This document shows, piece after piece, positions 1-56,942 of a DNA stretch of 56,942 bases; position 1 is the stretch's first letter, and the number at the start of each line of letters is the position of its first letter. The translations under genes were made by a program, and so were the position numbers. Source of the stretch: Lachnospiraceae bacterium. Lineage in GTDB: Bacteria; Bacillota; Clostridia; Lachnospirales; Lachnospiraceae. The stretch covers positions 1-56,942 of the forward strand of contig JAFRYE010000079.1 in assembly GCA_017441265.1 (NCBI GenBank). Reading direction: 5' to 3'. The notes below the pieces were generated by a model. It saw only the letters and a program-made list of their open reading frames with translations. It did not search any database and was not told where the DNA came from.

Positions 1-700
1 GATAAGTATCAAATGAGGAGAATGCCTGTGCGCCTGCCCACTCGTTCTGCATGATACCGAGGAAGTTAACCATCTGGTTCATGAGCGTCGAGAGGTGCTT
101 TGCCGGCGAGGACGTGATCTTGCCCGGGATTCCGCCGAGACCTTCCTGGATCAGCTGCTTCAGGGACCATCCTGCGCAGTAGCCGGTCAGCATGGACAGG
201 TCGTGGATGTGGATGTCCGTATTGCGATGCGCCTCGCGGATCTCCTCATCGTAAATCTCGGAGAGCCAGTAGTTGGCCGTGATGGAACCGGAGTTGTGCA
301 GGATCAGACCGCCGACGGAATACGTAACCGTGGAGTTCTCCTTCACGCGCCAGTCCTCTTCGTGAACGTAGCTGTCGACGATCTTCTTGTAATCGAGGAT
401 CGTGCTCTTCATCTCACGCAGTTTCTCGCGCTGCTTGCGGTACAGGATGTATGCCTTAGCCACATCCGTGTAGCCGGTCTGCTCCAGAACGTGCTCAACG
501 CTGTCCTGGATATCCTCAACGCCGATCACGCCGTTGTTTACTTTATTTTGAAACTGCGCCGTTACACGCAGTGAAAGAAGGCTGATGATGTCGGAAGTGT
601 ACTCCTTGCCGGTTGCCTTGAACGCTTTTTCAATGGCTGCATCGATCTTGTGAAGGTCAAATTCCTTCAGTTCCCCATTTCGTTTTTCTACCTGAATCAT
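1..700 (-). CDS. nrdD: Anaerobic ribonucleoside-triphosphate reductase, N-terminal part (runs off the window)
   Basis: NrdD is the oxygen-sensitive glycyl-radical enzyme that reduces ribonucleoside triphosphates to deoxy forms. The 233 visible residues begin MIQVEKRNGELKEFDLHKID and continue with an ATP-cone domain (about residues 3-95, containing NNGVIGVEDIQDSVEHVL), which senses ATP/dATP. The start of the catalytic domain follows, with EIREAHRNTDIHIHDL, TGYCAGWSLKQL and GLGGIPGKITSSPAKHLS, all typical of NrdD. The start ATG at 700 follows an AGGAGAAAGG ribosome site. The frame stays open to base 1, so the C-terminal glycyl-radical loop and any nrdG lie outside. The gene has its own promoter, a terminator separating it from hflX, and NrdR-like boxes upstream. 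Confidence 0.95.
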   Translation of the reverse strand, partial: MIQVEKRNGELKEFDLHKIDAAIEKAFKATGKEYTSDIISLLSLRVTAQFQNKVNNGVIGVEDIQDSVEHVLEQTGYTDVAKAYILYRKQREKLREMKSTILDYKKIVDSYVHEEDWRVKENSTVTYSVGGLILHNSGSITANYWLSEIYDEEIREAHRNTDIHIHDLSMLTGYCAGWSLKQLIQEGLGGIPGKITSSPAKHLSTLMNQMVNFLGIMQNEWAGAQAFSSFDTY

Positions 701-764
701 GGTCCCTTTCTCCTTTTTTATCGTTATTGTTCGCTTTCCGTCTGCCCTGCAGGCGATTGACTAC

Positions 765-793
765 ATCATAGCACAGGCCATCGGCAGTGTCAA
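765..793 (-). promoter_or_regulatory. sigma-A promoter of nrdD
   Basis: On the minus strand a perfect -35 TTGACA (788-793) is followed by a 17-nt spacer and a near-consensus -10 TATGAT (765-770). It lies 65 bases upstream of the nrdD ATG, downstream of the hflX terminator, so nrdD is an independent transcript. Confidence 0.85.
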
Positions 794-821
794 CAAAATA
801 TTGAACTTTTTGTGAAAATCA

Positions 822-858
822 GTACTACATCTTGTGGTTTTTGCACAATATTTCAGCG
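822..858. promoter_or_regulatory. Candidate pair of degenerate NrdR boxes
   Basis: Two partial matches to the 16-bp NrdR consensus (acaCwAtATaTwGtgt) start at 822 (about 11/16) and 843 (about 9/16). Their starts are 21 bp apart, two helical turns, as is usual for tandem NrdR sites. They sit just upstream of the nrdD -35 box. The matches are weak individually; the call rests on spacing and on nrdD being the classic NrdR target. Confidence 0.4.
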
Positions 859-870
859 ATTATCCGGCCT

Positions 871-952
871 CGGAAAATGCCTTATGAACGCCAAAACGCC
901 CATAAATCAAGGCTTTCGGGCGTTTTTGCAGACTGTCTTATTCCATTTTCCG
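871..952. repeat. Inverted pair of CGGAAAATG motifs flanking the hflX terminator
   Basis: CGGAAAATG at 871-879 and its complement CATTTTCCG at 944-952 bracket the terminator hairpin (893-926). This is one of several paired occurrences of the motif in the window. Confidence 0.7.
893..926 (-). terminator. Terminator downstream of hflX (likely bidirectional)
   Basis: The arms AAAACGCCC (893-901) and GGGCGTTTT (918-926) form a 9-bp stem with a 16-nt loop. A/T tails on both sides allow it to act on either strand. It separates hflX from the nrdD promoter. Confidence 0.75.
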
Positions 953-973
953 AAGAGCCGTTTTGCCCCTCTG

Positions 974-989
974 TCACAATATCTTGTGT
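974..989. promoter_or_regulatory. Strong single match to the NrdR box
   Basis: TCACAATATCTTGTGT matches 14 of 16 positions of the NrdR consensus. It lies 15 bases beyond the hflX stop and on the far side of the terminator from the nrdD promoter, so its relation to nrdD is uncertain. It is the best match in this intergenic region (701-1004). Confidence 0.4.
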
Positions 990-1004
990 CCGATCGTTCC
1001 GAAC

Positions 1005-2249
1005 TCAAATCAGGTCCTTCCGATCCTTCGGAACATACGCTTTCACCGCCACTCCGTCCGCCACATACTCCTCCGAGAGCAGCTGGCCGTACTTGCGGAT
1101 CCCCTGAATCTTGCCGGCCTCATCGTAGCCGTAGACTCGCTCGATATATACCTTACCTTCCAGCAGCACTTCGGAGATTGCGTTCAAAAGATCCGGTATT
1201 CCGTCTCCGGTCTTCGCGGATATCTTCACCACGCGCTCCGCCTGCAGATCCTTGCGGATGACCTCCGACGCGACCAGATCCTGCTTGTTCATCGCCGTGA
1301 TCACCTTTCGACCGCCGACGTCGAGCCTCTGCAGCGTCTCGTACACCACCGCCATCCGGATGTCCGCATTGTCATTGGACGCATCGACCACGTGAAGGAT
1401 GAGATCCGAGTAGCGTGCCTCCTCGAGCGTGGAACGGAACGCCTCGATCAAATGATGCGGCAGTTTCCGGATAAACCCTACCGTGTCCGTGAACAGCACT
1501 TCCTGCCCGTTCGGCAGCCGGAAATTCCGCGTCGTCGGATCCAGCGTCGCGAACAAAGCATCCTTCTCCAAAACGCCGGCGCCGGTCAGCCGGTTCAAAA
1601 GCGTGGATTTGCCGGCGTTTGTGTATCCCACGATCGCCACCACGGGAATCGCCGAGCGCGTGCGGGCTTCCCGCCGCACCTCGCGGTTCTTCTTCACGTC
1701 CGCCAGCTCGCGATTGAGCTGTCCGATGCGCATGCGGATGATGCGTCGGTCGACCTCGAGTTTCTTCTCGCCGGGGCCTCGCGTGCCGATCCCGCCGCCG
1801 AGCCGGGACATCGCCCGTCCCATGCCGATCAGTCGCGTCTGACGATAGCGAAGCTGTGCCAGCTCGACCTGAATCTTACCTTCGCCGGTCATCGCGTGCT
1901 GCGCGAAAATGTCAAGGATCACCATCGTGCGGTCCATGACGTTGCAATCCAGAGCATCCTCGAGGTTCTTCATCTGAACCGGCGACAGCTCGTCGTCCGT
2001 GACAATCCCGCCGGCACCCGTCTGTGCGAGCATCTCGCGAAGCTCCTCGATCTTGCCCTTGCCGATATATGTCCCCGGGTGCACCGCCTCGCGGTTCTGG
2101 ATCAGTCTCCCGAGCGAAACCGCCCCCGCGGTCTTCACCAGTTCCTCCAGCTCATCCAGCGACTCGGAGACGTCCGCTCCGTCCGTCGGACGCTCCGCGG
2201 CCACTGCCACCAGCAGGACCTTCTCTACCTCCCGGTCTGTTTCAAACAT
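1005..2249 (-). CDS. hflX: GTPase HflX
   Basis: HflX is a ribosome-associated GTPase that splits or rescues stalled ribosomes. The 414-aa product is full length. Its N-terminal nucleotide-binding domain carries VHPGTYIGKGKIEEL and DELSPVQMKNLE. The signature GxGE-type segment LRYRQTRLIGMGRAMSRLGG and GTRGPGEKKLE follow, then the G domain: G1 GYTNAGKST, G3 DTVGF and G4 NKQD. The start ATG is preceded by GGGAGGGAG. It lies 49 bp downstream of the TPR lipoprotein gene on the same strand, with no terminator between, so the two are probably co-transcribed. Confidence 0.97.
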   Translation of the reverse strand: MFETDREVEKVLLVAVAAERPTDGADVSESLDELEELVKTAGAVSLGRLIQNREAVHPGTYIGKGKIEELREMLAQTGAGGIVTDDELSPVQMKNLEDALDCNVMDRTMVILDIFAQHAMTGEGKIQVELAQLRYRQTRLIGMGRAMSRLGGGIGTRGPGEKKLEVDRRIIRMRIGQLNRELADVKKNREVRREARTRSAIPVVAIVGYTNAGKSTLLNRLTGAGVLEKDALFATLDPTTRNFRLPNGQEVLFTDTVGFIRKLPHHLIEAFRSTLEEARYSDLILHVVDASNDNADIRMAVVYETLQRLDVGGRKVITAMNKQDLVASEVIRKDLQAERVVKISAKTGDGIPDLLNAISEVLLEGKVYIERVYGYDEAGKIQGIRKYGQLLSEEYVADGVAVKAYVPKDRKDLI

Positions 2250-2298
2250 AATGACTCCCTCCCCTCACAGCGAGTCAAAAGCGCGCAATCGGGTTCCG

Positions 2299-3501
2299 CT
2301 ACTGCGAGAGCCCCAGGCGCTTCTTCAAAAACTTGTATTCACTGGTTGCTTCATTGTCGTTCGGATATTGAACGATGTACTCCGCCAGCGTGTCGTACGC
2401 CTTCTGAAGCTCGTCCTGAACCTCATAGAGCGCCGCCTGATTGCGAAGCAGTTGCTGTCTCGCCGTGGAGCCCGGAACGCCCAGCCCGATGTCTAACATC
2501 TGCTGCGCCTTCTCGTACTCGAACAGCTGCAGATAGCACACAACCTCCTGGTTGCATACCGTCGGCGACTCCGTCACGCTCGACGCGCGGTATTGCTCGA
2601 AATACGCGATCGCATCCTCATACTTCTGATCCGCGAGCGCAATTTCCCCGAGGAAATAGCTTGCCTCGGAAAATCCCTGATCCAGAGCATACTCCATCTC
2701 GATCTTCGCGGATTTATAGTTCTTCTGATAGTAGTGGACCTGACCGAGATAATAGCGGTCCTCGTTGGTGCGGACGTCAAGCCTGGACGCCTTCTCCAGC
2801 AGACTCTTCGCCTTGTCCTTCTCGCCCATCTGAATATAGCAGGTATACAGTCCGATGTACGAGAGATAGCTTCCCTCCGCGAGGGAGAGTGCCTTCTCGT
2901 AATCCGCGATCGCTTCGCTGTATTTCTCCTCGATGCGGTACAGATTTGCCCGGCTCAGGTACGCCTTGACATTTTCCTTATCTTCCTTGAGCACCTCGGT
3001 GTACACGTCGATCGCCGACGGGCGGTAGCCCATGCACTCCAGCGTGTTTGCCTTGTAATACAGGATGTCGATGTTCCAGCCGCTCTCCGCCTTGATGTCC
3101 AGCGCGTTGTTAAAGCATGTCAGCGCATCCGTAAAATTCTGTTTCTGGATATATACCAGTCCCTTGCCGCGGATGGCAAATTTATTCAGCGTCTCGCTCT
3201 TCTTGGGAGCCAGCGCGGTGCTGTTCGCAAGCACGATCTCAAACTGCTGCAGCGCTTCGTCGTACCGGCGCAGCTGCAGCAGGGTCATTCCGTAATTATT
3301 GTGGACCTCCATGTCCGAGTTATCCAGCTCAATGGCGCGCGAAAAATACTCCGCCGCCTTCTCATAATCCCCCGCGTCGTAATAGGTCAATCCTTTTTTA
3401 TTCTCGCTCTGCGGCGTCATCTCATCATCGTCGCAGCCTGCGAGGCAGAGCATCGCGGCAACGACCAGACAAAGCAGCAAAAGACGATTCGGTACTCTCA
3501 T
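2299..3501 (-). CDS. TPR-repeat lipoprotein
   Basis: The product (about 400 aa) starts at the ATG at 3501, which has a GAGGAAAGG site; an in-frame start seven codons upstream would place that site inside the coding region. MRVPNRLLLLCLVVAAMLCLAGC is a lipoprotein signal ending in lipobox LAGC, so the mature protein is anchored outside the membrane. The rest is made of tetratricopeptide repeats, for example AGDYEKAAEYFSRAIELD and RYDEALQQFEIVL, which are protein-interaction scaffolds. The partner is unknown. It is the first gene of a probable two-gene unit with hflX. Confidence 0.85.
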   Translation of the reverse strand: MRVPNRLLLLCLVVAAMLCLAGCDDDEMTPQSENKKGLTYYDAGDYEKAAEYFSRAIELDNSDMEVHNNYGMTLLQLRRYDEALQQFEIVLANSTALAPKKSETLNKFAIRGKGLVYIQKQNFTDALTCFNNALDIKAESGWNIDILYYKANTLECMGYRPSAIDVYTEVLKEDKENVKAYLSRANLYRIEEKYSEAIADYEKALSLAEGSYLSYIGLYTCYIQMGEKDKAKSLLEKASRLDVRTNEDRYYLGQVHYYQKNYKSAKIEMEYALDQGFSEASYFLGEIALADQKYEDAIAYFEQYRASSVTESPTVCNQEVVCYLQLFEYEKAQQMLDIGLGVPGSTARQQLLRNQAALYEVQDELQKAYDTLAEYIVQYPNDNEATSEYKFLKKRLGLSQ

Positions 3502-3559
3502 AGTGACCCTTTCCTCGATCATCCGGCCGCACCCGGCGCGCCGGAAAATTTGAAAAATG

Positions 3560-3585
3560 CCCCCCGAAGGTTTCGCTTCGGGGGG
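3560..3585 (-). terminator. Terminator of fba
   Basis: A 10-bp perfect stem, CCCCCCGAAG (3560-3569) with CTTCGGGGGG (3576-3585), has a 6-nt loop. On the minus strand it is followed by CATTTTTC, a U-rich tail. It lies 79 bp beyond the fba stop. Confidence 0.9.
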
Positions 3586-3663
3586 ACATTGCCTTCATCT
3601 CTCGATTGCCTCTCGCGTCAGATCATCGCTTTCGCTTCGGCAATCCGTAACATGATATTACGA

Positions 3664-4632
3664 TCAGATCTTATTGTCCGAACCGAGAACATACTTAATC
3701 TTGTGAGCAACCATGTCCTTAACGGCCTGACGAGCAGGCTTCAGGTACTGGCGAGGATCGAAGTGATCCGGATGCTCAGCAAAATACTTGCGGATGTTAC
3801 CGGTCATAGCGAGACGGATATCGGAGTCGATATTGATCTTGCAAACCGCAAGCTCAGCTGCATGACGAAGCTGCTCTTCCGGAATACCTACGGCATCAGG
3901 CATGTTTCCGCCGTACTCGTTAACCATCTTAACGAATTCCTGCGGAACGGAGGACGAACCGTGGAGAACGATCGGGAATCCCGGAAGTCTCTTGATGCAC
4001 TCCTCCAAAACGTCGAAGCGCAACGGCGGCGGAACGAGGATGCCGTCAGCATTTCTCGTGCACTGTGCAGCCGTGAACTTGTAAGCGCCGTGGGACGTAC
4101 CGATAGCGATCGCCAACGAGTCGCAACCGGTTCTGCCTACGAACTCCTCTACTTCCTCAGGACGGGTGTAGCTCTCCTTACCGGACTCTACAACAACCTC
4201 ATCCTCGATACCTGCAAGCGTACCGAGCTCTGCCTCAACCACTACGCCGTGGTCATGAGCATACTCAACAACCTGCTTCGTAAGAGCGATGTTGTCCTCA
4301 AAGGACTTCGAGGAAGCGTCGATCATAACTGAGGTGAAACCGCCGTCGATGCAGGACTTGCAAAGTTCGAAGGTATCGCCGTGATCAAGGTGAAGTGCGA
4401 TCGGGATCTGAGGATTCTCGATAACAGCAGCCTCAACAAGCTTTACCAGATAGGTATGATTTGCGTACGCGCGTGCGCCCTTGGAAACCTGAAGGATAAC
4501 GGGGCTGTTCAGCTCGCCGGCTGCCTCCGTGATACCCTGAACGATCTCCATGTTGTTTACGTTGAAGGCACCGATAGCGTAACCGCCGTTGTATGCCTTG
4601 GCAAACATCTCTTTTGTCGTGACTAATGCCAT
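3664..4632 (-). CDS. fba: Fructose-bisphosphate aldolase, class II
   Basis: This zinc-dependent glycolytic enzyme cleaves fructose-1,6-bisphosphate to dihydroxyacetone phosphate and glyceraldehyde-3-phosphate in the cytoplasm. The 322-aa sequence has the class II marks: IPIALHLDHGD (zinc-binding His and catalytic Asp region), SVMIDASS, VVVEAELGTLAG and PIVLHGSSSVP. The start at 4632 has an AAGGGAG site. It is flanked by its own promoter and a strong terminator, so it is monocistronic, as expected for a highly expressed glycolytic gene. Confidence 0.97.
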   Translation of the reverse strand: MALVTTKEMFAKAYNGGYAIGAFNVNNMEIVQGITEAAGELNSPVILQVSKGARAYANHTYLVKLVEAAVIENPQIPIALHLDHGDTFELCKSCIDGGFTSVMIDASSKSFEDNIALTKQVVEYAHDHGVVVEAELGTLAGIEDEVVVESGKESYTRPEEVEEFVGRTGCDSLAIAIGTSHGAYKFTAAQCTRNADGILVPPPLRFDVLEECIKRLPGFPIVLHGSSSVPQEFVKMVNEYGGNMPDAVGIPEEQLRHAAELAVCKINIDSDIRLAMTGNIRKYFAEHPDHFDPRQYLKPARQAVKDMVAHKIKYVLGSDNKI

Positions 4633-4728
4633 AACTGTGTCTCCCTTTCTTTAATTGTATTGAAAAAGCAAAGCTTTTCGTAACTTGTTCCGCCTGTGAA
4701 CGCAGGGCGTCCACGCGGCACCGGTGGT

Positions 4729-4758
4729 ATTATACCACAGGTAACCGCGGCTTGTAAA
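4729..4758 (-). promoter_or_regulatory. fba promoter with a palindrome over the -10 box
   Basis: On the minus strand TTTACA (4753-4758), an 18-nt spacer and a perfect TATAAT (4729-4734) form the promoter. The -10 box is the centre of a 15-base dyad, GTGGTAT-T-ATACCAC (4724-4738), a good candidate for a repressor operator. Confidence 0.75.
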
Positions 4759-4764
4759 GCCGCG
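4746..4764 (-). terminator. Hairpin between lepB and fba
   Basis: Perfect arms CGCGGCTT (4746-4753) and AAGCCGCG (4757-4764) have a 3-nt loop. There is no clear U-tail, so it may be a weak terminator for lepB. It overlaps the -35 box of fba. Confidence 0.5.
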
Positions 4765-4783
4765 CTTCCCCCTTCCCGGAAAA

Positions 4784-5704
4784 TTAGTTTTTGCCCCAGA
4801 GGAAGAACAACATCTTGCACTTGATGTCCTTCTTGCTCACCGGTCCGATCGCCCGGCCGTCATGGGAATTGAAGCGGTTATCGCCCATCACGAAGTACTC
4901 GTCGTCGCCGAGCGTGATCTCGTCGTACTCATATCTGCGGTACGATCCGTCGCCGTAGTAAGCGTAGGGTTCCTCCAGCAGTTCGCCGTTGCGATACACA
5001 TGGTACACGATCCCGCCGGCAGGAACGAACGTGCCGTCAGGCATCGTGGTGTCCTCCGTACAGGCAACGCCTTCACACTTGATGGTGTCACCCGGCAGGC
5101 CGATCAGTCGTTTGATATAATTCTCGTTGGCCGTGCCCGGAACGCGTTCGCCGGTATTGACGATAACGATATCGCCGTGATCCAGGCTTCCGTAGCGAGC
5201 TCCGAAACCGAACGCCTTGTTGTTGAGTGTCTGGTTCATCGATGTCCCGTTGACGACATATGGCGGGAAGATGTAAAAGATCGCCAGAATGATAACAAAG
5301 GCACATGCGAAGAAAATGATATCGTTCAGGAGAAGACTTCCTCTCGTCTGCTTTTTTCCCTTCTTCTTTTTCTTGGCCTTTGCGGGGCGTTCCTCGTCAC
5401 CCGGCTCCGGAACCTCCTCCGCGGCATCTTCGCTGAAGAAGCTGTCCATGCTCTGCTCGGGTTCCTTCTCCTCGGGGAGCGTCTCGACCTTGTACACGTC
5501 ATCATCGTCATCATCATCGGCGTACACGGCTCTCTCCGGAACCGGCGCGGGCTTGCGCTTCGGCGCCTGCTCCTTTACCGTCTCCTTCACTGACTCTTTC
5601 GCCGGATTCTTGCTGCCGCCCTCGCTGCGGACGGTCTCGGTGCGACCGTGTGACTCATACAATACGTCTTCCACGTTCTCGTTCAAAATATCATCTAAGT
5701 TCAT
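4784..5704 (-). CDS. lepB: Signal peptidase I with a long acidic/lysine-rich N-terminal extension
   Basis: Signal peptidase I removes signal peptides from exported proteins at the outer face of the membrane. The chosen ATG at 5704 has GGAGG six bases upstream; an upstream in-frame TTG overlaps that site. The first ~120 residues are a disordered cytoplasmic extension with a run of seven Asp, many Glu/Pro and a Lys-rich block just before the single membrane segment (about residues 127-147). Catalytic motifs follow: GTSMNQTL (Ser about 155), NYIKRLIGLPGD (Lys about 198) and MGDNRFNSHDGR. It follows the GH3 gene by 45 bp on the same strand. The extension is longer than usual for the family. Confidence 0.95.
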   Translation of the reverse strand: MNLDDILNENVEDVLYESHGRTETVRSEGGSKNPAKESVKETVKEQAPKRKPAPVPERAVYADDDDDDDVYKVETLPEEKEPEQSMDSFFSEDAAEEVPEPGDEERPAKAKKKKKGKKQTRGSLLLNDIIFFACAFVIILAIFYIFPPYVVNGTSMNQTLNNKAFGFGARYGSLDHGDIVIVNTGERVPGTANENYIKRLIGLPGDTIKCEGVACTEDTTMPDGTFVPAGGIVYHVYRNGELLEEPYAYYGDGSYRRYEYDEITLGDDEYFVMGDNRFNSHDGRAIGPVSKKDIKCKMLFFLWGKN

Positions 5705-5749
5705 CGATTCCTCCAATCAGGCGCCGCCGCCCACGTCGGCTCATCGTTG

Positions 5750-7912
5750 TCAGATCTCGCACTCCGCACCGTCCCGTTGGATCGTGAACGATGCCGGCGT
5801 CGTATTCAGCAAAGCCGCGCTTCGCTCGTCCGGCTGCGACATTCCGACATAAATCTCATAAGCGCCCGGCAGCAATACTTTTCTGCCTTCCTCATTATAA
5901 ACTCCGAACGCGTCCTTCGCAAGTGAAATCGAAACTTTTGCACTTTCTCCCGGCTGCAGACGGATTTTCCGAAGACCGCGAAGCTGCGCGTTGGGACCGC
6001 TCTCCAGCGGCGCCTTGACATAGACCTGCACGGTCTGCGCTCCGGCCAGTTTTCCGGTGTTCGTAAGCGTCGCCTCGCAGGTGACTCCCTCGTCGATCGA
6101 TCCCTTCACGGACGCATCCGAAATCTCGAACGTCGTATAGCTCAAGCCGTATCCGAACGGGTACAGCGCTTTCTGCTTCATGTAACGATATGTGCGGCCG
6201 CGCATTGCGTAATCGGTAAAAGCCGGCAGTTCTTCGCTCGTGCGGTAGAACGTCACCGGAAGCTTGCCCTCGGGATTTGCCTTTCCGAACAAAACGTCCG
6301 CCACGGCACGTCCGCCCTGGGCTCCCGGATACCATGCATCCAGGATTGCGGGAAGTGCTTCGTCCTCCCACGGGATCGCCAGCGCGCTTCCGCCGAGGAG
6401 CACCAAAACCACCGGCTTGCCGCTCTCCGCGAGAGCCTTCAGCACGGCTTCCTGCAGACCCGGCAGCTCCAGATTCGGCTTGTCTCCCGAAGCGAACTCA
6501 TTGCCCTGATCGCCTTCCTCGCCCTCGAGGCCGGGGTCCAGGCCCATCACGGCGATCACAACGTCGCTCATCTTCGCGACTGCCTTCGCCTCCGCGATCC
6601 GGTCGTTGCTCCTTCCGAGTCCCTGGACGCGGTCGCGGAACAGATGACACCCTTCCGAGTAGACCACTCTCGCGCTGTCGCCGACAGCCTCGCGGATTCC
6701 ATCCAGGACCGTCACATACTCCGAGGCCGTTCCCTCATAGTTGCCGACCAGCGCCTTGCGGTTGTCCGCGTTGGGTCCGATCACGCCGATCGTGCGGATC
6801 TTGCTGATATCCAAAGGAAGCAGAGCTCCCTCATTTTTCAAAAGACAGATTGTCTTGCGGCTCACTTCGCGGTTGAGCTTTCGGTTCTCTTCCGTATCAA
6901 CGTTCTCGTAACCGATCTTATTGAACGGAACCTCCTCTTTGCGGTCAAACAGACCGAGTTTCATGCGCGTCGTGAACAGTCTCGTCACCGCGCGGTCGAT
7001 CGTGCTCTCCTCTACAAGCCCGTCGCGCACTGCCTGCAGGAGATGTACATAGAGGTTTCCGCAGTTGAGGTCGCAGCCGGAATTCATCGCCAGCGCCACC
7101 GTCTCCTCCTGATTTTTCGTAACCATGTGGAACTCATGGAAATCTTTGAGTGCCCAGCAGTCCGACGTCACATGCCCCTGAAATCCCCACTCACCGCGGA
7201 GAATGTCAACCAGGAGCGTCTTGCTTCCGTTGCACGCCTCACCGTTCGTGCGGTTGTACGCGCCCATAACCGCCTCAACATGACCTTCCGTGACGCACGC
7301 CCGGAACGCCGGGAGGTAGGTCTCCCGAAGGTCCTGATTGCTGACGACCGCATTGAAGCTGTGCCGCTGATCCTCCGGCCCGCTGTGCACCGCAAAATGC
7401 TTCGCGCACGCAGCGACCTTCATATACTTCGGATCCGTTCCCTGCATTCCGCGGATAAACCGCACGCCGAGGCGTCCGCTCAGATACGGATCCTCGCCGA
7501 AGGTCTCGTGTCCGCGGCCCCAGCGGGGATCACGGAAAATGTTTACATTCGGCGACCAGAAGGTCAGTCCCTTATAAATGTCGGTATCGCCGTACTGCTG
7601 CTGCATGTTGAATTTGGCGCGGGCCTCGGTTGAGATGGTGTCCGCAACCTCTTCCATCATATCCTCGTCGAAGGCTGCCGCCAAACCGATCGCCTGGGGG
7701 AACACCGTTGCCGTGCCGGCGCGTGCCACTCCGTGCAGCGCCTCGTTCCAATAATTGTATGCCGGTACACCGAGTCGCTCGATCGCCGGTGCGTTAAATA
7801 AAGTCTGAAACACCTTCTCCTCGAGCGTCATCTCGCCGACCAGCGCCTTCGCTCGCTCCTCAAAAGTTTTGCTCTCGTCCCTCCACGGTGCATTCTCATA
7901 GGTTTCTGTCAT
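5750..7912 (-). CDS. Glycoside hydrolase family 3, beta-xylosidase/beta-glucosidase type
   Basis: The 720-aa enzyme hydrolyses terminal beta-linked sugars from oligosaccharides. It has no signal peptide, so it acts on imported products. The first domain holds NYWNEALHGVARAG, the KHF substrate motif (171-173) and GHVTSDCWAL with the catalytic Asp at about 251. The second domain has GLEGEEGDQ, where the acid/base Glu is expected, and a C-terminal fibronectin-III-like domain ends the protein. The opening motifs most resemble GH3 beta-xylosidases, but the true substrate cannot be read from sequence. It is directly downstream of the large ABC/DUF5696 locus, after a terminator, and upstream of lepB. 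Confidence 0.92.
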   Translation of the reverse strand: MTETYENAPWRDESKTFEERAKALVGEMTLEEKVFQTLFNAPAIERLGVPAYNYWNEALHGVARAGTATVFPQAIGLAAAFDEDMMEEVADTISTEARAKFNMQQQYGDTDIYKGLTFWSPNVNIFRDPRWGRGHETFGEDPYLSGRLGVRFIRGMQGTDPKYMKVAACAKHFAVHSGPEDQRHSFNAVVSNQDLRETYLPAFRACVTEGHVEAVMGAYNRTNGEACNGSKTLLVDILRGEWGFQGHVTSDCWALKDFHEFHMVTKNQEETVALAMNSGCDLNCGNLYVHLLQAVRDGLVEESTIDRAVTRLFTTRMKLGLFDRKEEVPFNKIGYENVDTEENRKLNREVSRKTICLLKNEGALLPLDISKIRTIGVIGPNADNRKALVGNYEGTASEYVTVLDGIREAVGDSARVVYSEGCHLFRDRVQGLGRSNDRIAEAKAVAKMSDVVIAVMGLDPGLEGEEGDQGNEFASGDKPNLELPGLQEAVLKALAESGKPVVLVLLGGSALAIPWEDEALPAILDAWYPGAQGGRAVADVLFGKANPEGKLPVTFYRTSEELPAFTDYAMRGRTYRYMKQKALYPFGYGLSYTTFEISDASVKGSIDEGVTCEATLTNTGKLAGAQTVQVYVKAPLESGPNAQLRGLRKIRLQPGESAKVSISLAKDAFGVYNEEGRKVLLPGAYEIYVGMSQPDERSAALLNTTPASFTIQRDGAECEI

Positions 7913-8008
7913 TGCTGCGTCCGCCTTTCCTCTTTGTGCGTTGCCCGTATCTTTCGGGCAGTGATTATCGATACGTGAACACTACTCCGCATTCGCGCTT
8001 TTACAAAA

Positions 8009-8038
8009 CGAAAGGCTGTCCTTGCGGACAGCCTTTCG
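8009..8038 (-). terminator. Terminator at the end of the large ABC locus
   Basis: A 13-bp perfect stem, CGAAAGGCTGTCC (8009-8021) with GGACAGCCTTTCG (8026-8038), has a tetraloop and is followed by TTTTG on the minus strand. It ends the transcript of the solute-binding lipoprotein gene. Confidence 0.93.
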
Positions 8039-8058
8039 AATTATCTCCCGTAAGAGAA

Positions 8059-9579
8059 TTACTTCAAGATCTTCTCAGCGAAGCTGTCAAGAGCCGTCTG
8101 ATACTCTGCATTGAGGGACTCAATCAGAGAAGCAGGAGTCTGGCCTTCAGCATCGATGTTGTAAAGAAGTCTGGACTGGATGATACCGTTATCATTGTCC
8201 CAGAGGCCGGGTACCATGTACGTCGGGTTCTGGTAAGGCGTAGCCTTGTTGATCATGATATCAAGAGTCTCGTTAACAGCCTTGGAATCACGGAACAGCG
8301 ACTCATAGGAGCCCTTCCAAGCATTCTTATCCTCTGCAACGTCCGGAGCCTTGTTGGTGAAGATGTTGTAAGCGAAAGCTACATCGTTAGCCTTTGCAGT
8401 CTCAGCTGCACAGTTAGGCATAACCATGATGTTCTCTCTCGAAACCGGAATGTAACCCTTGCCAGTTGCCTTAGCGTTAGGTCCCATCGGGAAGCATACG
8501 AAACCGTAAACGAAATCGCAGAGCTTGCCGATTACATTGCCATCTGCATCCTTCTCATCACCGTTGAACTCGCCGGCCTTGTACTCGTCGTAAGGGATCA
8601 TTACGGACTGCTGCTTGGTCCACATCTTCTCGAAGTAGTTCCAAGGCTCGCCTTCCAATGCACGACGGGTAAGGTTCTCGGTCCAGAAGCTGTATGCCCA
8701 GTTGCAATCGTCGATTACTTCGGAGCTGTTCAGCGTGCTGACATACTTGTTGCCGTCCTTCTGTACCATGGCATGACCGTTGGAAACGATAGCCATCTCG
8801 AAGAATACGGACTGCTGCATCGTGATACCGTAAACGTCGATCTGACCGTCGTTGTTGGTATCCTTGGTGAGATCCTTCGCAAGCTTCTTGAAGTTATCCC
8901 ACGTCCACTCGTTGCTAGCCTGAAGCTCATAAGGATAATCAGCCTTGTCAGCGCCAAGGAACTGAGATACGAGATCCTTATTGTAGAAGATACCGGTTCT
9001 GGGCTCAACACCTACGCCCCAACCGAAGGTCTTACCACCGAGCGTCATAGCGTCTACACAGACTTTGTTCCACTTCTCATCGGTGAAATCGAACTCGCCA
9101 AGCTTAGCAACGTCGATAAAGAGCGGATCGTCCTGAGCCATGAAAGCTGCGATGAAACGATAGTCAAACGTCATGATGTCTGCAAGAGGCTCGTTAGCCA
9201 TGATGGAGTTCAAGCAGGTCTCGCCCTGATCGCTCCAACCGCAGATGGTCTTACGCTTGATGGTGTAGTGATACTTGTCCATCATCGCTTCCTGATACTC
9301 TTTGTTTGCTTCCTCGACAGCGGTCGTATCCGGCAACTTCCAATCGTCACCTGACCACCAGTCGCCAACGATAACTTCGAGATTCTTGAGGTCTCTGAGA
9401 ACCTCAGTAGGAGTCGGAGTTACGTTTGTGCCTGCATCCGGCGTGGGGGTTGCAGCCGTCTCACCCTTGGTAGGGGTCGTCGTAGTGTTCGTCGTATTGT
9501 TTTCTTCCTTGCAAGCTACAAGAGCGAAGCAAACAACACAAGCCGCCACAACCAGAAGCATTTTTTTGATTGTGCTCAT
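8059..9579 (-). CDS. Extracellular carbohydrate-binding lipoprotein of an ABC importer
   Basis: The 506-aa protein starts at an ATG behind a strong AAGGAGGAGC site. MSTIKKMLLVVAACVVCFALVAC is a lipoprotein signal with lipobox LVAC. An Asn/Thr/Pro-rich linker (about 25-60) precedes a family 1-type solute-binding fold, with GIFYNKDLVSQF, a calcium-loop-like DTNNDGQIDVYG, and aromatic residues suited to sugar binding. It captures a carbohydrate outside the cell for the permease pair just upstream. It has its own promoter in the 137-bp gap, allowing higher expression than the permeases. The ligand is unknown. Confidence 0.9.
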   Translation of the reverse strand: MSTIKKMLLVVAACVVCFALVACKEENNTTNTTTTPTKGETAATPTPDAGTNVTPTPTEVLRDLKNLEVIVGDWWSGDDWKLPDTTAVEEANKEYQEAMMDKYHYTIKRKTICGWSDQGETCLNSIMANEPLADIMTFDYRFIAAFMAQDDPLFIDVAKLGEFDFTDEKWNKVCVDAMTLGGKTFGWGVGVEPRTGIFYNKDLVSQFLGADKADYPYELQASNEWTWDNFKKLAKDLTKDTNNDGQIDVYGITMQQSVFFEMAIVSNGHAMVQKDGNKYVSTLNSSEVIDDCNWAYSFWTENLTRRALEGEPWNYFEKMWTKQQSVMIPYDEYKAGEFNGDEKDADGNVIGKLCDFVYGFVCFPMGPNAKATGKGYIPVSRENIMVMPNCAAETAKANDVAFAYNIFTNKAPDVAEDKNAWKGSYESLFRDSKAVNETLDIMINKATPYQNPTYMVPGLWDNDNGIIQSRLLYNIDAEGQTPASLIESLNAEYQTALDSFAEKILK

Positions 9580-9645
9580 TATAAGCTCCTCCTTAAAATA
9601 GTATCTTAAAATGCCTTCAGTCCTGCCGAAAACATCTTAATTTGG

Positions 9646-9675
9646 ATTATATCACAGTCTTTTCATAATTTCCAC
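9646..9675 (-). promoter_or_regulatory. Internal promoter of the solute-binding lipoprotein gene
   Basis: A perfect TATAAT (9646-9651) lies 18 nt from a weak -35 TGGAAA (9670-9675) on the minus strand. A small A/T-rich hairpin (ACTGTT/AACAGT, 9675-9691) just upstream may reduce read-through from the permease genes. Confidence 0.55.
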
Positions 9676-9716
9676 TGTTTTTTTAACAGTTTTTCACAAA
9701 ATAAACTGTGAGGGGA

Positions 9717-10691
9717 TCAACCCTTTATACCACTTTGCGATACACTTTCGACAAAGCTCTTCTGTGCAACTACGTAGATGATCAGCAACGGTGCCAGCAC
9801 CAAAAGCGTTGCGGCTGCCTGTACCTGGTTCTGGAAGATCAGCGGTGTCTGGTAAAGGTTACCGTACAGCTGCTTCTGTGTACCATCGTACAGAACTCCG
9901 GAGTTTGCCAGACGGTTTGCAACCAGTTTCCAGTCCGCCGTCGGATAGAACACACGGCTGTATACCGTATCGGTCCACTGCCATACGAATGCGAAGAGGA
10001 AGACGGAAACCATCATCGGTATTGCACCCGGAAGCAGGATCTGGAAGAATGTACGGAGTCTTCCGCAGCCGTCCACATAAGCGGCCTCTTCCAATTCCTT
10101 CGGCTCATTACGGAAATGCTGACGCATCATGTAGATGTACAGGCCCGCTTTGTAGCCGGAGCATGTAGCGCACATGATGAGGTACGGAATACCGGTTTTG
10201 GAAAGGTTCAGACCGGTTCCGAAGAAGTTACGGAAGTTCATGTACAGAGGGGTGATGATCGTCGACGGCGGCACGATCAGCATCAGGATCACGCAACCGA
10301 ACAGCAACTTCTTACCCGGGAATTTGTATCTTGCAAAACCGTAACCTACAAGTGTACAGGAAAGCACCTGGAGTAAACCTACCGCTGCGGAAAGCCACAG
10401 GGAGTTTCCGAATGCTACCCATTTTTCCAAGACGATCCAAGCGCTGGAAAATGCCTGCGTTGAAAAATGTCTCGGAATACTGGTGATCGACTTATCGTAC
10501 AAGTCGTTCTGCGTCATGAAGCTGACCGAAACCTTCTGAAGCAAAGGCTGAACGATCATGAAGCAAAGACCGAACAGAAGGATGCCGCGCGCGATGCTGA
10601 ACGTCCATGCCCAGATGCGCTTTCTCAGAAGGTATCCGCCGGATTTGCGGTTCCGCTCCCAAAAGGTAGTGCGTTTCTCAGTATTAGTCAT
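9717..10691 (-). CDS. ABC sugar permease, MalG/CUT1 type (second pair)
   Basis: This inner-membrane subunit of a carbohydrate ABC importer has six predicted membrane spans and the permease EAA loop EEAAYVDGCGRLRTFFQILLP, which docks the ATPase. The ATG at 10691 is chosen because AAGGAGG lies 12 bases upstream; this gives about 324 aa and overlaps the end of the preceding permease by 8 bp, so the two are translationally coupled. It ends in QSGIKG, typical of MalG-like subunits. It pairs with the next gene upstream and probably with the lipoprotein downstream. Confidence 0.9.
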   Translation of the reverse strand: MTNTEKRTTFWERNRKSGGYLLRKRIWAWTFSIARGILLFGLCFMIVQPLLQKVSVSFMTQNDLYDKSITSIPRHFSTQAFSSAWIVLEKWVAFGNSLWLSAAVGLLQVLSCTLVGYGFARYKFPGKKLLFGCVILMLIVPPSTIITPLYMNFRNFFGTGLNLSKTGIPYLIMCATCSGYKAGLYIYMMRQHFRNEPKELEEAAYVDGCGRLRTFFQILLPGAIPMMVSVFLFAFVWQWTDTVYSRVFYPTADWKLVANRLANSGVLYDGTQKQLYGNLYQTPLIFQNQVQAAATLLVLAPLLIIYVVAQKSFVESVSQSGIKG

Positions 10692-11709
10692 AGTAGTATA
10701 CCCTCCTTGAGAAAATCGCGAATACCAATGCCAGGAACAGTCCCACAACAAGGAAATATGCCCATGACATAGCCGCTACTCGACCATAGTCGAACTCCGT
10801 CGTCATAACGTAGCTGATGTAATCCATCAACTGGCTGTCGGTTCTGGTGAAGAAGTCGACCATCGTGTAAACGATGTTAACCATGATCATCGAGCCGATC
10901 AACGGGAACGTAATCTTCCAGAAGCTCTCCCATGCGGTACAGCCTTCCATCTTAGCCGCTTCGTACATACTCGGCGGTATCGTCTGCAGACCGGACAGGA
11001 ATACGATGATCTGAATACCAGACGACATAGCGATATCGTACACTCGGCCTACGAGGTCGATGACGTATTGGAAGAATGTGTTTCCGGTCTCACCGGACAA
11101 CAGGATATTCTCCAATGTCTTCGTGATCGCCGCCGCACCGTTCTCCGCCTTAACCATATCCTTTACGTTGGAAATCAACGGGTTGTTGGATTCCAGTCCG
11201 AGGAATGCACCGGCAGCAAGGATAACCGGCAGGAAGTAGATGGAACGAACCAGCGCACGTCCCTTGAATTCCTGATTCAGCAACACTGCCATGAAGAAAC
11301 TGAATACCAGAATACCGGGTACGAACAACGCCACTCTCTTCAACTCGTCAACCGCTTTCTCGATGAACTTCGAGTCACGGAAGAAGATGTAGTAGTAGTT
11401 GGAATTTTTGTTGAAAATTCCGATGTGCGTAAATGTGAAACTCTTGACATTTACCGAGCTCATCGACATCCGGATGGACTGGAAGAGCGGGTAGGCCAGG
11501 AACGCTAAGAAACCGATGATAAACGGAAGTACAAAGAGGAAACCCGCGATCGCGTTGCCACGCGCAAGATTTCTCTGCTTCGACTTTCGGGTGCCCTCGG
11601 GATTCGGAGCGGTTGTGACCAGGTCGTCCAGCACGGATTCTGTCGTTTCTGCAGCCTGCTCGAGATTCTCGTCGGCGCGGAGTTCAGAATCGTTTACATT
11701 CTTACTCAT
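10684..11709 (-). CDS. ABC sugar permease, MalF/CUT1 type (second pair)
   Basis: A polytopic permease with the EAA loop MYEAAKMEGCTAWESFWKI. A charged N-terminal tail of about 50 residues precedes the first span. A long periplasm-side insertion (roughly residues 95-215, including SNNPLISNVKDMVKAENG) separates early spans, larger than in a minimal CUT1 subunit. ATGs at 11715 and 11709 both follow GGGGGTG; 11709 gives the better spacing. It lies 14 bp downstream of the 877-aa membrane protein gene and overlaps the next permease. Confidence 0.88.
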   Translation of the reverse strand: MSKNVNDSELRADENLEQAAETTESVLDDLVTTAPNPEGTRKSKQRNLARGNAIAGFLFVLPFIIGFLAFLAYPLFQSIRMSMSSVNVKSFTFTHIGIFNKNSNYYYIFFRDSKFIEKAVDELKRVALFVPGILVFSFFMAVLLNQEFKGRALVRSIYFLPVILAAGAFLGLESNNPLISNVKDMVKAENGAAAITKTLENILLSGETGNTFFQYVIDLVGRVYDIAMSSGIQIIVFLSGLQTIPPSMYEAAKMEGCTAWESFWKITFPLIGSMIMVNIVYTMVDFFTRTDSQLMDYISYVMTTEFDYGRVAAMSWAYFLVVGLFLALVFAIFSRRVYYYD

Positions 11710-11722
11710 GATCATTCACCCC

Positions 11723-14356
11723 CTATCTCACTACCCAGCTCTGAGCCGGTATTGTTAATCCGTCTTCCAAAGTGTAATCGGCGGTACGATAGTTTACATA
11801 AACCTTGGTTCCGTCGGCAAATTGCGTCATCTTGACATCGGTATCGATGATCTGATGATCTTCGATCGTCTGGTTGTAAGTCTTCGAAAAATCATTCTGG
11901 AAGCGCTTGTACAATGCGACCGCATCATCCTTCCAGCTGTCGAAGTTCGCACCGAAGTACTTCGTGCAATCCGACTCTGCCAGCTCCATGCCTTCCTTTT
12001 CCATGAAAACGAAGTACAAACCGGCACCGGTCTCAACACAGTTCAGCAGGTTGTACGTATAGTCGCCTGTAACGTTGATCGCCGCGCCCGTGTAATCCAC
12101 ATGACCGTGAAGAACGATCGGGAAGAACGGGATCGAATCATCCGTGAGCGACATATGCGTGGAATCCACATCCATGTCAACCAGCAGGTCCGCATCCTTG
12201 ACGACGTAGTCAAATGCATCATAGAAGATCATCTTGTAATCATCGCTTCGAAGGTTGCTGAGCACTTCGATCTGACCGTTCATTGCCGCCTGTCTGGAGA
12301 CTGCCTTCTTACGGTTGTAGTCGGATGCAAGCTTGTTACCGATATCGGTAAATGCAATGCCCTTGACATCGTAATCGGCGATCTCTTTCGCGAAGTCTTT
12401 CATCGTCTTCTCGATGTACGCCGGGTTGGCAAGGTAGAAGTAATCACTGTCTTCAATGATTCCGTACCAGACATCACTGATCTTCTGCATCTTCACGTAC
12501 TCACGGGAAAGATACTTCGCAGTGTCACGTCTGTAGCGGTAACCGTCAAACAGATCGTCATCGTAGACGAACACGAATCCCGCCTTCAGGTAAAGATCAT
12601 TGCCTGCGCCGCGGATGTTGCTGATCGCCTTCTTGAAATCGCTCTTTCCGCCGAGAACGCCGATCAGGCTGACGTCGTTGGCTACATCGTGCTGAACACC
12701 GTCGTTGAACCAGCCGTTCAGGATTACGGAAAGATTGTTCATTCCGGCATCGTTGAGTTCCTTGATGATATCCGCCATCTCGGAGTATGTGGTCATCGCG
12801 TAAGGGCGATCAACCGGGAAACCGAGGATGTGCTGCGTCTTCGTCACGGCACCGATCAACTCGACCGCCGTGGGAAGCTTGCCGGACGTCTTCTGCTCTG
12901 CGAGCTCATATTTTTTGAGATAATAATCGCGATACTCTTTCGCCATATCAACATAGTTGGAACTGTTGACCGAGCGGAAGCGCATCTTGATGGATTCGCC
13001 CTTCGGCAACGACTCCTCGTAAGCGAAGAAGTCGGAGTCGGACTGCGCACCCATATCAACCTGCTCGTTCTTCACCATGTCAAATACGGCCTGAACAGCG
13101 TTTACATTGGCGCCGGCGCCACCGGTAACAACCGATTTGATATATCCGTACGCCTCGCCCTCTTCGATGATCGCGAGAAGCGACTGGGCATGATCCTTCT
13201 TCTCACCCTCCTCCGTACGCGCGTTGACCGCGATACCGTACACAGGATAGTTGATGACGGGATCGGATACGACTTCCTTCTGGGTCATCGCGTAATCCCA
13301 TCCGAAGATTTTGGCACTGTACTGCATCGAGCTCTTCCGGTTGTTGAAGTTAATGATCGCGCCGGAGCCGTCCGGTACGAACATATAACCGTCAGAGGTC
13401 GAAGGCTCCGAGAGCATGTACGGCAAAACGTACAGCTGCGTGAGCGGGTTCGAGGAACGATAGGAAATCTTCTCATACGGGATCGTCACAACCAGATCGG
13501 ATCCGTCCAGCTCGAGGATCATCGTGACATCGATCGCCGGAAGCGTCGAGGTATTCGTGAGTTGAGCGAACTTCTCCTGATCTTCTTTCCACTCGTCCAT
13601 CGTATATCCGGCTTCATTTGCCAGATAATCCTGAAGCTCTTCCTTCTGCCAGTCCTGAACTGCGCTACGAACGAAGTACAGCGTCGTACCGTTCTTCTCG
13701 ACTTCGTCTTTGGCCTTCGGGAAGTTCTTGCCGTATTCCTCATTCTCCTTACGAGCAAGCTTTTCCGGAGTCATCTTGATGTAACGATCACGGAAAGCAC
13801 TCTTCGAATCGTCTGACGTCAGACGTCCGCGAAGTTCCTCGTACTTCTCCACCGTCAGGATTTGCGGATAATAGTACGTCTTTTCGATCTTACCGATCGT
13901 AAAATCGATCGTGATCTTTTTTCCGTCGCTTTCTACCTGATAGTTTTTCTTTTCCACGGATTCCTTGTAGGAGTTCAACTGGGAAGGAACACCGCTCTTA
14001 TTCTGATAAACAACCTTCAGCAGGGCGTTGGCTTCCGGATGATTGGAATCCGATGCCTGCGAAGTGGAATACCATACATTGCCTTCGTTGTCCGTCAACG
14101 TAAACTGCGTGGTATTCGGATTCATCTCCAGTGTGAGATACTCATTCTGAAGAGTAAGAGGTCCGCCCTTGTAATCCTCGTCGTGATGATAGATCACAAA
14201 ATCCGCGGGATTCTCTTTCTTCTGTTCACCGAGGTGTTTTGCCACCAACACAAGGATAGTAATGATGATGGCTGCGATCGGATAACCGATCAATTTTCCT
14301 TTGTTGTTCTTAACGAACTCTTTGAAAGCCCGTTTGAACCTGCCTTTTCTACTCAT
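11723..14356 (-). CDS. Membrane-anchored DUF5696-like protein, possibly glycosidase-related
   Basis: The 877-aa protein has a basic N-terminus and one membrane span (about residues 20-41), leaving about 830 residues outside the cell. The first outer region (about 55-330) looks like a beta-sandwich opening with LTLQNEYLTLEMNPNTTQFT and DNEGNVWYSTS, reminiscent of the super-sandwich of GH31/36/97/101-type enzymes. A central region (about 500-760) alternates strands and helices as in a TIM barrel, with GIAFTDIGNKLASDY and LLVDMDVDSTHM holding conserved-looking acidic residues. I recognise the family as DUF5696-like from memory; no function is established. It sits between the permease sets, next to YIP1, which suggests surface processing or recognition of the transported glycan. 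Confidence 0.7.
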   Translation of the reverse strand: MSRKGRFKRAFKEFVKNNKGKLIGYPIAAIIITILVLVAKHLGEQKKENPADFVIYHHDEDYKGGPLTLQNEYLTLEMNPNTTQFTLTDNEGNVWYSTSQASDSNHPEANALLKVVYQNKSGVPSQLNSYKESVEKKNYQVESDGKKITIDFTIGKIEKTYYYPQILTVEKYEELRGRLTSDDSKSAFRDRYIKMTPEKLARKENEEYGKNFPKAKDEVEKNGTTLYFVRSAVQDWQKEELQDYLANEAGYTMDEWKEDQEKFAQLTNTSTLPAIDVTMILELDGSDLVVTIPYEKISYRSSNPLTQLYVLPYMLSEPSTSDGYMFVPDGSGAIINFNNRKSSMQYSAKIFGWDYAMTQKEVVSDPVINYPVYGIAVNARTEEGEKKDHAQSLLAIIEEGEAYGYIKSVVTGGAGANVNAVQAVFDMVKNEQVDMGAQSDSDFFAYEESLPKGESIKMRFRSVNSSNYVDMAKEYRDYYLKKYELAEQKTSGKLPTAVELIGAVTKTQHILGFPVDRPYAMTTYSEMADIIKELNDAGMNNLSVILNGWFNDGVQHDVANDVSLIGVLGGKSDFKKAISNIRGAGNDLYLKAGFVFVYDDDLFDGYRYRRDTAKYLSREYVKMQKISDVWYGIIEDSDYFYLANPAYIEKTMKDFAKEIADYDVKGIAFTDIGNKLASDYNRKKAVSRQAAMNGQIEVLSNLRSDDYKMIFYDAFDYVVKDADLLVDMDVDSTHMSLTDDSIPFFPIVLHGHVDYTGAAINVTGDYTYNLLNCVETGAGLYFVFMEKEGMELAESDCTKYFGANFDSWKDDAVALYKRFQNDFSKTYNQTIEDHQIIDTDVKMTQFADGTKVYVNYRTADYTLEDGLTIPAQSWVVR

Positions 14357-14375
14357 CAGCTTACCTCCTTTCGTG

Positions 14376-15053
14376 TCAGCTTATTCGGAACAATAACTCT
14401 TTGTAAAGCGAGACAAGATACATGATGGCGTCGCTGATCAAACTGAAGAACAACAGGCACACGAACATGATAACTGCCATACCGACGATGGAAGCAAGGA
14501 TAACCACGATGCCCTTGAGGAGGGAGTAGTCATGGATCATCAGCACCGCGCACAGGATCAGGAAACCTGCCCAGATCAATGCGAAGGTGTTGAAGTAGGT
14601 GTAGAAAACACCCTCTTCCTTCGTCACAACATTACTGAGGAGAATCATCGGCAGACCGATCAACGGATACGGGGTCAACGCGTACGCGGTGCCCATGTAA
14701 ATCTCGTAGAAGCGGCCCTTGCCGTCGAACAGTGTCGTTACACACCAGTTTGCCGTAACCCAGATGAGCAACGGAACCAGGATACCCAGCGTGTTCAACC
14801 AGATACTGAACTCACTCCAACGAGTGTTGTTCAACATGAAGTTGGTGAACCGGCGATCCCAAATGTGCGTAAGCACCGTCAAAATTACAATCGTGTGAGC
14901 CACGGCCATCGAGCCGCGCTTCTCATGCGTCAGATCCCAGAATCCGTCGAACGGATGAAGGATTACGTAAAATGCATACCGGAAGGATTTGCGGTATCTG
15001 CTCCAGCCTTCCCCTTTGAAAAATCCTGCGATACCGGAGAGAATCTTACTCAT
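14376..15053 (-). CDS. YIP1-family polytopic membrane protein
   Basis: The 225-aa protein has about five to six membrane segments and the YIP1-type opening YAFYVILHPFDGFWDLTHEKRGS. Bacterial YIP1 proteins are of unknown function. Its start ATG overlaps the stop of the upstream NHL/TPR gene by four bases (ATGA), showing translational coupling. The 877-aa gene follows within 20 bp. Its place between two permease pairs suggests a membrane scaffold or accessory subunit of the importer (inference). Confidence 0.8.
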   Translation of the reverse strand: MSKILSGIAGFFKGEGWSRYRKSFRYAFYVILHPFDGFWDLTHEKRGSMAVAHTIVILTVLTHIWDRRFTNFMLNNTRWSEFSIWLNTLGILVPLLIWVTANWCVTTLFDGKGRFYEIYMGTAYALTPYPLIGLPMILLSNVVTKEEGVFYTYFNTFALIWAGFLILCAVLMIHDYSLLKGIVVILASIVGMAVIMFVCLLFFSLISDAIMYLVSLYKELLFRIS

Positions 15054-16840
15054 GCTTCACGTATCTCCTTTCGCATTTTTCTGACTTTCCGAATGATCTT
15101 CGGAATGACGATCAAGGCTATCAATACAACTACCGCATACACGATGTATTTCTCAACAACCTGCTCACGATAGTGGCGGAACGCTTTGGAGTAGTTCTCC
15201 GAATCGTGGGCGCTTTCGAAATAACCCATTGCCTCTTTGTATTCGCCCTTGCGCAGAAGCGCACGGCCGATACCGATGTATGCAAGCTCAAAGTTACCGT
15301 TAAACTGAAGGATTCGCTTCCAGACTTCCGCGGACTCATCATAGTAACCGGTCTTATACAGAGCCAGTGCCTCATTGATCATCTTGCCGTAGTCCGTCAT
15401 CGAGAACTCAGTGATGTTTCCGGCCGTGCCGTCCAGAACAAGGATGGTTTCCTCATCCATATTGTCCATGGAAACAGCCTGCGAGAAACGACCGCGGGTC
15501 GTACCGCCGTTACCGAAAGCATACAACAGATTGCCCTGGAAATCGTATGCAAAGATCTTGCCTCGCGTTCTGTCAAGACAGCAATAGGTGTCATTGTTGA
15601 ACGCGATAACATCGACGAACTTCGAAGCACCGGCATAGTTCTTAACGCTGCCCCAGGAAAGATCTCCCATCGGGAACGCGCTGCCGTTTCGGATCAGAAT
15701 GTCAGTACCCATGGAATTCAGTTTACGTACCGGCGTCGCCGTTCCGTCCCAGATATCCTGATCTTCCAACGCACTGATCGTCGCGTAAATGAAGCCGTTC
15801 TTGTCAAGACTGATATTGTTGTACTCGGTCGGTACGTGCTGTGCGCTTCGGTTTCTCTGTTCCTTCGTCTGGATCTTTCTCCACAGCTTTCTCCAGAAGG
15901 AAACGATAACCTTCGCGGCACCTACGTAACCGGTGAACGAACCGCCCTTATCAAACTCCATGAAACCGTTGACAACGCCGGCCGCCTGTACGTAGGTACG
16001 GTATGCGGCATCCGTCGCAATGTGTTCCGGGTTGAATACATAATTGTCGCCCAACGTGTCATCCTGCGGATCGCGGATCACGTTGATAACGTTGAGGTTG
16101 TAATCGCAGTGGATCACACGGTTGTGAAGCTTGTCTGCGATATAGAAATCGTAATCGCGCTTAAGATCCTTGCGCACGATATTCTCTTTTCTCTCGCTCG
16201 GAGCTACCGGGGTCGGGGTGGGCGTCGGAGCATCCTCTCCGCCTTCACCGCCTTCGCCGCCTTCGCCGCTCTCTCCGCCTTCGCCGCCTTCACCGGCATT
16301 GTCCTCATCCGAGGTCGTCAGCGAATTGCCTTGCGTGACGGAAGCAGTCTCTGCGGAGAAATCGTACGGATCACCGAGATAATCGGTGCCGAAGTTTGCA
16401 ACACGATCTGCCTGCGTGATCGGCTTGACGAAGATATCCATCGGATTGTACAACGTCGCGTCGATAGAGTCCTTGAACTTCAGCTGCGGAGCGACCAGTT
16501 TGGAAACATTCAGGCTGTAAATGATACGAACCAGTTCATATGTGCCGTTCACCTTCTGCAGCTCAATGACTCTGTTGTTGCCTGCGTCGCAGATGAACAC
16601 CAGATCATCGATGCAGAACAGGCTCGTTGCACTTGAAAAGGTTCCTAACTCGGGATCGATATACTGCGGATAGATCTTGTTGGTAACCGCATATGCGTTC
16701 GGAGACGCAACCGGATCACCCCAGTAATTGTAAGTATAAGTGTACCAATCGTCATCGTCTGCCATCGCCGGCGTTACATTACAGAACAGGAGGCACAGTA
16801 ACATCAGCAGCGCGATTGAACGTTTTGCTATCGGTTTCAT
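15050..16840 (-). CDS. Exported NHL beta-propeller/TPR membrane protein
   Basis: A signal peptide ends at about residue 27 (TPAMA). The body carries NHL/propeller-like blades, for example FICDAGNNRVIELQ, FYIADKLHNRVIHCDYN, DKNGFIYATI and TILVLDGTAGNITEF. Between blades is a low-complexity Gly/Glu insert (about 183-202) followed by a Pro/Thr stretch. TPR-like helices (about 500-560, FELAYIGIGRALLRKGEYKEAMGYFESA) come next, then a C-terminal membrane span (about 565-580) and a basic cytoplasmic tail. So a ligand- or partner-binding propeller faces outward and the tail faces inward. It has an AAAGGAGG site and is coupled to the YIP1 gene by overlap. No function is known. Confidence 0.8.
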   Translation of the reverse strand: MKPIAKRSIALLMLLCLLFCNVTPAMADDDDWYTYTYNYWGDPVASPNAYAVTNKIYPQYIDPELGTFSSATSLFCIDDLVFICDAGNNRVIELQKVNGTYELVRIIYSLNVSKLVAPQLKFKDSIDATLYNPMDIFVKPITQADRVANFGTDYLGDPYDFSAETASVTQGNSLTTSDEDNAGEGGEGGESGEGGEGGEGGEDAPTPTPTPVAPSERKENIVRKDLKRDYDFYIADKLHNRVIHCDYNLNVINVIRDPQDDTLGDNYVFNPEHIATDAAYRTYVQAAGVVNGFMEFDKGGSFTGYVGAAKVIVSFWRKLWRKIQTKEQRNRSAQHVPTEYNNISLDKNGFIYATISALEDQDIWDGTATPVRKLNSMGTDILIRNGSAFPMGDLSWGSVKNYAGASKFVDVIAFNNDTYCCLDRTRGKIFAYDFQGNLLYAFGNGGTTRGRFSQAVSMDNMDEETILVLDGTAGNITEFSMTDYGKMINEALALYKTGYYDESAEVWKRILQFNGNFELAYIGIGRALLRKGEYKEAMGYFESAHDSENYSKAFRHYREQVVEKYIVYAVVVLIALIVIPKIIRKVRKMRKEIREA

Positions 16841-16851
16841 ATTGTCCTCCT

Positions 16852-17718
16852 TTACTCTTTAATACCGGAACTTGCCATTGTCTCAACGATGTTACTCTGT
16901 GCAAGGATGAAGCAGATCAACGGAATGATCATCATGAACAGTGTTGCCGCGGAACCTGCACCGGTACGTGCGACACCGCCGGCCGCAACCGTCTGCAAAG
17001 CGAACGGAAGCATCTTCAACTGATCCTGATACAGGAACGTCGTACCTGCGTTATTCCACAGAGCCTGAATCGAGAAGATCATCAGGGTAAGGATAGCCGG
17101 TTTAACCAGCGGCATTACGATGGTCCAGAAAATTCTTTGTTCCTTCGCGCCGTCGATCTTTGCAGCCTCGATCAATACATCCGGGATACTCGACTCCATG
17201 AACTGTTTCATAAGGAAGAGACCCATCGGCGAGGCAAATGCCGGTATGATCAAAGCTAAGTAGGTATCGATCCATCCGAGCTTTGCCATGATCAGGTAGT
17301 TCGGGATGGACAAAACGTAACCGGTGAACATCAGGGCCACCGTAACCGCCGCGAAGAACAGGCGGCTGCCGGGGAAACGGTACTTAGCCAGAACGTATGC
17401 CGCCATGGAGGCGATCAGGATGTGGCCTGCGGTACCGACTGCCGTCACGAAGATGGAGTTGAACATGTATCTCGTGAAGGTTACAACACCGGTCTTGCTC
17501 AACAGCAGGAACAGGTCGCTGAAGTTGTCGGTCGTCGGGTTGTGAACGAACAACTTCGGCGGGTAGATGAACAACTCATCCAACGGTTTGAATGCGGCGT
17601 TGATTGCATAAACCAGAGGGAATGCAAAGAAGCAGCCGAAAATAATCAATACGATGGCAACACCGATATCGCCCGCGCGGGAGCGGTTCGGTTGTCTGCC
17701 TGCTTTAATCTTTTTCAT
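16852..17718 (-). CDS. ABC sugar permease, MalG/CUT1 type (first pair)
   Basis: A 288-aa inner-membrane permease with about six spans and EAA loop IEAAKIDGAKEQRIFWTIVMP. It pairs with the MalF-type gene 15 bp upstream and, by gene order, with the giant solute-binding protein. It ends TMASSGIKE, the usual MalG-like tail. AGGAACGAGC precedes the ATG. Confidence 0.92.
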   Translation of the reverse strand: MKKIKAGRQPNRSRAGDIGVAIVLIIFGCFFAFPLVYAINAAFKPLDELFIYPPKLFVHNPTTDNFSDLFLLLSKTGVVTFTRYMFNSIFVTAVGTAGHILIASMAAYVLAKYRFPGSRLFFAAVTVALMFTGYVLSIPNYLIMAKLGWIDTYLALIIPAFASPMGLFLMKQFMESSIPDVLIEAAKIDGAKEQRIFWTIVMPLVKPAILTLMIFSIQALWNNAGTTFLYQDQLKMLPFALQTVAAGGVARTGAGSAATLFMMIIPLICFILAQSNIVETMASSGIKE

Positions 17719-17733
17719 TGCTCGTTCCTCCTA

Positions 17734-18666
17734 TCAGGTTCCTAACCGACTCAACGCGCGCTGGATGAACTTGTTACACAAGTACATCACTAAGAACAAC
17801 AGCGTTGCGATGGCGGAGGCATAACCCATCTCGAATCGGTACTGACCGTAGTCGATCAGGTGGGTTACGATTGTACGAGCAGCGTAGTCGGTACTCGGGA
17901 AACCGCAAAGGTTCATGGTAACATCGGCCGTGTTGAACGACTGCGTGATAGCCATAACGGCACCGAACATCAACATGGACTTCATGTTCGGCAGAGTGAT
18001 GTACCACAACTCCTGCCAACGGTTTTTGACACCGTCTACATAACCGGCCTCATATTGGTCCGCAGGGATCGTATTGAGACCTGCGATGAAGGACAGGAAG
18101 CCGGCACCCAGTGACAGCCACAGCTGAACGACAATAACGATTGCCATCATGTACTGCGGGTTGGTCAGCCACAAAACCGGCTGATCCATGATTCCCCATT
18201 CCACCAGATATGCATTTGCATAACCGTAGGAGTCACCGGAGAAGATGAAGCTCCAGATCAGGTAAACCTGACCGGAAATGGTCGGCGCGTAGAAGACGAG
18301 CACCGCGATCGCGCGGATTCCTCTGGGAAGCTCATGGATCAACCATGCGAAGATGAACGCCATGATGTATCCGACAGGGCCCGTGATTGCCGCGATCAGG
18401 AACGTATTCTTGATAGCCGTAAGGAAAATGTCATCTGCCAGGATCAGGTTGATGTAGTTCTGGAACAGAATGAACTTCGGCGGCTGCAATACGTTAAAGT
18501 ACGTAAATCCGTAATAAATGGAAACAAATACAGGGCAAATATAGAACAACGTGAAGATTATTGCATACGGAGCGAGAAAGAAGTAGCACGTCTTATGCTC
18601 TTTGATATCCTTCCAGAGGAAGTGAGCCTGACGCTTCTTACCCGCTTTCCAATTCGCATAACTCAT
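17734..18666 (-). CDS. ABC sugar permease, MalF/CUT1 type (first pair)
   Basis: A 310-aa permease resembling LplB/MalF subunits, with TM segments beginning YFFLAPYAIIFTLFYICPVF and the loop YEAGYVDGVKNRWQELWYITLP, in which the usual EAA reads EAG. An AGGAGAG site precedes the ATG. It lies 20 bp downstream of the giant solute-binding protein gene and 15 bp upstream of its MalG-type partner, so these are one operon. Confidence 0.92.
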   Translation of the reverse strand: MSYANWKAGKKRQAHFLWKDIKEHKTCYFFLAPYAIIFTLFYICPVFVSIYYGFTYFNVLQPPKFILFQNYINLILADDIFLTAIKNTFLIAAITGPVGYIMAFIFAWLIHELPRGIRAIAVLVFYAPTISGQVYLIWSFIFSGDSYGYANAYLVEWGIMDQPVLWLTNPQYMMAIVIVVQLWLSLGAGFLSFIAGLNTIPADQYEAGYVDGVKNRWQELWYITLPNMKSMLMFGAVMAITQSFNTADVTMNLCGFPSTDYAARTIVTHLIDYGQYRFEMGYASAIATLLFLVMYLCNKFIQRALSRLGT

Positions 18667-18686
18667 GGTATTGGCTCTCCTTTCTC

Positions 18687-21600
18687 TTATTCGGTAGGCA
18701 GATTAAACTCTTTACGTTTCTTGATCAACTCGTCGTTGATATCTCTGGTGTAGTCCAGAACCGTCTCACGAGGATCCATGTTCTGGTTCATAACTTTACG
18801 GATCGCATTGATGATGTGACGTCCGGTGTAGTAACCGCCCGGAACCTCAGGAGTTCCGACAACCCATCTCCACTGCTCTTCGAGCATCTCACGCTGCGAA
18901 GCACTCCATGCAAGATGGTCAAACGCCTTGACGTTCGCCGACGCATAACGAGCCGACTCACCCATAACTGCCTCGAGTTCTTTACCGAAGGTGGCCTGTG
19001 CCTCCTCGCCGCCCCACCACTGCAGGAACGCCCAAGATTCCTCCGGATGCTCGGTCGTACCGAGGATCATGGAGCAGGTTCCCCAGCAACCGCAGGAGCG
19101 GTTGATGATCGGATTGCCGTCCGCATCCATCTTGGGATTACCGTTCTCATCCTTCTCGATCGTTCCGGGAAGAACCGCCATATCCCACAAACCGCGAATC
19201 TCGGGAGCGGATACGACCAGCGTGTTGTAGGTATTGAAATCGACGAAACCGATCGGCATCTCGCCGGTACGGAAACGGTCTACGAAGTTGTAGTCCGTCG
19301 GCGTCTTATAGTGCGTGAAGAACATCGTGTAGTACTCAAATGCTTCAACGGAAATATCCTCATCCAACAATACGCGTGCGCCGCTGTCGCTGTAAAGTTT
19401 TCCGCCTCGCTGATACAACTGAGCGAAGAAACCGTTCATATCGGGGTTCGATACGTTGTTGATCTTACGCTCGGTAGAAGGAATACCGACATTCATGTTT
19501 GCCTTCTGGATCGTCGGCAGCATTGCGATCAACTCATCCCACGTGTTCGGGATCGTCAGTCCGAGTTCATCCAGGATGTCCTTGCGGTAGAACATCAGGT
19601 TGTAGTACTGCGTCTCCGGCATACCGAACACGCCTTCGTGCATATTACCGTTCTCATCCTCGTACTTATATGTATAAGGAACATAGGACGACGGCATGAA
19701 ATCGGCGAAACATTCTTCGAAGCTCTTGATGTTGCCGCCCTGAGCCGTGTTGCCCTTGAACTGCGTCAGGTCGAGGGAAGCGCCTCGCAAAGCGTAGTTG
19801 ACCGGCTCACCGGATGCTACGTTCAATGCAACGTCGGGACCGGTCTTCGCAACCGTTGCCGGCAGCAGAACGGCCGCCGTCATCAGGTTCACGTTAACAC
19901 CGATATGGTACTCTTTAACGAACGTGTCATCGATCATCTTCTTTAGGATCGTACACTGGTCACGGCCCTGGAAGATCCAAACCGTGATGGTCGTCATATC
20001 ATCGTCTTCGTAAACGTTACCGATGGCGTTGTAATCAACCACAAAGGAAGCAAGGAAGGAACGAACTTCATGAGCAACCTTGTCGAACCAGCTGACATCG
20101 TCCTCCGGGATCTTGTAGTCGCTGCCCGATACGATCAGGTAGTCGATATCCAGGTTGGACTCTTTCATGGTCAGGATAGAACTACCGAGGGAACTTACAT
20201 TATTCTTAAATGCAGCGAGTCCGCTCGGGATCTTATCCGCATCGTCAACGAAGCGCTCCAGCTGCGTAGCCAGCGTCAGGAGTGCGGAAACCTGCGTGCC
20301 GCTCTCGCCGGCGTAATCAACCAGCTCGTCGATGATGTGGTACAGAACCTTCGACTCCTGCTTCATGCCTTTGATTACGTCCGGATACTTGTCGTCAATG
20401 TTGTAGTCACGATCGGGATCCGGCTCGGTTCCGGTGTAAACCAGGATACGACGATAAATCTGATTCAGACGATACACGGCATCGGTCATTTCGGTGAGGA
20501 TTTCACCGACACGTCCGAGCGTCACCTGAAGACGAATCGTATTCTTTCCTTCTTTCAAATGGAAGAGATACGGATTGCCCTTTTCATCGCTCAGCGTGTT
20601 AACCTGCCAATCGTTGTCGAAATCAAACTTGATCTTGCTGACTTCTTCAAACGGGATCTCACCGTTAATGTAAAGCGCGCGGCAGGATACAAGACCACGG
20701 GTGTAGTTCTGGCGCGTCTTCAGCGTCAATTCATAGAATCCGTCGTTAGGAGCTTCCACTTCCCACTCGATCCACTGTCCGGCAATCTTCCAGTTCGTGC
20801 CGCCGGCCATGTTGATGACCTGATGCTTAACGTCGTAAGGATAGGTTCCTGCGGAACTGCGGTCATACGTCGAATAGAGAGACTGAGACGACCGAGCGGT
20901 CGACATCTCACCCTCCACTCTCTGGCTGAACGTATTTTTTGCAGACGACGTATCAGCGTCAGCGATGTAATTCGCATACTTAGGAAGATCCTCAATCGCG
21001 CAAAGCGTCAGGGACTTGAGGATCAAAGACTCCTGCGAAGCATCGAAGCGGATCGTGTTCTCGCCTTCCTTAAAATAGAAGCAATACGGAGTGACGACAT
21101 AGCCGTCCTTATCCGAAAGGCTGACCGTCTCCCAACGGGGAAGCTCAACCTGCTTCGGACGGATCTGGTTCCCCTGCGTATCAACATCGATGTCAGGCTT
21201 CGACGGATCTTCGGGATCTCTCTCGTCCTGCCATACACGAGGGAGTGCGATCGCATCGGCACCCGCGAACGGAAGTTCCCCGTTGATGAGGATCTTACGC
21301 TCAATCTCGATACCGCGGGAACGAACGCTCTCCTGATCCGGATAGTAGCACAAGCGAATGTGATACATTCCGGCCGTGGGAACGTTCACCTTGAGAACAA
21401 CATAGCCGTCCTCAAAGGCCAACAAAGTCTTGTCCACCCCGCCATACGGGCCGAACTCATACTTGTCGCCCTCAACAACCGAACTCTCGTCCAACGGAAC
21501 TTCAACATCTTCCGTAGGCCGAGCTGCTTCATGGTAACGGGCAAGATAAGCGGTATACGTGTCCGACCGCCCTTCGGCTGTCAGCTGCTCGAAATCCAAA

Positions 21601-21722
21601 TCCGCATACTTGTACGCATAGGATTTGTTACCGCTGAGCTTTCCGTAAACCACGATGGCTGCGATGGCTACAATGACAGCAGCCACCACCCAAAAGGTTT
21701 TGCTCTTGTAAAATCTGCGCAT
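18687..21722 (-). CDS. Giant membrane-anchored solute-binding protein with carbohydrate-binding-like domains
   Basis: The ATG at 21722 is chosen because GGAGG lies seven bases upstream; other in-frame starts up to 21782 lack a site. The 1011-aa product begins with one membrane anchor (about 9-27), not a lipobox. Two beta-sandwich domains (about 80-260 and 270-410) share the pattern ILINGELPFAG/LYINGEIPFEE then FKEGENTIRF/LKEGKNTIRL, as in galactose-binding-like carbohydrate modules. A helical linker follows, then a family 1-type solute-binding domain (about 570-1000; LMFYRKDILDELGLTIPNTWDELI, EESWAFLQWWGGEEAQ). Solute-binding proteins are normally 400-550 aa, so the anchored fusion is unusual. 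It is the first gene of the operon. Confidence 0.85.
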   Translation of the reverse strand: MRRFYKSKTFWVVAAVIVAIAAIVVYGKLSGNKSYAYKYADLDFEQLTAEGRSDTYTAYLARYHEAARPTEDVEVPLDESSVVEGDKYEFGPYGGVDKTLLAFEDGYVVLKVNVPTAGMYHIRLCYYPDQESVRSRGIEIERKILINGELPFAGADAIALPRVWQDERDPEDPSKPDIDVDTQGNQIRPKQVELPRWETVSLSDKDGYVVTPYCFYFKEGENTIRFDASQESLILKSLTLCAIEDLPKYANYIADADTSSAKNTFSQRVEGEMSTARSSQSLYSTYDRSSAGTYPYDVKHQVINMAGGTNWKIAGQWIEWEVEAPNDGFYELTLKTRQNYTRGLVSCRALYINGEIPFEEVSKIKFDFDNDWQVNTLSDEKGNPYLFHLKEGKNTIRLQVTLGRVGEILTEMTDAVYRLNQIYRRILVYTGTEPDPDRDYNIDDKYPDVIKGMKQESKVLYHIIDELVDYAGESGTQVSALLTLATQLERFVDDADKIPSGLAAFKNNVSSLGSSILTMKESNLDIDYLIVSGSDYKIPEDDVSWFDKVAHEVRSFLASFVVDYNAIGNVYEDDDMTTITVWIFQGRDQCTILKKMIDDTFVKEYHIGVNVNLMTAAVLLPATVAKTGPDVALNVASGEPVNYALRGASLDLTQFKGNTAQGGNIKSFEECFADFMPSSYVPYTYKYEDENGNMHEGVFGMPETQYYNLMFYRKDILDELGLTIPNTWDELIAMLPTIQKANMNVGIPSTERKINNVSNPDMNGFFAQLYQRGGKLYSDSGARVLLDEDISVEAFEYYTMFFTHYKTPTDYNFVDRFRTGEMPIGFVDFNTYNTLVVSAPEIRGLWDMAVLPGTIEKDENGNPKMDADGNPIINRSCGCWGTCSMILGTTEHPEESWAFLQWWGGEEAQATFGKELEAVMGESARYASANVKAFDHLAWSASQREMLEEQWRWVVGTPEVPGGYYTGRHIINAIRKVMNQNMDPRETVLDYTRDINDELIKKRKEFNLPTE

Positions 21723-22099
21723 TGCTTCCTCCATTCCTGCCATACTGCGCAATAGCCCGCTGTTTTTGCAAAAAAAGCGCAAAAAAGGGGCTAGTTTGAG
21801 AATTATTTAAGCATATTGTACTAAAAACCCCTTGCATTTTCACATCAATTTTTGCTATATTTAGGGCAAATATTGCGAAATTGTGCGATTTCCTGTATGC
21901 ATAATTTGTTAATTATGTTTACGAAATCGATTATTTTCGGCTTATCCGTCGTCCGTTTTTGGTATTTTTAACTAAATACCCAAGCGCGTAATACTTGAAA
22001 ATGCGGGGTTTGCGATTGTTTTTGTGCATTTTCCTAAACGTAAATAGCATTTTTTGCAAAGTCCCGTTTCCGAACGGACGACATTTTCGGAGGTAATTT
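21723..22099. promoter_or_regulatory. Divergent control region between the importer operon and its AraC regulator
   Basis: This 377-bp A/T-rich region should hold both promoters. On the minus strand a -10-like TACAAT lies at 21815-21820 without a convincing -35, as expected for an activator-dependent promoter. Candidate operators include TTTGC/GGCAAA half-sites around 21851-21870, direct repeats ATTGCGAA and ATTGTGCGA (21871-21890), and a perfect dyad GGTATTT-N6-AAATACC at 21961-21980. A GTCC-GTT/AAC-GGAC hairpin (22062-22079) lies just before the regulator's CGGAGG site. Confidence 0.6.
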
Positions 22100-23038
22100 A
22101 TGGCCAGAACTCTGCGAGGCACTTTTGAGCTGGTTCCGTTCCAGTCTCACGAGTCTCTTTTGATGTATCTGAACAGCGAGTATGAGGATTATGATACGCA
22201 TTGGCACACCGCTGCCGAGATTATCATGCCCTTGGAAAATGAATACCACGTGACGATCGGTCAGCAGATCTACCACCTGCTCGAACGGGATATTCTCTTT
22301 ATTCCGCCGGGAGTTTTACACTCGCTTCAGGCGCCCAGTTCCGGACGTCGGATGATATTCTTGTTCAACTTTTCGCCGATCAGTTCGCTGCAGGATTTTT
22401 CGTCGCTGCTGCCCGTTCTCAGCCAACCGAATCTCCTGTCTTCGCTTGACCCCGAGACGCATATGGATGCCGTCCGGCTCATGCAGCAGATCATCGACAT
22501 TTACCCCGACCGCAGCGAGCCTCTTCGCGTCGCCATGATCTATTCCTACCTGATCCAGTTCTTCGTGCTGATCGGGCGACGCCACATTCGCCGAGACCTT
22601 CTCACGCAGGATTCCAAATCCCGCAAACAGACCGACTGCTACGAGCGTCTCAATGCGTCCATGAACTACATCAACGCCAACTACATGAACGACATCACCG
22701 TCGAAGATGCCGCAAGAATCGCCGGCTTCAGCAAGTTTCATTTTTCGAGACTGTTCAAGCAGTTCACCGAGCAGACGTTCTGCGGTTACCTGAACCAGCG
22801 ACGCATCAATGCCGCCGAGACGCTCCTATTAAATCCGCGCCTCTCGGTCACGGATGTGGCTCTTCAAAGCGGTTTCTCGTCGCTCTCGACCTTCAACCGC
22901 GTGTTCCGCACGCTGAAGTCCTGCACTCCGTCGGAGTTCAAGGCATTTCACCAGCGCCGCGGGATCCGCCGCAGGCACGCCGCCGACGTTCCCGAGCACA
23001 CCGACACTCCGCCGGAGACTCCTACGCCGTCCCGTTAG
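22100..23038 (+). CDS. AraC-family transcriptional regulator
   Basis: The 312-aa protein has an N-terminal cupin-like sensing domain (about 30-100, HWHTAAEIIMPLENEYHVTI, IPPGVLHSL) and a C-terminal pair of helix-turn-helix motifs (about 190-285, DITVEDAARIAGFSKFHFSRLFKQ and LSVTDVALQSGFSSLSTFNRVFR). A Pro/Thr-rich tail follows. The start has CGGAGG nine bases upstream. It is divergent from the importer operon, the usual arrangement for a local sugar-responsive activator. Confidence 0.93.
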   Translation: MARTLRGTFELVPFQSHESLLMYLNSEYEDYDTHWHTAAEIIMPLENEYHVTIGQQIYHLLERDILFIPPGVLHSLQAPSSGRRMIFLFNFSPISSLQDFSSLLPVLSQPNLLSSLDPETHMDAVRLMQQIIDIYPDRSEPLRVAMIYSYLIQFFVLIGRRHIRRDLLTQDSKSRKQTDCYERLNASMNYINANYMNDITVEDAARIAGFSKFHFSRLFKQFTEQTFCGYLNQRRINAAETLLLNPRLSVTDVALQSGFSSLSTFNRVFRTLKSCTPSEFKAFHQRRGIRRRHAADVPEHTDTPPETPTPSR

Positions 23039-23086
23039 GAATTACTGTAACCATGCGGGAAGCTCATACAAAAAGTCAATGTTTAT

Positions 23087-23118
23087 GAGGCTGTTCACAC
23101 CGTTGAACGGCCTCTTTT
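23087..23118 (+). terminator. Terminator of the AraC regulator
   Basis: GAGGCTGTTCA (23087-23097) pairs with TGAACGGCCTC (23104-23114), 11 bp with one G-U pair, and is followed by TTTTG on the plus strand. Confidence 0.88.
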
Positions 23119-23186
23119 GTTCGACCGGAATTCGTTGGCGGTCGACACCCCGGGCCGATCGGAACTGCCCTCGTACAAAACAAAAG

Positions 23187-23222
23187 TACCGCGGCGATGC
23201 CGATTCAGCAACCGCCGCGGTA
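23187..23222 (-). terminator. Terminator of the Pro/Ala-rich membrane protein gene
   Basis: Perfect 10-bp arms TACCGCGGCG (23187-23196) and CGCCGCGGTA (23213-23222) are followed on the minus strand by CTTTTGTTTTG. It faces the AraC terminator, isolating the convergent genes. Confidence 0.85.
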
Positions 23223-23245
23223 ACTTCAGGTGTAATCACCGATCG

Positions 23246-24772
23246 TCATTTGGTTTTACCGGATCCGTCCTGCGCCTCATCCTCGTAGATGAATGCGTAT
23301 TCCGCGCGCTTCGCAGCCGAGGAATTGAAGGATTTCGCCGTTTCTTCTACAGCAGTAGAAGCCTGTTCTTCCGCTGCTTCCACTACATCACTAATCGGAG
23401 TCTGAACTGCGCCCGCAATCTCTTCCGCCGCTTCCGTAACCGATGCCTCAGCAGCATCCGCAATCGGCGCCGCGGCATCTTCCGCCGCATTGATCTTGTT
23501 GTCAACAGCCGACTCGTATTTGGCGATCAGGTCAGCCATCTCTGCGGCTTCCTTCTCGGCTTCCGCCGCTGCCTTGCTCGGCAGTTCCGGAACTGCTTCC
23601 GCAGCCTCGGCAATCGGCGCTGCCGCCTGTTCCAACGTCCGCTCTGCTTCCTGCGATGCTTCCGAAACCGCTGCCTGAACCGTAGCTGCCGTCTGAGCTA
23701 CGTTCTGCGCAACTGCCTGCTCTGCCGCCGGAACCGGTGCTGTCTGAACCGACGTCTGAACCGGAGCCGCCTGCTGTAACGGAGCTGAAGGTTGTACCGG
23801 GGCTGTCGGCTGAACCGGAGCCGCCGGTTGCACCGGTGTTGCCTGCTGAACCGGAGCCGTCGGCTGTACATGAGCTGCCGGCTGTACCGGAACTACTGCC
23901 TGTGCCGGAGCCTTCGGTGCCTGTCCCGGCACCTGATATCCTGTATAGACCGGTCTTTGCTGTGCGGGAGCAACCGGAGTCATAACCGGGTTGTACACGC
24001 CGGGAACCGCATTGACGGGAGCGCCCGTAACCGGATCGATGCCGTTCATCACGGGAGCCGGATTATTCTGCTGCACGGGAGCGGTGATCTCGGTAAGCTT
24101 CGCGCATGCCCAACGACAGGTGGCAAGGATCACGACCAGCTGGATCGCCAGATTGGCTTGGTTAATGCCGGACGTTTGAGCTACTTTACTCAGTCCGTTG
24201 TAAAAACTTTCAACTGCTTCCTCAGGATCCTCAACCCACATCAGATAATCTTCCAGAAGAATCACAGCCGCAACAAAGAAAGACGAAATAACAGCCGTCA
24301 GAACGGCAAACATCCGGGTTGACGAGGCTTTCGCCAAAAGGCCAAGACCCATTCCAAGCACCATCAGCATGATCAGGCCGATAAAGATTGCCGAGCACAG
24401 AACGCCGTTCTTTGTAGCCGTCTTGGCAGACTTACCGACGAAATCCTCGGGACTGAAATAGCAGTATACCGTAAAACCGCAGCTCACTGCCGACAACAAC
24501 GACGCGATCGCAAAGAATCCGCGTTTGTTCGACATCATGGCGATCACCCAGAACAGAAGACCGGCGCTCATAATCCATCTGGCGAGCTGCAACCAACGCT
24601 CCGGTGAACTCTCTACCAGAGTAAAGAAGTCTTTGACAACGGTAAAAAACGATTCATCAGTTTTGACAGCCATTACTCTGAACGAGCAGATCAGCGCGTT
24701 CAGAAAAATGACACCCAGCGCACCGAGTATCGCCGCCACGGCGTATGAATACCGTTTGCTCTTTTGAATCAT
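23246..24772 (-). CDS. Six-span membrane protein with a Pro/Gln/Ala/Val-repeat cytoplasmic or surface tail
   Basis: I do not recognise this 508-aa protein. The first ~220 residues contain six hydrophobic spans (about 10-31, 60-82, 84-107, 120-145, 153-175 and 200-222). A repeat region (about 240-350) follows, built on PVQPxAPVQQ-type units. The last ~150 residues are Ala/Glu-rich and likely helical or coiled coil (EAAAPIAEAAEAVPELP, AEAEKEAAEMADLI). A CGGAGG site precedes the ATG at 24772. It lies 15 bp downstream of another unknown membrane protein, probably in one operon. Confidence 0.75.
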   Translation of the reverse strand: MIQKSKRYSYAVAAILGALGVIFLNALICSFRVMAVKTDESFFTVVKDFFTLVESSPERWLQLARWIMSAGLLFWVIAMMSNKRGFFAIASLLSAVSCGFTVYCYFSPEDFVGKSAKTATKNGVLCSAIFIGLIMLMVLGMGLGLLAKASSTRMFAVLTAVISSFFVAAVILLEDYLMWVEDPEEAVESFYNGLSKVAQTSGINQANLAIQLVVILATCRWACAKLTEITAPVQQNNPAPVMNGIDPVTGAPVNAVPGVYNPVMTPVAPAQQRPVYTGYQVPGQAPKAPAQAVVPVQPAAHVQPTAPVQQATPVQPAAPVQPTAPVQPSAPLQQAAPVQTSVQTAPVPAAEQAVAQNVAQTAATVQAAVSEASQEAERTLEQAAAPIAEAAEAVPELPSKAAAEAEKEAAEMADLIAKYESAVDNKINAAEDAAAPIADAAEASVTEAAEEIAGAVQTPISDVVEAAEEQASTAVEETAKSFNSSAAKRAEYAFIYEDEAQDGSGKTK

Positions 24773-24787
24773 ATGACACCTCCGTAA

Positions 24788-25564
24788 TTATTTATATTCA
24801 CTAAGCGAGTCATTGTCCGACGAACACTCTTCATTCGTCTGCCTCGCAATCAGCTCTTCCGTATAAACGTAATGTACAAGCGTAATGCACATCACTGCGA
24901 CAAAGGCCCAGTTCAGAACAGTGTAGACATTTTCCACGCCATGCACTCCGTAAAATGCCGCGAAGCCTCGCAGAACTCCCGTGATCACCGTAAGGATCAG
25001 GAACAGATATATAAACTGCGTCTCTTTGTGATTCTGGTACCGGTCGCACTCGCGCAGGAAGCACAGCGTCGCGAACAAAAGCGAAGCCGCCTCGATGAAG
25101 ATCAGTCCCAGATGCAGAAAATATTCCGGTCCGTAGACGCTGATCCCGTTGGCCAAAAACGGCAGAACCTGCGCCCACGTATACACCACCGCTCCGACAA
25201 AAGGGATCATGATGAATCTGAATTTCGCGCGGGGCATCAACCAGCCGAAACGGGACATCATTTTCCGAACGGCCTTCTTCATCGGCAACTCGGGTTTCGC
25301 GAACGTGCTGACGATGATCAGTGAGAGGAACAGGAACAGATATCCGAGCAGTTCCGACGCGAAGTCGATCTTCAGGCGGGTTCCGACGACGTCCTCCATG
25401 ATCATGCGCTGCGTGTCCGGCCCGTAATGCTCGGCGAACTCGTAATCGGGATACGTGATCTGCGTGCGATACGGAAAATCCAGACACAGACACAAAACGC
25501 CGATCACCAGCAGGACCAACGCCGCACGCCTGCGGCGCAGCATTTTTTTCAGAGACAATTCCAT
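24788..25564 (-). CDS. Polytopic membrane protein of unknown function
   Basis: A 258-aa protein with about six hydrophobic segments, a basic N-terminus (KKMLRRRRA) and an acidic C-terminal tail (EECSSDNDSLSEYK). After the first span is a stretch likely outside the membrane (RTQITYPDYEFAEHYGPDTQ). No family is recognised. The ribosome site is weak. It shares a probable operon with the repeat-tailed membrane protein. The coding region contains one copy of the CATTTTCCG motif (25259). Confidence 0.72.
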   Translation of the reverse strand: MELSLKKMLRRRRAALVLLVIGVLCLCLDFPYRTQITYPDYEFAEHYGPDTQRMIMEDVVGTRLKIDFASELLGYLFLFLSLIIVSTFAKPELPMKKAVRKMMSRFGWLMPRAKFRFIMIPFVGAVVYTWAQVLPFLANGISVYGPEYFLHLGLIFIEAASLLFATLCFLRECDRYQNHKETQFIYLFLILTVITGVLRGFAAFYGVHGVENVYTVLNWAFVAVMCITLVHYVYTEELIARQTNEECSSDNDSLSEYK

Positions 25565-25584
25565 ACGTTACACCATAGCGTTTC

Positions 25585-25620
25585 GCGGAAAATGAGTCGT
25601 CCGCGAGGCGCATTTTCCGC
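25585..25620. repeat. Hairpin made of two inverted CGGAAAATG motifs
   Basis: GCGGAAAATG (25585-25594) and CATTTTCCGC (25611-25620) are perfect 10-bp arms around a 16-nt loop. It lies between putP and the upstream end of the next membrane-protein gene. There is no U-tail, so it is not a standard terminator, though it may act as one or stabilise RNA ends. Confidence 0.8.
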
Positions 25621-25652
25621 ACCGCCCGGTCAGGACGGCGCGGCCTTTCTTT

Positions 25653-27203
25653 CTATTCTTCATCGAGCATCTTAACCGCACGGTCAAACAGCTCTTCCGT
25701 CTCGGCGCTCGGTTTCTTCGTCATTTTTGTCACAATAACGCAAACGATAAGGCTTGCGATAAATCCGGGGATGATCTCGTACAATCCGCCGAGGGTTCCG
25801 GTAATGACAGCATCTTCCGCCTTAATGATCATACTTCCGCGAGCCACAGCCCAGCCGATGTCCACAGCGAAGCCGGTGATGATTCCGCTGATCGCGCCGG
25901 CGTAGTTAAATTTCTTCCAGTAGAGCGAAAGCAGGATTGCGGGACCAAAGGCCGCACCGAACGCGCCCCAGGCATTTTCCACAAGATCCATGATGCTTTT
26001 ATTGCCGAGCCATGCGATCAGGAACGCAACAATACAGATAACAAAAACCACGACACGACCGGCCCACATGATTTCCTTGTCGCTCGCCTTTTTCCGGATC
26101 GGCTTGTATATGTCGCTGGAGAATGCCGATGACGACGTGAGCAGCTGCGAATCCGCGGTACTCATCGAAGCAGCAAGAATTGCCGAGAGGAGCACTCCCG
26201 CCAGCACCGCCGGGAAGACACCGCGAACCAGGTAGATAAATGCCAACTTCTCAGGGTTTTCAACGTCAACGATTTTTCTTCCGACAAGCATATCGCCGAG
26301 GTAATGGCGCGCTACAATACCGACAACCGTCGCCATGGCAAGGATCATAAACGTCCACAAGATACCGATCTTCTGCGAACGCTTCATCTCCTTCTTCGAG
26401 CCGATGGACATGTAGCGAACCAGAATGTGAGGCATGCCGAAATATCCGAGGCCCCAACCGAGACCGCTCAGGATCGTCACCACCGCAGCAGTATCGAGTT
26501 TGCCCGAGCTCAACAGGTTATAGTAGTTCGCACCGAGTTCCATAGGTTCCTTGGTGAAGCCCGTCCCCTTCATAACGAACAACGTCACGATCGGTGCCGC
26601 CATCAGTGCAGCGAGCATCAAAAGCCCCTGGAAGAAGTCGGTCCAGCACACTGCATTGAATCCGCCTAAGAAGGTGTATATAACAATGATGACAGCCGCG
26701 GCAGCCATCGCCGCCGTGCGACCGCTCCGATCCAAGTTGAACACGACCTGAAACAAGTCGCCGCACGCGGAAATGCTCGATGCGGAATAGATGCAATACA
26801 CAATGATAAACACGATCGCACATACCGCCTGAAGGGCGATGCCCTTGCTCAGGAAACGGTTGTTCAGATATTGCGGGATCGTGATGGAATCCTTCGATGC
26901 AATGGAAAATGTACGGAGGCGAGGTGCCACCAGGGTCCACGCCAGCGCTGTTCCGATGAACAGACCCACGCTGATCCAGATCTGGCTGATACCCGAAAGA
27001 TAGATGGCGCCGGGAAGCCCCATCAAAACCCAGGCGCTCATATCCGATGCGCCTGCAGAGAGCGCTGCCACGGGGCCGCTCATGTTTCGGCCGCCGAGGA
27101 AGTAGTCTTTCTCGCCGCCGCTGCGGGATTTCATGAAGAAATGCACCCCGATACCGATTACCAGAACAAAGTACACGACAAATGCAATGACTTCCCAGTT
27201 CAT
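25653..27203 (-). CDS. putP: Sodium/proline symporter PutP
   Basis: The 516-aa protein belongs to the sodium:solute symporter family and should import proline with sodium. It has about 13 spans. Typical motifs include YFLGGRNMSGPVAALSAGASDMSAWVLMG near the N-terminus, the sodium-site region SAILAASMSTADSQLLTSSSAF, and GLGYFGMPHILVRYMS. The start at 27203 (MNWEVIAF) has GAGG ten bases upstream; a frame extension to 27236 lacks a site. It appears monocistronic. The proline specificity follows from similarity to PutP. Confidence 0.93.
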   Translation of the reverse strand: MNWEVIAFVVYFVLVIGIGVHFFMKSRSGGEKDYFLGGRNMSGPVAALSAGASDMSAWVLMGLPGAIYLSGISQIWISVGLFIGTALAWTLVAPRLRTFSIASKDSITIPQYLNNRFLSKGIALQAVCAIVFIIVYCIYSASSISACGDLFQVVFNLDRSGRTAAMAAAAVIIVIYTFLGGFNAVCWTDFFQGLLMLAALMAAPIVTLFVMKGTGFTKEPMELGANYYNLLSSGKLDTAAVVTILSGLGWGLGYFGMPHILVRYMSIGSKKEMKRSQKIGILWTFMILAMATVVGIVARHYLGDMLVGRKIVDVENPEKLAFIYLVRGVFPAVLAGVLLSAILAASMSTADSQLLTSSSAFSSDIYKPIRKKASDKEIMWAGRVVVFVICIVAFLIAWLGNKSIMDLVENAWGAFGAAFGPAILLSLYWKKFNYAGAISGIITGFAVDIGWAVARGSMIIKAEDAVITGTLGGLYEIIPGFIASLIVCVIVTKMTKKPSAETEELFDRAVKMLDEE

Positions 27204-27388
27204 AGACAAATACCTCGTTTCACCTTGTTTTTTCAAATCCGTGGATTTCCGAGAACATGCATAAACAGCGATTCATTTTCCCGAAAAACTGCCGACTCTG
27301 TATAATTACCACTTTACTGTAAAAAAGCGAAAAAAGCAAGCAAAAACGGGTATTTTCCGCAATCTCCGGCCGTTTTTTGCCGTCAAAA

Positions 27389-27415
27389 AGACCGCGCCTT
27401 GCGAAGACGCGGTCT
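27389..27415 (-). terminator. Terminator of the CCA-adding enzyme gene
   Basis: Arms AGACCGCG (27389-27396) and CGCGGTCT (27408-27415) are followed on the minus strand by TTTTTG. They lie 37 bp beyond the stop. The rest of 27204-27451 is A/T-rich and should carry the putP promoter, but I see no clear -35/-10 pair. Confidence 0.88.
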
Positions 27416-27451
27416 CTCCTGTCCGTGCGCCGTTTCCGGCAGTCCGGATCA

Positions 27452-28852
27452 TTATTTTGTTTCCTCGGCAAGCCACTGCGTCGCATAGGCCGTCAGCGTC
27501 TGCGCATCGTTGGCTTCCGGATCATCCAGCACGATCTGCAGAAGACGCTCCAAAGCGTCCCCAAGCGCCGGGCCGGGCCGGTATCCGGCGGCGATCAGCT
27601 CCCGCCCGCCGACGGCGAGGTCACGCACGCTCACGCACTGCTTTTTCCGCAGGATTTCCTCGTACTCGGCCTCCATCCGCGCGACCTTCGCAAGCCCCCG
27701 CTCGCGGTAGTCCGGATGCTGCCCCTCAATGTCTGCCCGCATGATCGGGAACAGATATCGCATGTTTTCGCTTCCCACCTTGTTCATGATACGGCGCATC
27801 GCTTTCGAAAAATCCATATCCGCCTTGATGCTGAACCGGCAATCATGCCAGCGCGCCAACAGCGTCACAAGCGCCGTCGTGTCATTGTCAAACTTCAGTC
27901 TGCGAAGCACTTCCTTCGCGATCTCCGCGGACGCGATCGGGTGCCCGCGAAAATGCTGCCTGCCGTCCTCCTCCACCGTGAGGCACTTCGGTTTTCCGGC
28001 ATCGTGCAGCAGCATCGCCATGTCAAGAACCATCCGGTCGTGTGCATCCGCAGCCTGATATGCCGGGTCGCGGTGGAGCGCCTGAATCGTCACGATCGTA
28101 TGCCGACCGACGTCATACAGATGATGCGGATTATCCTGAGACGTCGTGATCATCGCATTCCACTCCTGTAGAATGACGTCCGTTACGCCCGTTTCATACG
28201 CTGTGATCAGCATCTCCGGTCGCTTGCCGCCCAGCAGTTTCACCAACTCGACCCGCACGCGTTCCGCGCTGACCTGCGCCAGCCGCGGTGCGAGTTTTTT
28301 CATTGCCGCAAACGTCTTCTCCTCAATCTCAAAATCCAGCTGCGATGCAAACCGAAGCGCTCTTAAGATCCGAAGCGCGTCCTCCGAGAATCTCTCTTCC
28401 GGAACGCCGACGCACCGTATGCAGCCCCGCTGCAGATCGCCTATTCCGTCATACAGGTCCACCACTCCGGTCTTCGGGTTGTACGCCATCGCATTGATCG
28501 TAAAATCCCTGCGAAGCAGATCTTCCGACAGCTCTCTTGTGAACGTCACGCTCTTAGGGTGGCGCCCGTCTTCGTACTCTCCGTCGACACGGTACGTTGT
28601 CACCTCGTAGCCGACATGATTTTCCATCACCGTCACCGTGCCGTGCAGGATTCCCGTATCGATCGTCCTCGGAAACAGCGCCTTCACTTCCTGCGGCGAC
28701 GCCGACGTTGTAATATCCCAGTCTCCCGGCTCACGCCCAAGCAGAGAATCGCGCACGCAGCCGCCGACGACATACGCTTCGTATCCCGCCCGCTCCAGCT
28801 TCTCGATTATCTTCGCCGCATCCTCGGGGATGCGGATCGTCACATTGTCCAT
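27452..28852 (-). CDS. cca: CCA tRNA nucleotidyltransferase
   Basis: This enzyme adds or repairs the 3' CCA end of tRNAs. The 466-aa protein has the class II nucleotidyltransferase head (YVVGGCVRDSLLGREPGDWDITTSA, with the metal-binding DWD), the RRDFTINAMAYNP motif, the RNA- and nucleotide-binding region ALRILRALRFASQLDFEIE, and an HD-type domain (LLHDAGKP). The start has GAGAGGAG upstream. It has its own promoter and terminator. Confidence 0.95.
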   Translation of the reverse strand: MDNVTIRIPEDAAKIIEKLERAGYEAYVVGGCVRDSLLGREPGDWDITTSASPQEVKALFPRTIDTGILHGTVTVMENHVGYEVTTYRVDGEYEDGRHPKSVTFTRELSEDLLRRDFTINAMAYNPKTGVVDLYDGIGDLQRGCIRCVGVPEERFSEDALRILRALRFASQLDFEIEEKTFAAMKKLAPRLAQVSAERVRVELVKLLGGKRPEMLITAYETGVTDVILQEWNAMITTSQDNPHHLYDVGRHTIVTIQALHRDPAYQAADAHDRMVLDMAMLLHDAGKPKCLTVEEDGRQHFRGHPIASAEIAKEVLRRLKFDNDTTALVTLLARWHDCRFSIKADMDFSKAMRRIMNKVGSENMRYLFPIMRADIEGQHPDYRERGLAKVARMEAEYEEILRKKQCVSVRDLAVGGRELIAAGYRPGPALGDALERLLQIVLDDPEANDAQTLTAYATQWLAEETK

Positions 28853-28890
28853 GCGCGCTCCTCTCCTGCGGCCGGGGCCGCGTTACTGCT

Positions 28891-28919
28891 ATTATATCCG
28901 TCCCCGGGGCAACTTGCAA
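28891..28919 (-). promoter_or_regulatory. Promoter of cca
   Basis: TTGCAA (28914-28919), a 17-nt spacer and a perfect TATAAT (28891-28896) lie on the minus strand, 39 bp upstream of the ATG. Confidence 0.75.
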
Positions 28920-28926
28920 CAACAAA

Positions 28927-28957
28927 CCGGGGGCACACCTTTCGGATGTACCCCCGG
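28927..28957 (-). terminator. Terminator of glgP
   Basis: CCGGGGG (28927-28933) pairs with CCCCCGG (28951-28957), and an inner ACA/TGT extends the stem. The minus-strand tail GGTTTGTTGTT is only moderately U-rich. It lies 24 bp beyond the glgP stop. Confidence 0.75.
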
Positions 28958-28981
28958 GATTCATTTTGATCACTTCGCTGA

Positions 28982-31432
28982 TTACAGCTCAACGGTAACC
29001 TTTTCAAGATGCCAGATGTCCTTGACATACTCCTCGATCGTACGGTCGGAAGTGAACTTGCCGGACTTGGCAACGTTGAGGATTGCCATCTTCGCCCAGC
29101 GGTCTTCGTCGCGGTACGCTTCCTCGACACGCTTCTGCGCCGCCTCGTAGGAACGGAAGTCCTTGAGGATAAAATACTGGTCGGCACGCTCGCCGCCGTT
29201 GCGATCCAGAAGCGAGTTGTACAGCTCGCGGAACAGTTCCGGATCCTCCGGCGAATAGAAGCCGTTTACGAGCTGCGTGAGCACCAGACGGATGTCCTGA
29301 TCGGTGTTGTAGATCTCGCGCGGATCGTAACCGCCGTTGTTCTCGAAGTTGATGACTTCATCGGAGCTGAGGCCGAAGATAAATGCGTTGTCCTTGCCGA
29401 CTTCCTCGACGATCTCGACATTCGCACCATCCATCGTGCCGAGCGTCACGGCGCCGTTGAGCATGAACTTCATGTTGCCGGTACCGGATGCCTCCTTGCT
29501 GGCGGTGGAAATCTGCTCGGACACATCTGCCGCGGCAAAGATCCACTCGGCGTTCGAAACGCGGTAGTTCTCGATGAAAACGACCTTCAGTTTGCCCTTG
29601 ATGGTCTTGTCGTTGTTGACCACATCCGCCACGCTGTTGATCAGCTTGATGATGGCCTTCGCACGGCGGTAACCTGCGCTTGCTTTCGCACCGAAGATGA
29701 AGGTGCGCGGATAGAAATCCATATCCGGGTTCATGCGAAGCTGATTGTACAGGTGCATCACATGCAAAATGTTGAGAAGCTGACGCTTGTACTCATGCAG
29801 TCTTTTGACCTGCACGTCGAAGATCGACCGGGGATCTACGTCGATTCCGTTGTGCTCCTTGATGTACTGCACCAGACGCAGCTTGTTCTTGTATTTGATG
29901 TTCATGAACTCGCGGCGGCAGCGCTCATCGTCTGCGTAAACCGCAAGTTTCTCGATATGCGGAAGATTCGTGATCCACTCGTCACCGATCTTGCCGGTCA
30001 CCCAGTTCGCAAGCAGCGGGTTTCCGTGAAGCAGGAAACGGCGCTGTGTGATACCGTTGGTCTTGTTGTTGAACTTCTCCGGCCAGAACTCGTAGAAGTC
30101 GCGAAGCTGCTCCTTCTTGAGGATCTCGGTGTGAAGTCTCGCAACACCGTTGACGGAAAATCCTGCGACGATCGCCAGGTTCGCCATCCGCACCTGACCG
30201 TCCATGACGATGGCCATCTTGCGGATCTTGTCGTAGTTGTTCGGATAGCGCTGCTCGATCTGCGCGACAAAGCGGCGGTTGATCTCCTCAACAATCTGGT
30301 ATACACGGGGAAGCAGACGCGAGAACAGCTCGATGGGCCATTTTTCGAGGGCTTCCGCCATGATCGTGTGGTTCGTGTACGCGCAGCAGCGGTTCGTAAT
30401 GTCCCACGCCTCGTCCCAGGAGAGATAGTACTCATCCATGAGGATGCGCATCAGCTCGGGCACCGTAACGGTCGGGTGCGTATCGTTGAGCTGGAAGACA
30501 ACCTTCTCCGGAAGTCCGTGGATGTCGTCGTGGCGGGACATGTATTTCTTAACCGCACGCTGGACGCTGGCCGAAACGAAGAAGTACTGCTGCTTCAAAC
30601 GGAGCTCCTTGCCTGCGTAGTGGTTGTCGTTCGGATACAAAACCTCGCAGATCAGACGTGCTAGGTTCTGCTGCTCCACAGCCTTGTGGTAATCGCCGCG
30701 GTCGAAGCTCTCGAGGTTGAAATTGTCGATGGCTTCCGCATCCCAGATGCGCAGCGTGTCGACAACGTTGTTGCCGTAGCCGACGATCGGAAGGTCGTAG
30801 GGGATCGCCATTACCGACTGGTAATTCTCCTGCGTAAAATGCTCCCGGCCGTTCTCGTCCTTGGAATAGCGAACGTAGCCGCCGAACTTAACTTCGCACG
30901 CGTACTCGGGACGCTTGATCTCGAAGGGGTTGCCCTCCTTTAACCAGTCGTCCGGCTTCTCCACCTGGAAACCGTCGCGAATGACCTGCTTGAACATACC
31001 GTATTTGTAACGGATGCCGCACCCGTATGCCGGATAGCCTAGCGTTGCGAGCGAATCCAGGAAGCACGCTGCCAGACGGCCGAGACCGCCGTTTCCGAGA
31101 GCCGCATCCGGCTCCTGATCCTCGATGACGTCGAGGTCGAGGCCGAGCTCCTCCAGCGCCTTGCGGATTTCTTTATTTGCCTTAAGGTTAATAATATTGT
31201 TGCCGAGCGCACGGCCCATCAAAAACTCCATAGACAGATAGTAGACCGTCTTGGCGTCCTTCTTCTCGAACTCCGCCTGGCTTGCGGCCCAGCTGTCCAC
31301 AATATAGTCCTTCACGGCAAATGCCACAGCCTGATAGATCTGCTGCTGCGACGCGTCCTCCACCGTGCGGCGATAGAAAGTTTTCAGATAATCCTGTACG
31401 TTCTTCTTGAATTCTTTCTTGTTGATTACCAT
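28982..31432 (-). CDS. glgP: Glycogen/maltodextrin phosphorylase
   Basis: This PLP enzyme releases glucose-1-phosphate from alpha-1,4-glucans in the cytoplasm. The 816-aa protein is full length. The PLP-binding lysine is in EASGTGNMKFMLNGAVTLGTMDGANVE. Other conserved stretches are PDAALGNGGLGRLAACFLDS, FQLNDTHPTV and FDVQVKRLHEYKRQLLN. The start has AGAGGATTTGG upstream. It is transcribed alone. Specificity for glycogen versus maltodextrin cannot be fixed from sequence; a sugar ABC importer lies just upstream. Confidence 0.96.
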   Translation of the reverse strand: MVINKKEFKKNVQDYLKTFYRRTVEDASQQQIYQAVAFAVKDYIVDSWAASQAEFEKKDAKTVYYLSMEFLMGRALGNNIINLKANKEIRKALEELGLDLDVIEDQEPDAALGNGGLGRLAACFLDSLATLGYPAYGCGIRYKYGMFKQVIRDGFQVEKPDDWLKEGNPFEIKRPEYACEVKFGGYVRYSKDENGREHFTQENYQSVMAIPYDLPIVGYGNNVVDTLRIWDAEAIDNFNLESFDRGDYHKAVEQQNLARLICEVLYPNDNHYAGKELRLKQQYFFVSASVQRAVKKYMSRHDDIHGLPEKVVFQLNDTHPTVTVPELMRILMDEYYLSWDEAWDITNRCCAYTNHTIMAEALEKWPIELFSRLLPRVYQIVEEINRRFVAQIEQRYPNNYDKIRKMAIVMDGQVRMANLAIVAGFSVNGVARLHTEILKKEQLRDFYEFWPEKFNNKTNGITQRRFLLHGNPLLANWVTGKIGDEWITNLPHIEKLAVYADDERCRREFMNIKYKNKLRLVQYIKEHNGIDVDPRSIFDVQVKRLHEYKRQLLNILHVMHLYNQLRMNPDMDFYPRTFIFGAKASAGYRRAKAIIKLINSVADVVNNDKTIKGKLKVVFIENYRVSNAEWIFAAADVSEQISTASKEASGTGNMKFMLNGAVTLGTMDGANVEIVEEVGKDNAFIFGLSSDEVINFENNGGYDPREIYNTDQDIRLVLTQLVNGFYSPEDPELFRELYNSLLDRNGGERADQYFILKDFRSYEAAQKRVEEAYRDEDRWAKMAILNVAKSGKFTSDRTIEEYVKDIWHLEKVTVEL

Positions 31433-31493
31433 ACCAAATCCTCTTTTCCGACTTCGTCGACTTCATTTCTGAAAAAAGCATAAAGTCTGTTTC

Positions 31494-31502
31494 AGTATAC
31501 CA
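31494..31502 (-). promoter_or_regulatory. Extended -10 promoter of glgP
   Basis: TGGTATACT on the minus strand gives a TGN-extended -10 (TATACT, 31494-31499) about 62 bp upstream of the ATG. No good -35 is present at 17 nt. Confidence 0.55.
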
Positions 31503-31581
31503 CATTTCCGTTTCTTCGACCACACAAATTTACACGGAATGAACACGGATTTTTGGGCAAACTGCCGCATTTTACGACGAA

Positions 31582-31615
31582 AAAAGCGCCGACCGCAACT
31601 GCGCTCGACGCTTTT
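31582..31615 (-). terminator. Terminator of the second sugar importer operon
   Basis: AAAAGCG (31582-31588) pairs with CGCTTTT (31609-31615), and inner CGA/TCG and CGC/GCG extend the stem past single mismatches. Minus-strand transcripts end in TTTTTTC. It lies 45 bp beyond the last permease gene. Confidence 0.85.
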
Positions 31616-31659
31616 CTTTTAAGAATATTCTTAAATTGCATGCATATGCTTCAAATACA

Positions 31660-32544
31660 TCAGCCTTTGACAGCGCCGGCGATAAAACTCTCCTGGATCT
31701 TTCTGCTCAGCAAGATGTAAATGATAATTGTCGGGATCGTAGCAACCGTGATGGCCGCGCCGACCAAACCGAAGTTCGTCGTGTATGTACCCGTCAGCTG
31801 ACGAAGACCGGACGGCAAGGTACGCAACTCTTTTGTACTGATGAATGTCGATGCAAACATGAGCTCGTTCCAGCACTGCAGGAATGAGTAAATCGCGATT
31901 GTTGAAACGGCCGGGAGCATCAACGGCACGATGATCCGGAAGAATACGCCGTAACGGCTGCAGCCGTCGATATACGCGGCTTCATCCAGATCCATCGGTA
32001 TGTTGGTCATGAAACCATTACTGATCAGGATGGACATTGACAGCGAGAATGCTGCATAAGGAATGATCAATGCCATTCTCGTATCGATCCAGCCGAGATT
32101 CTTAGCGATGATAAACACGGGAACCAACGATGCCTGAACCGGGATCGTGATACCGAGCATGAACATCTTGTTGATCGCGCCGCGGAATTTCCACTTGATC
32201 CTCATCAAAGCATAGGAAGCCATCATAGCAGCGATCATCGAGATCAGGATTGCCAGGAATGTTACGATCGCACTGTTCTTAAAGTACATCAAAATATCCT
32301 TGATCTGAAGGTCCTTGTAGTTCTTCCAGATCCATTCGCTCGGAGCGCCTTTCGGCAGACCGTACATAGCGGTTTTGGTAATCTGCATGTTATCCTTCAG
32401 GGAGAATGTAATCATCCAGAACAAAGGATACAGATTGAGAGCAGACCAGATGATCAGCAATACCGTGCTGACAACACGGAACACCGGGCTGGATTTCTGA
32501 ATTGCGTACTGATCCGGGTTGAAACTATCTTTTTTCTTAGCCAT
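31660..32544 (-). CDS. ABC sugar permease, MalG/CUT1 type (second importer)
   Basis: A 294-aa permease with six spans and the loop LDEAAYIDGCSRYGVFFRIIVP. A hydrophilic N-terminal tail is followed by the first span at about 23-44. It ends FIAGAVKG. It lies one base after its MalF partner, so translation is coupled. It is the last gene of a four-gene unit (lipoprotein, binding protein, two permeases). Confidence 0.93.
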   Translation of the reverse strand: MAKKKDSFNPDQYAIQKSSPVFRVVSTVLLIIWSALNLYPLFWMITFSLKDNMQITKTAMYGLPKGAPSEWIWKNYKDLQIKDILMYFKNSAIVTFLAILISMIAAMMASYALMRIKWKFRGAINKMFMLGITIPVQASLVPVFIIAKNLGWIDTRMALIIPYAAFSLSMSILISNGFMTNIPMDLDEAAYIDGCSRYGVFFRIIVPLMLPAVSTIAIYSFLQCWNELMFASTFISTKELRTLPSGLRQLTGTYTTNFGLVGAAITVATIPTIIIYILLSRKIQESFIAGAVKG

Positions 32545-32545
32545 A

Positions 32546-33427
32546 TCAATCCCTTTCTCTGAATAAGAAGTTAATCAGCACTGCAAACGCGAAGCACAGA
32601 ATGATCATGATAACTGCGATCGCACTACCCATTCCGACACGGTTCGCATCAAACATCTGGTTCATTAGCAATGTACTCGGAACCGCAGCCGACGAGTTCT
32701 TGTTTCCACCTAAGATGGAGATCAAGTCGTATGCCTTCAACGATCCGGTAACAGCGAAAATAACACTAACCTTCAAAACCTGCTTCATCGAAGGAATAAC
32801 GACATGGCGGTCAACCTGCCATGTGGTAGCACCGTCGATCTTAGCAGCTTCGCGGAGCTCCGGAGCAACGCTCTTTACGCCCGCGTACATCAACAGCATG
32901 TGATAACCGACATATTGCCAAAGCATAGGAATGATACATGCCAACAGCAACTTGCCGTTCTTTCCGTCGTTGGTCCAGAGAATATTCTTCTCACCGATGA
33001 TTCCGAGGGATCTCAACAAATTGTTCAGCATACCCTTCGGCGTGTAGATTGCGCTCCACAACTTACCGATAACGACCGTAGAGATCAATACCGGAAGGAA
33101 GTTGATGGAAAGGAAGAATCTCTCGCCTTTAATTCCACGGCCGAGCATAAGAGCAAGACCGAGAGAAAGCGGTAACTGAATACCCACCGACAGTCCGGCC
33201 AGCAACAAAGCATGAAGCAAGCCTGCTTTCATCGGCACCAGATCCGAAGTGAACATTTCTTTGAAGTTTCCGAAGTTGATAAACTTCATGTCACCGACAC
33301 CATTCCACTCGAACAGGCTGTAATAGCCGGAGAGAACCATCGGCAACACGAGAATTCCAAAGAAGAGAATCAGTGCCGGCAGAAGGAACACGATAATGCT
33401 TATCGTGTCTGTTGTTTTACGTTTCAT
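32546..33427 (-). CDS. ABC sugar permease, MalF/CUT1 type (second importer)
   Basis: A 293-aa permease with six spans, beginning with SIIVFLLPALILFFGILVLPM, and the EAA loop LREAAKIDGATTWQVDRHVVIP. It follows the binding-protein gene across a hairpin that should reduce read-through, giving less permease than binding protein. No ATPase gene follows. Confidence 0.93.
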   Translation of the reverse strand: MKRKTTDTISIIVFLLPALILFFGILVLPMVLSGYYSLFEWNGVGDMKFINFGNFKEMFTSDLVPMKAGLLHALLLAGLSVGIQLPLSLGLALMLGRGIKGERFFLSINFLPVLISTVVIGKLWSAIYTPKGMLNNLLRSLGIIGEKNILWTNDGKNGKLLLACIIPMLWQYVGYHMLLMYAGVKSVAPELREAAKIDGATTWQVDRHVVIPSMKQVLKVSVIFAVTGSLKAYDLISILGGNKNSSAAVPSTLLMNQMFDANRVGMGSAIAVIMIILCFAFAVLINFLFRERD

Positions 33428-33452
33428 TATTGCCTGCCTTCCTCAAAAAGAA

Positions 33453-33482
33453 GTGGCCTCTCCTGTCAATTGGAAAGGCCAC
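33453..33482 (-). terminator. Attenuating hairpin between binding protein and permease genes
   Basis: GTGGCCT (33453-33459) and AGGCCAC (33476-33482), with inner TCC/GGA pairs, are followed on the minus strand by CTTCTTTTTG. Partial termination here is a common way to set a high binding-protein to permease ratio. Confidence 0.8.
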
Positions 33483-33507
33483 ATCAATTTTCTAACGATC
33501 ACTAAGA

Positions 33508-34812
33508 TTATCTAATGGAGTTCTTGAGATCGCTCGTAAACGTCGTGCCGTTAACCTCACCGCCATAAACCTTTGCGATTTCCTTGAGGTACTTATCAGC
33601 ATCCTCAGCCTTCATAGCCGTGTCGCCGAAGAGAACCATGTAATCGGAGTTGTTAACAATCTCAGCAACCTTCTTCGTCAGAGGGTTGATGTTGGAGATA
33701 TCGTAATCAACCTTCCAAGCCGGAAGACCGCAACCATCAAGGTAACCATACTTGCTGAGCAGCTGACCCATCTCAAGCGTGTACTTAGCAGCTACAGCAG
33801 CATTCTTGGAACCGTTCCATACTGCAAGAGTATCGGACGGACCACCGATGAGCTGACCAAGCTTGGACTTGGAAGCATCGATAACCGGGAACTCGGAAAC
33901 CTTAACATTAAGACCATCAACCTTAGCGAAGTCAGCGCAGTTCCAAGAACCGTTCATGTAGAATGCATAGTCACCAGCGATGAAGTTGTTCTTAACGGTA
34001 TCGTTGTTAAGGCCAGCGCCATCGGGATCGAAGTAACCCTTGTTGATCATATCCTGGAAAATGTTAACTGCCTTAGCAACGTCAGCATTGTCCCAAGAAG
34101 CATTACCTGCGAAGATGTCATCAAGAACCTTAGCGCCGCAAGCCTTCTCAATGATAGGCTCAACGTACTCGGTTACACACCAAGTCTGGTCAGCAGCAGC
34201 TGCACAGCCGAAAGGAATGATGTTCTTTGCCTTAAGAGCCTCGCAGCACTTAAGAAGATCTTCGTAAGTAGCAGGAACATCGTCATAACCAACGCTCTTC
34301 AGGATATCCATGTTAGCGAAGAGAGCAACAATGTTCATGGTCAACGGAACGCCGTACTTCTTTCCGTCGTACGTGGTGTTCTTGCACATTCTGCCCATAT
34401 CGATCTTGTCAGCGAATTCCTTGTAAGCTTCATCAAGGCAGTAAACCTTACCGGCCTTTACGAACTCACCGAGGAAAGCACAGGACCAAGTGAAGAAGAT
34501 GTCCGAAACAGCATCTGCCTGGAAAGCAGCCTTGATCTTCGGCTTGTAGTCATCGTTCTGAGTAGCTTCCCACTTGAAATCGATGTTCGGATACTTAGCC
34601 TTCATGTCAGCGATTGCATGCTCATAGGATGCACGGTTGGAGTCGGTCTCAACCGCAATACACCACATCGTCAGAGAGCAAGACTTAGTCATGTCAACCG
34701 CACCAGCGGGTGTGTTGTTGGAAGAGTTGTTCGTAGTGTTGTTCTTGTCGCCACAAGCAGCAAGGGACAGCACCATTGCAACTACCAACAACGTTGCAAG
34801 GATTTTTTTCAT
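33508..34812 (-). CDS. Sugar-binding lipoprotein of the second importer
   Basis: The 434-aa protein starts MKKILATLLVVAMVLSLAAC, a lipoprotein signal with lipobox LAAC, then an Asn/Thr linker. The mature part is a family 1 sugar-binding fold (LTMWCIAVETDSNRASYEHA, VPATYEDLLKCCEALKAKN, AFYMNGSWNCADF). An AAGGAGGACATC site gives strong translation. The ligand is unknown; nearby glgP hints at maltodextrins, but this is only context. Confidence 0.92.
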   Translation of the reverse strand: MKKILATLLVVAMVLSLAACGDKNNTTNNSSNNTPAGAVDMTKSCSLTMWCIAVETDSNRASYEHAIADMKAKYPNIDFKWEATQNDDYKPKIKAAFQADAVSDIFFTWSCAFLGEFVKAGKVYCLDEAYKEFADKIDMGRMCKNTTYDGKKYGVPLTMNIVALFANMDILKSVGYDDVPATYEDLLKCCEALKAKNIIPFGCAAAADQTWCVTEYVEPIIEKACGAKVLDDIFAGNASWDNADVAKAVNIFQDMINKGYFDPDGAGLNNDTVKNNFIAGDYAFYMNGSWNCADFAKVDGLNVKVSEFPVIDASKSKLGQLIGGPSDTLAVWNGSKNAAVAAKYTLEMGQLLSKYGYLDGCGLPAWKVDYDISNINPLTKKVAEIVNNSDYMVLFGDTAMKAEDADKYLKEIAKVYGGEVNGTTFTSDLKNSIR

Positions 34813-34867
34813 GATGTCCTCCTTAATAGAGATAAAGTTTTTCAGCTCGCGCTGAGGATTTATCGAA

Positions 34868-34882
34868 AGCGGGTATCCCGCT
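34868..34882 (-). terminator. Small hairpin between the lipoprotein and binding-protein genes
   Basis: AGCGGG (34868-34873) and CCCGCT (34877-34882) form a 6-bp stem with a 3-nt loop, followed by TTTC. It is weak, so it probably attenuates rather than stops the transcript; I see no clear promoter in this 89-bp gap. Confidence 0.4.
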
Positions 34883-34901
34883 CGCGAACGATATTAAATT
34901 G

Positions 34902-35537
34902 TTACGGCAGTTCTACCAGCGGCCAGGGATAATCGACCGTCAGTACGTTTCCGTCAACGTGGTAGTACAATAACGATTCCGGGAGATGTCCGTCGTAAGA
35001 CAGACGAACTGTCCCGTTATCATTAACATAATAGTGCCCCGGCAGGATCTCATCCTCAAGGAACACGCCACTCTTCGTGAACTGAAAACTCCAATGGTTC
35101 TCAGGCGATTCCCAAAGGCCTATCAGCGTTCCGTCGCACTTCTCGTTCAGCGCACTCGACACGAATGTATAAGTAGCTGTGCGATATACGTTTTTTCTGA
35201 GTTCGCCGGATTTCGACGTTTCATCGTAGTACAGTACTGTGGTTACCTTGCCGTCCTCCGAAGTAAACCGGATTGCGGTGTCGGTCACCTCATAACTCTT
35301 ATAATTCTTACCGTCATACATCGCGGAACCGTCTTTATAGAAGATCATGAACGCTTTTCCGCGCTCGGTCGTCTCAGCCCACCACCGGTCGACATTGTCC
35401 GGTTTCTCCGGCGGCGTCGGCGTTGCTTCCGGAGCTCCGCTTGTATTGTTGGTCTTCCCTTGGTCACATCCCGACAGTGCAAACACAAAAAGCGTCAGGA
35501 GTCCGATCAGGGTGAAGATCATTCTTTTTCTGTTCAT
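34902..35537 (-). CDS. Small lipoprotein of unknown function at the head of the sugar importer operon
   Basis: A 211-aa protein with lipoprotein signal MNRKRMIFTLIGLLTLFVFALSGC (lipobox LSGC) and a Pro/Thr-rich linker. The mature part is predicted mostly beta strand, with aromatic-rich segments (GLWESPENHWSFQFTKSG, GHYYVNDNGTVRLSYDG) like lipocalin-type or META-like small beta proteins. No family is assigned. The ribosome site (GAGGG, 13 bases away) is weak. A strong promoter lies upstream, so it heads the importer unit. Confidence 0.75.
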   Translation of the reverse strand: MNRKRMIFTLIGLLTLFVFALSGCDQGKTNNTSGAPEATPTPPEKPDNVDRWWAETTERGKAFMIFYKDGSAMYDGKNYKSYEVTDTAIRFTSEDGKVTTVLYYDETSKSGELRKNVYRTATYTFVSSALNEKCDGTLIGLWESPENHWSFQFTKSGVFLEDEILPGHYYVNDNGTVRLSYDGHLPESLLYYHVDGNVLTVDYPWPLVELP

Positions 35538-35640
35538 AAACTTGACTTGCCCTCATCCGTTCAAATGGAACTTGCAGGATCGTCAAACGCCGTAAAATGC
35601 GGGATTTCACCCGTCTTCCGACCTACACTTCACACGCTAA

Positions 35641-35668
35641 ATTATAGCACATTTGCCTTTCAAGTCAA
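35641..35668 (-). promoter_or_regulatory. Promoter of the second sugar importer operon
   Basis: TTGACT (35663-35668), a 16-nt spacer and a perfect TATAAT (35641-35646) lie on the minus strand, 104 bp upstream of the lipoprotein ATG. Confidence 0.82.
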
Positions 35669-35705
35669 GGGAAAAATTTTACCTCTTTTCGCACGTCTGA
35701 GAGCG

Positions 35706-35740
35706 CATTTTCCGAAAGCACCCGCTTTCGTCATGGAAAA
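35706..35740. repeat. Nested inverted repeats containing CATTTTCCG
   Basis: CATTTTCCG (35706-35714) runs into a hairpin CGAAAGC/GCTTTCG (35713-35719, 35724-35730), which is followed by GGAAAAT, so ATTTTCC and GGAAAAT form outer arms. It lies in the 285-bp gap between the FGGY kinase and the importer promoter. The rest of that gap holds only A/T-rich sequence I cannot assign. Confidence 0.6.
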
Positions 35741-35822
35741 TTTTTACTTTTCGGCGTAAAAAACAGGCTTTGAAACGGTTCGGTTTTTAGTCATTTTGCC
35801 TAATAGCGACAGGTTTCGCCGA

Positions 35823-37388
35823 TCAAAGGCCTGCACGGAAGCGCATCATAAACGCCTCGCAGCCGGCCACATCCGCCGGATCCGGAGCGATCGTCGAAGC
35901 CTTCATTCCGGCAAATATCTCATCGTCCAGAAACTGCTGCAGCGTCTTTGCGGACCCCGCTGCCTTCGTCACCATATACTGTGCCAAAAGAGCGATTCCC
36001 CACGCGCCGCCCTCGCCCGCGGTCTCCATCACGGATACCGGCGCGCCGACCATCGCGGCCGCAATCTTCTGCCCCGCCAGCGGCGTTTTGAAATACCCGC
36101 CGTGGCCGAGCATCTTATCGACTTTCACGCCCTCTTCCTTGAGCATCAGATCAAGGCCTACCTTCAGCGCTCCCATTGCCGAGCAAAGGTGCATCCGCAT
36201 GAAGTTCGCTAGCGTAAAATGACTCTCCGCCGTCCGCTTAAACGAAGGCTCTCCGTTCTCCACTCCGACCACAGGCTCGCCCGATACGAAGTTGTAGGAA
36301 AGCAGTCCGCCGCAGTCCGGTTCGCCCTCAAGCGCGATGCCGTACATCTTCGTAAACAGCTCGCCCATGTCGAAGGATACGCCCATCTTCTCTCCGACTT
36401 CCGCGAACAGTTTCACCCACGCATTGATGTCGGACGTGCAGTTATTGCAGTGAACCATACCCACCAGAGCGCCGTCCGGCGTCGTCACAAGGTCGATCTC
36501 CGGATACACTTTGGAGAGTTCGTTCTCAAGCACAACCATCGCAAATACGCTGGTTCCCGCCGAGATATTGCCGGTTCTCTTTCCGACGCTGTTGGTGGCA
36601 ACCATACCGGTTCCCGCATCGCCTTCCGGAGGGCACACCGGGATTCCGGCTTTCAGGTTTCCGCTGGGATCCAGAAGTTTTGCGCCTTCCGCCGTCAGTT
36701 TTCCGGCGAATTCGCCCGCCGAGAGCACCTTCGGAAGAATGTCCGAAAGCTTCCAAGGCATCTCCTTTGCGAGCGGAAGTTCATCGAATTTTGCAAGCAT
36801 CGCGGCATCGTAGTTTCCGGTCTTCGGATCGATCGGGAACATGCCCGAAGCGTCGCCGACTCCAAGCACCTTCTCGCCCGTCAGCCAGCGGTGAACCCAG
36901 CCCGCCAGCGTTGTAAAGAATGCGATGTCCTTTATATGCTCTTCGCCGTTTAAGATCGCCTGATACAGGTGTGCGATGCTCCATCTCTGCGGAATATTAT
37001 AGTTAAATTCGGCGGTCAGTTCCTTCGCCGCCTCCTCGGTGATCGTATTTCTCCAGGTGCGGAACGGCGCCAGCAGCGTCCCCTCCCCGTCAAATGCCAG
37101 ATATCCGTGCATCATGGCAGAGATACCGATCGCCGCAAAGCCCGCCAGTTCAATGCCGTACTCCGACTTCACATTGGCGCGCAGATCCGCGTAGCAATCC
37201 TGCAAACCGCTGCGGATATCCTCTTCCGTATACGTCCAAACGCCGTTTTCATAGCGGTTTTCCCAACCGTGGCCGCCCTGTGCGAGCACGTTGCCTTTTT
37301 CGTCGGAAACCACCGCTTTAATTCTCGTTGATCCGAACTCAATTCCCAATACCGCCTTACCTTCCGCAAGGATTGTCTTTTTGTCCAT
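35823..37388 (-). CDS. FGGY-family carbohydrate kinase
   Basis: The FGGY family phosphorylates sugars or sugar alcohols such as xylulose, ribulose or glycerol. The N-terminal phosphate motif is [14 protein letters not shown]. The substrate-side region has [13 protein letters not shown] and FRTWRNT, and the second ATPase half has [18 protein letters not shown] and [24 protein letters not shown]. The ATG at 37388 is preferred over a GTG three codons upstream because AAGGAAGG is then well spaced. About 521 aa, slightly longer than xylulokinases. It resembles the pentulokinase side of the family; the substrate is unresolved. It has its own palindrome-bearing promoter. Confidence 0.9.
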
Positions 37389-37433
37389 CCCAGGCACCTT
37401 CCTTTTCCCTTTATTTGTACTTCACTCTCTTAC

Positions 37434-37485
37434 TTTCGCGTGAAATCCTGATTCCAATATTTACACAGTTTCGCGCGAAATTCAA
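37434..37485 (-). promoter_or_regulatory. Promoter of the FGGY kinase with two palindromic operators
   Basis: On the minus strand TTGAAT (37480-37485), 16 nt and TAAATA (37458-37463) form a modest promoter. A perfect 12-bp palindrome TTTCGCGCGAAA (37469-37480) fills the spacer, and a near copy, TTTCGCGTGAAA (37434-37445), lies 35 bp downstream. The layout suggests a repressor, perhaps LacI-like, responding to the kinase substrate. Confidence 0.7.
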
Positions 37486-37559
37486 GAGGCAGTGATCGCT
37501 GCCGTTGAGCCTCAAAACCGCGTTCAGGCCTTAAGTCTACATCAGTAGAACCCTGTTTT

Positions 37560-37580
37560 ATCAGGTTTTCTGATTTTTTT
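37560..37580 (+). terminator. Plus-strand terminator-like hairpin without an obvious plus-strand gene
   Basis: ATCAG (37560-37564), a 5-nt loop and CTGAT (37570-37574) are followed by TTTTTT on the plus strand. The stem is only 5 bp. No plus-strand gene precedes it. Confidence 0.35.
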
Positions 37581-37603
37581 GCCCTTTGACAGGCTCTTTT
37601 CGT

Positions 37604-37617
37604 TCTATCGCGATAGA
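37604..37617. promoter_or_regulatory. Perfect 14-bp palindrome TCTATCGCGATAGA
   Basis: This dyad lies between the NUDIX stop and the FGGY kinase promoter. It may be an operator; it shares the central CGCG with the two palindromes nearer the kinase. Confidence 0.4.
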
Positions 37618-37649
37618 TTACTGTTGTCGTTCTCATTTTCCGAAGGATC

Positions 37650-38141
37650 TTACTCCCGGGCTGCATCCGAAGCCGCCTTGGCGTCGGAAACCTCCTTCAG
37701 ATATTTGCGGATCACCGGCCGGATCGGCGGAGAGATCATATCCAATGTAATCTCCTCCGGAGCGAAGAAGCGAATTGCATCCAGTTCCTCCGGCTGCCGC
37801 CGTATCTCCCCGTGGTATTTGCTGCAACGGTATATGATCTCCAGATAATAGACCTCGTCGCCGTTCGGATACTTGATATACGACTCAGGTCCGGAATGGA
37901 TCATGAAAAGTGACAATTCGTCCGCGGTGAGTCCCATCTCCTCTTGAAGTTCGCGCCTCGCACACTCCTCAACCGTCTCGCCGGGTTCCATTCCGCCGCC
38001 CGAATATCCCCACAGATGATTGTCCGTTCTCTTTCCCAGCAGGATCTCCCCACGTTCATTTTCGATGATCACGCTGCCCGCGCCGTGAAGGATCGGCCGG
38101 TGACCGATCAAGCTTCGCAATTCCTTGATATAGTCTGCCAT
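37650..38141 (-). CDS. NUDIX hydrolase
   Basis: NUDIX enzymes hydrolyse nucleoside diphosphates linked to another group. The 163-aa protein has a full NUDIX box in GGMEPGETVEECARRELQ followed by EEMGL. The ATG at 38141 has AAAAGGGAA upstream; an open frame running further upstream overlaps the amidase gene in another frame and is not coding. It follows the amidase by 23 bp, so they are likely co-transcribed. The substrate is not predictable. Confidence 0.92.
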   Translation of the reverse strand: MADYIKELRSLIGHRPILHGAGSVIIENERGEILLGKRTDNHLWGYSGGGMEPGETVEECARRELQEEMGLTADELSLFMIHSGPESYIKYPNGDEVYYLEIIYRCSKYHGEIRRQPEELDAIRFFAPEEITLDMISPPIRPVIRKYLKEVSDAKAASDAARE

Positions 38142-38164
38142 AGTATTCCCTTTTCTTTTATTAT

Positions 38165-39178
38165 TCACTCCGTCCGAAAATAAGCATCGATCCCGTCGGC
38201 GATTCCCTTCGCCATCTTGTTTCGATACTCTTCCGTCGCCATGAGCAGGTCTTCCTTCTCGTTGGTCATGAATCCCATCTCCACGATCGTCACCGGCACT
38301 TTGCACCAGTTGATCCCGCTCATGGTGTCCGTCTCCACCACCCGGCGCTTCCTGCAGCCGCACTCTTCGCAAAATGCATCGAGTATCGCCTGGGACAGTT
38401 TCCGGCTCTTCTCGTAGAGTTTGCTGTTGTACGGGTTATTTTTCGTCTGGCAAAGCGTTTCCGCTCCGTCCACCGAACTGTTGTCGTTAGCGTTGGCATG
38501 AATTCGCACGAACACGTCCGCCCCGGCCTTGTTGGCGATCTCCGCTCTCTCGCTGTTGCTCAGATTAACTTCATGCGTCTCCCGCACCATGATCACCCGG
38601 TATCCGCGCTCTAACAGGATCGCCTGCAACTTTTTCGCCACGATCAGATTCAGTTCATACTCGGGAATCCCCGTAAAATGACCCGTCGTCCCCGAGCTCA
38701 CCTTTGCCTTCAAGGTACTCGACCCCGGTCCGTCCGGTTCCTTCTCATTGTTGCCCTTCCGCTGATGCCCCGCATCGATCACGACCAATTTTCCCTCCTC
38801 ACCGGTTTTGGGCGTCGGAGCAACCGTCGGAGTTGCGGTCGGCGCTGCCGTCGGCGTGGCAGTCGGTGCTGTCGTCGGTGTGGCAGTCGGCGCTGTTGTC
38901 GGTGTGGCAGTCGGTGCTGTCGTCGGTGTGGCAGTCGGCGCTGTCGTCGGCGTGGCAGTCGGTGCTGTTGTCGGTGTCGGAGTCATTGTCGCCGTCGGCG
39001 CAGGCAGTGCTGTAACCGTCAGATCGACGGTCGACGCCGTTGTCGCCTCCGGGATTACATGTTCTCCGGCTGACAGATTAACGCCGTTCTTTCGGTCACC
39101 GCATCCGCCGAGTAGCGCGCATACGCATAGCACGCATATGCAACTTATCAAAAACTTGATCTTGTTCCTCTTACTCAT
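38165..39178 (-). CDS. Lipoprotein N-acetylmuramoyl-L-alanine amidase (Amidase_3)
   Basis: The enzyme cuts the bond between muramic acid and the stem peptide in peptidoglycan. The ATG at 39178 has GGGGGAG eight bases upstream; a GTG three codons earlier overlaps that site. The lipoprotein signal ends LLGGC. A repetitive Pro/Thr/Ala linker (about 65-120) precedes the catalytic domain, which has the zinc and catalytic motifs VVIDAGHQRKG, the second zinc Glu region PEYELNL, FVRIHANAND and VTIVEMGFMTNEKED. It should act on the cell wall from a membrane anchor. Confidence 0.93.
   Translation of the reverse strand: MSKRNKIKFLISCICVLCVCALLGGCGDRKNGVNLSAGEHVIPEATTASTVDLTVTALPAPTATMTPTPTTAPTATPTTAPTATPTTAPTATPTTAPTATPTTAPTATPTAAPTATPTVAPTPKTGEEGKLVVIDAGHQRKGNNEKEPDGPGSSTLKAKVSSGTTGHFTGIPEYELNLIVAKKLQAILLERGYRVIMVRETHEVNLSNSERAEIANKAGADVFVRIHANANDNSSVDGAETLCQTKNNPYNSKLYEKSRKLSQAILDAFCEECGCRKRRVVETDTMSGINWCKVPVTIVEMGFMTNEKEDLLMATEEYRNKMAKGIADGIDAYFRTE
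38838..38981. repeat. 24-bp minisatellite, six units, in the amidase linker
   Basis: Six tandem 24-bp units start at 38838, 38862, 38886, 38910, 38934 and 38958. On the coding strand each encodes eight residues of the PTATPTTA type. The units differ at a few third positions. Being a multiple of three, unit gain or loss would change only linker length. Confidence 0.92.
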
Positions 39179-39272
39179 ATCTTGCACTCCCCCGTGGCTT
39201 ATCAGCCGCCGTCTGCCATTATACCAAATATCAGGGAAGAGTTAAAGCGTAATCAAACTTCGTTGCTGTTAT

Positions 39273-39482
39273 TCACAGCAATTGATCCCGGATTATCCTC
39301 TCCAATTCTTCCTGGTCGAATGAAATCGCCTCTCCCTCAAACGTATAGAGCATAGTTGCCCCCCTGTGTTCCTCATACCATTGTTCGATATATTGCTCAT
39401 CCGTCGGAATCAGTGGGAGGATCAAGGCCTGTCGCGCCGGTTTCATGCGTCGATGCATTTCCTTTAGATCGGTTTTCTTCAT
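39273..39482 (-). CDS. Small protein of unknown function
   Basis: A 69-aa frame beginning MKKTDLKEMHRRMKPARQAL and ending in an acidic helix (SFDQEELERIIRDQLL). The ribosome site is weak (GCGAG). It is the only sizeable frame in the 585-bp gap between the amidase and ileS, is on the common strand and looks protein-like. No family is recognised. Confidence 0.5.
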   Translation of the reverse strand: MKKTDLKEMHRRMKPARQALILPLIPTDEQYIEQWYEEHRGATMLYTFEGEAISFDQEELERIIRDQLL

Positions 39483-39727
39483 TTTCTCGCAAAACCCTTG
39501 AAAACTAACCGAAGCTCAAAGAAACGACGGGTTCACTTTACAAGTGATTTTCTTCAATTTAGATGTTTCCCTTGTAAATACGGCAAAAAACGTCTTTCAA
39601 CAGGCGAAAAACAAGGTATAACCCGATTTACGGGAATGAATCAGTCGATTTTTCCCACAGCGCCGGTCGGCGCTGCGTCTCCCTTCCACCTATGGTCCCC
39701 GCCGATCCCTCCATAACAAACAAAACA
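39483..39727. other. Non-coding gap with a GC-rich palindrome
   Basis: The only notable element is a perfect dyad, CAGCGCCG-gt-CGGCGCTG, at 39658-39675. It lacks a U-tail on either strand. The rest is A/T-rich sequence upstream of the 69-aa gene, presumably with its promoter, but no clear -35/-10 pair is visible. Confidence 0.5.
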
Positions 39728-39749
39728 GGGGCGACGAAACCGTCGCCCC
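39728..39749 (-). terminator. Terminator of ileS
   Basis: Perfect 9-bp arms GGGGCGACG (39728-39736) and CGTCGCCCC (39741-39749) have a 4-nt loop and the minus-strand tail TGTTTTGTTTG. It lies 17 bp beyond the ileS stop. Confidence 0.92.
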
Positions 39750-39765
39750 CGTCAAATATCCTGTC

Positions 39766-42700
39766 TTACTTTCTCACAACCGTGATGGTAACATCCTCAC
39801 CGTTGATATTCCAGTCTTTGGTATAGCCTTCCGTCGCTTCGTAGCAAAGCGTGTCCGCCAGAACGACCCGGCTGATCATCGCCTCGTTTCTGCGGCAAAT
39901 GTCGGCGAGCTTGTCGTTGCCGACCAATGCGACCGTGATGTGATCCATAACCTCGAAGCCGGCTTCCTTACGCATCGTCTGAACTTTGCTGATGACTTCG
40001 CGAACGTAGCCTTCCTCGATGAGTTCGGGCGTCAGGCGGGTGTCAAGGACAACCGTAATTCCGCCGTCGCTGTCGGAAACGTAACCTTCGGTCTGCCGGG
40101 ATTCGATCAGCAAGTCTTCCTTCGCAATGCTCTCGGTAACACCGTCGACAACCAACGTCAATGCACCGGTCGCATCCAGTTCCTTCATCGCGGCACGGCC
40201 GTCGATGCCGGCAAGAAGCTCGCGGACCGTGTTGATCTGCTTGCCGAAGCGTTTGCCGAGCGTCTTGAGCTGCGGCTTGAAGGAGTAGGATGTCAACTCG
40301 CTGACATCGTCCGTGAAAGACAATGCCTTGACGTTGAGCTCGTCCTCAATGATCTCCTGATAGAACTCATTGAGAGCTCCGCGCTCGCTGCAGACAAACA
40401 TGTTGGCGATCGGCTGACGCTGCTTGATATTGGAAGCGTTGCGGCATGCACGGCCGAGCACAACAACCTTGAGAACTTCATCCATGTCAGCCTCAAGAGC
40501 GGTGTCGATCCAAGATTCCTCAACTTTCGGGAAATCGCACAGATGAACGCTCTCAGGTGCCGAAGCATCAATGCTGCAAACAAGATTGCGGTAGATTGCC
40601 TCGCTCATGAACGGGATCATCGGAGCTGCAGTCTTAGCGATGGTAACCAAAGCGGTATACAGCGTCATGTAAGCATTGATCTTGTCCTGCTCCATACCCT
40701 TCGCCCAGAAACGCTCGCGGCCGCGGCGGACATACCAGTTGCTCATCTCGTCGACGAACGAATCGAGAGCGCGTGCCGCCTCGGGGATGCGGTAGTTCCA
40801 GAGGTTGTCGTCAACCTCCTTCACGGTGGACATCAGGCGGGAAAGAAGCCAGCGGTCCATAACCGGAAGTTTGTCATATTCCAATGCATACTTCGTAGCG
40901 TCGAAGTTGTCGATGTTCGCATACAATACGAAAAATGCGTACGTGTTCCACAGCGTGCCCATGAACTTACGCTGGCCCTCGATAACGGCCTTGTCATGGA
41001 AGCGGTTCGGCAGCCACGGTGCGCTGTTGATATAGAAATACCAGCGGATCGCATCTGCGCCTAAGTTAGCCAGAGCATCGAACGGGTCAACCGCGTTGCC
41101 CTTGGACTTGCTCATTTTCTGACCGTTCTCATCCTGAACGTGTCCGAGCACGATGACGTTCTCGTACGGAGCCTTGTTAAACAGCAAAGTCGACTCCGCC
41201 ATCAGCGAGTGGAACCAACCACGGGTCTGGTCCACGGCCTCGGAGATGAACTGTGCCGGGAACTGCTGCTCGAAGAGGTCCTTATTTTCAAAAGGATAAT
41301 GATGCTGTGCAAAAGGCATCGCGCCGGAGTCGAACCAGCAGTCGATAACCTCAGGAACACGGTGCATCGTCTTGCCGCATTTCGGGCAGGGGAACGTCAC
41401 CGCATCGATGTACGGACGGTGAAGCTCAACCTTGGCATCTTCCGGCTTTCCGGAACGTTCCGCGAGCTCCGCACGGCTTCCGATACACTCACGATGGCCG
41501 CACTCGCATTCCCAGATATTAAGAGGAGTTCCCCAGTAACGGTTACGGCTGAGCGCCCAGTCCTGAATGTTCTCAAGCCAGTTGCCGAAACGGCCCTTGC
41601 CGATGGATTCGGGAATCCAGTTTACGGTATTGTTATTTCGAACAAGATCATCGCGGACAGCAGTCTCGCGGATGTACCACGACTCGCGTGCGTAATAGAT
41701 CAAGGGAGTATCGCAGCGCCAACAGTGCGGATACTCATGCTCAAACTTCGGAGCGTCAAAGAGAAGCTTGCGGGAAGAGAGATCCTTGATCACCTCGGGA
41801 TCGGCGCTTACGGCGCCCTTCTCCATCTCCGCAGCTGTCGGCTTGCAGCGCATGCCGGCAAACGGTGTTACGTCGAGCATCACGCCCTTCTCGTTAACCA
41901 TCTGCACAAGCGGAAGGTCGTAGTTACGGCCGACGTTGGCGTCATCTTCACCGAAAGCCGGTGCGATATGAACGATGCCGGTACCGTCGGACATGGTTAC
42001 GTAATCGTCACAGGTTACGTAAAATGCCTTCTTGCCCTGCTTCTTGGCCTCATCGGCAGCACACTGGTACAAAGGCTCGTACTCGCGTCGCTCAAGGTCG
42101 GTGCCCTTGAAGGTTTCAATCACTTCATAAGCCGGAGTGCCGTCCTTGCTAAGAGGCGCCAGAACGGTGTCCGCCAAAGCTTCCGCAAGATAATAGGTGT
42201 AGCCGTCAGCGGCCTTCACCTTCACATACGTATCGGAAGGGTTCACGCAGAGAGCGACGTTCGAAGGAAGCGTCCACGGCGTGGTCGTCCATGCCAAGAA
42301 ATAAGCGTCCTCGCCAACAGCCTTGAAGCGCACGACCGCCGAGCGCTCTTTCACGGTCTTGTAGCCCTGGGAAACCTCAGCCGAAGACAGAGGCGTTCCG
42401 CAGCGCGGGCAGTAAGGAACGATCTTGAAGCCCTTGTAGAGAAGGCCCTTGTCCCAGATCTGGCGAAGCGCCCACCACTCGGACTCGATGTAATCGTCAT
42501 GGTACGTCACGTAGGGGTTGTCCATGTCGGCCCAGAAGCCGACGGTTCCGGAGAAATCCTCCCACATGCCCTTGTATTTCCAGACGGACTCCTTACATTT
42601 GTCGATAAACGGCTCAAGACCGTACGCCTCGATCTGGTCCTTTCCGTTGATGCCGAGAAGCTTCTCGACCTCGATCTCAACCGGCAGACCGTGGGTATCC

Positions 42701-42954
42701 CAGCCGGCCTTGCGGGGCACCATAAAGCCCTTCATGGTGCGGTAACGCGGGATCATGTCCTTGATAACACGCGTCAGCACATGGCCGATGTGCGGCTTGC
42801 CGTTCGCCGTCGGAGGACCGTCGTAAAATGTGTAAGTCGGCCCCTTCTTGCGCGAGTCCATGCTTTTCTTGAAAATGTCATTAGCCTTCCAGAATTCAAG
42901 GACCTGCTTCTCGCGATCGACGAAATTCATACCGGCGTCTACTTTTTCGTACAT
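39766..42954 (-). CDS. ileS: Isoleucyl-tRNA synthetase (IleS2/eukaryote-like type)
   Basis: It charges tRNA-Ile. The 1062-aa protein has the class I motifs PHIGHVLTR (HIGH) and KMSKSKGNAVDP (KMSKS), the editing domain (WTTTPWTLPSNVAL) and a C-terminal anticodon-binding region. The opening TFYDGPPTANGKPHIGH and the length match the eukaryote-like IleS2 form, not the common bacterial IleS1. IleS2 enzymes are known to be naturally less sensitive to mupirocin; whether this one is cannot be read. AGGAGGACATAC precedes the ATG. A T-box leader controls it. Confidence 0.97.
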   Translation of the reverse strand: MYEKVDAGMNFVDREKQVLEFWKANDIFKKSMDSRKKGPTYTFYDGPPTANGKPHIGHVLTRVIKDMIPRYRTMKGFMVPRKAGWDTHGLPVEIEVEKLLGINGKDQIEAYGLEPFIDKCKESVWKYKGMWEDFSGTVGFWADMDNPYVTYHDDYIESEWWALRQIWDKGLLYKGFKIVPYCPRCGTPLSSAEVSQGYKTVKERSAVVRFKAVGEDAYFLAWTTTPWTLPSNVALCVNPSDTYVKVKAADGYTYYLAEALADTVLAPLSKDGTPAYEVIETFKGTDLERREYEPLYQCAADEAKKQGKKAFYVTCDDYVTMSDGTGIVHIAPAFGEDDANVGRNYDLPLVQMVNEKGVMLDVTPFAGMRCKPTAAEMEKGAVSADPEVIKDLSSRKLLFDAPKFEHEYPHCWRCDTPLIYYARESWYIRETAVRDDLVRNNNTVNWIPESIGKGRFGNWLENIQDWALSRNRYWGTPLNIWECECGHRECIGSRAELAERSGKPEDAKVELHRPYIDAVTFPCPKCGKTMHRVPEVIDCWFDSGAMPFAQHHYPFENKDLFEQQFPAQFISEAVDQTRGWFHSLMAESTLLFNKAPYENVIVLGHVQDENGQKMSKSKGNAVDPFDALANLGADAIRWYFYINSAPWLPNRFHDKAVIEGQRKFMGTLWNTYAFFVLYANIDNFDATKYALEYDKLPVMDRWLLSRLMSTVKEVDDNLWNYRIPEAARALDSFVDEMSNWYVRRGRERFWAKGMEQDKINAYMTLYTALVTIAKTAAPMIPFMSEAIYRNLVCSIDASAPESVHLCDFPKVEESWIDTALEADMDEVLKVVVLGRACRNASNIKQRQPIANMFVCSERGALNEFYQEIIEDELNVKALSFTDDVSELTSYSFKPQLKTLGKRFGKQINTVRELLAGIDGRAAMKELDATGALTLVVDGVTESIAKEDLLIESRQTEGYVSDSDGGITVVLDTRLTPELIEEGYVREVISKVQTMRKEAGFEVMDHITVALVGNDKLADICRRNEAMISRVVLADTLCYEATEGYTKDWNINGEDVTITVVRK

Positions 42955-43236
42955 ATGTATGTCCTCCTAAGAAAGATTATGGGTCCCCATCCAAAACAGG
43001 ATGAGGACCCGGAAATTCTCATAATAACCACCCATTTTGCGTACACTGCCGCGCAGTCTATACGTTGCCCGATAACGGCGGGCTTCCGGTGCGGACTACT
43101 TGGCGTCTGCCGTTCGCCTACACGACTCCGGAGGGATCTTCGCCTGTACTTCACAGCGCCGGGCTTTCACTCTCCCCGACTCGCTTTGGCCTTCCCTTAC
43201 AGGGTACTGTCACCGTCAATGTCATTTGCTGTATGT
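42955..43236 (-). promoter_or_regulatory. ileS: T-box leader of ileS
   Basis: The roughly 280-nt leader between the promoter and the start codon holds a T-box core, AAAATGGGTGGTTAT (GGGTGG at 43028-43033 on the complement), and a terminator-like hairpin, GGGTCCTCATCC/GGATGGGGACCC (42981-42992 with 42999-43010). The tail after the hairpin is only modestly U-rich (TAATCTTTCTT). The upstream part is long and GC-rich as expected for Stem I; AAGATC contains a possible Ile specifier (ATC), but I could not fix it by folding. Uncharged tRNA-Ile should favour expression. Confidence 0.75.
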
Positions 43237-43241
43237 ACCAC

Positions 43242-43270
43242 AATATATCCCACTCCGCGCGCGTTGTCAA
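43242..43270 (-). promoter_or_regulatory. Promoter of the ileS T-box transcript
   Basis: A perfect TTGACA (43265-43270), a 17-nt spacer and TATATT (43242-43247) lie on the minus strand. A CGGAAAATG motif lies just upstream (43283-43291). Confidence 0.88.
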
Positions 43271-43323
43271 GAGACATTTCCTCGGAAAATGAGCCCAAAA
43301 CGCCGAATTCCTCGGAATGTCAA

Positions 43324-43971
43324 TCATTCGCAGATCGCGACTCCTCTGCCCAGCACGCGAACCTTGACTTTTTTCCCTGCCGGATAATCGTCGGAGGATG
43401 CGGATACGGGAAGTTCCACCGAGACCGTTTTCTCTTCTCCGTCGATCTCCGTTCTGAGAATAGCCGTAAGTCTCACTGCGGTATCATAGCGGGCCGAGGG
43501 GCGGATGCTGTTGCTTCCGACCGACATCACCAAAGCTTCGACAGTAGCCATCTGTTCCGTTCCCTTGCTCAGCACTCTTCGATATCGAAACACCGGCCAG
43601 GCCGTTACCACAGCGGCAGCCACTGCCATTGCCCCGCAGACAAGAATTCTCTTCCCCGATTCCCCCGAGTCTGTGCCGCTCACGAGGAAGACGCAATTTA
43701 CCAGAGCAAATGCTGCCAGGAAAATTATCACCAAGAGGCCGGCCCAGCAATCCTGCCAACTCACCGGACTTACACCGGAAACTATCTCCGCATTGTTGCT
43801 GTTCCGAAAGACAACCTTCTCCGCCGGCTCTTCCTCGATGCGCTCCTGCATCGATTCGGTCTCGATCAAAGAACTGCCGCAAAACCGACAGTTCTTTTCA
43901 TCGTCAACTCTCGCTGCGCCGCAGTTCGGGCATTCACTCAAAATCTTAACTGTTTCGATAATCTTTTTCAT
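43324..43971 (-). CDS. Zinc-ribbon membrane protein of unknown function
   Basis: About 215 aa. The ATG at 43971 is preferred over the adjacent ATG at 43974 because GAAGGAGAG is then better spaced. The N-terminus has a zinc ribbon (ECPNCGAARVDDEKNCRFCGSSL). Two membrane segments follow (about 75-95 and 108-126), then a beta-rich tail (ATVEALVMSVGS to VKVRVLGRGVAICE) like DUF3592-type domains. The function is unknown. It has its own promoter with a dyad operator and follows a terminator. Confidence 0.78.
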   Translation of the reverse strand: MKKIIETVKILSECPNCGAARVDDEKNCRFCGSSLIETESMQERIEEEPAEKVVFRNSNNAEIVSGVSPVSWQDCWAGLLVIIFLAAFALVNCVFLVSGTDSGESGKRILVCGAMAVAAAVVTAWPVFRYRRVLSKGTEQMATVEALVMSVGSNSIRPSARYDTAVRLTAILRTEIDGEEKTVSVELPVSASSDDYPAGKKVKVRVLGRGVAICE

Positions 43972-44014
43972 CATCTCTCCTTCGGAACGGCAGAAAACCG
44001 TTCGCTCTTTCGTT

Positions 44015-44044
44015 AAAGGTAACATATATTTACCTTTTTGTCAA
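44015..44044 (-). promoter_or_regulatory. Promoter and dyad operator of the zinc-ribbon membrane protein gene
   Basis: A perfect -35 TTGACA (44039-44044) is followed by a dyad, AAAGGTAA-N7-TTACCTTT (44015-44022 with 44030-44037), covering the spacer and the -10 region (TACCTT at 17 nt, poor). A regulator bound here would control the promoter. Confidence 0.55.
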
Positions 44045-44050
44045 TAAAAA

Positions 44051-44083
44051 ACTGCGGTTTAGCGCGGAAAATGCCTCACCGCA
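44051..44083 (-). terminator. Terminator overlapping the stop codon of the radical-SAM gene
   Basis: CTGCGGT (44051-44057) and ACCGCAG (44077-44083) are followed on the minus strand by TTTTTTA. Its loop holds a CGGAAAATG motif (44064-44072). The U-tail abuts the -35 box of the next gene. Confidence 0.82.
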
Positions 44084-44729
44084 GAACATAATCGAAGAAG
44101 TCAAATGTCTGAAACGGCCCGATGGCTTGTACCGCCGTGACGCTGCTGCATCGGTCCTCGTCTGTATTATAGGAAGGAATGCGCGGGACGCGGATCTTCA
44201 CATCCCCGCATCGACCGGCTTCCGCGAGGATGCGCAGGTTCTCCGTGACCAGAGAATTGTCGCTGTCCGTGTACGCGCGGTATATGTCCGGGTTCATGTC
44301 CTTAATGTCGACGATGAAATAGTCCACTGCCGGAAGCGCCTCCCGCAACAGTTCCGAAGGCACATTCAGGCTCGTCTCCGCGAAGATCCGCCATTCCGAA
44401 GGCGCGATCTCGGAAAATGCCCGGATAAACTTCGCATGCAGCAGCGACTCCCCACCGCCGAACGTGATCCCGCCGTTTGTGGCACGGAAATACAGGTCGT
44501 CGATCTTCACCATCGCCAGAAGTTCTTCCGGCGTCACCGCCCGGCTGGCGACCGAGTCACCGAGGACATCCGCATTGATGCAATACCGGCAGTGCAACGG
44601 ACAGCCTTTTGCCGCCACAAGCGTAGTCACGCCGTCGCCGTCAATTTCCATACGGAGTCGGCTGACACTGAATAAAGGAAGTTTCAGTGTCTGTCCGTCA
44701 TTCGGTTTTTCCGTCATTGTCCCGGTCAT
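44076..44729 (-). CDS. Radical-SAM activase-like protein
   Basis: The 217-aa protein carries the radical-SAM cluster motif GCPLHCRYC (CxxxCxxC), the GGE-type segment GGITFGGGESLLH that binds S-adenosylmethionine, and ETSLNVPSELL and DYFIVDIKDMNP, as in pyruvate-formate-lyase activases and NrdG-like enzymes. It lacks an extra ferredoxin-like insert. The ATG at 44729 has AAAGGAGCG upstream. The target is not evident: no glycyl-radical enzyme is adjacent, and nrdD lies 43 kb away in the window. It follows the Cys-rich small protein gene across a hairpin. Confidence 0.85.
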   Translation of the reverse strand: MTGTMTEKPNDGQTLKLPLFSVSRLRMEIDGDGVTTLVAAKGCPLHCRYCINADVLGDSVASRAVTPEELLAMVKIDDLYFRATNGGITFGGGESLLHAKFIRAFSEIAPSEWRIFAETSLNVPSELLREALPAVDYFIVDIKDMNPDIYRAYTDSDNSLVTENLRILAEAGRCGDVKIRVPRIPSYNTDEDRCSSVTAVQAIGPFQTFDFFDYVLR

Positions 44730-44756
44730 CGTCGCTCCTTTGCTTTGAAAACAAAC

Positions 44757-44783
44757 CGCCGGGCGCAAAGACACCGCCCGGCG
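44757..44783 (-). terminator. Hairpin between the Cys-rich protein and radical-SAM genes
   Basis: Perfect 9-bp arms CGCCGGGCG (44757-44765) and CGCCCGGCG (44775-44783) are followed by GTTTGTTTTC on the minus strand. It probably terminates part of the transcript. Confidence 0.75.
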
Positions 44784-44806
44784 TTCCCCAAGTTCACACA
44801 AACTGC

Positions 44807-45262
44807 TTATTGTTGTACACCGGACGTGTCGTCCGGCAGGTCATACGTGTAATCCGCTTCTGCGGTACCTTCCAACTCCGGAGGCAGTGCCTCTCCTTCG
44901 GTAACGTATCCCATGAACTGATAATCGCCGCGATCCGCGACATCCCCCTCCAGGACTTCGACCTGCCCGTTGGAATCGCCGCTGGCGATCTGCTTCAAAA
45001 GGTCGATGCCGTCCGAAAGCGTACACGCGCTCGTCGTCACCATCAAACCGGCAGCAACGCCTGCAACCGCTACAGCCTTGCCCACGCGGTGGCGCAAAGA
45101 CAGCTCCTTCTCCAGCGCCTTCAGCTCTGCCTCGCACTTCGGACAGGTTCCCTTGCACTCGCCCTTATGCTTGCACTCTTCCACCACGAAAGGGATATCA
45201 TTTTCATCCGCAATCTGCTTGCGGATCTGCTTTAAAATCCTGCATTTGTCCTTGCCTCGCAT
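44807..45262 (-). CDS. Cys-rich small protein with a membrane or signal segment
   Basis: The 151-aa protein has a charged N-terminal domain (MRGKDKCRILKQIRKQIADEN) with a metal-binding-like cluster EECKHKGECKGTCPKCEAEL (C-x5-C-x3-C-x2-C), then a helix and a hydrophobic segment (about 62-82) that could be a signal anchor. It ends in an acidic, Thr/Gly/Asp-rich tail. A strong AGGAGG site precedes the ATG at 45262. No established function is known to me. It sits directly upstream of the radical-SAM gene, so it may be a substrate or iron-sulfur partner (inference). Confidence 0.78.
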   Translation of the reverse strand: MRGKDKCRILKQIRKQIADENDIPFVVEECKHKGECKGTCPKCEAELKALEKELSLRHRVGKAVAVAGVAAGLMVTTSACTLSDGIDLLKQIASGDSNGQVEVLEGDVADRGDYQFMGYVTEGEALPPELEGTAEADYTYDLPDDTSGVQQ

Positions 45263-45378
45263 ATCGACTCCTCCTATTCTACAGCAGTAGACTCGTTGTT
45301 TTTTGCCTTTGTCGCAAACATCCGACTTTGGATTCCGCTATAGATACGAAGCGACCCGCAAGTTTTATGGAAAATTTT

Positions 45379-46107
45379 TCACGCTTCCGTGTTTTCCTGT
45401 TTCGCAAAATGATATCTCAGGCATTCCGCCATCGTCACCTTCGTATTCGAGTACTCCGGTGTATCCTTCGGCATCCGGGCCAGAGCCCGAAGTTCTTCGC
45501 AATGCCGTTCCTCGAAAACGCCGTTGCGTTTCAGCCGGTTCTCATAGAGGTCCACCTTCTTCATCCGCTCTTTCACTTCCCGGATCCGTCCGAGATAGAA
45601 GTCGCGCTCACGCTCAAACGTCAGTATGCGAAGCGCCTTCGCGGCACCTGACACCGGTTCCTTCTCACACCGCGTGATATACGAAGCGATCTCGTCGCCC
45701 GTTTTCTTGGCAAATCGAAACGTGTAAACAGCCCAGAAAAAGCCCAGGGCACTGAACGCCACAAGCGCCAGAAGATGATAGCCGGAAAGAAGCACAAACA
45801 CGATCGGATATCCGGCCAAATGAAACAGGAAGCCGAACACCATGCCGAGCATATCATTTTTCGCATTATCGCGCATCTTGTCTATGCCGTCGTAATTGCG
45901 CCGCGCGCATTCCAAAGACACATTCAACTTGTCCCTGACGCTCTCGATGATGCTGTAATAGATATCGTACCCGGAGCTCTCGTTCTCCGGTTCCGGAGTG
46001 TCCGCGTAAGGATTGCTCTGCCAAGCGTCCGTCTTGCGCTCGGCTTCCTTCGCGAGTTCCTGTTCTTCCCTGCCCAGCACCTCGTTCATCTCATCATAAT
46101 CAATCAT
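45379..46107 (-). CDS. Membrane protein of unknown function
   Basis: About 242 aa from the ATG at 46107; an in-frame TTG at 46122 overlaps the GGGGGTG site. An acidic N-terminal region (MNEVLGREEQELAKEAERKT) is followed by a helix, two adjacent membrane spans (about 88-128) and a charged helical C-terminal half (FERERDFYLGRIREVKERMKK). The charged flanks look like coiled coil. No family is recognised. It has its own promoter. Confidence 0.75.
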   Translation of the reverse strand: MIDYDEMNEVLGREEQELAKEAERKTDAWQSNPYADTPEPENESSGYDIYYSIIESVRDKLNVSLECARRNYDGIDKMRDNAKNDMLGMVFGFLFHLAGYPIVFVLLSGYHLLALVAFSALGFFWAVYTFRFAKKTGDEIASYITRCEKEPVSGAAKALRILTFERERDFYLGRIREVKERMKKVDLYENRLKRNGVFEERHCEELRALARMPKDTPEYSNTKVTMAECLRYHFAKQENTEA

Positions 46108-46160
46108 CCTACACCCCCGCAACTATTTCAAGGCCAACCGCAACAACTTGCTTTCCGTAT

Positions 46161-46190
46161 AGTATACTGCATTTGGCTATGTGAATTCAA
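46161..46190 (-). promoter_or_regulatory. Promoter of the unknown membrane protein gene
   Basis: TTGAAT (46185-46190), an 18-nt spacer and TATACT (46161-46166) lie on the minus strand. Confidence 0.65.
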
Positions 46191-46191
46191 C

Positions 46192-46222
46192 CGGAAAATG
46201 AAGGATTCCTCTTCATTTTCCG
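46192..46222. repeat. Perfect hairpin of two inverted CGGAAAATG motifs
   Basis: CGGAAAATGAAG (46192-46203) and CTTCATTTTCCG (46211-46222) are 12-bp perfect arms with a 7-nt loop. It lies 35 bp beyond the stop of the YD-repeat-like lipoprotein gene. There is no U-tail. The motif pairing is the same as at 25585-25620. Confidence 0.85.
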
Positions 46223-46256
46223 AAATATGCCCGCGGGGCTTCGGAAACCGATCATC

Positions 46257-48059
46257 TCAGTTCTCGTTCTGATATACGGTGAGAACCATTTCACTCATCT
46301 TAAGGAACGAACTGTTTTTGTTTTCTTTTCTTTCACTCAGGCAGGTCATTCCCGTCAACTTCCCGGTTTTGTCATATGTGTAGCGGTATGTCGTTACTTC
46401 GAGTGTTTTGTCATTTACATCTATGGCGTTGGGATTGGTGCTTTCGGATGTACGAACACGCTCAATCAGATTTCCCGAATTATCATAGGTGAATACTATA
46501 ATCTTGCTGTAGTAGCCGTCAAAGTACACCTCTTTCACAAGACGTTTTTCCGAATCGTACTCATACTCCGCACTGATCTGATCGCCTTCTTTCCCGTAAT
46601 CTCTGGTCAGCAATCCGTCCTTACGGGTTTCACACCAATACCAGAAGGTATCGTCTTTCTCCGGAAAACTGTAATCCCAGGAATCCATATTCAAAACCGT
46701 CTTGGGCAGATCCCCGTAGAAGATACCGTCGATCATTTTGCTCTCATTCTGCTGCATCGGAAGTCCGAAATACTGATTATCCGCGTCATAATCCGTGAGA
46801 TCAAATGCTTCTCTCATCGCTACATCAATCCGGACGCCGCTTGGCCGAAAGTCGGTCACGGTAAGCAGCTTTTTGTACATCTCATCATTGACCAGCAAAA
46901 CATCGCAGTATTTAATGGTGTCGGATTTCGAGTCGTTGTTATCCGATTCGCTGTAGGTCAGGATCGTATTGTTATCAAAATATTTGATCCAAACCGTATT
47001 CGCGCGTACAGGCTCTCCGTCCTCTTTCGTCTCAATGCTCCATCCCGACAGACGTCCCTCAGCGTCTTTATGGAAGGTGTAGCAGTGTTCCGTTGACTTC
47101 TCATCATTGGTCGCCATGCGAACAAGGTTCCCGGAGTCGTCGTAGGAATACGTCGTCTCGTTGTACGGATGAGCAATATCATTATAATCCCATGGGCGCA
47201 TTTTTTTGTTTCGCTCGGATATCAATCGTCCCTGATCATCGTAAGCATAGACCGTGTATTCGAGCAGCGTATTGTCCGAATTGTATTCCGCATAAACCTT
47301 CCTATTTCCGTTGGCGTCATAACTGTAGCAGCTATATGCCCCGAAGGAAGAAACCTCGGATTCAAAAACACACAACTCCCGGGTTTCCCCGCCGATCGTA
47401 AAAGGTTCCGCCCAGTACAGAAGGATGTAATCTCTCTCCTGCCCCGGGTAGTCCAACGCATAACCGAAGCGTGTGTAATAGATTGTGGCCTCCTTGCCGT
47501 CTCGCAACCGGAAGCACTGCTTCAACACATTAAATTCGCTGTCAAGGTATTCGGTAATCCCGGTGCAGCCGTTCTCTTTCCATCGTCTGCTCGGAAAACA
47601 ATCAAAGATATAGTATTTTGACTCCTCCGCAATCGTAACTTCGTTGACATAGGCATACGAAAGAGAAAGAATCTCCGCGTTAACCCGATCACGAATTCTC
47701 TCCAACGATGCGACAGGCAGATCTACATCTTCGATCCCCATGGGTGTCGGCACCGTCGTCGGCTCAGGCATCGGCTCTGTGGTAGGTTCGGGCGTCGGCC
47801 CCGCGGTAGGCACGATCGTCGGCTCTGCGGTGGGCGTCACGCCTGAAGTCGGAGTCACTTCCGCTGTGGGCGCGACCACTTCCGTCGGAGTGACAGCTGC
47901 CGTAGGCGACACGGGAGTCTCAGAAGAATTCTCTTCGGAAGTATTCTTCTTCCCGCAGGCTGCGAAAAGAATAACTGAAAGGACCGCAATGACCAGAAGT
48001 AAAACCAGGGTCAAAGCGGAAAGAGTGTTGTCATCGGATGTATTGTCGGACGTCATCAT
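46257..48059 (-). CDS. Lipoprotein with YD/RHS-like repeats
   Basis: The 600-aa protein has a hydrophobic segment ending in FAAC (lipobox-like) after a polar 16-residue start, so it is an anchored surface protein. A Pro/Thr/Val-rich linker (about 45-110) precedes a body with at least six YD-type repeats: YSYDANGNRKVY, YAYDDQGRLISE, YSYDDSGNLVRM, YEYDSEKRLVKE, FTYDNSGNLIER and YTYDKTGKLTGM. Such repeats form beta-rich shells in RHS proteins and often bind carbohydrate. There is no toxin-like C-terminus. AGGAGG lies 11 bases upstream of the ATG. It is divergent from proS. Confidence 0.8.
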   Translation of the reverse strand: MMTSDNTSDDNTLSALTLVLLLVIAVLSVILFAACGKKNTSEENSSETPVSPTAAVTPTEVVAPTAEVTPTSGVTPTAEPTIVPTAGPTPEPTTEPMPEPTTVPTPMGIEDVDLPVASLERIRDRVNAEILSLSYAYVNEVTIAEESKYYIFDCFPSRRWKENGCTGITEYLDSEFNVLKQCFRLRDGKEATIYYTRFGYALDYPGQERDYILLYWAEPFTIGGETRELCVFESEVSSFGAYSCYSYDANGNRKVYAEYNSDNTLLEYTVYAYDDQGRLISERNKKMRPWDYNDIAHPYNETTYSYDDSGNLVRMATNDEKSTEHCYTFHKDAEGRLSGWSIETKEDGEPVRANTVWIKYFDNNTILTYSESDNNDSKSDTIKYCDVLLVNDEMYKKLLTVTDFRPSGVRIDVAMREAFDLTDYDADNQYFGLPMQQNESKMIDGIFYGDLPKTVLNMDSWDYSFPEKDDTFWYWCETRKDGLLTRDYGKEGDQISAEYEYDSEKRLVKEVYFDGYYSKIIVFTYDNSGNLIERVRTSESTNPNAIDVNDKTLEVTTYRYTYDKTGKLTGMTCLSERKENKNSSFLKMSEMVLTVYQNEN

Positions 48060-48101
48060 ATTGTTGGAACCTCCTCGGAACAGTTTCGATCTTATGTCGC
48101 T

Positions 48102-48178
48102 ATCATAACAGATAAATGTTACAAAACAAGTCGTATTCCTGTTACGTTTTGATTACAAAATCTTACAGATGTGTTACA
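48102..48178 (-). promoter_or_regulatory. Promoter and phased TTACA box array of the YD-repeat-like lipoprotein gene
   Basis: A -10 TATGAT (48102-48107) lies on the minus strand with only a weak -35 (TTGTTT). Upstream, TTACA or TTACG occurs on the plus strand at 48142, 48153, 48163 and 48174 (steps of 11, 10 and 11 bp), with a further copy at 48119. Helically phased direct repeats of this type are typical of OmpR/PhoB-family response-regulator sites; the sequence resembles the Bacillus Pho box (TTAACA every 11 bp). Confidence 0.5.
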
Positions 48179-48179
48179 T

Positions 48180-48251
48180 CATTTTCCGGGCCGTGAGAAG
48201 GCGGACGGGCCGTCCGCAAAGGCAGCGTCATTTCGCGCTTGACATTTTCCG
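48180..48251. repeat. Two direct CATTTTCCG motifs and a palindrome
   Basis: CATTTTCCG occurs at 48180-48188 and 48243-48251. Between them is a palindrome GCGGACGG-g-CCGTCCGC (48201-48217). The second motif overlaps the -35 box and spacer of proS. Confidence 0.65.
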
Positions 48252-48267
48252 AAAAAGCAGTTATCAT
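48239..48267 (+). promoter_or_regulatory. Promoter of the proS T-box transcript
   Basis: A perfect TTGACA (48239-48244), a 17-nt spacer and TATCAT (48262-48267) lie on the plus strand. Confidence 0.9.
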
Positions 48268-48272
48268 CGTGT

Positions 48273-48508
48273 CCATAGGAATCGGCGATGAAGCGCAATA
48301 GTACACAGGGAAACCGTCCCAGAGAGAGCCGCAACGCTGCGAGCGGCTTACGGAGAACCTGAAGAACCCGGCGCGGAGCTCTGCGGCAAACCGCAGCGTA
48401 TCAGGCGTTAACGAAGACGAGAGGACGGGGTTTTCCCGCCAATCAGGGTGGTACCGCCGAACAATGTCAATTCGGTCCCTCAGCGAGCTTTCGCTGAGGG
48501 TCTTTTTT
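48273..48508 (+). promoter_or_regulatory. proS: T-box leader of proS
   Basis: A classic T-box riboregulator. Stem I contains the specifier in AGAACCTGAAG, where CCT (48358-48360) is a proline codon matching the downstream gene. The T-box sequence CAGGGTGGTACCGCC includes GGGTGGTACCGC at 48446-48457. The terminator has 10-bp perfect arms CCCTCAGCGA (48477-48486) and TCGCTGAGGG (48491-48500) with TTTTTT (48503-48508). Uncharged tRNA-Pro should stabilise the antiterminator and switch on proS. Confidence 0.95.
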
Positions 48509-48560
48509 AGTTCCTTGCGAGAACTTCGACAAATCCAATGATCACCAAGGAGGACAAAAC

Positions 48561-49991
48561 ATGGCTGAGAACTTCGTAGAATCCATCACCAACATGGAAG
48601 ACGATTTCGCGCAGTGGTACACGGACATCGTCAAAAAAGCAGAACTTGTAGATTATACCGGCATCAAGGGATGCATGGTCATCCGTCCTGCGGGTTACGC
48701 GATCTGGGAGAACATCCAGAGAGAGCTTGACCGCAGATTCAAGGAGACCGGCGTGGAGAACTGCTATCTCCCGATGTTCATCCCGGAGAGCCTTTTGAAC
48801 AAAGAAAAAGATCACGTGGAAGGCTTCGCGCCCGAGGTCGCCTGGGTGACTCAGGGCGGCGGCGAGACGTTGCAGGAGCGCATGTGCGTGCGTCCGACTT
48901 CGGAGACGTTGTTCTGCGACTTCTACTCTCACATCGTGCACTCCTACCGTGACCTGCCGAAGGTATACAACCAGTGGTGTTCCGTTGTGCGCTGGGAGAA
49001 GACGACGCGTCCGTTCCTCCGCTCCATGGAGTTTTTGTGGCAGGAAGGCCACACCATCCACGCAACCGCCGAGGAGGCGCAGGCCCGCACGGAGCAAATG
49101 CTCAACCTCTACGCGGATTTCTGTGAGGAATTCCTGGCCATCCCCATGGTACGCGGCCGCAAGACCGACAAAGAGAAATTTGCCGGTGCCGAGGCAACCT
49201 ACACAATCGAGGCTCTCATGCACGACGGCAAGGCTCTGCAGTCCGGCACGAGCCACAACTTCGGTGACGGCTTCGCCAGAGCTTTCGGCATTCAGTACAC
49301 GGATAAGGAAAATAAGCTCGTCTACGCTCACCAGACCAGCTGGGGCATGACGACCCGCATGATCGGCGCCATCATCATGGTACACGGCGACAACTCCGGT
49401 CTCGTGCTTCCTCCTTTGGTCGCACCGGTTCAGGCGATGATCATCCCGATTCAACAGAAGAAGGAAGGTGTCCTCGACGCCGCTTACGCTCTGCGTGACC
49501 GCCTTAAGGCAACGACCCGCGTCAAAGTTGACGACACCGACAAGACGCCCGGCTTCAAGTTCGCCGAGCAGGAAATGCGCGGTATTCCGGTCCGCATCGA
49601 GATCGGTCCGAAGGATCTCGCCAACAACCAGGCCGTGCTCGTTCGCCGCGACACCCGCGAGAAACTCGTCGTTTCCCTCGATGAGATCGAGACGAAACTC
49701 GCCGAGCTCCTCACGACCATCCAGCACGACATGCTCGAGCGTGCTCGCGCACACCGCGACGCTCACACCTACTCCGCTACCACGATGGACGAAATGAAGG
49801 ACATCGCCGACAACAAGCCCGGCTTCATCAAGGCTATGTGGTGCGGCGACCGCGCCTGCGAGGACGCCATCAAGGAGCAGGCCGGCGTAACCTCCCGCTG
49901 CATGCCTTTTGCACAGGAGCATCTCTCCGACACCTGCGTCTGCTGCGGCAAGAAAGCCAAGACGCTTGTGTATTGGGGGAAGGCGTACTAA
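48561..49991 (+). CDS. proS: Prolyl-tRNA synthetase (archaeal/eukaryote-like type)
   Basis: It charges tRNA-Pro. The 476-aa protein has class II motifs: motif 2 [24 protein letters not shown] and motif 3 at [24 protein letters not shown]. It lacks the large editing insertion of common bacterial ProRS. The zinc-like Cys cluster (CGDRAC ... CVCCGKKA) and terminal YWGKAY mark the archaeal/eukaryote-like form, found in some Clostridia. AAGGAGGACAAAAC precedes the ATG. It is under T-box control and ends at a strong terminator. Confidence 0.97.
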
Positions 49992-50018
49992 AGAACTGAT
50001 TTTTCTCATAAATACAGA

Positions 50019-50058
50019 ATGCGGACTCGAGGATACACCTTCGAGTCCGCATTTTTTC
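50019..50058 (+). terminator. Terminator of proS
   Basis: Perfect 13-bp arms AATGCGGACTCGA (50019-50031) and TCGAGTCCGCATT (50042-50054) are followed by TTTT. It may also serve the convergent repeat-protein gene. Confidence 0.93.
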
Positions 50059-50093
50059 ACACAACGCAGAAATCCTGTCAGCCTAATACATTT

Positions 50094-51119
50094 TTACTCC
50101 ATCAGCGGTCGCATTGAATGATTCCAATAGTCATCCGTTTTCGCTCCAGCCGGAATATAATAATAATAATAGAGCACCTCTGGATCTTTTGCAGTATTTT
50201 TGAATTTTCCTTTCGCCGCATTCAAATAGAGTAAACCATTTTCACCTTTACCAGTCAAAAGTGACTTTTCCATGTTCTCCGGATCAAGACTTTTTTGATA
50301 GGTATACTTATCCCAATCATCATGGATATCCTCAATACCATCCACAATATCCTTTAATATGCCTCCTCCAACAAGCACATCAAACAGGCCTGTATCTTCA
50401 ATAAAGTCATCTAATGTAATACGTTTTTGTTTTTCCATAATAGCCATTTCTGACACTTTAGTTTTACACACATTACATATTCCTGTTCGAATATATATAT
50501 CCACTTCACCTGCGGTCGCCATATAATAATCCCATTTATCCACATGATAAGAACAGTGTTCCATCTCTCCGTAGCCACATTTCATACCTCTATCATCCAC
50601 ACACAATTTGACATGATATCCGTTATTGTTATACTTAGAGTTATCTACTAATGCAACTACCTGCAATGTATGCGGAAGATCGATATTTTTTCCACATTGC
50701 TTGCAATCCTCACGATGGCAGTTCTCGTTCACTTCTGTAGGCCCATATTTAGATTCAAACAAGTGTCCTGCCTTTCCGGTTTTATCCACTTTCCAGACTG
50801 CATATAACGTTGTTTTTTTAGTTGCCTTAATCCGATCCCCCTTCCTATAAGTTGCTTCGGTCGCAGTTTTAGATTCGCTCCATCCGAGGAAATAATACCC
50901 ACATCTTAAAGCCTTGGCATCCGGAATCGTAGCATAACTACCCTCAGGAACACTTTGATTCTGAACATTGGCTTTATAACCGCCATTCAAATCATAGACC
51001 AAGGGAAAGCTATTTGCTTTTTGCCAAAATGCATATAAAGTCGTATTCTTGGTAAACGTAAACTTCTTACCTTTCCAGTATTCTCTTTCCTCTGCTTTGG
51101 GCATAGAAGCCCACCCCAT
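50094..51119 (-). CDS. C-terminal part of a frameshifted InlB-repeat surface protein
   Basis: The frame stays open upstream past the ATG at 51119 to about 51296, where it joins the preceding gene by a frame change; the ATG is therefore probably not a true start (no AGGAGG). It encodes the rest of the InlB-type B repeats (YDLNGGYKANVQNQSVPEGS, CGYYFLGWSESKTATEATY, TTLYAVW) and a Cys/His-rich C-terminal domain with HREDCKQCGK, CVDDRGMKCGYGEMEHC and GICNVCKTKV. The same C-terminal domain ends the next tandem paralogue. It is likely a secreted or surface protein. Confidence 0.75.
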   Translation of the reverse strand: MGWASMPKAEEREYWKGKKFTFTKNTTLYAFWQKANSFPLVYDLNGGYKANVQNQSVPEGSYATIPDAKALRCGYYFLGWSESKTATEATYRKGDRIKATKKTTLYAVWKVDKTGKAGHLFESKYGPTEVNENCHREDCKQCGKNIDLPHTLQVVALVDNSKYNNNGYHVKLCVDDRGMKCGYGEMEHCSYHVDKWDYYMATAGEVDIYIRTGICNVCKTKVSEMAIMEKQKRITLDDFIEDTGLFDVLVGGGILKDIVDGIEDIHDDWDKYTYQKSLDPENMEKSLLTGKGENGLLYLNAAKGKFKNTAKDPEVLYYYYYIPAGAKTDDYWNHSMRPLME

Positions 51120-51208
51120 AAACCAGTATCCTTCTCTTTCTAAACCTTTCCACTCTTCAATTGTAATCTCGCTTCCGTACGGTTTAGTAATTTTCTGTGG
51201 AAGATTTC

Positions 51209-53950
51209 CTATTCCACCATTCGCGCTGAACGATAGCGTATAGTATCTAATACTCCATACCGCGTATAAAGTAATATTCTCTTCCCCATCTTTATAGTGC
51301 TTGTAGACACAAAATCAGCTTTTTTCGATGTCCTTGATGTCGCCCAGCCATTAAAGCTGTAACCATCTCGCTTTAGAATATGTCCAACAATTATTTCATC
51401 TCCGTACTTATGCAAAACGGACTTAATTGTTCCGGAACCATCGTTATAATCGAAATTAATATATACATCCTTAGCGCTCCAGACTGCATACAATGTAGTA
51501 TTGTCCTTAACGGTAAGCTCGCCTTTCTTTGACGTCAATTGCGGCTCTGATGCTTTAGCGGATGTTGCCCAACCCAAAAACCAGTAACCTTCTCGTGAAA
51601 GGCTGGCTTTCGGAACCACAATGGTAGTACCATAAGTAACCGTGGTCGTGGGCGGAACCGTGCCCGTACCGCCATTCAAATTGTAGGTTACTGTACAATC
51701 AGCCGGTTTCCATACTGCGTAAAATGTAACATTTTTGTCTTCTTTGAACGAATACCCTGCGACATAGCCTGTAGCTGCATTAGTCGTTGTTCCCCAGCCG
51801 ACAAATACATATTTGGATCTGGTCGGTACTGCCGTTGACAGCGTAACCGCTACGCCTTCCGACTTAATCTGGCTTGCCGGTGCATTTGTGCCGCCGTGAG
51901 CATCGTAGGAGATGAGATACAAAGCGCGCGATTTAACCACTCCTTTGCAATAGCCGCAAACGTAATTTTCTTTTCCTACAGATGTTTTAGTCGGTTTGGT
52001 AACGGTTGTCCATTTGCAGTTTCTGTGCCCTAATGGAGCAATCTCCTTGCCGTCCGATGAGTGGCCGCATTTATCGCATTTGTATTCTGATTTTCCGGGA
52101 GTTGTACACCCGGGTTCGAGTACTGTCTTCCACGAATATGTATGAGGCTTTAACGGTAAGGCTTTCGTGGTAATATCTCCGCAACGAGAGCACTTGTAGG
52201 TCTCCGTTCCGGTTTTCGAGCAAGTGGAATCAACCCTGCTTTGAAGCTTCGGATCATGTCCCAATGCCCCAATTTCTTTACCATCCACGGAACGACCGCA
52301 TCCGGAGCAGATCTTCTCCGATTTTCCGCCCTCCGTACATGTCGGTTCTTTCGTGGTTTTCCAACTGTAGGTATGCTCCTTCAGCGGGATTGTCTTCGTG
52401 CTGATGTTTCCGCACCGAGAGCACTTGTATGTCTCTGTTCCGGTTTTTGCACATGTAGAATCGACCTTGCTTTGAAGCTTCGGATCATGGCCCAGTGCCG
52501 CAATTTCTTTACCATCTACGGAACGACCACATCCGGAGCAAATTCTCTCGGATTTTCCGCCCTCCGTACATGTCGGTTCTTTTGTGGTTTTCCAACTGTA
52601 GGTATGGTCCTTCAGCGCAATTGTCTTCGTGCTGATATTCCCGCAGCGAGAGCACTTGTATGTCTCCGTTCCGGTTTTCGCGCACGTAGAGTCGACCTTA
52701 CTTTGAAGTTTCGGATCATGGCCCAGTGCCGCAATTTCTTTACCATCTACGGAACGACCACATCCGGAGCAAATCTTCTCGGATTTTCCTCCTTCCGTAC
52801 ATGTCGGTTCCTTCGTGGTTTTCCAGCTATAAGTATGTTCCTTCACCGGAATTGTCTTCGTACTGATATTCCCGCAACGAGAGCACCTATATGTTTCCGT
52901 TCCGGTTTTCGCACAAGTGGAATCAACTTTACTCTGGAACACATCATTGTGTCCTAAAAACGGAATATCGACTCCGTCAATAACTCGTCCACACCCGGTG
53001 CATTTATTTTCCTTTTTTCCTCCTTGCGTACAAGTCGGATCCTTGGTTTGTACCCAGCTATACGTGTGATCCTTCATAGGTATCGTTTCCGTACTTGTGT
53101 AGGTACACCGCGAGCACTTGTAATACTTCGTTCCCGTTTTCGCGCACGTAGAATCGACCATGCTCTGGTACTTCATGTCATGACCCAAAGCTGCGATTTC
53201 TTTTCCGTCGGCAACTCTACCACATCCGGAGCAAACCTTCTCTGATTTTCCGCCTGCGGTACATGTAGGATCTTTTGTTGTCACCCAGCTGTATTTGTGA
53301 TCCTTCTTCGCAATGGACTCCGTCTTTTTCTCCGAACATCTGGAACACTTATATGTCTTCGTTCCCGTTTCAGCACACGTCGAGTCCACAGTTTTCTTCA
53401 GAACCCAATCATGTCCGCCAAGAGACGCTATCTCTTTTCCGTCAGCGACACGACCGCATACGGAGCAGATCTTCTCCGATTTTCCGCCTTCCGTACATGT
53501 GGGTTCTTTTGTAGTAACCCAACTGTACGAATGACTCTTGAGCGCAATGGATTCTTTCGTTGTCGTTTTACACCTGGTACACTCGTAAGTTATCGTTCCT
53601 TGCTTAGCACAAGTCGAGTCAACTCTGCTCTTTTCCTTCATGTTATGGCCAAGGAAAGCGATTTCCCTACCATCCCTAACATTACCGCAAATAGAGCATT
53701 TATACTCTGATTTTCCTGCTGTTGTACAAGTAGGTTCTTTTGTAGTAACCCACTCATACTTGTGGTTACACGTTGCCATCGAAACTCCGGTTCCGATGAA
53801 CGCTCTCGTCTCCGTCTGTTCTGCCGCAACCCCCTGACGTCTCACAAGCAGTAATGCGACAATAATCAAGCACAAACCGACAGCGATTTTGCCGATTACT
53901 TTCGCATGACTGCGAACGACAGAACATCCGTTTTGTTCCTTTGTTTTCAC
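51209..53950 (-). CDS. N-terminal part of a giant secreted CxxC-repeat/InlB-repeat protein (frameshifted)
   Basis: The start is GTG at 53950 with GGAGG seven bases upstream. A signal anchor (about 18-42, IGKIAVGLCLIIVALLLV) is followed by many Cys-rich units of the type HTYSWKTTKEPTCTEGGKSE, CSGCGRSVDGKEIAALGH and VDSTCAKTGTETYKCSRCGN, each with CxxC pairs suited to zinc or disulfides. InlB-type B repeats follow (YNLNGGTGTVPPTTTVTYG, GYWFLGWATSAKA, TTLYAVW). The last ~27 residues (KMGKRILLYTRYGVLDTIRY) do not fit the repeat, while a shifted frame reads KDGEENITLYAVW, so the gene is broken near 51295. The intact protein would have about 1285 residues. Confidence 0.85.
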   Translation of the reverse strand: MKTKEQNGCSVVRSHAKVIGKIAVGLCLIIVALLLVRRQGVAAEQTETRAFIGTGVSMATCNHKYEWVTTKEPTCTTAGKSEYKCSICGNVRDGREIAFLGHNMKEKSRVDSTCAKQGTITYECTRCKTTTKESIALKSHSYSWVTTKEPTCTEGGKSEKICSVCGRVADGKEIASLGGHDWVLKKTVDSTCAETGTKTYKCSRCSEKKTESIAKKDHKYSWVTTKDPTCTAGGKSEKVCSGCGRVADGKEIAALGHDMKYQSMVDSTCAKTGTKYYKCSRCTYTSTETIPMKDHTYSWVQTKDPTCTQGGKKENKCTGCGRVIDGVDIPFLGHNDVFQSKVDSTCAKTGTETYRCSRCGNISTKTIPVKEHTYSWKTTKEPTCTEGGKSEKICSGCGRSVDGKEIAALGHDPKLQSKVDSTCAKTGTETYKCSRCGNISTKTIALKDHTYSWKTTKEPTCTEGGKSERICSGCGRSVDGKEIAALGHDPKLQSKVDSTCAKTGTETYKCSRCGNISTKTIPLKEHTYSWKTTKEPTCTEGGKSEKICSGCGRSVDGKEIGALGHDPKLQSRVDSTCSKTGTETYKCSRCGDITTKALPLKPHTYSWKTVLEPGCTTPGKSEYKCDKCGHSSDGKEIAPLGHRNCKWTTVTKPTKTSVGKENYVCGYCKGVVKSRALYLISYDAHGGTNAPASQIKSEGVAVTLSTAVPTRSKYVFVGWGTTTNAATGYVAGYSFKEDKNVTFYAVWKPADCTVTYNLNGGTGTVPPTTTVTYGTTIVVPKASLSREGYWFLGWATSAKASEPQLTSKKGELTVKDNTTLYAVWSAKDVYINFDYNDGSGTIKSVLHKYGDEIIVGHILKRDGYSFNGWATSRTSKKADFVSTSTIKMGKRILLYTRYGVLDTIRYRSARMVE
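52241..52933. repeat. 231-bp near-identical tandem repeat, three units
   Basis: Equivalent positions recur at 52241, 52472 and 52703, exactly 231 bp (77 codons) apart. Units differ at scattered third positions. Each codes two Cys-rich sub-repeats, so unit number could vary in frame by recombination. Confidence 0.88.
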
Positions 53951-54172
53951 ACTTTACCTCCATAATAACAGTATTATTCGATGCAGAAAACACTACACCA
54001 TTCACATTATATCAGAATTATGCGAAAAATAAAATGGAAAAAGCAGTATATGCCATCTAAAACTGATAGATTATTCATTCCAAATCGAGGTCGCAGGTTG
54101 AATCGACAACCGTTCCAAAGCTGTGTCTTCATTTATTGGGTTGAAAACACAACTATGTTTCCCTAAAAAACG
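53951..54172. other. A/T-rich promoter region between the two giant genes
   Basis: Between the GTG start and the next terminator. On the minus strand a TG-extended perfect -10, TGATATAAT (TATAAT at 54006-54011), lies 56 bp upstream of the start, with a weak -35. The rest (54040-54172) shows no gene or clear signal. Confidence 0.6.
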
Positions 54173-54211
54173 CAGCAGACCGCTGTGCTTGAAAAAGCAA
54201 GCGGTCTGCTG
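54173..54211 (-). terminator. Terminator of the second giant repeat gene
   Basis: Perfect 12-bp arms CAGCAGACCGCT (54173-54184) and AGCGGTCTGCTG (54200-54211), extended by inner GCTT/AAGC, have the minus-strand tail CGTTTTTTAG. Confidence 0.93.
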
Positions 54212-54251
54212 TAAACATCGAATAAAAACATCCCTTTTCTCAGAAGTTCAA

Positions 54252-56942
54252 TCAATCCAAAACGTTATATCTATCATCCATCTTTTTGAACCCTTCTCCG
54301 AAAACGTATACACGATAAACCCTATCATGCAGAAGGTTGACATCGAGACAGTCTACGGCATCTTGATAAAGGCTATCCTTATCCGGATCATATGTCAGTT
54401 TTGTTAACTCCGAATTATCTTCGGTAACATTGGTATTAAGACCATATTGTTTCGCCATATCAAGCAACTCCGCAGTACTAACTCCTGTGGAAATCGCATC
54501 CCACATTGCTTTCGCTTTTCCAAGAGGGAACTGGCCAAGCGCAAACTCAATCACCCCGCCGATAATATCATCCTTCGAAGGGATATCTGTGCTGGTCGTA
54601 CTCGTGTATTCCATGACCTTTGTATTGCAAACCGGACATGTTCCGAAACGATAAAAAAATCTGTACGTTATCTTATCGTTAAACTGTCCTTTGTATTTAT
54701 AAATCTTCTCTGTGTAATACGTCCAACTCTTTATTGCATTATGACAAAAGTCTTCATCATGATAGCCACAGCGATATCCGTTACTATCTACGCAGAACAT
54801 ATAATGTGTTCCCGTCGCACTCTGTCCATCATAGGTAGACCCGACATAAACTGTAAGCTTATGCGGAGTCTCAATCCATTGATTGCAAACTGCACACTGT
54901 TCACGATGGTATTTGTCCTTGTCCACTAAAGAATCAGCCGGCCGTTTTCCAGTAGTAAATTGATGTCCTGCTTGACCACTTGGATCTTTCTGCCATACAG
55001 CATACAACGTCATATTCTTCAGGAGCGTAATCTGCTTTCCGCTGGTATAGTCAGCTTCCGTAGCATTTTTCGTCTTAGCCCACCCTTTGAAGTAATAACC
55101 GCAACGACGAGCGTAAGCCTGCGACATAGTAATAACCGTTGCATACGCTTTCTTGATATCAGCCGGTTTTCCGGAATTACCGCCGTTCAAATCGAAGGAA
55201 AGAGTAATCATCTCCACCTGCCATACAGCGTAAAGCGTCAAATCTCCTGTCAACGTAATCTTGCTGCCGCGCTTGTATGTCGCTGTGGTTGCCGTGCGCG
55301 ACTCGGACCAGCCGACGAAATAGTAGTGACTTCTCTTAACGCTATACTGCTCAAGTACGAAAGAAGAACCGACTTTCGTGTTAAGTACCGGAGGCGCCCC
55401 GGAACCGCCATTCGCATCAAACGTCACTTTGCAGGGTTTTCCGGACCATACGGCATAAAGTTTCAAATCAGCTGTTAAGGTAACCCTGTCACCTTTCTTA
55501 TACGTAGCTGTCGTGGCGTTCGGTACCTCAGACCAACCAAGGTAATAGTAACCATCGCGGGTAATCGAGCTTTTTCCGATCTCTGCGTCGCTTCCGTAGT
55601 TCACCGTAACACTCGAGGGAAGCGTTCCTTTGCCGCCGTTGATGTCAAAGGAAAGCGTAAACGTACGCTTCTGCGGTTTCCAAACCGCATAGAGCGTGAG
55701 ATCCTTTGTCATCACAACCGCAGAAGTTCTCGTGTACATAGCGGTTGTCGCAGTGGCGCTTGTCGACCATCCCATGAAATAATAACCGTCACGGGAAAGC
55801 GAGCAGGAACCGATGGTAATCGTCTTTCCGTGATCTGCTTTTCTGGTAGCGGGAGCCGTTCCGGTTCCGCCGTTAGCATTGAATGTAAGCGTCCATTTGC
55901 GGATCTGCCATACGGCATACAGGGTTCGATTTTTGCTGACAGTCAGTTTATTACCGCTCTTGTATTCCGCGACGGTTGCATTTGTCGTCGATGCCCATCC
56001 CAGGAAATAATACCCTGTACGAGTTACCGTATAAGAAGGAATCGTAATCGTCGCTCCATACTGTGCAGAAATCTTCGGAGTGTTTCCGCTTCCGCCATTT
56101 ACATCAAAGATCGTGTCGTAAGCCTTAGCCTTCCAAATCGCGTACAAATTCAGAGTTTTATTAGTTTTATACGTTGCACCGGCATTATAGCTTACAGTTG
56201 TCGCGGTTGCCGATGTGCCCCATCCCTGGAACGTATAACCGGTTCTTGTAGGTTTCGTCGAAGAGAGTACCAAATCAACGCCGTGCGTCTTTATCTGGGC
56301 CGTCGGTGCGCCTGTTCCGTTATTTGCATTGAAGGAAACAAGATACAGCGCACGAGTGGACTCTACATATTCGCAGAGTTTGCAAATATGTTTTTCCTGA
56401 CCGGGTGCACTGGATGTAGGTTCCGAGGTTTTTGACCAGATAAAGTCATGAGCGTTAGGATCAATGGCAATATCCGTCTTCTCACACGTAGTTCCACAGC
56501 CATACGTACAAACATGAATGGAAACGCCCTTCTTGGAACAGGTTGCCGGCGTCTTCACATGATCGAACTCAAAATAGTGCGATTTCGGAGGTGTGTTCTC
56601 TTCTTCGCGAATGTCACCACAGACCGAGCATTCATACTTGCGATGTCCGCCCTTTGTACATGTCTCTTCAATCGTGTTTACCCATCTGTATGAATGGTTA
56701 TTCGTCTTCGGAATAGTGGTGGTCTGAATATCCTCGCAACGCGAGCACTTCATTTTCTTATATCCGTCCGCACCGCATGTCGCAGCCTTTTCTCCTGCAG
56801 AAACCGTGTAGTTATGACCACCCGGGATCTCCACCACACGCTTGACATTTCCGCATACAGAGCATTTTTCCTCATTCCGTCCGGCAGTAGTACATCCGGG
56901 CTCGAGCGCTGTTACCCACTCGTAATTATGCAGCCCCGTTGC
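54252..56942 (-). CDS. Second giant CxxC-repeat/InlB-repeat surface protein (5' end outside the window)
   Basis: The frame is open from the stop at 54252 to the window edge (896 residues); no start is visible, so the N-terminus is missing. Visible order: Cys-rich units (WVTALEPGCTTAGRNEEKC, CSRCEDIQTTTIPK, CTKGGHRKYECSVCGD), then about seven InlB-type B repeats (FDVNGGSGNTPKISAQYG, RTGYYFLGWASTTNATVAEY, RTLYAVW). A Cys/His-rich C-terminal domain follows (HREQCAVCNQWIETPH, CVDSNGYRCGYHDEDFC, FGTCPVCNTKV) and then a helical tail. It is a paralogue of the preceding gene by architecture. B repeats in Listeria InlB act in surface display and host interaction; here the role is unknown. Confidence 0.88.
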   Translation of the reverse strand, partial: ATGLHNYEWVTALEPGCTTAGRNEEKCSVCGNVKRVVEIPGGHNYTVSAGEKAATCGADGYKKMKCSRCEDIQTTTIPKTNNHSYRWVNTIEETCTKGGHRKYECSVCGDIREEENTPPKSHYFEFDHVKTPATCSKKGVSIHVCTYGCGTTCEKTDIAIDPNAHDFIWSKTSEPTSSAPGQEKHICKLCEYVESTRALYLVSFNANNGTGAPTAQIKTHGVDLVLSSTKPTRTGYTFQGWGTSATATTVSYNAGATYKTNKTLNLYAIWKAKAYDTIFDVNGGSGNTPKISAQYGATITIPSYTVTRTGYYFLGWASTTNATVAEYKSGNKLTVSKNRTLYAVWQIRKWTLTFNANGGTGTAPATRKADHGKTITIGSCSLSRDGYYFMGWSTSATATTAMYTRTSAVVMTKDLTLYAVWKPQKRTFTLSFDINGGKGTLPSSVTVNYGSDAEIGKSSITRDGYYYLGWSEVPNATTATYKKGDRVTLTADLKLYAVWSGKPCKVTFDANGGSGAPPVLNTKVGSSFVLEQYSVKRSHYYFVGWSESRTATTATYKRGSKITLTGDLTLYAVWQVEMITLSFDLNGGNSGKPADIKKAYATVITMSQAYARRCGYYFKGWAKTKNATEADYTSGKQITLLKNMTLYAVWQKDPSGQAGHQFTTGKRPADSLVDKDKYHREQCAVCNQWIETPHKLTVYVGSTYDGQSATGTHYMFCVDSNGYRCGYHDEDFCHNAIKSWTYYTEKIYKYKGQFNDKITYRFFYRFGTCPVCNTKVMEYTSTTSTDIPSKDDIIGGVIEFALGQFPLGKAKAMWDAISTGVSTAELLDMAKQYGLNTNVTEDNSELTKLTYDPDKDSLYQDAVDCLDVNLLHDRVYRVYVFGEGFKKMDDRYNVLD

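Follow-up and report, generated by a model that had tools for sequence, protein, structure and literature searches.

Carbohydrate ABC importers of the CUT1 type, exemplified by MsmEFG with MsmX, and the SusCD systems of Bacteroidota, in which a conserved surface module is amplified in the genome and found beside different enzymes, provide the closest points of comparison for the locus analyzed here. In our view, it is poorly understood by what means Gram-positive bacteria of the gut, rumen and soil, which have no outer membrane, hold and import large plant glycans. The locus lies in a window of 56,942 nucleotides from a Lachnospiraceae bacterium (contig JAFRYE010000079.1), where we identified a cassette of eight genes that is conserved in Bacillota, is represented here by one copy and probably serves glycan uptake. 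Like CUT1 importers, the cassette combines binding proteins with paired permeases that carry coupling loops, and it would rely on an unlinked ATPase; unlike them, it has two permease pairs, joins CBM35-like modules to a binding protein and adds three constant surface or membrane proteins (NHL/TPR, YIP1 and DUF5696). With SusCD systems it shares a conserved, amplified surface module beside different enzymes, but it is of the ABC type and sits at the cytoplasmic membrane, and we rejected membership in that group because Pfam detected neither a TonB-dependent SusC domain nor a lipoprotein SusD domain in the block. As in the window, the Gram-positive polysaccharide utilization loci (gpPULs) described in PMC5320581 group genes for regulators, transporters and glycoside hydrolases, but their transporters are ordinary ones and, by term look-up, the main text makes no mention of the NHL or Yip1 that the cassette contains. 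According to PMC10318527, the gpPUL has no surface glycan-binding protein, whereas the cassette supplies a surface module; in the main text of that paper too neither NHL nor Yip1 appears, nor are they found in the main text of PMC12838199, PMC8579813 or PMC4867992, and NHL is absent from that of PMC6344614. Consistent with the original prediction that the system is undescribed, no paper describing the cassette was found within the open PMC literature searched.

All of the predicted genes were recovered at their predicted positions, with ORF calls and Pfam in agreement. The cassette occupies the minus strand and encodes a large anchored binding protein (18687-21722), a first pair of CUT1 permeases (1a, 17734-18666; 1b, 16852-17718), an NHL propeller and TPR protein (15050-16840), a multi-TM YIP1 membrane protein (14376-15053), a GH129-related DUF5696 protein with an N-terminal TM anchor (11723-14356) and a second CUT1 pair (2a, 10684-11715; 2b, 9717-10691). 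The coupled starts that had been proposed were also found, as a 4-bp overlap at 15050-15053 and, counting from the ATG start of permease 2b, an 8-bp overlap at 10684-10691. A second binding lipoprotein (8059-9579, minus strand) follows, and the operon appears to end at a terminator-like hairpin on the same strand (8009-8038; 13 pairs, 8 of them GC, with a T-rich tail after it), a class of feature not enriched over shuffles (15 found vs 17.0 expected). The GH3 enzyme of the original prediction is present (5750-7912, minus strand), but outside the predicted block of 8059-23038 and beyond the hairpin at 8038-8009. A divergent AraC-family regulator (22100-23038, plus strand; Pfam HTH_18, HTH_AraC and AraC_binding) lies at the other end. 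The widely conserved core is made up of the eight cassette genes; the second binding protein, AraC and the associated GH3 fall outside it. An Rfam scan of the window gave no match above the gathering score.

The same gene order recurs in loci ranging from Lachnospiraceae to Paenibacillus, which argues that the cassette is more than a chance arrangement. YIP1, either separate or fused to NHL/TPR, lies directly upstream of DUF5696 in 82 of the 83 DUF5696 loci fetched, permease pair 2 lies directly downstream in 78, and 63 loci contain all eight components within the fetched stretch; NHL/TPR and YIP1 are fused in 29. The genomes sampled were those of one phylum, Bacillota, plus 14 named controls. 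When 397 other genomes of the phylum were compared, strong matches to DUF5696, to NHL/TPR, to YIP1 and to the large binding protein all fell in one shared set of 36 (~9%, 15 families); the extras outside this set were an NHL/TPR fragment plus two binding proteins on short contigs. Across these 397 genomes the co-occurrence of DUF5696 with NHL/TPR gave a Fisher value of 2.0e-50, and DUF5696 was above cut-off in none of the 14 controls. Each of five genomes of 2.2-3.0 Mb carries 8-17 copies of YIP1, and 50 of these 55 copies are followed by DUF5696. Distance correlations partly reflect species relatedness. Locus L064 has no NHL/TPR or YIP1, and its genome holds a complete second copy; a large binding protein is missing nearby in L064, L067, L115, L118, L119 and L124 and is present elsewhere in the genomes of the last four. 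Genes flanking the cassettes include GH26, GH31, GH43, GH42, GH28, apiosidase-like, CBM35 and LacI/AraC genes. The predicted functional unit with dedicated accessory membrane proteins has strong support from the gene order, from the co-occurrence, from the fusion and from the copy numbers. The finding named in advance as telling against it, accessory genes living apart from the permeases, was not obtained, given the shared set of 36 genomes and the YIP1-DUF5696 adjacency in loci and amplified copies.

Both binding proteins contain the SBP_bac_1 domain of an extracellular CUT1 binding protein, located in the C-terminal half of the large one. The latter (~1000 residues; preferred start an ATG at 21722, after GGAGG, rather than the mechanical ORF start, a TTG at 21782) consists of an N-terminal TM segment, assigned in the window's copy by hydropathy, two CBM35-like sandwiches, a coiled coil and the SBP domain. 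Its N-terminal half gave profile matches to 5x7g (CITase, E 1.7e-7) and 2w47 (E 1e-3), which we take to be CBM35, and its SBP half is closest to Lin1841 (E 1.2e-6). An anchor was detected by simple hydropathy or lipobox in 62 of 65 large binding proteins. The second binding protein, which has a lipobox, is closest among solved structures to the AbnE-type arabino-oligosaccharide-binding protein 6rjy (E 7.7e-6), and is a variable partner outside orthologous same-genus loci. Taken together with the CBM-like modules and neighboring enzymes, the binding-protein families suggest that the ligand is a glycan.

The four permeases all match BPD_transp_1, and alignment columns indicate that both pairs retain the EAA loop for ATPase coupling: E 69, G 69 and P 70 of 70 for 1a; E 70, G 69 and P 69 of 71 for 1b; E 80, G 79 and P 81 of 81 for 2a; and E 75 (D 6), G 81 and P 71 of 81 for 2b. 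A strict motif pattern, applied before the alignment count, had found fewer loops (55/67, 61/67, 52/78 and 62/80 permeases). The conserved loops support the import function originally proposed. A gene for an MsmX/UgpC-like ATPase (G000:C4), 55% identical to the ATPase adjoining a Paenibacillus copy of the cassette, is encoded elsewhere in the genome and would be available to the importer. An ATPase within the cassette was rejected, as a UgpC-like gene occurs in 1 of 85 fetched stretches. The window also carries an ordinary three-gene CUT1 importer at 31660-34812.

Hydropathy gives the NHL/TPR protein an N-terminal hydrophobic segment (signal peptide) and a C-terminal TM, the latter detected in 51 of 51 proteins by simple hydropathy. 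Its alignment profile matches NHL propeller and TPR structures, and TPR is also found by Pfam. The adjoining or fused YIP1 protein scores 34.3 bits against PF04893 (cut-off 28.6). Of the 53 YIP1 ORFs in the loci, 52 have 4-6 TM segments by simple hydropathy; a stricter cut gives 3 for the window copy. Against solved structures the YIP1 profile had no significant relative (best E 0.08).

The protein originally called DUF5696-like belongs to that family proper (562 bits against PF18952, cut-off 25.6), and simple hydropathy or lipobox indicates an anchor in 78 of 83 copies. By profile matches to DagB (5opq, E 2e-14) and NagBb (5wzn, E 2.8e-8) it is distantly related to GH129-type glycosidases, sharing sequence with their sandwich, barrel and C-terminal domain, but it differs from them in its unconserved catalytic acids, its membrane anchor and its tie to the cassette. 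This kinship with GH129 NagBb and GH129-like DagB would suit an alternative in which DUF5696 works as an active glycosidase at the membrane, trimming the glycan prior to import, with the accessory proteins joining enzyme and importer. The window copy keeps acids at 671, 679 and 713, and 69 of 84 sequences have an acid in column 679. The catalytic columns in DUF5696 are themselves uncertain: one profile alignment sets the DagB nucleophile at column 674 and another near 679, the latter aligning column 671 with the aspartate that enzyme-like relatives have in YLDVF, and we therefore report three placements. Even accepting any of the three with the loosest acid/base window, nucleophile and acid/base are both kept in just 43 of 84 sequences and, among the 63 loci where no component is missing, in 31. 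Neither acid is present at 671 and 712/713 in 24 of 84, of which 19, including seven from the window's own genus, come from loci with all eight components. The barrel has no invariant acid; the nearest, E775 (94% D/E), stands where DagB has none. We consider an active glycosidase unlikely, and the processing originally proposed was not established because the GH129-type catalytic acids are not conserved. The opposite view, that DUF5696 is plainly dead, is weakened by the disagreement between the profile alignments, and copies that keep candidate acids, such as the window's, may carry out limited trimming. AlphaFold runs on 3 and 4 DUF5696 sequences gave unusable models (mean pLDDT 37-38).

Other explanations give the accessory proteins less weight or a different role. 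The coupling loops in both pairs, the binding protein neighboring each pair in the window and the window's additional three-gene importer would all suit a pair of ordinary CUT1 importers that take up different products of the same polysaccharide, accompanied by three hitch-hiking genes of unrelated function. We regard this as improbable, as the accessory genes occur with the cassette in the sampled genomes, stay adjacent in amplified copies and include the frequent NHL/TPR-YIP1 fusion; hitch-hiking was rejected on these grounds. A membrane sensory complex, in which propeller, YIP1 and one permease pair signal glycan occupancy to a regulator rather than carry out bulk import, would account for the AraC, LacI or two-component genes adjoining some cassettes. 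However, Pfam detects neither a kinase domain nor any other known output domain among the core genes, both permease pairs retain their coupling loops and the AraC protein carries its own ligand-binding domain, leaving this explanation very unlikely. The best reading remains a composite importer of glycans, of the CUT1 type and equipped with its own surface module, which in the window lies next to AraC and a beta-xylosidase-like GH3.

Under the composite importer reading, which together with its mechanism we consider probable, the CBM35-like modules would retain long plant glycans or large oligosaccharides at the membrane together with the DUF5696 protein, which could do no more than bind where it has no catalytic acids. 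NHL/TPR and YIP1 may form a membrane platform that keeps the surface proteins beside permease pair 2, a placement suggested by the adjacency of these genes in nearly all loci. Permease pair 1 would receive its ligand from the large binding protein, and pair 2 would be served by the second binding protein or, in other loci, by different ones, with one shared MsmX/UgpC-like ATPase powering both pairs. We infer a physical complex of the cassette proteins, as we do the substrate.

The AraC protein would switch the operon. Of 20 same-genus loci that look orthologous, 18 had an AraC match and 18 had a GH3; in each case the remaining two (L039 and L044 for AraC) are cut by contig ends. A conserved upstream motif, AATATAGCAAAAATTGA (21845-21861, minus strand), is a candidate regulator site; with up to 3 mismatches allowed, it matches the window once vs 0.13 expected, and the 8-mer TAGCAAAA is present in 19 of 19 upstream regions (the window and 18 same-genus loci). 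This motif and the AraC gene are the whole basis for the proposed sensing. The promoter-like site of the operon (21815-21843, minus strand; GTGAAA-17-TACAAT) is a consensus match only, such sites not being enriched over shuffles (17 found vs 14.3 expected). GH3 is closest among solved structures to beta-xylosidase 7zb3 (E 1.8e-107) and scores 823.6 bits against NCBIfam Xyl3A, under the cut-off of 1250. No TM segment was found in it, and it may trim imported oligosaccharides inside the cell; measured against gpPULs, the regulator and transporter are present, and GH3 may not count as polysaccharide-degrading because of this possible internal role. From this one GH3 and weak SBP similarity, the substrate in this genus is probably xylan fragments.

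Overall, the functional unit and import of the original prediction are supported, and processing is not established; the cassette looks like a dedicated machine for plant-sugar capture and import. More speculatively, it may play in Gram-positive bacteria the part that SusCD plays in Bacteroidota, as a self-contained machine for glycan capture that can be amplified, with one machine per glycan. In it, a GH129-derived glycan holder, which has lost its catalytic acids in many copies, and a propeller/YIP1 platform would feed two coupled ABC importers. If the proposal is true, the cassette would be a major, nameable uptake system, carried by ~9% of the sampled phylum genomes and reaching 8-17 YIP1 copies in five. 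It yields hypotheses for what PF18952 and one group of YIP1 proteins from bacteria do, and offers a genetic marker by which glycan loci can be located.

Mechanical ORF calls and Pfam agreed on the presence of the predicted gene block at 8059..23038, and both of the overlaps claimed within it, at 15050-15053 and 10684-10691, were found in the ORF calls. Transcription on the minus strand runs from the large binding protein (18687-21722) through permeases 1a and 1b, the NHL/TPR, YIP1 and DUF5696 proteins and permeases 2a and 2b, which together form the eight-gene cassette, to a second binding lipoprotein. An AraC gene diverges from the block on the plus strand (22100-23038) and a GH3 gene lies downstream on the minus strand (5750-7912). 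Located 3' of the second binding protein on the minus strand (8038-8009) is a 13-pair hairpin followed by a T-rich tail, which is terminator-like but of a class not enriched over shuffles. Elsewhere in the window an ordinary three-gene CUT1 importer (31660-34812; a binding protein and two permeases) contrasts with the cassette. The window also holds two co-oriented adjacent ORFs of 508 and 258 aa beside a PutP-like symporter (23246-25564), for which there were no Pfam or NCBIfam matches, a 600-aa RHS-repeat protein (46257-48059) and, in a lower-GC stretch, three consecutive proteins with Listeria-Bacteroides (InlB-type) repeats (50094-56837).

The gene-neighbourhood search proposed in the original prediction revealed a conserved cassette order across 83 DUF5696 loci. 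We fetched 40 of 44 matches above 300 bits from 99 genomes (the window's own plus 98 relatives) and 40 of 56 from 398 genomes of the phylum, where at most three candidates were scored per genome; both totals include the window's own match. A genome-collection scan contributed L031 and L032, and two named plasmids brought the set to 84. L053 was left out before counting because its contig equals that of L031 in length and in scores; some of the remaining 83 are paralogues within one genome. L033, from the same scan, was identified as a homologue of DagB and not used. DUF5696 is immediately preceded by YIP1, alone or as an NHL/TPR-YIP1 fusion, in 82 of the 83 loci, the sole exception being L064, from a genome with another, complete copy (L069). 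It is directly followed by permeases 2a and 2b in 78 loci; of the other five, three stop at the edge of their contig, the ORF calls of L143 overlap, and the L064 permeases are ~0.75 kb off. An NHL/TPR-YIP1 fusion is seen in 29 loci and two separate neighbouring genes in 52, with L126 cut. Of the fetched stretches, 65 contain a full-length large binding protein (61 upstream, 4 downstream). Among the other 18, it is not nearby in L064, L067, L115, L118, L119 and L124 despite a continuing contig, and the rest are cut or short. All eight components are inside the fetched stretch in 63/83 loci. Named examples are the copies in Butyrivibrio sp. INlla16, on the Butyrivibrio fibrisolvens D1 plasmid pNP243 (adjoining a GH43 gene) and in Paenibacillus cellulosilyticus (adjoining a UgpC ATPase).

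Co-occurrence was counted over 397 genomes other than the window's own, from a sample of 398. The accessory genes, which according to the original prediction should not occur independently of the permeases, were found together: DUF5696, NHL/TPR, YIP1 and the large binding protein share the same 36 genomes, with three extras (G340, G202 and G252). Strong DUF5696 matches (>300 bits) define these 36 genomes, which span 15 family-level groups; nine further genomes had weak matches, two exceeding the Pfam cut-off. YIP1 matches of at least 139 bits fall in exactly the same genomes, the next lower score being 49 bits in two further genomes. NHL/TPR matches of at least 199 bits add only G340, whose match is a fragment truncated close to the end of its contig, and the next lower score, 74 bits, belongs to generic NHL proteins. 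All 36 also carry the N-half of the large binding protein (G201 scores only 154 bits because its contig begins inside the gene), as do G202 and G252, where it sits on contigs <4.4 kb that end within the next permease. Partial matches to this half (75-147 bits) occur in five genomes of family-level group f41, and shorter relatives of ~540 aa were seen in f41 genomes lacking a strong DUF5696 match (L191 5178-6812 and L192 5151-6743). The co-occurrence of DUF5696 and NHL/TPR gave a Fisher value of 2.0e-50 over the 397 genomes, which overstates independence because the genomes are related. Within the window's genus, DUF5696 is present in 21/21 other sampled genomes. Across the eight components, correlations of pairwise protein distances are 0.84-0.96 when all loci are used and 0.67-0.87 when only distant pairs are, as expected for joint inheritance as a unit, but also for shared species history.

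YIP1 is present in 10, 10, 17, 10 and 8 copies in five genomes of 2.2-3.0 Mb. For 50 of these 55 copies, DUF5696 follows on the same strand at a distance of no more than 2.5 kb. Four others are on contigs that lack a DUF5696 match, and the last, at G160:C9 19841-25708, has DUF5696 upstream of YIP1, making it the only reversed pair among 51 YIP1 places that share a contig with DUF5696. At eight DUF5696 places in these genomes, no YIP1 lies closer than 6 kb on the contig.

The DUF5696 profile matched the GH129-like DagB (5opq, E 2e-14) and the GH129 enzyme NagBb (5wzn, E 2.8e-8), and local profile-profile comparison with seven enzyme-like proteins of this type gave 99.7% probability. For DagB, the candidate catalytic residues are Asp486, Glu517 and Glu531, plus Asp202 from the partner monomer (PMC5698469). 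No invariant barrel acid was found in 84 DUF5696 sequences (the window and the 83 loci). At alignment columns 671 and 712/713, both acids are present in 25, only one in 35 and neither in 24, and 19 of these 24, including seven from the window's genus, are in loci with all eight components. Under the loosest rule (any of columns 671, 674 and 679 plus any acid at 710-716), both are retained in 43/84. The window's own protein keeps D671, D679 and D713 and may therefore have retained activity. By simple hydropathy over the 83 loci, DUF5696 is anchored by a TM segment in 67 and a lipobox in 11, with neither found in five. ORFs of ~630-670 aa from the window's family and order (L163-L168) are GH129-like, have YLDVF and SSEE motifs in 6/6, and are an enzyme-like relative group of DUF5696.

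Profile matches for the first half of the large binding protein indicate similarity to CBM35-type sandwiches (5x7g, E 1.7e-7; 2w47, E 1e-3; we take the matched parts to be CBM35). A coiled-coil region follows, its best listed match being a designed coiled coil, and the second half is a solute-binding domain nearest to Lin1841 (E 1.2e-6). A hydrophobic segment lies at the N terminus of the NHL/TPR protein and a TM at its C terminus. Alignment shows the coupling loop conserved in all four permeases; a strict pattern detected fewer. An MsmX/UgpC-like ATPase elsewhere in the window's genome (G000:C4) is 55% identical to the ATPase adjoining the Paenibacillus copy.

Flanking proteins were hand-chosen (162/251 candidates), and the families listed are the 25 commonest of 87 and of 110. 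Among these were GH26 (8), CBM35 (6), GH31 (5), GH43 (4), GH42 (at least 3), GH28 and apiosidase-like proteins (at least 2 each), and the regulators LacI (10) and AraC (6); these neighbours point to varied plant glycans as cassette substrates. Beside the Paenibacillus cellulosilyticus copy, LLM flavin-dependent oxidoreductases and additional binding proteins (L035 18958-28181) hint that substrates are perhaps not all plain sugars. Of 20 orthologous-looking same-genus loci, 18 have AraC and 18 have GH3, and the absences fall at contig ends; four further same-genus copies (L042, L045, L048 and L058) have neither gene. A motif containing TAGCAAAA is in 19/19 upstream regions, those of the window and of 18 same-genus loci. 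The window's GH3 is closest to beta-xylosidases, making xylan fragments our best guess at the substrate of this copy.

The claim that the system is undescribed held within the open PMC papers searched: 'DUF5696' was absent from them, and no description of the cassette was recognised among those listed. Overall, the component parts are of known kinds; what is new is their combination, its strictness and its amplification.
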